Shown: piece after piece, positions 1 to 29,669 of the stretch | Numbering within the stretch: position 1 is the first letter of the stretch | Layout of the letters: every line of letters begins with the position of its first letter | Virus record (IMG/VR): IMGVR_UViG_3300009008_000181 | Location: 1 to 29,669 of that record | Source of the DNA: a virus | Strand: one strand, 5' to 3' | DNA: 29,669 bases | The notes under the pieces: generated by a model | The model's database searches: none | What the model was told of the DNA's origin: nothing | Seen by the model: the letters and a program-made list of their open reading frames with translations, nothing else | Position numbers and translations under genes: made by a program

Positions 1-9
1 AACAGAAAC

Positions 10-39
10 AACCCCTCTTCCAACAGGAAAGGGGTTTTT
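10..39 (+). terminator. Rho-independent terminator of the upstream operon
   Basis: Positions 10-16 (AACCCCT) pair with 30-36 (AGGGGTT). An inner TCC/GGA pair at 19-21 and 26-28 closes an AACA loop, and a T-run follows. It ends the transcript of a gene lying before the window and sits just upstream of the candidate late promoter at 48-60, so a new transcription unit begins here. The structure is read directly from sequence; its activity is inferred. Confidence 0.8.
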
Positions 40-47
40 CTATTTCT

Positions 48-60
48 AAACTATTTATTA
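48..60 (+). promoter_or_regulatory. Candidate phage late promoter, AAACTATTTAWWA copy 1
   Basis: The 13-mer AAACTATTTATTA lies between a terminator (10-39) and the SD of the first gene (AAAGGAG, 69-75). The same element occurs at 4130-4142 upstream of the fibre gene and at 10238-10250 upstream of the sheath gene, each time in a non-coding gap before a structural gene. T4 late promoters are a single -10-like TATAAATA box read by gp55. This would be a diverged version with a leader of only about 15 bases here. Promoter function is inferred from position and recurrence. Confidence 0.45.
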
Positions 61-80
61 CATAAACGAAAGGAGTTACC

Positions 81-443
81 ATGGGTAAACGAAGAAAGCG
101 CCTTACAATGGCCAAATACGCAAAGAAGTATGCAAAAAAGAGGGCAGCAATAGGTTTCAGTCTCGGAAAGGTTCAAGAAACAGTAAAGGAAGCAGTATCA
201 GATGCAGTTGAGACTGTTCTGGAAGCAGCTGTCGATGTTGCAGAGAAGGTAGAAGAGGTTCTTGATCAGACTCAAGAGAAGATCAATGCTTTAAAATTCA
301 TAAATGAAGAGGAAACTGTTCAAGTCGAAGAGCCAAAGGTCGAAGAGCCAAAGCCTACAAAGAAAAAGACCGCGCCAACCAAAAAGAAAACTACTTCTAC
401 AACGCGCAGAAGACGAACCACAAAAACAAAAACAGACACCTAG
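81..443 (+). CDS. Small histone-like basic protein, unknown function
   Basis: The start is set by AAAGGAG at 69-75, six bases before ATG. The 120-residue product has three parts. A strongly basic head (residues 1-23) carries KRRKR and KKYAKKR. A central segment of about 45 residues rich in Ala, Val and Glu looks like an amphipathic helix or coiled coil. The Pro/Lys/Thr/Arg tail (from about residue 80) has a VEEPK repeat, KKK and RRRR runs and resembles histone H1 or other nucleic-acid-binding tails. There is no signal peptide or enzyme motif. As first gene of the neck unit it could be a virion DNA-associated protein or a minor head protein. I do not recognise the family, and a DNA-binding role is inferred from composition only. 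Confidence 0.75.
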   Translation: MGKRRKRLTMAKYAKKYAKKRAAIGFSLGKVQETVKEAVSDAVETVLEAAVDVAEKVEEVLDQTQEKINALKFINEEETVQVEEPKVEEPKPTKKKTAPTKKKTTSTTRRRRTTKTKTDT

Positions 444-452
444 GTGAAATGC

Positions 453-500
453 GGTCCCAAACAACTAGTTATATTGATAAACTATAACTTGTGAGGGACC
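453..500 (+). promoter_or_regulatory. Long hairpin sequestering the SD of the gp13-like gene
   Basis: GGTCCC at 453-458 pairs with GGGACC at 495-500, ACA at 461-463 with TGT at 490-492, and AGTTATA at 467-473 with TATAACT at 483-489, around a nine-base loop. The right base of the stem contains the only plausible SD (GAGGG, 493-497) for the ATG at 505. The folded RNA should therefore hide the ribosome site. It lacks a T-run, so it is not a simple terminator. Translational control, RNA processing or mRNA stabilisation are possible roles; all are inferred. Confidence 0.6.
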
Positions 501-504
501 ATGA

Positions 505-1764
505 ATGTCTTTGCCAACTTTAACACCATCCAGCACACTTTCTGCTGTGGTGCTTCCTATTACGGGTACAGCATCAAATGTAAACGCCGCTGTACCATAT
601 AAAATATACTCTGACCCACTGGCGCCTCTGTATTCTGAAGAATTCATGACAGGAGCAGTAGATCAGGTTTCTTATGTTTACAAAAAGCTCGGCGGTGATA
701 TACTTGACATTGAAATAACCGAAGGAAACGTTTATGCAGCGTACGAAGAATCAGTACTGGAGTATTCTTACCTGGTTAATGTACACCAGGCATCAAATGT
801 CCTATCATATACTCTTGGCAACACCACCGGTAGCTTTGATTCAAAGGGCAACATAGAGTCGGGTGATCTTTCGTCTTCACTTGGCGGCACTCACGTTGCC
901 TTGAAGTATCCTAAGTTTGATTATAGCTTGTCTAGAAAGGTCGGACAAGGCGCCGGCGCAGAAGTGGGTTTAAATGGTTCAGTTCAATTTTCAGCTTCAG
1001 TTAGTATAACGTCAAGCGTCCAAGATTACAATTTACAGACAATTATAGAGAACTCAGAACAATATTCAGGATCCGTTAATGGTAAGAAGATTCTTATAAA
1101 GAAAGTCTTCTATAAGACTCCGCATGCGATGTGGAGATTTTTTGGATATTACGGTGGTCTCAATGTTGTGGGCAATTTACATAATTATGGCCAGTTTTCA
1201 GACGACTCGACATTTCAATTGATACCGGCTTGGCACAACAAGGCTCAAGCCATGGCGTTTGAAGACGCGATATACACCAGGATGTCTCATTTTTCCTATG
1301 AGTTAAGGAATAACAACCTAAGATTACATCCGATACCCCATAAGGGCGGCCCAAGTAAAATGTGGGTAGAGTTTTCAATAGCCACAGACGCATGGGATAA
1401 CACAGATACGGAAACCGATGGTATTAACAACATGAATACTCTTCCAATAGGAAATCTGCCGTTTAACAACATAAATTCAATCGGCAAACAGTGGATCCGC
1501 CGCTTTGCCTTATCACTCTCTAAGGAGACTTTGGGACAAGTAAGGTCAAAGTTCGGCTCTGTACCTATTCCTGGCGACAATGTGTCTCTAAATGGGGCAG
1601 CGCTGCTCTCCGAAGCCAAAGCAGAGCAGGATAAGTTAAGAGAAGAGTTGAAGTCCACCTTGGCAGAGATGACATACGCTAAATTGATTGAGAAAGACGG
1701 AACTATATCAGACAATACAGAAAAGGTTTTAGATAAGGTACCTAACTTTATCTTTGTGGGGTAA
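505..1764 (+). CDS. Neck protein, gp13-like
   Basis: The 419-residue protein probably sits in the head-tail neck ring. The C-terminal third is the diagnostic part. Residues about 327-375 contain a QWIRRFALSLSKE..G..RSKF segment, then a P-I-P-G turn, SLNG and an acidic helix. This is the pattern I know from T4-like gp13 proteins (W-L-R-Y-A-x-A-L-x-K...LPGG-x-LNG). An earlier helical block at about 249-267 also fits. It is longer than T4 gp13 (309 aa); the surplus lies in a Gly/Ser-rich N-terminal half. The following genes are gp14- and gp15-like, so T4 synteny 13-14-15 is kept. The start ATG at 505 has GAGGG seven bases upstream, inside a hairpin. The family call rests on motif recall, not on alignment. 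Confidence 0.7.
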   Translation: MSLPTLTPSSTLSAVVLPITGTASNVNAAVPYKIYSDPLAPLYSEEFMTGAVDQVSYVYKKLGGDILDIEITEGNVYAAYEESVLEYSYLVNVHQASNVLSYTLGNTTGSFDSKGNIESGDLSSSLGGTHVALKYPKFDYSLSRKVGQGAGAEVGLNGSVQFSASVSITSSVQDYNLQTIIENSEQYSGSVNGKKILIKKVFYKTPHAMWRFFGYYGGLNVVGNLHNYGQFSDDSTFQLIPAWHNKAQAMAFEDAIYTRMSHFSYELRNNNLRLHPIPHKGGPSKMWVEFSIATDAWDNTDTETDGINNMNTLPIGNLPFNNINSIGKQWIRRFALSLSKETLGQVRSKFGSVPIPGDNVSLNGAALLSEAKAEQDKLREELKSTLAEMTYAKLIEKDGTISDNTEKVLDKVPNFIFVG

Positions 1765-1768
1765 TTAA

Positions 1769-2257
1769 ATGTCGGATGATAACAAATGGTCACAACCTGA
1801 TGCACCACCTCCACCTCTCTTTACAGGAAAGAAGGAAAAAGACTTCGTAAAACAAGTTAACGACGAAGTTATAGAAAGAGTCGTTGGTCAAACTATCGCT
1901 TATTATCCTATAAGTTTGGACCACACCAATTTTCACAACATCTATGGAGAAGCAATAGACAAAAACTTTCTAAACCCAGTTAGAGTATATGCTATGGTCA
2001 AATATGACTCGCAAAATACCACAACAACACCTCTCGGTGTTGACAGAATAGAGAAAATAACAGTTTTTTTCCACAAGAGAAGATTAACGGAAGATCAGGA
2101 CCTTTTTGTTAGAGAGGGTGACTTCATACAGTACGGTCAACATTTTTACGAGATCTTAAGTCTTGTCGAACCTAAGTGGCTTTACGGTCAAGTGGAATCA
2201 AAATTTGAAATCGGCGCTACATGCGTGAGAGCTAGAGAGGGATTATTTAATGTCTGA
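1769..2257 (+). CDS. Neck protein, gp14-like
   Basis: The 162-residue protein follows the gp13-like gene after four bases and overlaps the next gene by eight, so the three are translated as a block. Residues about 90-160 carry the run of features seen at the end of T4-like gp14 proteins: an I.V.F..RRL segment, then LFVREGDFIQYGQHFYEI (about 112-129), then a segment describing a plate or tube contact (EPKWLYGQVE.KFEI) and an acidic end. The Pro-rich head (residues 10-17) is probably flexible. It is shorter than T4 gp14 (256 aa). In T4, gp14 with gp13 forms the neck that joins the filled head to the tail. The role here follows from motif pattern and synteny. Confidence 0.6.
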   Translation: MSDDNKWSQPDAPPPPLFTGKKEKDFVKQVNDEVIERVVGQTIAYYPISLDHTNFHNIYGEAIDKNFLNPVRVYAMVKYDSQNTTTTPLGVDRIEKITVFFHKRRLTEDQDLFVREGDFIQYGQHFYEILSLVEPKWLYGQVESKFEIGATCVRAREGLFNV

Positions 2258-3503
2258 CGGAAAGGTACCAGTAGAGGGTTCTTTGGTAAGGAAATTACAC
2301 TTTGAGCCATCTACAATTGAAACAATTGACAGTTCTGTGTTAAAATACTTTGAAAGCCTGGACCTTTTTGCTGACACAAACGAAGGTTGGCGAAAGGTTC
2401 CTATTGTGTGGGGTACTGCAGAACGCTCTTACCAAGTAAAGAAGAATAAAGACATAAGAGACGCTCAGGGAATGCTTAAATTTCCGATCATCTCAATAAG
2501 AAGGACATCAGTGACTAAAGACATGGCCAGTAAGGGTGTATTTCAAGGGAACGTTCCAGGCCAACCAGACGAGCAAGGAGGCTCGTTACCGGTTTCTAGA
2601 GTAGTCTACCAGGAGAAAACCACAAAGTTCGCTTCAGCCGATGCTTTAAGGCTTCATGGACAAAGTAACTATCCTAGACCAAACCCAAAGATAGTGTATA
2701 GAACTATAGCCGCACCCATGCCGGTAAATGTTACTATAAATTATGAAATTACAATAAGAACAGAATATCAGCAACAAATGAACGATTTAATCTTGCCTTT
2801 TGTGACGATGCCTGGTACAATAAATTATATAAGGCTGTTTGAAGGTGAACATCGCTATGAAGGATTTATACAAGGAGAGTTCCAAAATGGAGATAACTTG
2901 TCAAACTTTTCATCAGAAGAAAGAAAGTTCGAAACCAAGATAACGCTAAAGGTGATTGGATATTTGGTAGGACAAGAAGACAATAGAGACAAACCTCATT
3001 ATTCCGTGAGGGAAAATGCAGTAGAAGTTAAGATCCCAAGAGAAAGGATATCTTTGAATGAAATTCCAGACCATGAATTCGGAGCTTATTATGGTTTAGC
3101 TGGAATCAAAGACCCTGTGATATTATCTGGCTTCCCGGCGCCGTTTATATTTTCTAACGTGCCAGCTGTTGGTAGCGGAGGGGGATCAACCGCAGCATCT
3201 TCAACGTCTGAATCTAGCGTTTCAAGTAATATTGTGACGGATGGTAACTTTTCTCAAGTTTTAGCAGATAATTTAGTAATTAGAGAAGTACTTAAAGCAG
3301 ACACGGATGGTGTCCCGAGTCCTGCAAATCAATTGACTATTACTGGAGCTACAGTTAGGGCAAACACAGAATCACTTTACGTGAACGGTGTCCTTCAGTC
3401 TGTAGGGGGAAGTAACGATTACACCATAAGTGGAAACGTAATAACATTAACTTATAATTTGGATGCAGATGATGCTGCATTCGTGACATACATAAAACAA
3501 TAA
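2250..3503 (+). CDS. Tail terminator/completion protein, gp15-like, with an extra C-terminal module
   Basis: The 417-residue product is likely the hexameric ring that caps tail tube and sheath before the head joins. Residues about 50-63 (VPIVWGTAER.YQV) and 164-184 (Y.I.IRTEYQQQMNDLILPF) match the pattern of gp15-type terminators: a VPI.YG strand early, then a strand and helix ending in Q..DLILPF. After about residue 305 a Gly/Ser-rich linker leads into a roughly 90-residue beta module. That module ends with a VNG.LQ...G..DYT...V.YIK pattern also seen at the C-terminus of the long fibre gene (4284-10160). T4 gp15 is 272 aa, so the module explains most of the extra length. SD GAGAGGGA overlaps the upstream gene. 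Confidence 0.6.
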   Translation: MSDGKVPVEGSLVRKLHFEPSTIETIDSSVLKYFESLDLFADTNEGWRKVPIVWGTAERSYQVKKNKDIRDAQGMLKFPIISIRRTSVTKDMASKGVFQGNVPGQPDEQGGSLPVSRVVYQEKTTKFASADALRLHGQSNYPRPNPKIVYRTIAAPMPVNVTINYEITIRTEYQQQMNDLILPFVTMPGTINYIRLFEGEHRYEGFIQGEFQNGDNLSNFSSEERKFETKITLKVIGYLVGQEDNRDKPHYSVRENAVEVKIPRERISLNEIPDHEFGAYYGLAGIKDPVILSGFPAPFIFSNVPAVGSGGGSTAASSTSESSVSSNIVTDGNFSQVLADNLVIREVLKADTDGVPSPANQLTITGATVRANTESLYVNGVLQSVGGSNDYTISGNVITLTYNLDADDAAFVTYIKQ

Positions 3504-3518
3504 AGAAAGGAAAAAAAC

Positions 3519-3845
3519 ATGTCAGAACAAGAAACACAAAATGAAGAAGTAACCCAAGAAGAAGAGTCACAACCGGTTGATATTGTGGAAGTTGAATGGG
3601 AAGAGGTAAAGCAAATCGTCGCAGCACGAGACCGACGAGTTGAAATAGATAATATTTTGGCCTCCATGATGCTTGAATATGAAAAAAAGAAGCAAAGTCT
3701 TCTCATAGAATCTCTACAAGTAGGAGACTACATGTATCAGCTAGGCCAAGAATTGAAAGATAAGAAAGCCATCAACGTAGAGGTTACATATCAGTTGACT
3801 TTGCCAAAAAATCCAGGAGAAAAAGCATACTTTGTCCGAAAGTAA
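3519..3845 (+). CDS. Small acidic coiled-coil protein, unknown function
   Basis: The 108-residue protein starts behind AAAGGA (3504-3509 region). The first 30 residues are a Glu/Gln-rich acidic head (E-T-Q-N-E-E repeats). Residues about 40-85 form a charged heptad-like helix (VAARDRRVEIDNILASMMLEYEKK), and a short beta-like tail follows. No cysteine, membrane segment or enzyme motif is present. It lies directly after the gp15-like gene in the same transcription direction and is probably a late protein, such as an assembly factor or minor virion component. I do not recognise the family. Confidence 0.7.
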   Translation: MSEQETQNEEVTQEEESQPVDIVEVEWEEVKQIVAARDRRVEIDNILASMMLEYEKKKQSLLIESLQVGDYMYQLGQELKDKKAINVEVTYQLTLPKNPGEKAYFVRK

Positions 3846-3876
3846 AATGATTATGTCTTGCGCGCCACTACTTAGT

Positions 3877-3914
3877 TATACATGAATGAATTAGGGAGCA
3901 ATAATACATGTATA
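3877..3914 (+). promoter_or_regulatory. Hairpin with the start codon of the DUF5659-like gene in its stem
   Basis: TATACATG at 3877-3884 is the exact reverse complement of CATGTATA at 3907-3914. The 22-base loop contains the SD (AGGGAG), and the ATG at 3908-3910 lies inside the right arm. It is AT-rich, so stability is modest. It resembles the start-site hairpin at 453-500 in placing initiation signals in structure. Confidence 0.4.
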
Positions 3915-4120
3915 CTACAAGCGACATAGGAATAGCAGCATATTTACAGTTGAAAAAGTTTAAACTATTAGAGTGCAAACGTTTGGAAACTGGAAAATTT
4001 CATTTTGCTTTTGAAGATCCCGCCGGCGAATGTGCCCCTGCAGCCTTAGAGTTTTTAGATTCAGATTTTTGCAAATTTGACAACAATGTTAGAAACTTAA
4101 AGAAAATTCTCTTCTCTTGA
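3908..4120 (+). CDS. DUF5659-like small protein
   Basis: The 70-residue protein begins YTTSDIGIAAYLQLKKFKL and continues with a strand (KFHFAFED), a helix with a LEFLDSDFCKFD segment and a final K-rich helix. This matches my memory of the DUF5659 family of small phage and bacterial proteins: a T-S-D-x-x-x-A-A-Y-L start, a central F.F.D strand and a Y/F-L-x-S-D turn. The function of that family is not known to me. SD AGGGAG is placed correctly, but the start codon lies in a predicted hairpin stem. It is last in the neck block before the 163-base leader. Confidence 0.65.
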   Translation: MYTTSDIGIAAYLQLKKFKLLECKRLETGKFHFAFEDPAGECAPAALEFLDSDFCKFDNNVRNLKKILFS

Positions 4121-4121
4121 A

Positions 4122-4143
4122 CTTATAAAAAACTATTTATAAG
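4122..4143 (+). repeat. Inverted repeat in the AT-rich leader before the fibre gene
   Basis: CTTATAAA at 4122-4129 and TTTATAAG at 4136-4143 are perfect inverted copies around AAACTA. The right arm overlaps the candidate late promoter at 4130-4142. No T-run follows, so it is not a convincing intrinsic terminator. The rest of the gap, 4144-4283, is very AT-rich with no ORF and no tRNA fold that I can see. Confidence 0.5.
4130..4142 (+). promoter_or_regulatory. Candidate phage late promoter, AAACTATTTAWWA copy 2
   Basis: AAACTATTTATAA lies just after the stop of the DUF5659-like gene and about 140 bases before the fibre ATG. The minus strand of this copy reads TATAAATA, the T4 late consensus. 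An antisense promoter is therefore formally possible, but no minus-strand gene is present to use it. Sense orientation is preferred because all three copies precede plus-strand structural genes. Confidence 0.4.
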
Positions 4144-4283
4144 CAGACGTTCGTTTTATCCCATAAATTCCTATCCAATCAAATTTATAACATTTAACAT
4201 TTTTTCCCATCCTATAAAATAATATCAATTTATATTCAATTATATTTTTTTATTGTCAAATTCATATATAGGAGGAAAAATAT

Positions 4284-7200
4284 ATGGCATATGAATTAGC
4301 AAATGCTATAGCTTCCGGATCAGCTGCACAAGACGTAGCGGGTTCTTCCAATGGTCAAGCTTCTGGTGGCCGTTTTAGTCCAAATGGTTCTAAAATAGCT
4401 GTTACCACTACTAGACAAGGCGGAGCCGGCTCCACAGATCAAGGTGTAGACTTTTACGTATCTTCAAGTGCAGACGGATGGCATCTTAATGCTTCGCTTG
4501 ATTCTGATAGCGGAAACGCGATTAGACAGATTGTTTGGTACGATACAGATACTGTTTTTGTAGTAGAAGGTAACACAACAGTAGTACAGTACAATTCAGG
4601 CTCCAGCGGAGGCTGGGCGCATCAGCGCCTGTCTGCGAATGTAGGCTTTACTGTAATGGACATAGTGTTTAACCCTAGTAAAACAAGAGCCCTTGTTTAT
4701 GGTGCAACAGCCAAGCTATACGCATATACTGTTTCGGATTCAGGCGCCTGGTCGCTTGAAAAGAATTTCAGTCAAGTCGGTCACAAACCGAATGCAAACA
4801 TCAATGATGTATCTTGGATAGATAATGATACATTTGTTGTAGGTGAACCAACAGCAAACACCAACAGAGGTGAGTTGCAGGTCTATCACTACAATGGAAG
4901 TTGGTCTAAGACCGAACAAGTAGCTGGTAGTGCTACAACTATAAATCACTACTATTTAGGTGATTCTGTTACTTGGCACGCTTCTAGTAGTACCATAATC
5001 GCTGGTGCAACAATCGGCGCCGGCGGATCGACTACCGAAGGTGGTTTATTAATGATACCATCCAGTAGTGGATATGGTTTCTTGCCGGCTTCAAACCCTG
5101 GCTGGCATGGATACCAAGTAAATACAGATTCACTTAGTACAAACAATAGTGGTCAACCAAGAAGAGCCTTGCCTTACGGCCTAGGCATAAGACAGGACCC
5201 TGAAAACGATAACGCGTTTTTAGGAGGATTCCAGTCTCAGACTGGTAGCCCTTTTGATGATGGTGTTATCTACACTTTAGAGTCTGGATCTTCAGAAGGT
5301 TGGAGAGTTACTCAGTTATACAACGATCACGCACATCACGTTGCAAGTGTTAATTTTAATATTGATCTTTATGATGGTACAGCTGTCACTAATAACAATA
5401 TTCTTTATAATGCAGATGCAACATTTAAGGTATGGGCAATCGCAGAGTATAATCCACCCGATAATACGGGCCCTTCAGTTTCATCGGTAGCTATTACTAG
5501 TGCAACCAATGCACAAAACAGCACACTTAATGAGGGTGATGTTGTTAGTGTTACAGTGACTATGGACGAAGCAACTGTTGTTAATACAACAGGTGGTACC
5601 CCATACATAACTTTGAGTGTTGGCGGAGTCAGCAGAAACGCTAGCTATGCTAGTGGTACTGGTACGACTGCACTTATATTTCAGTATACGATTGCAAGTA
5701 GTGAAACTACAGATTCTGATGGTATATCTATCGGATCCAACGCGATCGCACTAAATAGTGGAACCATGCAGGATGCTGCAGGTAACAACGCGACTATTAC
5801 ACATAGTGCAGTTTCGGCAAATTCATCTTTTAAGGTGGACACAACGAAACCAACAATTAGTTCACTTTCGGTAGCAGCTAATAACTCTACCGTAACTGTT
5901 ACTTTTGCAGAGGCTGTTTATGCAGGTTCTAACGGCACTGGTGATTTAGTTGCAGCAGATTTTACCTTGGGTTTATCCGGGGGTAATCAAGCTAATATTA
6001 GTTTGAACGCGACACCATCCGGTATTTCAAAAACCAGTCAGAGTATCTGGGTATTGACCCTTAATGGAACAGACCTAGACTCTATAGCGCTAGGAACAGA
6101 AACTTTATCAGTTGATGCAGCAAATAACACATCAATCTATGATTTAGCAGGTAACGCTCACACAGCCGCCGCGAGTACTGTATCTTTAAACAATACAGCA
6201 GCTATAGATGATGCAGTTACATCAACTATAGGCTCATCCGGAGGTACTGTTAAGGCAGGTAATACTACCGTATCACCAGATGTTACAGTTACTATCCCTT
6301 CCGACGCACTATCGGGCAATGTCTCTATAGGTGCTAGCGTTGCAACAGCTTTTGATCCAAAAACAGCTGGAGTCACGCAGGCTGGCGGCGCGGTGGGAGA
6401 ATCGCTATCAGCAGTCATTAGATTAACACCCCATGGTCAAGCATTTGACCAAGCAGTTACAGTTCAGTTTAAGTTAGAGGGTTCCGCTGCAGGATCTTGC
6501 CCAACAAATCTACAGATTTGGAAGAGAAATTCTGCAACTGGTGTTTGGTACCAGTTACCCGGTGATTTATGGAGTTGTTCAAGCGGAACAGTTTCAATAT
6601 CTACAACTAGTTTCAGCGATTTCGCTGCTTTAGGAGGTAATAACATGGCTAGAACAAAGATAAATAACGTACAGTTGGCGCGTTTAGCAGAGTCCAACAA
6701 GGTCTTGCCAGAGGCCATTAACATTACTGGCTCCGCGGAATCTTTAGTAACATCTGTTAATGATTCCGACGTATTCATTCTCCAGCAAGCTGGAGCGCTC
6801 GCAAAACACGTCTCAGGTTCAGTACTTAAAAGTTATTTTGCAGGTGGTGGTGTTGATGTAACTGCATCTGCGGTTAATGAAAATTACAGATTGACGTTTG
6901 TTGATCACCAAGATACGTCACAAATCGGCCTTGCGGTGGATAGTGACCTTCTTTATAATCCAAGTACCAATACTTTGACAGCGACGAAGCTTTCGTCCAC
7001 AAACGTTGACGGTATTCTTGGTGCAAATAGTGCTGCTGCAGCAACAGTGACTACATTATCTGCAACAGGTGATGTTGATCTTGGTAACGCAACATCCGAT
7101 ACCATCACAGCTACAGCTCGTTTTGATTCGGATCTTGTACCAAGCACAGACTCAGCAAGAGACCTGGGTACATCTGCACTTCAGTGGGCAGAGGCACACA

Positions 7201-10160
7201 TTGATGCAGGTTATATCGATGCAATTACTGTAACAGGTACTTCTACATTGACGACGGTTGATATCAACGGTGGTAACATTGATGGCACAGCCATCGGTGC
7301 AGCTTCCCACTCAACTGGTAAGTTTACAACTGTTGACGCTACGACCGACTTCACTATTGATGGGTTGGTCATAACTGCAGACACTATCACAAATGATGCA
7401 GCTTTGGAAGTTGCGTCAACCGGACTGACGCTCAATGCGTCTTTAGATATAGCATTGTCCGCTGATGGCGGCAACGTCACGATGGATGATGGTACAACCA
7501 CAGTCTTTGATTTTAATGTTGACGATCCGGCACTTAAAATAATGGATGATGCGCAAGTGACAAATTATTTGTCCTTGGCTGTTGGTGCTAACGGAGCTAC
7601 AACGATAGAGACAGTTGATGCTGACGCCGCTGCAGCAAATCTACAGATTACTGCAGATGGTACTGTTGATATTGACTCTGCAGGTCTTATGACACTGGAT
7701 TCTGGTGGAGCAATCAACCTTGAGCCAGCTGCTGGTTCTGCCATCTTGCTTGATGGTACAATCAGTGTTGATGCGGGTGTCGTTACTGGTGCCACTTCAA
7801 TAACTTCAACAGCGTTTGTTGGTGCTATTGACGGCGCCCTTGGTGGTAATACACCAGCCGCCGCCACAGTAACAACACTGTCAGCGACAGGAGACGTCGA
7901 CTTGGGTGATGCAACCGGTGATACAATCACGGCGACCGGTCGTTTTGACTCGGACCTTGTTCCAAGCACAGACTCAGCAAGAGACCTGGGTACATCTGCA
8001 CTTCAGTGGGCAGAGGCACACATCGATACAGGTAATATTGATACTGTTGTTGCAACTGCTATTACTGCTTCTGCAATTAGAGTTACAGAACTTGATGTTG
8101 TTACAATCAACTCAATTAACCAGACCGAAGCAACTCTGGAAATCGAAGATAAACTCATTGTTTCGGCAGTCAGCGCATCTTCTGCGAATGCAGATGGCGG
8201 TGGTTTACGAATTGGTGGAGCTGACAACCAAGCAGCAGGACACGCTTCTGTGCTTTGGAATCACGCCAGTTCTTCAATGCATCTCAATGTCGGTGGCGAA
8301 GTTCAGATACAAATAAAAGACGGCGCTCTTCTTCCAGGAAAAGATGACAACGTTGATATAGGATCTGCAACGGATACACTGCAGTTTAAGGACCTTTATC
8401 TTGACGGAACAGCAAACGCTGATGCCTTGGCTTTGAATTCGGGCGCAACGGTTACTGCTATTCTTGACGAAGACGCCATGGGATCGGATAGTGCTACAGC
8501 GTTGGCTACACAGCAGTCAATCAAGGCTTATGTTGATGCAAACGGTGGAAACTTCTACCTAGAAGATGATGATGGTACAGAGGTTCAAATTACCAATAGC
8601 AAAGAAATGAAGTTTATTGGTTCTGGTATCACTACTAACTGGACAGATACATCCGATGGTAGTGATGGTGATCCTTATGACTTGACCTTCACAGTAGATG
8701 CTGCACAGACTGGCATTACATCTATCTTGAACAGCAGTTTGAAGCTTGGATATGGCGCATCTGATGCATATATTCTTTTTTCAACTGATAATGAAATAAA
8801 CTTTGCTATCGATAACACTACTCAGGTAGTGGTTGATGATGGTACTTTTCACCCTGAAACAGATAGTGATGTAGATTTGGGTACAACCGCTAAGCGATTC
8901 AAAACCGGTTACATAGACGATATTACTGTAACAAACCACGTTACAGCATCGTCCTTGATATCAACTGGCGACGTACACGTCGGCGCTAACGGTCACCTTG
9001 AGACAACCGACGGTGGTAATGACCACTCCATCTTCCCAACAATGACTGGCCCAGGCCAGACATTGACACTTGGTGGTGGTTCTGCTATCAGTACAGCAGG
9101 TAGCTTTTCCGCTGCAGCTGCAACAGTAACAAGCTTGAGCGTTTCTGATGGTAACATCACAAATGTTGGAGACATAAATGCTGATAGCATTAGTGTTGAC
9201 GGCGCCGCAACGGGCTTGAATATTGATGGCTCCGGTGCAGACACCACAAAGTTCAAGGTAACCATGGCAGATAACTTGGCAGACGCTCTCAATATTAATG
9301 AGGGTGGAAACTCTTATCTTAAATTCGTTACTACGAATGGTTCTGAGCAGGTTGTGTTTGGTAAGAACTCCACTTTTGCAAGCACCACAATTGCTGACCT
9401 CGGTACTGTAACAACTGCAGACATCAACGGTGGTACAATTGATGGCGTAACATTAGGTTCAACAAATACAATTAATGTTACAGCAATCGACCTTGATGGT
9501 GCAACAGCACTTGGTGGAGCAAGCATGGCTCAGGCTGACTTGTTACTCATCGACGATGGTGCCGGCGGTACCATGAAGTCTGTTACTTTCTCGAACTTTG
9601 AGGATTCAATTTTCGGAAATGTTTCAGGTGACGCAACAGTCGCAGCAGGTGGTGCTTTAACAATCGCCGCCACCGCGGTCGAAGGAAGTATGCTTAATAA
9701 CAATATCGTTAGTGGTCTTGATGATATCAATGCTGCTATCGCAGCAACTGACGAGATGATCATCAGCGATGCTGGTACAATCAAGAGAACAGACGTTTCA
9801 CGTCTTGGTACCTTCTTGGGCGGCGGCGACGGCCTTCAGGTCACATCTGGTGTGTTGAGTATTACTCCTGTAGAAGACATTTGTTCATCAGCATCAAAGA
9901 ATAGTATCCTTTCAAATGACTTGGTTACAGCTTCTTTAACGCAGGATATGGTATCTGGTTCACTTCAAGTATTCTTGAATGGTATGCTACAGACACCTTC
10001 TGGCTCGGTTCAGGGTGGCTCTGATCACACCGCAATCTACGACTATTTGTTGATTACTTCTTCGCATGACGGTGAGGCCTTCGCAGGTAAGCCTAAGGTT
10101 TGGTTTGCACAGGCTATTGATAGCGACGACGTCATTCAGCTCCGTTACATCAAGAAATAA
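4284..10160 (+). CDS. Giant fused fibre/adhesin-type virion protein
   Basis: The 1958-residue protein starts behind a strong SD (AGGAGG, 4271-4276). Residues 1-390 have repeated W-x-D-x-D-T-x-x-V-x-E-type blades (RFSPNGSKIAV, IVWYDTDTVFVVEG, VSWIDNDTFVVGEP), suggesting a beta-propeller. Residues about 393-520 and 522-640 are two bacterial Ig-like folds beginning with D-N-T-G-P-S or D-T-T-K-P-T. Residues about 643-787 look ZU5-like (V.IPSDAL, then L.PHG..FD.AV.VQF). From Met788 the protein restarts as a tail-fibre shaft rich in Thr, Asp, Ala and Gly. It carries four copies of a P-x-x-D-S/N-x-x-D-L/I-G motif at nt about 7126, 7948, 8329 and 8850. The last 75 residues form an NG..Q...Y.D...L.YIK module. 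Receptor binding or surface decoration is likely; exact placement on the virion is not known. Confidence 0.8.
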   Translation: MAYELANAIASGSAAQDVAGSSNGQASGGRFSPNGSKIAVTTTRQGGAGSTDQGVDFYVSSSADGWHLNASLDSDSGNAIRQIVWYDTDTVFVVEGNTTVVQYNSGSSGGWAHQRLSANVGFTVMDIVFNPSKTRALVYGATAKLYAYTVSDSGAWSLEKNFSQVGHKPNANINDVSWIDNDTFVVGEPTANTNRGELQVYHYNGSWSKTEQVAGSATTINHYYLGDSVTWHASSSTIIAGATIGAGGSTTEGGLLMIPSSSGYGFLPASNPGWHGYQVNTDSLSTNNSGQPRRALPYGLGIRQDPENDNAFLGGFQSQTGSPFDDGVIYTLESGSSEGWRVTQLYNDHAHHVASVNFNIDLYDGTAVTNNNILYNADATFKVWAIAEYNPPDNTGPSVSSVAITSATNAQNSTLNEGDVVSVTVTMDEATVVNTTGGTPYITLSVGGVSRNASYASGTGTTALIFQYTIASSETTDSDGISIGSNAIALNSGTMQDAAGNNATITHSAVSANSSFKVDTTKPTISSLSVAANNSTVTVTFAEAVYAGSNGTGDLVAADFTLGLSGGNQANISLNATPSGISKTSQSIWVLTLNGTDLDSIALGTETLSVDAANNTSIYDLAGNAHTAAASTVSLNNTAAIDDAVTSTIGSSGGTVKAGNTTVSPDVTVTIPSDALSGNVSIGASVATAFDPKTAGVTQAGGAVGESLSAVIRLTPHGQAFDQAVTVQFKLEGSAAGSCPTNLQIWKRNSATGVWYQLPGDLWSCSSGTVSISTTSFSDFAALGGNNMARTKINNVQLARLAESNKVLPEAINITGSAESLVTSVNDSDVFILQQAGALAKHVSGSVLKSYFAGGGVDVTASAVNENYRLTFVDHQDTSQIGLAVDSDLLYNPSTNTLTATKLSSTNVDGILGANSAAAATVTTLSATGDVDLGNATSDTITATARFDSDLVPSTDSARDLGTSALQWAEAHIDAGYIDAITVTGTSTLTTVDINGGNIDGTAIGAASHSTGKFTTVDATTDFTIDGLVITADTITNDAALEVASTGLTLNASLDIALSADGGNVTMDDGTTTVFDFNVDDPALKIMDDAQVTNYLSLAVGANGATTIETVDADAAAANLQITADGTVDIDSAGLMTLDSGGAINLEPAAGSAILLDGTISVDAGVVTGATSITSTAFVGAIDGALGGNTPAAATVTTLSATGDVDLGDATGDTITATGRFDSDLVPSTDSARDLGTSALQWAEAHIDTGNIDTVVATAITASAIRVTELDVVTINSINQTEATLEIEDKLIVSAVSASSANADGGGLRIGGADNQAAGHASVLWNHASSSMHLNVGGEVQIQIKDGALLPGKDDNVDIGSATDTLQFKDLYLDGTANADALALNSGATVTAILDEDAMGSDSATALATQQSIKAYVDANGGNFYLEDDDGTEVQITNSKEMKFIGSGITTNWTDTSDGSDGDPYDLTFTVDAAQTGITSILNSSLKLGYGASDAYILFSTDNEINFAIDNTTQVVVDDGTFHPETDSDVDLGTTAKRFKTGYIDDITVTNHVTASSLISTGDVHVGANGHLETTDGGNDHSIFPTMTGPGQTLTLGGGSAISTAGSFSAAAATVTSLSVSDGNITNVGDINADSISVDGAATGLNIDGSGADTTKFKVTMADNLADALNINEGGNSYLKFVTTNGSEQVVFGKNSTFASTTIADLGTVTTADINGGTIDGVTLGSTNTINVTAIDLDGATALGGASMAQADLLLIDDGAGGTMKSVTFSNFEDSIFGNVSGDATVAAGGALTIAATAVEGSMLNNNIVSGLDDINAAIAATDEMIISDAGTIKRTDVSRLGTFLGGGDGLQVTSGVLSITPVEDICSSASKNSILSNDLVTASLTQDMVSGSLQVFLNGMLQTPSGSVQGGSDHTAIYDYLLITSSHDGEAFAGKPKVWFAQAIDSDDVIQLRYIKK
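6632..6647 (+). promoter_or_regulatory. Internal ribosome binding site and ATG inside the fibre gene
   Basis: AGGAGG is followed by TAATAAC and an in-frame ATG at 6645-6647 (codon 788 of the long ORF). The context almost repeats the gp32 start at 24454-24470. The sequence after it (MARTKINNVQLARLAE) reads like a natural N-terminus, and the sequence before it like the end of a separate protein. A second product of 1171 residues (6645-10160) is predicted, alone or beside the full-length form. Confidence 0.6.
7140..7201 (+). repeat. 62-bp perfect direct repeat, copy 1
   Basis: This segment is identical to 7962-8023. The offset is 822 bases, exactly 274 codons, so the repeat is in frame and encodes the S-T-D-S-A-R-D-L-G-T-S-A-L-Q-W motif of the fibre shaft. 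Similar but less exact sequence extends on both sides. Perfect base identity at wobble positions points to a recent duplication or gene conversion. Confidence 0.9.
7962..8023 (+). repeat. 62-bp perfect direct repeat, copy 2
   Basis: This is the second copy of the segment at 7140-7201, inside the fibre shaft. Upstream of each copy the protein also repeats (A-A-T-V-T-T-L-S-A-T-G-D-V-D-L-G) with scattered silent changes, so the exact core is younger or more recently homogenised than its flanks. Confidence 0.9.
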
Positions 10161-10184
10161 TTATTCCTACCAACTTTCCTACCC

Positions 10185-10218
10185 AAGCCCGGTTTTCACC
10201 GGGCTTTTCTTTTTCTTG
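10185..10218 (+). terminator. Rho-independent terminator after the fibre gene
   Basis: AAGCCCGG at 10185-10192 and CCGGGCTT at 10199-10206 form a perfect 8-bp stem with a TTTTCA loop, followed by a T-rich tract. It ends the fibre transcript. The same stem sequence is used again at 26367-26389 after uvsX. Confidence 0.88.
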
Positions 10219-10237
10219 TTGCCGTTGCAGGATAGAA

Positions 10238-10250
10238 AAACTATTTAATA
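10238..10250 (+). promoter_or_regulatory. Candidate phage late promoter, AAACTATTTAWWA copy 3
   Basis: AAACTATTTAATA follows the terminator at 10185-10218 and precedes the sheath ATG by 43 bases. This is the same terminator-then-motif layout as at 10-60. A 7-bp inverted repeat (AAGTAAA at 10250-10256, TTTACTT at 10263-10269) starts where the motif ends and would form a small hairpin in the leader. Confidence 0.5.
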
Positions 10251-10293
10251 AGTAAAATAACATTTACTTTAAGTTCCTCAAGGAGATAGCAAC

Positions 10294-13200
10294 ATGGCAG
10301 CTAGAAAATTTAAGTTCGTTTCACCCGGAGTTTTTCTAAAAGAGATTGATAACTCACAATTACCCAAATTACCTGGAAATATAGGCCCAGTAATAATCGG
10401 AAGGACCAGAAAGGGTCCAGCGTTAAATCCAGTAAAGGTAAATTCATACGCAGAATTTGTAGAAATGTTCGGAGAGACAGTCCCCGGAAACCAAGGCGAT
10501 GATGTGTGGAGAGAGGGGAACGGTCTTTTGTCCCCGGCTTACGCTCATTACGCAGCAAAAGCATATTTCGCCGCAGACATTGATTCTCCGGTAACAGTCA
10601 TAAGACTCTTAGGAGCTTCAGGTGATAATGCAACCTCAGCCGCCGGCGCACAAGCAGGATGGGCAGTAGACAAAGCCTGGGCCCTTATAACTTACCCTTC
10701 GGGCTCATCTACCGCTAATGACCATACAGTTTCAGCGGTATTTTATACGCCTGCAACGGGTACCATGGTGCGATTAGCAGGTCAAGGCGAAGGCGCCGAT
10801 TTTACAAAAGACTCACCAGCTGATTTTGGAACTTCAGTGCTGACAGATACCAACGGAGATTTCAAGATTATAATCTCAAGCACAGATAGAGACACCAAGG
10901 AAGTCCCGGTAAACTTTCGCAAGGGAAGCAAAAATTACATTAGAAGCGCTTTGAATACTAACCCTGTATTAACAAACACTAGTGTATCTTATATAACATC
11001 TGGTACGTTGGCGGACAAGTACTGGCTCGGAGAAACATTTGAGGAAAGTTTAAACTCAGCTTCCGATGCCAAGAAGTGTGGATATATGGTTCAGTTGCAA
11101 GCAGAAACAACTGACTTCGAGGATTATACTCACGATGCATCTGCGGGAAGAACAGGTTGGGTATTCAGTCAACATGAAGGTACCGCCAAAGACTATACTG
11201 CCGAAGATATGCCTTTGCTATTCAGGCTGATCGCGTTGGCTGAAGGTGAAGAGCCTTCAAAGAATTTAATAGTATCAATCGAAGATATAAGAGTTCCGCA
11301 AACCGGAGACACTGATCCATATGGTTCATTCTCGGTTGTTATTAAAAAGGTTTTTGGAACAAAGCTAGAAGTAGTGGAATCTTTTGTCGGTTGTAATTTG
11401 AACCCTAATTCTCAAAATTATGTTGCGAGGCAAATCGGAGACCAATTCTTCCAGTGGTCTTCTGCAGAAAAGAGAAATAAGGTTTACGGAAACTATCCAA
11501 ACAATTCAAAGTATATCAGAATCGACATGGACTCAAATGTCGACATGGGTGCTGTGTCACCCTCTAAGGTACCTTTCGGATTTTATGGACCGGTCATACC
11601 AAAAAGAATAGAAAAAACTGTTAGTAGCGGTGTTATCAACGAGATAGGCGGCGCCAGCACTTTTATTGAAGAAAGTACTCGATTCAAAGCTGCGAATGTA
11701 GCAGACGCAGGTACTGTAACAATCCGTTGGCCAAGTCTAAAGACAACAGTTAGTGCCTCCGTAAGAGGAACAGACAGCTTTGGAGCGGCAGTTTATAAAT
11801 TGTCAGGAGATAATCTCACCAGCGAATTAGACACAGGCATGATAGATTACATTAGGAAGATGCCTGCAGGCTTAGCGAAGCAACAAACTGATGGTATTTC
11901 CGACGGCTCGACAACTGAATATGCGTTCACATTCAGTTTAGATGAAATCCGTTTAGAGGGGTCAAATTTAACTGATACTTCACTTGCGAATGTAACATCT
12001 TCAGTTTTCGTTAGTGGTTCTAGAGCTTGTCAGTCATCAACAGCAACAATTCTTGTGAAAACAACAAATCCAGCGCAACTTAGAGATATGAAATTCACAC
12101 TAGTGGATACTGCAGGGGTTAGTAAAGAATATCAAACCCATGATGCTCTTCATGATGATTACGAAACAGGCGAGGTTAGTTCTAACGGCGCTTCAATTCT
12201 TGCAGACATTAAAGGTTTAAGCTCTCAAGGCACGATTGCAGCACAAATTAAGGCCGCTATAGAATCAACCCTGGGCCACAATGGTTCAATTACTTGTGCA
12301 CTTAGTACGACATCAGCAACAAATGACACAATTACAATTACTCAACTAGCTAAAGGCACCGGCGGCAACACAACTATAAGTGCCGTAACAAATGGTAACG
12401 CAACACATCTTACAATTAATGGCGCCATTACACAAACCGCTTTTGCTGGGGGCGTCGGAAACGCAGAGGGAACCTCATATACTGCTGATAATCCAACAAA
12501 CGGGGTCTCAAACTTGTTAGAGCTAGGTTTCGATAAGTTCCAGATGCCTCTCGTCGGCGGATTTGACGGAGTAGATGTCACAGAGCCGGATCCATTTGCG
12601 AATAGGTTAACATCTGGCAAGACAACTGCCAACTCGTATGCCTTCGCATCAATAGATCGAGCGATAGAGCTTGTTAAGGACCCCGAGTTGATCGAGCAGA
12701 ACCTAGTTGTTATGCCGGGTATCACCACGGATGCACTGACCACAAAGCTGGTAGAGAAGTGTGAATCTAGAGCAGATTGTTTAGCAATAATTGATTTGCC
12801 TGACGTATATTTGCCGGCACATGAAAAGAAGTGCAAAGTGTTTTCTGACAGAATCGGTACAACGCCTTCAAAGGCTGCAAAAGCAATAAAAGCTAGGCAG
12901 CTAAACTCTTCTTATGGTGCGACATACTACCCATGGGTAAAGATCAAGGACACTGATTCATCAAGAGATATATGGGTTCCACCTTCAGTAGTTGCTTTGG
13001 GTGTCATGGCCTATACAGAGCAAAGAGACGAGGTTTGGTTCGCTCCTGCAGGTTTCAACCGCGGTGGCTTGAACGAAGGGAATGCTGGTGTACCGGTATT
13101 GCAAGTTTCTGAGCAGCTTTTATCCAAGCAAAGAGACACACTTTACGAGTCTAGTGTTAATCCAATCGCTTCATTTGTAACTGAAGGTTTGGTTATATTT

Positions 13201-13554
13201 GGTCAGAAGACACTTCAAACAACACCTTCAGCACTGGATAGGATTAACGTAAGAAGATTGCTCATCTTCGTCAAAAAAGAGATTTCAAGAATCGCAAGCG
13301 GTTTACTGTTCGACCAGAACGTACCAGCTACTTGGAACAGATTCCTTGGTCAGGTTAACCCTTTCTTGCAAAGTGTTAAGACAAGACTTGGACTCTCTGA
13401 TTATAAGGTTATCTTAGATAATAGCACTACAACACCAGACTTGGTGGATAGAAATATTATGTATGCGAAGATCTTCTTGAAGCCAGCTAGAGCAATTGAG
13501 TTTATTGCAGTTGATTTTGTTATAACAAATACAGGCGCTTCTTTTGATGATTAA
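10294..13554 (+). CDS. Contractile tail sheath protein, gp18-like, enlarged
   Basis: The 1086-residue protein forms the contractile outer tail. The N-terminus has the sheath hallmark SPGVFLKEID (about residues 10-20) followed by I.GPVIIGRTRKGP. The C-terminus has the conserved RINVRRLLIFVKKEI, FDQN...TW.R...QVNPFL and a final AIEFI.VDFVI strand. T4 gp18 is 659 aa, so over 400 residues are extra. Part of the surplus is a module at about residues 581-723 (M-K-F-T-L-V-D-T-A-G-V-S-K, then IAAQIKAAIES, then a GNTTI strand) that I know from many marine phage virion proteins. It probably projects from the outer sheath surface. SD AAGGAG is ten bases upstream of the ATG. It opens the tail operon and is followed by the tube gene. 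Confidence 0.95.
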   Translation: MAARKFKFVSPGVFLKEIDNSQLPKLPGNIGPVIIGRTRKGPALNPVKVNSYAEFVEMFGETVPGNQGDDVWREGNGLLSPAYAHYAAKAYFAADIDSPVTVIRLLGASGDNATSAAGAQAGWAVDKAWALITYPSGSSTANDHTVSAVFYTPATGTMVRLAGQGEGADFTKDSPADFGTSVLTDTNGDFKIIISSTDRDTKEVPVNFRKGSKNYIRSALNTNPVLTNTSVSYITSGTLADKYWLGETFEESLNSASDAKKCGYMVQLQAETTDFEDYTHDASAGRTGWVFSQHEGTAKDYTAEDMPLLFRLIALAEGEEPSKNLIVSIEDIRVPQTGDTDPYGSFSVVIKKVFGTKLEVVESFVGCNLNPNSQNYVARQIGDQFFQWSSAEKRNKVYGNYPNNSKYIRIDMDSNVDMGAVSPSKVPFGFYGPVIPKRIEKTVSSGVINEIGGASTFIEESTRFKAANVADAGTVTIRWPSLKTTVSASVRGTDSFGAAVYKLSGDNLTSELDTGMIDYIRKMPAGLAKQQTDGISDGSTTEYAFTFSLDEIRLEGSNLTDTSLANVTSSVFVSGSRACQSSTATILVKTTNPAQLRDMKFTLVDTAGVSKEYQTHDALHDDYETGEVSSNGASILADIKGLSSQGTIAAQIKAAIESTLGHNGSITCALSTTSATNDTITITQLAKGTGGNTTISAVTNGNATHLTINGAITQTAFAGGVGNAEGTSYTADNPTNGVSNLLELGFDKFQMPLVGGFDGVDVTEPDPFANRLTSGKTTANSYAFASIDRAIELVKDPELIEQNLVVMPGITTDALTTKLVEKCESRADCLAIIDLPDVYLPAHEKKCKVFSDRIGTTPSKAAKAIKARQLNSSYGATYYPWVKIKDTDSSRDIWVPPSVVALGVMAYTEQRDEVWFAPAGFNRGGLNEGNAGVPVLQVSEQLLSKQRDTLYESSVNPIASFVTEGLVIFGQKTLQTTPSALDRINVRRLLIFVKKEISRIASGLLFDQNVPATWNRFLGQVNPFLQSVKTRLGLSDYKVILDNSTTTPDLVDRNIMYAKIFLKPARAIEFIAVDFVITNTGASFDD

Positions 13555-13602
13555 GTTAAAAAAGTGTTTGGAATCATATATAGTTATAGGAGATAATAAA
13601 TA

Positions 13603-14184
13603 ATGAGTTTTTGGAACCAAGCAAGCATAGAGCCAAAGAGAGCGTTTAGATGGCTACTTTACATCTCTGGTATGCCGCAGTTTATAGTAAAGAATGTAAA
13701 GAAGCCAAGTTTTCAGGTAGCAACAACGAACCATGATTTTATAAATTACAAGTTCTACTACCCTGGTCGAGTGACCTGGCAGCCAATCACGGTCACAATT
13801 GTTGACCCTGTGCAGCCTGACTCTACAGCTAGTTTGGTTAAGATTCTAGAAAGTGCTGGCTACGTTTTGCCTGATGAATATACTTCGCAAGCAAACGAGC
13901 CAAGAACAATCTCCAAGCAAGCGTTCGTAGATGCTCTCGGTGGACAGATACAGCTTGTACAGTTTGGTGCAAACACAGGCGCTCAACAAGAAAACGTTTT
14001 GGAAAAGTGGTCTATCAATAATCCTTTCATTACGAGTGTTGATTTTGGGAGCCTAGACTACAGCCAAGATGAGTTGGTAAATATTTCAATAACCTTCCAG
14101 TATGATTGGGCTAATCTTGAATTGCCTGAGACAACTCCTGGTAAGATTTGGACTCTTAACCCAACAGCAGCGACAATTGAATAA
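13603..14184 (+). CDS. Tail tube protein, gp19-like
   Basis: The 193-residue protein is the likely subunit of the inner tail tube. Length, position directly after the sheath and content fit T4 gp19 (163 aa). Residues about 10-30 give a RAFRWLLYI.G strand. A K-P-S-F turn and Y-Y-P-G-R-V-T-W-Q-P-I-T-V-T segment (about 50-65) follow, and then a late I.SVDFGSLDYS.DELV.ISITFQYDW strand pair. These are typical tube features, with the last one the usual beta-hairpin ending. SD AGGAG lies about ten bases before ATG. No candidate late promoter of the AAACTATTTA type is seen in the 48-base gap, so it is probably co-transcribed with the sheath. Confidence 0.9.
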   Translation: MSFWNQASIEPKRAFRWLLYISGMPQFIVKNVKKPSFQVATTNHDFINYKFYYPGRVTWQPITVTIVDPVQPDSTASLVKILESAGYVLPDEYTSQANEPRTISKQAFVDALGGQIQLVQFGANTGAQQENVLEKWSINNPFITSVDFGSLDYSQDELVNISITFQYDWANLELPETTPGKIWTLNPTAATIE

Positions 14185-14200
14185 AAGAAAAGAGGTATAA

Positions 14201-15064
14201 ATGTCAAGAAATTCAAGGAGAACGAAAGTTCGGCAGGTTAACAAGCCTGCACCGCAACCTACTCCTCCTTCTCACCTGAACGACAAATCAAATCCATTTG
14301 GTATAAGTTTTGTTGTACCTACTCACACAGTAGAGTTACCCTCTCGTGGAAACTATTATCCACAAGGGTCTACTATGGCGGGAAGAGAGAAAGTAGAAAT
14401 AAAACAAATGACGGCAAAACAAGAAGAGATTCTATCGAATGCTGATTATTTGACTGATGGCACCATGTTAGATAGACTGGTGTCAAGTATATTAACAGAT
14501 AACACTATCAATGTAGAAGAGATGTTCTCCGGAGATAAGAATGCTATTATTGTAGAAGCCAGAAGAACTTCCTATGGAAGCGAGTATAGTGTAACACAAA
14601 CCTGTGAAAATTGCAAAAACAACGAAGTTTTTATATTTGATCTTTCAAAGGTCTCAATAGAAGATCAGGAAATCGAAGGAGTTACTTATTCAGAAGAAAC
14701 AAACTTGTTTTCTTTTAAACTTCCTTCAACCGGTCTAGACGTCAGCATCAAAATGCTATCTTCTGCAGACCAAAGATTTTTAAATGAACAGAACGATAAA
14801 GCAAAGAAGTTAAATATTGAAAATTCAGAAACTTTAAATTTTCTTAGAAGATGTGTTGTCAGTGTAAGCAACATAGAAGACAAACAACTTTTAAATGATT
14901 TGTTTTCAGTATTGCCGGTTTTGGATATCCGGAAGATAAAGAAAGTTTCCAACAGTATTGTTCCAACTTTGAACACTAAACAAGAAGTAACATGTGGTGG
15001 CTGTGGTCATGTCACCGAAAGCGAGGTGCCCTTTTCGTTGGGCTTCTTTTGGCCTGACATCTGA
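14201..15064 (+). CDS. Tail/baseplate assembly chaperone, T4 gp26-like, zero-frame part
   Basis: The 287-residue protein carries two zinc-knuckle pairs, C135/C138 and C265/C268 (CGGCGH). They probably form one zinc ribbon from distant segments. Residues about 42-53 contain the LPSRGNYYP start typical of the T4_baseplate (gp26) family, followed by a helical E.LSNADYL...L..LV.SIL region. The C-terminus ends FFWPDI then TGA. The gene lies between tube and tape measure, where myoviruses usually encode a two-frame tail assembly chaperone. A second frame (+1) opens exactly across the stop and continues for 51 codons to 15218. It probably guides tape-measure or hub assembly and is likely absent from the finished tail. 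Family assignment is from motif memory. Confidence 0.75.
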   Translation: MSRNSRRTKVRQVNKPAPQPTPPSHLNDKSNPFGISFVVPTHTVELPSRGNYYPQGSTMAGREKVEIKQMTAKQEEILSNADYLTDGTMLDRLVSSILTDNTINVEEMFSGDKNAIIVEARRTSYGSEYSVTQTCENCKNNEVFIFDLSKVSIEDQEIEGVTYSEETNLFSFKLPSTGLDVSIKMLSSADQRFLNEQNDKAKKLNIENSETLNFLRRCVVSVSNIEDKQLLNDLFSVLPVLDIRKIKKVSNSIVPTLNTKQEVTCGGCGHVTESEVPFSLGFFWPDI

Positions 15065-15218
15065 GTATGTTAAGGAGGTCACATACCAGGAAATATTCTT
15101 TCTCCAACATCACGGACGCTTCACGTTTACAGAAGCTTATAACCTACCTATCGGACTTCGAAAGTGGTTTGTGTCGAAAAACATAGACTTAATCGAAGAG
15201 AGAAATAACAAATCTTAA
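14994..15218 (+). CDS. Downstream frame of the tail assembly chaperone (likely +1 frameshift extension)
   Basis: This frame is +1 relative to the preceding gene. The part after its stop (15063-15215, 51 codons) reads EYVKEVTYQEI...FTEAYNLPIGLRKWF, a compact, clearly protein-like sequence. The upstream part, from the ATG at 14994, only mirrors the other frame and gives an implausible N-terminus. No ATG, GTG or TTG in this frame follows the AAGGAGG at 15072-15078 at a usable distance. A single-base forward slip at ATC-TGA-G would join W-P-D-I directly to E-Y-V, giving a 338-residue product. Alternatives are an assembly indel or a non-standard start. The listed start is only the first ATG of the frame. 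Confidence 0.55.
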   Translation: MVAVVMSPKARCPFRWASFGLTSEYVKEVTYQEIFFLQHHGRFTFTEAYNLPIGLRKWFVSKNIDLIEERNNKS

Positions 15219-15258
15219 AAAACATCCTTAGCTGCATATTTACTAAGAGGTATTGTAA

Positions 15259-16866
15259 ATGAACTGGGAAGAAATCGCAAAGCTGGTCAAACAGGCCGAG
15301 AAAGAAAAAGACCCTGTGAAGCAGAAGGGTCTGTTCGAAAAGGTAAAAGCCGGCATTGAATCACTTAAAGAAAAAGCCACCTCCGCGGGCTTCAAGTCTT
15401 TCGGCGGCGCCTTCGATATTTTCAAAGAAGCTTCTGATGTATACAAGGCTGAAAGAGAATCAATCAAGAATACCGGATTGTTGCTCGAAGAGCTGTCTGG
15501 ACCCGGTGGTTTATTTTCAAAATTTTCACAAATTGGTGAAGAAGGCGTAGGTCTCTTTGGTAGAATAGACGAGGGTGTAAAAGGTGCAGACCAGCTAGCT
15601 AAAAACATGAAAGGCCTCTTTGCTGTCTTTGATAATGTTGAGTCGCTATCTAAAACTGCCACTGTTCTTAATGAGCTTGGAGTTTCATTCGGTACTTTGG
15701 GCGATGTTTTAGACTCAGCAGTTTTAGGCTTTGGGATGTCAGGTGAAGCTGCAGAGAAACTTACAAGATCCATAGCTGGGATTGGCGAAGCAACAGGTGT
15801 GGGTATGCAAACAGCCATGGAAAACTTTTCAGCAGCCCAGAAAAGCATGGCTTATGACTCAAATACTTTAATGGAAAATTTCAAAAGCTTACAACTCACA
15901 GCTGGACAAACGGGTGTAAGCTTCAATAAGTTGACATCTGCTTTTGGTGAATCGATGGATGAGTTCGGTGGATCTGCACGGAAGGCCGGCTCTTTGAATG
16001 CGATATTAGGAAGATCCGTCTTTAATTCAATCGACTTACTTGGCAAGACGGAAGCACAAAGAGTAGAGACAATCGTGAAAGGTATCAAGGAAAGCGTAGA
16101 TGTTAAAGCACTGGGTAGAAACAAGTTCCAACTAAAAGCAGTAGCGGATGGCCTGGGTTTAACTCCAGACGAAACAAGAAGATTGTTGTCAGGTCAAATG
16201 TCCGTGGATGAAGCTCTTGCTGGTAAAGAATCGGCTGATCCAAGAATCAGAGCCAATGCAAAGATGGCGGATCTTCTTGAAAAAAGAACAAACCCAGCCC
16301 TCGCACAATTTGAGTACACAATTAGAAGAACTCGCAAAGCCATGGACAATGTAGCAGCAAGTGCAAACAAGGTCCAACGAGATTTGATCAGGAACCTGGC
16401 TGATTCTCTTGTTAGAACTGGCCAATTTAAAGATATTTTACCGTCCACGCGCCCAGCTGAAGTGGCAAAGACTCTGGACAACATGATGAATCAGATGTCT
16501 CTTGAGCAAGTCGAGAAGATCATCGCCAAGACCAATATTGGGCTCACCACAAAAAAGATAAAAGAAGGTGGACTGTTCGATGCCGAGTTTCTCAGAAAGG
16601 AAGGCGGTGAAGCATTTAAAAGATTTTTCATAGCTGTCAAAGAAGAGGCTGCTACAGCAGCCCAAACACCCGGAGGCACCACCGACGAAGCAACAGTTGC
16701 CAAATTTGGAAATATGAATTTTTCTCAAGAAACCTTGGACGCCACCAGAGGCGCATTGCGCAAAGAAAACGTCGACGAGCTTCTTGACGCACTTTCGAAA
16801 GGGGCAAAACAGTTCGAGGAAATCATGGACAAAATAGCGATTGGGTTGAAGTTAAAAAGAAAGTAA
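15259..16866 (+). CDS. Tail tape measure protein, gp29-like
   Basis: The 535-residue protein is almost wholly helical. A Lys/Glu-rich start (EIAKLVKQAEKEKDPVKQKG) leads into a long Ala/Gly/Ser-rich hydrophobic middle (about residues 100-200, with LGVSFGTLGDVLDSAVLGFGMSGEAAEKL) and then more charged helices ending in a basic tail. Position after tube and chaperone and before the baseplate genes is the canonical place for the tape measure. T4 gp29 has 590 residues. At roughly 1.5 angstrom per residue this protein would set a tail of about 80 nm, an estimate only. SD AAGAGGT is ten bases upstream. Identification rests on synteny, length and composition. Confidence 0.75.
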   Translation: MNWEEIAKLVKQAEKEKDPVKQKGLFEKVKAGIESLKEKATSAGFKSFGGAFDIFKEASDVYKAERESIKNTGLLLEELSGPGGLFSKFSQIGEEGVGLFGRIDEGVKGADQLAKNMKGLFAVFDNVESLSKTATVLNELGVSFGTLGDVLDSAVLGFGMSGEAAEKLTRSIAGIGEATGVGMQTAMENFSAAQKSMAYDSNTLMENFKSLQLTAGQTGVSFNKLTSAFGESMDEFGGSARKAGSLNAILGRSVFNSIDLLGKTEAQRVETIVKGIKESVDVKALGRNKFQLKAVADGLGLTPDETRRLLSGQMSVDEALAGKESADPRIRANAKMADLLEKRTNPALAQFEYTIRRTRKAMDNVAASANKVQRDLIRNLADSLVRTGQFKDILPSTRPAEVAKTLDNMMNQMSLEQVEKIIAKTNIGLTTKKIKEGGLFDAEFLRKEGGEAFKRFFIAVKEEAATAAQTPGGTTDEATVAKFGNMNFSQETLDATRGALRKENVDELLDALSKGAKQFEEIMDKIAIGLKLKRK

Positions 16867-16880
16867 AAGGAGGATAATTT

Positions 16881-17567
16881 ATGGCATCATTTCATGACAT
16901 AGCAAAAGGTAGCGATCATTTAGTTAAGTTTTTGCACGTTGCAACGGAAACTAGGGTAGAATTCCCTGCCTTTATAAAAGAGTATTCAGATTCTTTTTCC
17001 GTATCTTGGGGGACCGAACAGATCTTTGGTCGAATGGATCCCATAAAACCCTATAGAGGCACAACAAGAAGAATCTCTATAGCTTTTGATGTTCTGGCAC
17101 CAACGTTAGAAAAGGCAAAAGAAAACATGAACAACTACAGCACGCTTGTTAAAATGATGTATCCCGTTTATGGGGAACCACTCCAGGGAGGAGAGAAAGG
17201 ACTGGGAAGAACCTTGAAGGCGCCACCATTATTGAGAATACAGTTTCTAAACTTAGTAAAGAATTACTCAGATGAGTCCATGGAAGAAGGTTTGCTTGGC
17301 TGCATTGGCGGTTTTAGTTTTAGGCCCAATAGGGACTCGGGATTTTTTACCCTTGATAACGAATTGTTGCCAAAGAATTTTAGCATATCTTTCACTTTTG
17401 AGCCTCAGCACGAATCACCATTAGGGTTTAGAGGAAAGAACTTCATAAATCCATCTTTTCCTTATGGTAGACCAACAGGAGAGCCTATCGATACAGATAA
17501 GGTAGACTCAGGTACAGCCCAAGTGCAAATTAAAAGAGAAAATGATATACTCGGAGGTCAAGAATGA
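16881..17567 (+). CDS. Baseplate/tube-initiator protein, gp48/gp54-like (tentative)
   Basis: The 228-residue protein has strong SD AAGGAGG. Residues about 40-75 (VSWGTEQIFGRMDPIKPYRGT.R.ISIAFDV) and the following helix (A..NMNNYSTLVKMMYPVYG) match the pattern of baseplate proteins that cap or start the tube in T4-like phages (gp48, gp54) and equivalents in other contractile systems. A beta-rich C-terminal half (G.IGGFSFRPNRDSGFF, then ISFTFEPQHESPLGF) fits a tube-like fold. It overlaps the next gene by ATGA, which suggests coupled, near-equal synthesis. It could also be a hub-adjacent adaptor. The exact T4 counterpart is uncertain. Confidence 0.55.
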   Translation: MASFHDIAKGSDHLVKFLHVATETRVEFPAFIKEYSDSFSVSWGTEQIFGRMDPIKPYRGTTRRISIAFDVLAPTLEKAKENMNNYSTLVKMMYPVYGEPLQGGEKGLGRTLKAPPLLRIQFLNLVKNYSDESMEEGLLGCIGGFSFRPNRDSGFFTLDNELLPKNFSISFTFEPQHESPLGFRGKNFINPSFPYGRPTGEPIDTDKVDSGTAQVQIKRENDILGGQE

Positions 17568-17908
17568 TAGATAGAAACGAAAGAAGAGAAATCCTGATCA
17601 ACGATCACCCTTTCTATAAGAAAAAGCTAAAGAATAGAGGCTTAAAATTTTTCAGGCATTACTCAAAGATGAAATTGTCTGAAATTTCTCAAGAAGATAT
17701 GAAGGATCTAACTATTTTGGATCATGTTTATGCCACAGGAGATTCTTTGAGTAAAATAGCATACAAGCACTACGGTGACACTAGGTATTGGTGGGTGTTA
17801 GCAGCCTTTAACCAGAAGCCAATTGACAATTTAATAAAAACAGGAGATATTATACATGTACCTCTTCCTTTGAATGAGATAATGTATTTATTAACCAGAG
17901 ATGAGTGA
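17564..17908 (+). CDS. LysM-domain baseplate protein, gp53-like
   Basis: The 114-residue protein has a basic N-terminal half (FYKKKLKNRGLKFFRHY) and a LysM-type domain at about residues 55-105. The domain reads Y-A-T-G-D-S-L-S-K-I-A-Y-K-H-Y-G-D, then R-Y-W-W-V-L-A-A-F-N and finally K-T-G-D-I-I-H-V-P. Small LysM proteins at this place in myovirus tails link the tube initiator, hub and wedge; T4 gp53 has a LysM-like fold. The LysM part here is more likely structural than peptidoglycan-binding. It is coupled upstream by ATGA and overlaps the hub gene downstream by eight bases. Confidence 0.75.
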   Translation: MIDRNERREILINDHPFYKKKLKNRGLKFFRHYSKMKLSEISQEDMKDLTILDHVYATGDSLSKIAYKHYGDTRYWWVLAAFNQKPIDNLIKTGDIIHVPLPLNEIMYLLTRDE

Positions 17909-20186
17909 CGAAAAATCAATTTCATTTAATGAACAAGGATATTTAATCTGGGATCACTTTATAAAAGGTGCCGGAAGAAAACAAGGAAGCAAGCTGGGTC
18001 AGGGTAAGTCATCCAACAGTGGAATAACCTGTCACAAAGTTACAGGCAACTATACCAATGTAGATTTCGTCTCTAAAGTAATAAAAAAAGAAAATATTGA
18101 TGTTTATAGAAATCTTATGGATCTGGAGACAAGAAAGTTGTCTTCGCTTGTTCCTGAAGTGAAGCTTTTCAAGATAAAAGATAAAAGATATATTCCTTTT
18201 TACTTTCCAGTCGCCGCAGAAAATGCTACTATAACATCTTTGCTTCAACCAGGCGCCTCCGTCGGAGGAGTTGGCATTAAAAGTTTTTCTTATCAATTTA
18301 TAGGTAAAGATTTTTTTACAAGAGACAAGCAGATAGAGTGCTCGTTAGAGCTTTTCGTTGATTCAATAGAGAACGTGTTTAAAACTCCACCACCAGGCTT
18401 CGCGACACTAGCAGAATTGTTCACAATTTCTAGATCTGAGAGTGTGTCCTTGAGAGGTTCTATGTCGAAAGAAGTTTCAAGTGAGCAAGTAAACAAGCCC
18501 AGTTCACATGAAATTGGAGCATTTATAGGATACTCTGCACCAAACACAGAAGACCTTTTAACACAATCTGAGAGAAGAGCAATAGAAAATACTTCGATAT
18601 CTTTGAGGATGACATATATAAACCACAATCTTAATGTGGCTCAAGACGGCACGGCCACAATCAAGGTAGATTACATTGGTAGGTTGTCCGGTATTCTGGA
18701 TGATCCAATGTACAACATTATATCAACACCAGAAGAAATCCTTGCACTCGCAGATATACAGAAAGAGGTAGATGAAGCTAAACGAAGCGCAAAAGTAAAT
18801 GATGTAAAACGAAAAGAGACTGAAGAGAAGATAAAAAGTATCATAAAAAAGAAAGCGAGTGAAAATTTTATTTCTGTCATGGAAATCTTGAGAAGAGAAA
18901 AGAAATTGCACGAAGAACCAATCAGGCTCATCGACTCGAAATTGTATAATCAATATGTTGGTAGACAAGAAGATCCGACTCTTGGTGTACTCATTAAGAA
19001 TCCTTCGGGAGAGGGGTCACCTACAAATGCATACGACACCGCGAAACTATCCGCACCCGGGTCTGTTATTAGTACTGATCTTGTTACAAACTATGTGTAC
19101 ATGGGAGATTTTATTCAAGCGGTGATTTTCAGCACAAAAGAATCCTTAGAGAGAGCAAAAAAAGATTTAGAGAAACAGCGCCAATCTGGAGCGCTCGGAG
19201 CAAACAAGGTAGATGCAAAACTCAAACCCATTCAAAATTCTTTAGATAATTTAGAAAGTTTCAAAGTCCTATTTGGAAAGGTCGCGATCGTTACAGGAGA
19301 GACATCAGCGATTCAGGTCAACCTAGCGGATATTCCGGTTTCCGTAAAGACTATTTCAGACTTTGTGTTTAAGAATATTGAACAGAAGTTTTCCTCAAGA
19401 AAAACTTTAAAATCATTCTTAGAAGAAGTTGTAGGTCAACTATATCCAATGGCCACAACTAGACACCTTTATAAAGATGCTAAGACCTTGCCTTCAAACA
19501 TTTCAGTAAAAGCAGTCGGCATTACAGGCGAGCGTACCGCAGTACTTAGCGCTGGAAACTCTGAAGTCTCTATATCTAAGTTGCCCAACTTCTTAAAAAA
19601 CTTTAATCAAAGAAGAAGAAAGAAGGACGATATTGATTATATGATAATATATTCTGAGGTTTCTTCAAACAGAAACTCTGGCCTCGCGGGAGACGTAAAG
19701 AAAGATGCGGAAAAGGGTGTGTATCACTTTAACCTATCAAAAGATAGAGGAATGGTAAAGAGTATCAACTTCAGCTTAAACAATGTAAGATTTAGAAAAG
19801 AAGCTTTAATGCTGGAATCTGTTGATTTATACGACGAACTAAAGATGCCTTATAACGCTTCCATAGAAATGGTGGGCAACAACTTGTTCCTACCAGGATC
19901 CATGATATATATTAACCCATCCAGCATCGGCTTCGGTGACCCTAGAAACAAGCGATCAGCAGCCGCCAGGCTCGGCCTCGGCGGATATTATATTGTTATC
20001 TCTGTCAACACTGCATTCACCGCAGGTCAGATGGTCACAAAGTTAGATACTCAACACCATTCTTGGGCAGACGATGATTCCAGACTATCAACAACAGAGA
20101 TGCTTCAAGAGACAGGAATCTATCAGACGGCCGTCAGAAATGTGGAAACAGGCAACACAACTAATCTTAAGGAGCTTTACAAGTAA
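17901..20186 (+). CDS. Large baseplate hub protein (gp27/gpD-like) with helical insertions
   Basis: The 761-residue protein is the largest baseplate gene here. Residues about 664-722 form the barrel seen in hub proteins: P-G-S-M-I-Y-I-N-P-S, then LGLGGYYIVI.VNTAF, then G-Q-M-V-T-K-L-D-T-Q-H-H-S-W. Two long charged helices interrupt the protein at about 283-340 and 411-453 and may form a coiled coil. T4 gp27 has 391 residues, so this is about twice the size. The extra parts could replace functions of gp5 or wedge proteins, but no lysozyme motif is visible. It overlaps upstream by eight bases and touches the next gene as TAATG. Confidence 0.65.
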   Translation: MSDEKSISFNEQGYLIWDHFIKGAGRKQGSKLGQGKSSNSGITCHKVTGNYTNVDFVSKVIKKENIDVYRNLMDLETRKLSSLVPEVKLFKIKDKRYIPFYFPVAAENATITSLLQPGASVGGVGIKSFSYQFIGKDFFTRDKQIECSLELFVDSIENVFKTPPPGFATLAELFTISRSESVSLRGSMSKEVSSEQVNKPSSHEIGAFIGYSAPNTEDLLTQSERRAIENTSISLRMTYINHNLNVAQDGTATIKVDYIGRLSGILDDPMYNIISTPEEILALADIQKEVDEAKRSAKVNDVKRKETEEKIKSIIKKKASENFISVMEILRREKKLHEEPIRLIDSKLYNQYVGRQEDPTLGVLIKNPSGEGSPTNAYDTAKLSAPGSVISTDLVTNYVYMGDFIQAVIFSTKESLERAKKDLEKQRQSGALGANKVDAKLKPIQNSLDNLESFKVLFGKVAIVTGETSAIQVNLADIPVSVKTISDFVFKNIEQKFSSRKTLKSFLEEVVGQLYPMATTRHLYKDAKTLPSNISVKAVGITGERTAVLSAGNSEVSISKLPNFLKNFNQRRRKKDDIDYMIIYSEVSSNRNSGLAGDVKKDAEKGVYHFNLSKDRGMVKSINFSLNNVRFRKEALMLESVDLYDELKMPYNASIEMVGNNLFLPGSMIYINPSSIGFGDPRNKRSAAARLGLGGYYIVISVNTAFTAGQMVTKLDTQHHSWADDDSRLSTTEMLQETGIYQTAVRNVETGNTTNLKELYK

Positions 20187-21352
20187 TGTCTTTCTTATAT
20201 AAAGATGGAAAATACAGTACGACTCGCGACAGCTTTGTGGGAAGAAAAGCTTACAAAGAAAATGCTAAGTTAGACCAGGTTCAAGTTCTGGATACATGGT
20301 ATCAGTATCCAAGTTATGGACTTCTTAACAAAGATTTCGAACCCGTTATATTGAATACTGACGAAACAGGTGCTAACTTAAACATTTTTGGACAATATGC
20401 TGGAGAAGACCTGCGCGCAGCCCCCTTTGTCGCAGAGGCTTTTGACGACTTTAGAACTTATTATGTTAACACCACATTGGAGAAAAACGTTGACTTTCCT
20501 TTATTTATAGATCAGGTCATACCAAAGGTTGCTTACTTGTCTTTCGATGAGCAATATCAAAATTATGTAGCATCAAATATGAACACTTTTGCTTCTTTGG
20601 TTTTGGAGAAAATTTCGTCAATTGATCAATTTAATGAAGAATTGTCTAAAATCATACAAGGAAATATACTTAAATTTCCAATAACTAAGTCCGGTTTCTT
20701 GCTCTCCCAACAATGTCCAATAAATGTTTCAGGTCTCTGTGTCGAGCTAGCGATTTTGGACTTTAATTCAGATACAGAAAAAGCGAAACTATTTGACACA
20801 AAGGAATTTCAGTGTTATGCTGAGGTTGCAAATGTTTACGGCTTCTATGTTGACAAGAACGCGCCATGGAGATTGATAGCTAATTTGCAGAGCCCCATAA
20901 TGAAAGAATACATAGACAGGTACAGAAGAGGCACAGACACTGACATAATTTTAGATAAAATGTTTAGAAGTAAAACACAGTACGAGGATATTTCTAGTGT
21001 TTACTATTTCCATGCAGCTGTATTCAATGAGATGTTAGATATTTTAGAATTGCAGGCATCGTATTCAATTTCGGAAGAAGATTTAATATCATCGACGTTG
21101 AGATATAGAATGTTAGAAACAGGTGTCCCTATGGATCAGTTTGAAAAAAACAGAAATAATGTTTTAGATTTACACAACATATATGCTTCTAGGCATCCTT
21201 TTGATCCGCTGAAACAAGCATCCGGAAAGATCGGAAAGATTTGTTCTGAAAAATTGAAAGAAATTTATCTTGCAAAATCAAATATAAACAGTTATAATGA
21301 GACAACATTAAAGGAATATAGTGATTTTACAGACCCTAGATATCAAAGATAA
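20186..21352 (+). CDS. Unrecognised virion-type protein of the tail operon
   Basis: I do not recognise the family of this 388-residue protein. Its ATG shares bases with the hub stop codon (TAATG), with AAGGAG upstream in the hub gene, so it is translated with the hub and is probably a baseplate or virion protein. It has no signal peptide, transmembrane segment or clear enzyme motif. Notable segments are a Y-G-L-L-N-K-D-F-E-P-V start region (about residues 44-54), G-L-C-V-E-L-A-I-L-D-F near 183-193 and a G-F-Y-V-D-K-N-A-P-W-R-L-I-A block near 219-232. A polar Ser/Asn/Thr-rich tail ends the protein. Its last 32 bases overlap the polymerase gene, so late tail and replication genes meet without a gap or terminator here. 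Confidence 0.75.
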   Translation: MSFLYKDGKYSTTRDSFVGRKAYKENAKLDQVQVLDTWYQYPSYGLLNKDFEPVILNTDETGANLNIFGQYAGEDLRAAPFVAEAFDDFRTYYVNTTLEKNVDFPLFIDQVIPKVAYLSFDEQYQNYVASNMNTFASLVLEKISSIDQFNEELSKIIQGNILKFPITKSGFLLSQQCPINVSGLCVELAILDFNSDTEKAKLFDTKEFQCYAEVANVYGFYVDKNAPWRLIANLQSPIMKEYIDRYRRGTDTDIILDKMFRSKTQYEDISSVYYFHAAVFNEMLDILELQASYSISEEDLISSTLRYRMLETGVPMDQFEKNRNNVLDLHNIYASRHPFDPLKQASGKIGKICSEKLKEIYLAKSNINSYNETTLKEYSDFTDPRYQR

Positions 21353-22451
21353 CTGCACCGGTATTTTCCATAATGATGAATTTTTGCTCGACGGCTTTCA
21401 AGAGCTGTTAGATCAATACTCTTTAGCCTGGAAACATTCCCCAATGTTGGATGACGAAAAGTACAAGTATTTGTATTTGCTTATAAAAGAGGAAGATCTT
21501 TCTTCGTACTGCCATGACCCGGAGCTTTTCATTACATATCGGAAAAAACTAGAAGCCCACCAAAAGGCAGCAGTTTCTGCAAAAGTTAGTTTGCAAGACA
21601 CCTGTTTTTTTGATTTGCTACCTGAACATCAATTATTGAAGTGGTTCAGAGTTCGAGCTGGAGCCATGGACAATTTGCAAAAAACAGTACCCTTTCAAGA
21701 AGATTATGACATCTTACATAAGGCACATGTACTAACAACGACTATTGCTAGACAGGATATTAACTTCGAGGGTAAAGCAGGTAGAGTTTTGTATAACATT
21801 TTCGGGTCGGCAACAGGAAGACTAACAACTCGAAGAGGCTCAGTCCCAGTTTTGACCTTAAAGAGAGAACAGAGAGAATTGATTAAGCCTCAGAACGATG
21901 TATTCGTTGAGCTAGATTTAAACGCTGCAGAAGTAAGAACGTTGATAGCTCTTTCAGGCCGAGAGCAGCCACAGGGCGACATTCACGAGTGGGTTGTGAA
22001 GAATGTGTTTGATGGAGAGAAAGAGCGCACAAAAGCGAAGGTAGAGTTGTTTGCCTGGCTGTATAATCCTTCGAGTTCGAAAAGTCAATTTGACCAAATT
22101 TTTTCGCGGACAATTTTTCGAGATTTTTTTGCCCCTGAAGACCAAGTGCTTACAACGCCATTTGGACGAAGACTTGCCGTAGATGAAAGAAAAGCACAAA
22201 ATTACTTGCTTCAATCAACAACATCCGATATAGTTATACAAAACGCGTACAAGATTATGAAGATGCTTAAAGGTAAAAAGTCTAAAATAGCGTTCACATT
22301 ACACGATTCGATTATTGTTGACATGGACAAAAAAGATGCTATAATGTTAAGAGATATAAAAGAGCAGTTTGAGGAAACACCTTGGGGTCCTTTTAGAAGT
22401 ACGTGTAAAATCGGTAAAACATTTGGTGATTTAAAGGATTTGGTGATTTGA
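21321..22451 (+). CDS. Compact family-A DNA polymerase, polymerase domain only
   Basis: The 376-residue protein has the complete set of Pol I-type motifs. T-G-R-L is at 165-168. Motif A is D199-L-N-A-A-E204-V-R206. The O helix has R236, K240, F244 and Y248 at the canonical spacing of four (E. coli R754, K758, F762, Y766). The Q-helix-like N-Y-L-L-Q-S-T-T-S-D-I runs from 294, and motif C is H328-D329-S330 where most members have H-D-E. There is no 3'-5' or 5'-3' exonuclease domain, and the protein is about half the length of T7 polymerase. The start is GTG at 21321 behind AAAGGA, overlapping the upstream gene by 32 bases. The metal ligands D199 and D329 are present, so activity is plausible. 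It could be a repair or gap-filling enzyme rather than the replicase. Confidence 0.9.
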   Translation: MILQTLDIKDNCTGIFHNDEFLLDGFQELLDQYSLAWKHSPMLDDEKYKYLYLLIKEEDLSSYCHDPELFITYRKKLEAHQKAAVSAKVSLQDTCFFDLLPEHQLLKWFRVRAGAMDNLQKTVPFQEDYDILHKAHVLTTTIARQDINFEGKAGRVLYNIFGSATGRLTTRRGSVPVLTLKREQRELIKPQNDVFVELDLNAAEVRTLIALSGREQPQGDIHEWVVKNVFDGEKERTKAKVELFAWLYNPSSSKSQFDQIFSRTIFRDFFAPEDQVLTTPFGRRLAVDERKAQNYLLQSTTSDIVIQNAYKIMKMLKGKKSKIAFTLHDSIIVDMDKKDAIMLRDIKEQFEETPWGPFRSTCKIGKTFGDLKDLVI

Positions 22452-23287
22452 AAACAATATTGGGCATAGGTACAGCAGGCAGCAACGTTGTAAGGCAACT
22501 TGGCGAACACAAGGTGTATAAACCATACACAATTTGTACCAAAAATCAAAAAACAACAAAATACCACTTCAACCTACCCGAACTCGACGGTCCCGAGGAA
22601 TACGAGTCGATGGATATGACAAAGCTAGAGAAGTGGCTGTGCACAATCGAAAAAAATTGCACCGTATTTCTATGCGGAGCATCCAATTCGTCGGGCATCA
22701 CCCTACGAGCGCTCCACTTTCTACACCAAAGAGGTGTAAAAATGGACATTGTGTATTTTACGCCCGAGATCGAGGTTCTTTCTGAGGAGAAAACTTTATG
22801 CGAAAGGGCTGTGAAGGGCGTTTTGCAAAATTATGCTCGAAGTGGCCTATTTGAAAAAATTTGTCTCGTATCCAACCTCCGGTTGGAGCAAATCGCGGGA
22901 TCGACGAATGTGTTTGATTATTATGATCAAATAAACCGTGTATTTACAAGTACTTACTATATGATGGATGTGTTTAAAAATACAGAACCGGTTACTTCCA
23001 CCTTTAAAAGACCAAATGCTCCTTGTAGGATAACCACTATTGGCCTGGGATCATTAGAGAATGACGATTTAACGTTTTTTCCTTTCAATCAAGAGGTGGA
23101 AGTGGTATACTATTATGGTATCAATGAAGAAAAGTTAAAAACAGAAGAAAACTTGTTCAGAACAATAACAAACACAGTAAAATCAAAAATTACAGAAGAG
23201 AGAAAAGTGAGCTTTGGGATTTTTCCAACACAATATGAAGATGACTACATTTACGTGGAATACTTTTCTCCAAAAATTCAAAAATAA
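22448..23287 (+). CDS. Divergent tubulin/FtsZ-like protein
   Basis: The 279-residue protein starts at TTG, sharing TTGA with the polymerase stop. Residues 3-15 (TILGIGTAGSNVV) match the FtsZ T1 nucleotide loop G-x-G-x-x-G-x-N. Residues 72-83 (TVFLCGASNSSG) occupy the place of the tubulin signature loop GGGTGTG, in degenerate form G-A-S-N-S-S-G. Residues 139-149 (CLVSNLRLEQI) align with FtsZ I-P-N-x-x-L-x-E-I. The tail, with VSFGIFPTQ.EDD.IYVEYFS, mirrors the FtsZ strand pair I-I-F-G...D.I.V.V. The T7 catalytic loop (GxxNxDxxD) is not recognisable near 175-190, so GTP hydrolysis may be weak or absent. A filament or scaffold role is inferred. A different Rossmann-type nucleotide-binding protein is the main alternative. 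Confidence 0.7.
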   Translation: MKTILGIGTAGSNVVRQLGEHKVYKPYTICTKNQKTTKYHFNLPELDGPEEYESMDMTKLEKWLCTIEKNCTVFLCGASNSSGITLRALHFLHQRGVKMDIVYFTPEIEVLSEEKTLCERAVKGVLQNYARSGLFEKICLVSNLRLEQIAGSTNVFDYYDQINRVFTSTYYMMDVFKNTEPVTSTFKRPNAPCRITTIGLGSLENDDLTFFPFNQEVEVVYYYGINEEKLKTEENLFRTITNTVKSKITEERKVSFGIFPTQYEDDYIYVEYFSPKIQK

Positions 23288-23290
23288 ATA

Positions 23291-23319
23291 TTGACACAGA
23301 TTAGAAAATAAGATATTAT
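23291..23319 (+). promoter_or_regulatory. Sigma70-type early promoter of the ParB-like gene
   Basis: TTGACA at 23291-23296 and TATTAT at 23314-23319 are separated by 17 bases, a consensus-quality host promoter in the gap between the tubulin-like and ParB-like genes. The sequence from the -10 onward (TATTATAAGAATAT) is identical in the gp32 promoter. The predicted start is near 23326, giving a leader of about 19 bases. Confidence 0.85.
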
Positions 23320-23344
23320 AAGAATATAAACTAAAAGGAACAAA

Positions 23345-24361
23345 ATGAACAGAGAACAATACGAAGACCTCAAGGTTACGATACAAAATTTTGATCAAAC
23401 TTACGTGTTTGATGTAGATCCTTCGCTAGTGTATGAGGATACAGCAACTTCACAAATTAGGCAAAAAGGAGCAGTCATCAAGAAGGTTCCTGCTATGGTT
23501 GCGGATATCGAGGCAAATGGGCAAGAAATTCCCGCAGACGTAAGAGTGATGCCTGATGGAACTTTTGAGCTTAAAGATGGAATAACCAGATGGCTTTCCC
23601 AGAAGAAAATTCCAGGCGGAAAGCTCAAAGTGTCTGTATATCATGACACAATATTTACAAATGAAGACGAGTGGACATTTCATCAAATTGAAGCAAATGA
23701 ACACGAAACTGCAACATCGAATTCAAAAAAAGACATCGCTTTTCAGGTCGAAAAGCTTTGGACATCAGGCGCTCTAGAAAGAAGACTAGGGTATCGATAT
23801 ATAGGAAATGAAGCTCGCTTTATGAGAGAGGCACCTACGCTTTTAAAGAGTCAAACTTATAAGAGAGCTTCTGTTACCAAGAAATCACTTGAAAATTATT
23901 TAAAAAAGTGTGTCAACAGTTCATCAAAGGTAAAGAGTAGGTATCACAATTATACAAAAGGCCCCAACGGGACTTGTTGGGAGACGTTTAGTCAACTAAA
24001 CACTTTGGGGTGGTCTGGAAATAAAGCAAATGATATTTGTAACAATATTGCAATATACGGAATGTATGACGCCGGCGAGGCAAAGGATATAGCTGGGTAT
24101 GTCTGGATAAAAGCATCCAAGAATCCAAATGCGAAATATTATCTTTTAGCGTGGGTTGGCAACTTGTCCAACAAAAACAATACAGGCATCAAAAAAGAAA
24201 GACAAAGGATTTTTGATGCTTATAAAACAGAAATGCAAAATCATCCAAAGTTTAAAGTTCCTATGTTTGATGGTATCTTTTTCTTGCCACAAATTAAGAC
24301 AGGCAAAGACAAGGAGATTCTACAAAAACTTTACTCGCCCCAAGAATTAAACTTGACATAA
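23345..24361 (+). CDS. ParB-N-domain protein
   Basis: The 338-residue protein has a ParB/sulfiredoxin-like N-terminal domain at about residues 25-100. IR..G..IKKVPAMVADIEANGQ.IPADVRV is followed by ELKDGITRW at 75-83, corresponding to the dG.hR-type loop that binds nucleotide in ParB-like folds. The rest (about 130-338) is basic and helical and is not recognised; several Trp and Lys/Arg-rich stretches would suit DNA contact. No ParA partner lies nearby. Proteins of this kind occur in phages as nucleases or DNA-binding regulators. The gene has its own strong host-type promoter, which suggests early expression. SD AAAGGA is seven bases upstream. Confidence 0.65.
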   Translation: MNREQYEDLKVTIQNFDQTYVFDVDPSLVYEDTATSQIRQKGAVIKKVPAMVADIEANGQEIPADVRVMPDGTFELKDGITRWLSQKKIPGGKLKVSVYHDTIFTNEDEWTFHQIEANEHETATSNSKKDIAFQVEKLWTSGALERRLGYRYIGNEARFMREAPTLLKSQTYKRASVTKKSLENYLKKCVNSSSKVKSRYHNYTKGPNGTCWETFSQLNTLGWSGNKANDICNNIAIYGMYDAGEAKDIAGYVWIKASKNPNAKYYLLAWVGNLSNKNNTGIKKERQRIFDAYKTEMQNHPKFKVPMFDGIFFLPQIKTGKDKEILQKLYSPQELNLT

Positions 24362-24381
24362 ATAACAAAACATAGTATTAT
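24353..24381 (+). promoter_or_regulatory. Sigma70-type promoter of gene 32
   Basis: TTGACA at 24353-24358 lies over the last codons of the ParB-like gene, and TATTAT is at 24376-24381, with a 17-base spacer. The -10 and following bases repeat those of the promoter at 23291-23319. The predicted start near 24388 leaves an 80-base leader containing a hairpin and an A-rich tract. Confidence 0.85.
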
Positions 24382-24394
24382 AAGAATATGAGTT

Positions 24395-24467
24395 GGTCAG
24401 GATATTTGCTGACCTGCTATAGCCGAGAGTGTGCAAAAAAACAACATACCATAAGGAGGTAATAATA
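24395..24467 (+). promoter_or_regulatory. Gene 32 leader: hairpin plus A-rich tract, possible autogenous operator
   Basis: GGTCAG at 24395-24400 and CTGACC at 24409-24414 form a perfect 6-bp stem with an 8-base loop. An A-rich stretch with little pairing (about 24434-24450) and the strong SD AAGGAGG follow. T4 gene 32 is autoregulated by gp32 binding an unstructured leader next to a folded element (a pseudoknot). The layout here is similar, but I could not find a convincing pseudoknot partner. Function is inferred. Confidence 0.45.
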
Positions 24468-25220
24468 ATGGCACTTAATTTAGACGCAATGAAAGCGAAG
24501 TTAGATAAACTTAATGGAAAGGGTGAAGGAAAGAAGAATTTCTGGCGCCCAGAAGACGGAGAAAGCAATATTCGTATTGTTTCCACTCCAGATGGTGATC
24601 CTTTCAAGGAGAAGTTCTTCCACTATGGAATCGGTGGACAGTCTTTTCTTTGCCCGAAGCGAAACTTCGGAGATGATTGCCCAGCATGCAATTTTGCAAA
24701 CAAGTTGTGGAACGAGGGTACAGAAGAGAGCAAGCGACAAGCAAAGGAAATGTTCGCAAAGCAGAGGTTCTTTTCACCGGTTCTTGTTCGAGGAGAAGAA
24801 GCTGAAGGTATCAGAGTCTGGGGCTATGGTAAGATGGCTTATGAAAAGTTGCTTACAATTGTTCTCGACCCTGATTACGGAGACATTACAGACCCCGAGA
24901 CTGGCAACGATCTTAAGTTGATGTACGGCAAGCTACCCGGAGCTAGCTTTCCTCGTACTGACATTCGACCTAGGCCACGAAAGACCACCCTTTGTGACGA
25001 AGCTGTTGGTGGTGATGAAAGATGTGCGGAACTTTTGGAGACAATTCCGAACTTTGACGAAATTTTCGAGAGAAAGACAACAGAAGAGGTGCAATCAATC
25101 ATGGATCAACACCTTTCTGGGGAGTCTGGAAACGCCGAACTTGAAAAGTTCGGAAACAACACTAATACTACAACTACTGATGCAGTTGAAGATGCATTCA
25201 ACGATTTGTTGAACCAGTAG
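24468..25220 (+). CDS. Single-stranded DNA-binding protein, gp32-like
   Basis: The ATG at 24468 is chosen because AAGGAGGT lies just before it. An in-frame ATG at 24429 would add 13 residues but has no SD and removes the leader. The 250-residue product has the gp32 layout. A basic LAST-like head (residues 1-24: KAKLDKLNGKGEGKK) for cooperativity comes first. The DNA-binding core follows, with zinc ligands H52, C62, C71 and C74 (T4: H64, C77, C87, C90). The end is an acidic low-complexity tail (A-V-E-D-A-F-N-D-L-L) for partner docking. It coats ssDNA during replication and recombination. UvsX, the nuclease and the helicase follow, as expected for functional partners. Confidence 0.93.
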   Translation: MALNLDAMKAKLDKLNGKGEGKKNFWRPEDGESNIRIVSTPDGDPFKEKFFHYGIGGQSFLCPKRNFGDDCPACNFANKLWNEGTEESKRQAKEMFAKQRFFSPVLVRGEEAEGIRVWGYGKMAYEKLLTIVLDPDYGDITDPETGNDLKLMYGKLPGASFPRTDIRPRPRKTTLCDEAVGGDERCAELLETIPNFDEIFERKTTEEVQSIMDQHLSGESGNAELEKFGNNTNTTTTDAVEDAFNDLLNQ

Positions 25221-25228
25221 GATATAAT

Positions 25229-26356
25229 ATGCCTAAAATATCAAAACTCAAAAAAGGTGCATTAGATATTGCCTCAATTCGAGGCATTATCAACAAGAAA
25301 GCTGGTAGGGAAGTGGCACATTCACTTCAGGATAATAATCCAACAGAGGTGAATGAATGGATCCCTACTGGCTCCCGATGGCTTGACGCCATCATCTGCA
25401 AAGGCAGACATGCAGGGATTCCTGTGGGTAAGATCTCAGAAATCGCTGGCCTCCCAGGTACTGGCAAGTCATTCTTGGCTGCTCAGATTGCTGGGAACGC
25501 TCAAAAGATGGGTATCGATGTGGTGTACTTTGATTCAGAGTCTGCTATCGATCCTTCCTTTATGGAGCGCGCCGGCTGTGATTTGGACAGGTTGATGTAT
25601 GTTCAGGCAGCATCTGTTGAGTTTGTCCTGGAAACCATCGAAGAATTGCTAGCTACTGGTAACAAATGGCTTTTCATTTGGGACTCCCTGGCCCTTACTC
25701 CGTCGATTTCTGATGTTGAAGGAGACTTCAATCCTCAGTCTTCTATGGCAGTAAAGCCGAGAATCCTGGCCAAGGGAATGTCTAAACTAACCATTCCTAT
25801 CGCTGATGCGAACGCTACCTTTCTAGTTCTCAATCAATTGAAGACTAACTTGGGAGCAAGAACACCAGCCCAGGCCATGACAGAACCATATACGACCCCA
25901 GGGGGAAAGGCCATGATTTATGCTTATTCCCTTCGTGTGTGGCTCACCGCAAGAAAAGCTAAAGCTAGTTTCATCGTAGATGACAATGGTTTCCGCATCG
26001 GATCTGAAGTGAAGGTAAAGCTAGAAAAGTCTCGTTTCGGGACCCACGGCCGTACCTGTAACTTCAAGATCCTGTGGGGTGATGACGCCGTTGGTGTCCA
26101 AGACGAAGAAAGTTGGTTCGATGCAATCCAGATCTCTGAAAGACTTGAACAGTCTGGTGCATGGTTTACGCTAATCCACAATGATGGGTCTAAGGAAAAG
26201 TTCCAGCGCAAGCAATGGGTAACCAAACTTGAGAGTGAAAAATTCAGAGAAAGTGTCTTGACTATTATTGAAGAAGATGTTATTATGAAGTTCAAGAATA
26301 GAGAAGGCAAAGCAGACGACTTCTATGACGCGGACGATGTCCCGCCGACAGAATAG
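25229..26356 (+). CDS. uvsX: UvsX-like RecA-family recombinase
   Basis: The 375-residue protein has the Walker A motif GLPGTGKS at 74-81 and a Walker B-type strand KWLFIWDSLA at 146-155. The E-S-A-I-D region at 104-108 and the LNQLKTNLGAR segment near 205 correspond to RecA strand-exchange elements. Its length is close to T4 UvsX (391 aa). It catalyses strand invasion for recombination-dependent replication and repair on gp32-coated DNA. SD AGGA lies in an eight-base gap after gene 32, so the two are co-transcribed. A terminator follows. An acidic end (DDFYDADD) resembles other UvsX tails. Confidence 0.93.
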   Translation: MPKISKLKKGALDIASIRGIINKKAGREVAHSLQDNNPTEVNEWIPTGSRWLDAIICKGRHAGIPVGKISEIAGLPGTGKSFLAAQIAGNAQKMGIDVVYFDSESAIDPSFMERAGCDLDRLMYVQAASVEFVLETIEELLATGNKWLFIWDSLALTPSISDVEGDFNPQSSMAVKPRILAKGMSKLTIPIADANATFLVLNQLKTNLGARTPAQAMTEPYTTPGGKAMIYAYSLRVWLTARKAKASFIVDDNGFRIGSEVKVKLEKSRFGTHGRTCNFKILWGDDAVGVQDEESWFDAIQISERLEQSGAWFTLIHNDGSKEKFQRKQWVTKLESEKFRESVLTIIEEDVIMKFKNREGKADDFYDADDVPPTE

Positions 26357-26366
26357 TCACCCACAC

Positions 26367-26394
26367 AAGCCCGGCTCTTCGCCGGGCTTTTTTT
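26367..26394 (+). terminator. Rho-independent terminator after uvsX
   Basis: AAGCCCGGC at 26367-26375 and GCCGGGCTT at 26381-26389 form a perfect 9-bp stem with a TCTTC loop, followed by a T-run. The next gene begins only 14 bases later with no visible promoter. The site may therefore act as an attenuator, or RNase H is made from read-through. Confidence 0.9.
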
Positions 26395-26407
26395 ATGGAG
26401 AATATAA

Positions 26408-27370
26408 ATGAAGAGAATGATGATAGTGGATGCGTATAACCAGTTTATCCGCGGATATATAGTAGACCCTAGCAAAAACCCAAACGGCTCTCCCATCGGC
26501 GGTATGAGGACGTTTATCAATATCCTGAACAAGCTTACAAGAGAGATTAAACCAGATCTCATGGTTTTGGTTTGGGATGGCAAAGGCGGCAGCAAAAAGC
26601 GTCGAGCAATGAACAAAAACTACAAAGGCGGCCGCAAGCCTCCAAGGACAAACTGGTCACAAGTAGGAATGGATGAAGAAGACGTCCTAGACAACAAAGT
26701 ATGGCAACAAATGAGAGTCATTCAATATCTAAATCAGACACCTGTCATCCAGTTCATGGAGAATCTAGTAGAGGCTGATGATGTCATTTCATATGTAAAG
26801 AGCAGCTCCGCTTTCACAGAATGGCAAAAAGTTATTGTGTCTGCCGACAAGGATTTTATTCAATTACTTGACGACAAGACAATTTTACACAGACCTATTC
26901 AGAAGGAATATTTGAATAAGAACTCTATAGTCGAAAAGTTTAAGATCCATCCGACAAACTTTGCACTGGCTAGAGCTATTGTGGGAGACTCCTCGGATAA
27001 TCTCCCGGGAGTCCCTCGCGTTGGTTTAGAAACTGTAGCAAAAAGATTTCCTTTTCTAAAAGAGGAAGAGACGCACTACTTAAGTAGTATCCTAGAAGAA
27101 TGTACCCGGCCAGAGAACAAACAAAAAGTTTACACAAATATTTTAGAATCAAAGGAGTTAATCGAAAACAATTATGATATTATGCAATTATCTTCGCCCA
27201 TGCTATCAATTCAAGCCAAACAAGGGATTGACGATACGTTTGAGCAATATAAGCCCCACTACAATCAAACGGAAATGAGAAAACTTATGCTTCAGGATGG
27301 TGTGTTGACTGTCACTACAACAGACTTGGAACAAAGATTTAATAACATTATCACTTCCTTTTCACAATAA
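26408..27370 (+). CDS. rnh: RNase H / 5'-3' flap nuclease, T4 Rnh-like
   Basis: The 320-residue protein (T4 RNase H is 305) carries the metal-binding acids of the 5' nuclease family in order: D8 (MMIVDAYN), D57 (LVWDGK), E122/D124/D125 (VEADDVI), D147/D149 (SADKDF) and D194/D197 (GDSSDNLPGVPRVG, the helix-hairpin-helix motif). It removes RNA primers and flaps from lagging strands, working with gp32. SD GGAG is nine bases before the ATG. It sits directly after the uvsX terminator. Confidence 0.93.
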   Translation: MKRMMIVDAYNQFIRGYIVDPSKNPNGSPIGGMRTFINILNKLTREIKPDLMVLVWDGKGGSKKRRAMNKNYKGGRKPPRTNWSQVGMDEEDVLDNKVWQQMRVIQYLNQTPVIQFMENLVEADDVISYVKSSSAFTEWQKVIVSADKDFIQLLDDKTILHRPIQKEYLNKNSIVEKFKIHPTNFALARAIVGDSSDNLPGVPRVGLETVAKRFPFLKEEETHYLSSILEECTRPENKQKVYTNILESKELIENNYDIMQLSSPMLSIQAKQGIDDTFEQYKPHYNQTEMRKLMLQDGVLTVTTTDLEQRFNNIITSFSQ

Positions 27371-27388
27371 AATCTGGTATAGTATAAC
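27361..27388 (+). promoter_or_regulatory. Possible sigma70-type promoter of the helicase gene
   Basis: TTCACA at 27361-27366 and TATAAC at 27383-27388 are separated by 16 bases, across the end of rnh and the short gap. The match is weaker than the two promoters at 23291 and 24353 and does not share their downstream sequence. An alternative -10 (TATAGT, 27378-27383) has no properly spaced -35. Confidence 0.4.
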
Positions 27389-27406
27389 AAATACTAAGGA
27401 ACAAGA

Positions 27407-28783
27407 ATGGAACAAGTAAATAACTTCTCAAAGTTTGGCAAATCATTTCAAGAAGATTTGTGTCATCTGATTTTGAACGACCGAATATTTGCAGATCAGA
27501 TGTTTGAAGTTTTAGATACAAGCTTTCTAGAATTAAAGCACTTAAGAGTATTTACTAGGAAAGTAAAGGAATATAGAGAAAAGTATGGAGTCCACCCCAC
27601 ATCTAATATCATGCATTCCATCATTCGAACAGGTTTGGATGATGAACCAGAATCAGTCAAGGTACGAATCCGCGAGTACTATGCGAGAGTTCTTGCAAAT
27701 GGAGAAGTCCCCGACGGTGCAGACTTTATTAAAGATACGGCTCTGGATTTTTGCAAAAAACAAAAACTCAAAGAAGCTCTGATTAAATCAGTTGAGCTTA
27801 TTAAATCTTCTTCTTTTGATGAAGTTTCAAAAGTTATAGACAACGCCCTTAAATTGGGATCGGACAATACACTAGGTTATGATTATCTTGCAGACTTTGA
27901 AGCGCGTTTTGTTAAGAGACACCGCAACCCTATTAGTACGGGCTGGCACGACATCGATGACATTTCTAAGGGAGGTCTTGGGAAAGGGGAGCTTGGTGTT
28001 GTTGTTGCTCCTACTGGTGCTGGCAAATCAATGGTACTTGTACATCTCGGGGCAGCGGCACTCAAGGCCGGGAAAAATGTATTACACTACACATTGGAAC
28101 TTGCTGATACTGTTGTTGCTGGCCGTTACGACGCTGCTATTACTGGCGTTGAATTAAGGAACCTAACAGTATTTAAAGAAAAAATATATGACGAGATTAG
28201 AGAAATAAACGGAAAACTTATTGTTAAAGAATATCCAACTAGAAGCGCTAGTATCCAAACAATCAAAAATCACGTTGAGAAGCTAAAAAGGCGAGATTTT
28301 GTCCCAGACATGATCATCGTAGACTACGGAGACCTAATCCGACCAGAAAATAGCAGAAAAGATGAGAAAAGGCATCAACTGGAAACTATTTACGAAGAGC
28401 TTAGAGGAATAGCTCAAATTTGTGAATGTCCACTCTGGACTGCATCGCAAACTAACAGATCTGGGTTGAACGCAGAAGTGATCACAATGGAGTCAATCTC
28501 CGAGGCGTTCAACAAATGTTTTGTAGCAGATTTCATCTTCACGGTGTCGAGAACCGTGGAGGATAAAAACACCAATCAGGGACGCATTTTTGTAGCAAAA
28601 AACAGGAATGGTCCAGATGGACTGGTGTATCCACTATTCATGGACACGAGCAATGTGAAGATTAAAGTCCTGCCAAAAACAGGCGAAACCGCGAATGATA
28701 TTATCCAAAAATCTTCTGCAGAAAGGTTAGCAAACCTGAAAGAGAAGTACAAGATTTTTAAGAAAGAAGGAGGAAATAAATAA
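27407..28783 (+). CDS. Replicative DNA helicase, gp41/DnaB family
   Basis: The 458-residue protein matches T4 gp41 in length (475). A helical N-terminal domain (about 1-165) precedes a RecA-like motor with Walker A APTGAGKS at 201-208, a catalytic E-L segment at 230-232, Walker B MIIVDYGDL at 302-310 and the sensor-type A-S-Q-T-N-R-S-G at about 345. It forms the hexamer that unwinds DNA 5'-3' at the fork and recruits primase. Primase, clamp and clamp loader are not in this window. It ends in TAATG shared with the reductase start, preceded by AAGGAGG, so helicase and nucleotide supply are translationally coupled. Confidence 0.93.
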   Translation: MEQVNNFSKFGKSFQEDLCHLILNDRIFADQMFEVLDTSFLELKHLRVFTRKVKEYREKYGVHPTSNIMHSIIRTGLDDEPESVKVRIREYYARVLANGEVPDGADFIKDTALDFCKKQKLKEALIKSVELIKSSSFDEVSKVIDNALKLGSDNTLGYDYLADFEARFVKRHRNPISTGWHDIDDISKGGLGKGELGVVVAPTGAGKSMVLVHLGAAALKAGKNVLHYTLELADTVVAGRYDAAITGVELRNLTVFKEKIYDEIREINGKLIVKEYPTRSASIQTIKNHVEKLKRRDFVPDMIIVDYGDLIRPENSRKDEKRHQLETIYEELRGIAQICECPLWTASQTNRSGLNAEVITMESISEAFNKCFVADFIFTVSRTVEDKNTNQGRIFVAKNRNGPDGLVYPLFMDTSNVKIKVLPKTGETANDIIQKSSAERLANLKEKYKIFKKEGGNK

Positions 28784-29669
28784 TGGAACTATCAAATCAA
28801 ATCTTATCAGAAATTACAGTACACATGAAGTACGCGAGGTACCTAGAAAAAGAAAAGAGAAGAGAGACTTGGGAGGAGCTTGTTACGAGAAATATGAACA
28901 TGCATCTCAAGAAGTTTCCAGAACTTGAACTTCAAATTAGAAAAGCCTATAAGATGGTTTATGATAAGAAGGTTTTACCATCCATGCGATCGATGCAGTT
29001 TGGTGGCAAACCAATTGAGGTAGCTCCAAATAGAATTTTTAACTGCGCTTTTATGCCTGCCGATGACTGGCGCTGTTTTAGTGAAGCTATGTTTCTTCTT
29101 CTTGGAGGAACAGGAGTCGGGTACTCTGTGCAAAAGCATCATGTGGAGAAGTTACCAGAGATCAGATGCCCAAACATGAAGAGAACACGACGCTTTCTTG
29201 TCAATGATTCCATTGAAGGTTGGGCTGATGCTGTTCAGGCATTAGTTAAATCTTATTTTTACGGAGGGTCCAGACTCCGATTTGATTATTCAGATATTCG
29301 CCCGAAGGGCGCCGCGCTCATTACTTCTGGAGGTAAGGCCCCAGGACCTCAGCCCCTGCGCGAGTGCTTAGTAAAGCTAGAGGGAATGCTCTCACAGAAG
29401 GACAATGGAGATAAGCTAACGCCAATCGAAGTGCACGATATGATTTGTCATATAGCAGACGCTGTGCTGGCAGGTGGCATTCGCCGCGCCGCTCTCATTT
29501 CTTTATTCTCAGCCGATGATGAAGATATGATTGCTGCAAAAACAGGTAACTGGTGGGAGACCAATCCACAACGAGGTAGAGCAAACAACTCGGTTGTCCT
29601 ACTCCGACACAAGATTGATAGAGAATACTTTATGAATCTCTGGGAAAGAGTGAAGGCATCTGGAGCTGG
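28783..29669 (+). CDS. nrdJ: Class II (adenosylcobalamin-dependent) ribonucleotide reductase, 5' part
   Basis: The reading frame runs from ATG at 28783 to the window edge without a stop (295 complete codons), so the gene is cut. Residues about 66-125 have the monomeric class II pattern: L-P-S-M-R-S-M-Q-F-G-G, then P-N-R-I-F-N-C-A-F with the N-terminal active-site cysteine, then F-L-L-L-G-G-T-G-V-G-Y-S-V-Q-K-H-H-V. Later GGIRRAALISLFSADD and a N-N-S-V-V segment also fit. It converts ribonucleotides to deoxyribonucleotides without oxygen, using B12 from the host or medium. It is a class II enzyme by these features, rather than the class I NrdA/NrdB of T4. SD AAGGAGG is ten bases upstream. Confidence 0.92.
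   Translation, partial: MELSNQILSEITVHMKYARYLEKEKRRETWEELVTRNMNMHLKKFPELELQIRKAYKMVYDKKVLPSMRSMQFGGKPIEVAPNRIFNCAFMPADDWRCFSEAMFLLLGGTGVGYSVQKHHVEKLPEIRCPNMKRTRRFLVNDSIEGWADAVQALVKSYFYGGSRLRFDYSDIRPKGAALITSGGKAPGPQPLRECLVKLEGMLSQKDNGDKLTPIEVHDMICHIADAVLAGGIRRAALISLFSADDEDMIAAKTGNWWETNPQRGRANNSVVLLRHKIDREYFMNLWERVKASGA

Follow-up and report, generated by a model that had tools for sequence, protein, structure and literature searches.

The open reading frame at positions 22448..23287 of the window (the whole stretch of 29,669 nucleotides analysed here) encodes a protein very distantly related to tubulin and FtsZ, which we refer to as tub. It lies on the plus strand and codes for 279 aa, with a TTG start and the stop codon included in the coordinates. 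Tub represents a new family within a known superfamily. It founds a phage family of its own, fixed in a module with the order polA - tub - ssb - uvsX - exonuclease - DnaB helicase. Most known phage tubulins come from jumbo phages that form a nucleus, with some from a small number of partition systems, and those reviewed so far are of the PhuZ and TubZ types (PMC7824862, PMC12908238). Here, a family of hundreds of members that was missed by sequence-based annotation proves to be a constant neighbour of replisome genes in T4-type phages. What is new is the tubulin family itself, its genomic setting and the loss of its nucleotide site on at least two occasions.

The tub gene is a genuine conserved gene under strong purifying selection. 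With 148 distinct complete relatives and a dN/dS of ~0.02-0.10 in comparison with close relatives, a chance reading frame can be discounted. In the alignment, the TTG start falls at the same position as Met1 of relatives whose first codon is ATG. It is part of a 4-nt TTGA overlap between the tub start and the polA stop (22448..22451, plus strand), and a TTGA or ATGA at the start that overlaps the polA stop was present in 38 of the 43 relatives checked.

Membership of tub in the tubulin/FtsZ structural superfamily is close to certain, given the predicted fold, the structural matches, the model of a distant family member and profile scores above those of decoys. The AlphaFold2 model of the window protein, made with the family alignment, has a pLDDT of 92.6 and a pTM of 0.90; for the distant member L075, modelled from a different alignment, the values are 92.4 and 0.91. 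The model of tub is a complete two-domain fold with a Rossmann-like N-domain, a central helix H7 and a C-terminal domain. A Foldseek search against the PDB gave 422 matches at E<=0.001, and the best 50 of these 422 are all FtsZ or TubZ (top match FtsZ, E 5e-13). VIA-align, in which the model was aligned over residues 1 to 279, gave a Z of 23.4 for CetZ (rmsd 3.1, 256 aligned), 21.7 for TubZ and 20.6 for tubulin, and the L075 model reached Z 24.6 with CetZ. Among the viral models of BFVD, the best matches are the 'FtsZ' of an uncultured phage (TM 0.79) and several phage tubulins, PhuZ among them.

The profile comparisons point in the same direction. In hhalign, the tub family scored 42.8 against the FtsZ profile. 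In the comparison with decoys, FtsZ scored 33.0 and PhuZ 36.9, versus maxima of 21.5 and 21.0 for 60 column-shuffled versions each; reversed versions scored 16-17. A preliminary description of this DNA had proposed a tubulin/FtsZ-like fold on the basis of several motifs in the right order. All of these motifs were recovered from the translation as it had described them (GIGTAGSN at 6-13, GASNSSG at 77-83, SNLRL at 142-146 and VSFGIFPTQYEDDYIYVEYF close to the C-terminus), and they are colinear with FtsZ in the profile-profile alignment. It had also named another fold, or another Rossmann family, as the outcome that would speak against it; by structure and by profile, tub came out as tubulin/FtsZ.

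We counted motifs in an alignment of the 148 distinct complete proteins (positions below refer to the window protein, plus strand). The T1-type glycine loop GIGTAGSN (22463..22486) is aligned with the T1 loop of FtsZ by hhalign, and its G8 is present in 148/148 proteins. The T4 or signature loop GASNSSG (22676..22696) is degenerate: the signature [SAG]GGTG[SAT]G was found in none of the 148 proteins. No GAGA-type T3 loop is evident in tub. The T6-type segment SNLRL (22871..22885), aligned with P-N-x-x-L of FtsZ, contains a guanine-contact-like Asn143 that is shared by 128 of the 148 proteins. Two further candidate contacts, Y159 and N163, are located in the predicted central helix H7 (residues 155-177, 22910..22978, from the model); Asn163 is found in 131/148 proteins, and the spacing of the two residues is that of tubulin Y224 and N228. 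In tubulin, contacts to the base and the ribose are made by N206, Y224 and N228, whereas G144 touches the beta-phosphate (PMC7064335 Table 2). Judged by alignment and spacing, the counterparts of the guanine contacts, N143, Y159 and N163, are all present in the window protein. The alignment equates tub 143 with tubulin N206 and tub 79 with tubulin G144; residue 163 corresponds to N228 by spacing only, and in hhalign it falls next to the Asp that binds guanine in FtsZ.

No catalytic acid is conserved in the T7/H8 region (residues 178-193, 22979..23026), and helix H8 is missing from this region of the model. Since none of the acids is conserved in this region in the 148 proteins, the absence of T7 loop acids noted in the preliminary description extends to the whole family; the pattern NxDxx[DE] is absent from the window protein. 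Position 191 is D or E in 117/148 proteins (Ala in the window protein), and because an acid is so common there, a displaced catalytic acid has a small residual probability, although the acid is also retained in the proteins that have lost the predicted nucleotide site (see below). The C-terminal tubulin-like domain (residues 194-279, 23027..23284) contains the invariant residues Y221, T261, Y263 and Q278. Invariant positions are found in this domain and ahead of strand S6 (Q127, R131, S132), not in the phosphate loop.

The predicted nucleotide site was lost in two tub lineages, in which the fold and strong selection persist; L075, the distant member modelled above, is one of the site-less proteins. 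Asn163 is missing from 17 of the 148 proteins, and all 17 lack Asn143 as well. Residue 79 is Glu in sixteen of them and Asp in one (D79 in L364); L369 has E79 yet retains N163. The alignment places residue 79 at Gly number three of GGGTG[ST]G, and an acid at this position falls in the phosphate loop. The 17 proteins form two separate, well-supported clades in the tree, and two changes are needed to explain them; the site was therefore lost at least twice. A scan of all columns for differences between the 17 site-less proteins and the other 131 returned, besides the label 163, only 143 and 79, and these two are the unbiased ones, as the group had been set by residue 163. The joint change, on two occasions, of three positions that are distant in sequence but predicted to line a single pocket supports the pocket itself as well as the idea that most of the family uses it. 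The site-less proteins are intact, occur once per contig in the same replication module and show a dN/dS of ~0.06 inside their clades. We considered an alpha/beta-type partner for the site-less members and dismissed it, since there is a single tub gene per contig; second entries in three records proved to be fragments of one gene.

In the window, tail genes (sheath, tube and baseplate hub) and unassigned ORFs are followed by polA and tub, and then by an unassigned ORF special to this strain and the remaining replication genes. The replication genes are given here on the plus strand. The polA gene (21321..22451) codes for a PolA-family DNA polymerase fragment of 376 aa (PF00476, E 9e-12). Downstream of tub we found genes for a gp32-like single-strand DNA binding protein (SSB, 24462..25220), a UvsX/RecA-type recombinase (25229..26356), a 5'-3' exonuclease (26408..27370) and a DnaB-like replicative helicase (27407..28783). 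This order is very stable: polA is located 5' of tub in 52/52 testable loci and ssb 3' of tub in 56/56. Counted from ssb, tub is present in 58 of 60 loci of the lineage, and for one of the two tub-less ssb loci (L187) the same contig has tub farther upstream (L038). The position within the replication module reflects co-inheritance and is by itself no proof of a role in replication. A gp23-type major capsid gene was found in 9 of 9 large relatives (contigs of 131-191 kb); the window itself is a 29.7-kb fragment. These data support the placement of the tub carriers, a large group of uncultured phages, in the T4 superfamily, in line with the T4-like setting assumed in the preliminary description. 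The combination of a minimal PolA with a T4-type capsid, UvsX and gp32 is unusual. The window's polymerase, only 376 aa long and with its 5'-3' exonuclease in a separate gene, had no match among annotated phages.

At least 561 stretches in IMG/VR encode relatives of tub, reaching down to ~32% identity. Searches elsewhere were negative. A single-sequence tblastn search of the INPHARED annotated phages gave no tub relative, a single-sequence search of the PDB gave no match, and no relative was found in GTDB genomes. Pfam, PHROGs and NCBIfam contain no model that names the family, and from the latter two only FtsZ TIGR00065 appeared, at E 0.07. A PF00091 match is absent for the window protein and also in 10 large records; the best relative reaches 16.5 bits versus a gathering cut-off of 33, and the few members that touch PF00091 Tubulin or TIGR00065 FtsZ do so far under the cut-offs. 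Weak Pfam matches to DUF267, YjeF_N and TrkA_N were dismissed as local. The open-licence literature yielded no account of a tubulin from T4-like or T4-superfamily phages. These searches agree with the preliminary description, which had suggested a new family and knew of no tubulin in T4-like myoviruses. Its further step to a cytoskeletal protein is more tentative, since two lineages have lost the predicted nucleotide site altogether. Microcystis phage Mel-JY01, the closest isolate as judged by UvsX, is without tub. Its metagenomic relatives gave no tub match near recA in a search that had no separate positive control; a profile of this type does recover the tub family in the family-wide search. 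The psbA gene, used as a test for a cyanophage host, is absent in 10 records.

The motifs that define FtsZ, TubZ and PhuZ were looked for in tub and are lacking, and we therefore filed it under none of the three. PhuZ resembles tub in being a phage-encoded protein of tubulin fold and of similar size (~280-340 aa), and hhalign relates the two above the decoy maximum (36.9 versus 21.0). However, the GGGSGS-type loop and the two invariant T7-region Asp residues of PhuZ were not found in the tub family. The same is true of the C-terminal domain PF22334 and of chimallin, which accompanies PhuZ: each was found in 0/15 large tub relatives, with a positive phiKZ control, and PF22334 has no match in the window protein. 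TubZ is among the top structural matches (Z 21.7). It is accompanied by TubR and an iteron centromere, whereas no iteron-type repeat array was found near tub (20000-26400), and tub is without T7 acids. The ORFs next to tub have no TubR-like family match, and those at 20186-21352 and 23345-24361 are without assignment. CetZ, the best VIA-align match (Z 23.4), is only ~15% identical to tub and is a cellular archaeal protein with its GTPase motifs intact. FtsZ gives the best Foldseek matches in the PDB and a colinear profile alignment, but it is 12-13% identical, and tub lacks its signature loop, T7 acids and C-terminal peptide. The best viral structural match, A0A6J5RW92 of BFVD (uncultured Caudovirales, TM 0.79 over the tub query), is annotated as FtsZ by its depositor; it differs in its length of 452 aa and its identity of 13%, and was compared by structural match alone. 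This entry shows that the record already includes further divergent FtsZ-like proteins from phages.

As for the function of tub, we tentatively favour, at somewhat less than an even chance, a guanine-nucleotide-binding, probably non-hydrolysing tubulin-fold scaffold that is tied to phage DNA replication. Judging from the conserved residues, most members including the window protein would hold a guanine nucleotide via T1, Asn143, Tyr159 and Asn163. It seems unlikely that the bound nucleotide is hydrolysed in the usual head-to-tail way; because the T7 region has no conserved acid, hydrolysis in trans would be little or none. With less certainty, tub may form head-to-tail assemblies or a fixed oligomer, either of which would contain the nucleotide as a structural part, by analogy to the GTP in the non-exchangeable site of alpha-tubulin. 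Its place in the locus leads us to guess that such a scaffold might gather or position the DNA of the phage or its replication machinery. In two lineages, the nucleotide would then have been dropped and the scaffold retained. It is possible, but rather doubtful, that a core replication component is a 'pseudo-GTPase' scaffold of the tubulin superfamily for which hydrolysis, and in two lineages even nucleotide binding, is unneeded. Several observations argue against the scaffold: the T4 loop is poorly conserved, with the signature in 0/148 proteins, a GAGA-type T3 loop is not evident, an acid is common at position 191, and a promoter-like site inside polA (see below) may allow separate expression of tub.

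Phage tubulins that move or centre phage DNA are known (PMC4244570, PMC12908238). This precedent, the shared fold and the presence of TubZ and CetZ among the top structural matches would be consistent with a dynamic, GTP-hydrolysing filament of PhuZ or TubZ type that moves or centres the DNA of the phage. We nevertheless regard such a filament as quite improbable: the T7 acids and signature loop are missing, 15 large relatives have neither chimallin nor the PhuZ C-terminal domain, and iterons were not found near tub. Moreover, as two clades have no nucleotide site, nucleotide-driven dynamics cannot be needed in those clades. Similarly low is the probability that tub acts as a decoy that caps or poisons host FtsZ filaments and halts cell division. 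T7 Gp0.4 and lambda Kil are phage proteins with other folds that act against FtsZ in this manner. The FtsZ-like fold of tub, with its altered T7 region, would suit this role, and phage inhibitors of FtsZ are known (PMC13423816). However, CetZ, TubZ and tubulin match the structure at least as well as FtsZ, identity to FtsZ is just 12-13%, and tub is found in the core replication module at every testable locus, not among variable host-takeover genes.

The tight linkage to polA and ssb could also indicate a non-polymerising adaptor or guanine-nucleotide sensor of the replisome, with the tubulin fold serving as its platform for binding. The invariant residues (Q127, R131, S132 and those of the C-terminal domain, not the phosphate loop) and the dispensable predicted nucleotide site would agree with this role. 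We still think it unlikely because, to our knowledge, the characterised members of the tubulin/FtsZ superfamily self-associate. A chance likeness of some other Rossmann-type protein (NAD-binding, TrkA-N-like) to tubulin has next to no probability. TrkA_N does match 21/44 members weakly (best E 9e-6), but the best match of this type in L066 is confined to residues 67-114, around the T4 loop, whereas the entire two-domain fold matches FtsZ, TubZ and tubulin with Z above 20 and the profile alignment with FtsZ is colinear.

The family is relevant to the roles of tubulins beyond spindles and cell division, and to the question whether phages of ordinary size use filaments to organise replication. 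Owing to the two site losses, the question of a 'tubulin without GTP' can be tested by comparing site-bearing with site-less relatives.

Several further features of these loci were observed. A perfect sigma-70-type promoter match (TTGACA-16-TATAAT with TG) is located at 22318-22345 in the 3' end of polA, 130 bases ahead of the tub start, and recurs at the same spot in 14 of 37 relatives. This site suggests that tub may be expressed apart from polA; the match may partly reflect the protein code (VDM...DAIM). The ORF at 23345-24361 (338 aa), between tub and ssb, has no family match and occurs only in the near-identical contigs L001-L004; the start of its protein resembles a ParB-type N-domain by eye. 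It has near-identical promoter-like sites (TTGACA-17-TATTAT) on both sides (23291-23319 and 24353-24381), and many relatives have a single site of this type between tub and ssb. The ORF thus looks like an insertion together with a copied promoter.

In a second large clade, a gene of ~104 aa (YHKLVRDRIPEII...) lies between polA and tub (L041:4687-5007, L066:4690-5004, L121:1007-1318 and others); it appears MazG-like by eye and has no Pfam match. The tub C-termini of this clade (e.g. L066:5832-5858) carry a conserved acidic tail, DDQ(D/E)I(S/G), beyond the fold. This tail is missing from the window protein and could bind a partner. In L113, polA and tub are separated by an inserted lipoprotein-like ORF of 638 aa (2706-4622), which contains MopE metal-binding repeats and a weak VWA domain. 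Finally, the tail sheath protein of the window (10294-13554) is 1086 aa long and thus roughly twice as long as the PHROG sheath model that it matches (phrog_23, 496).
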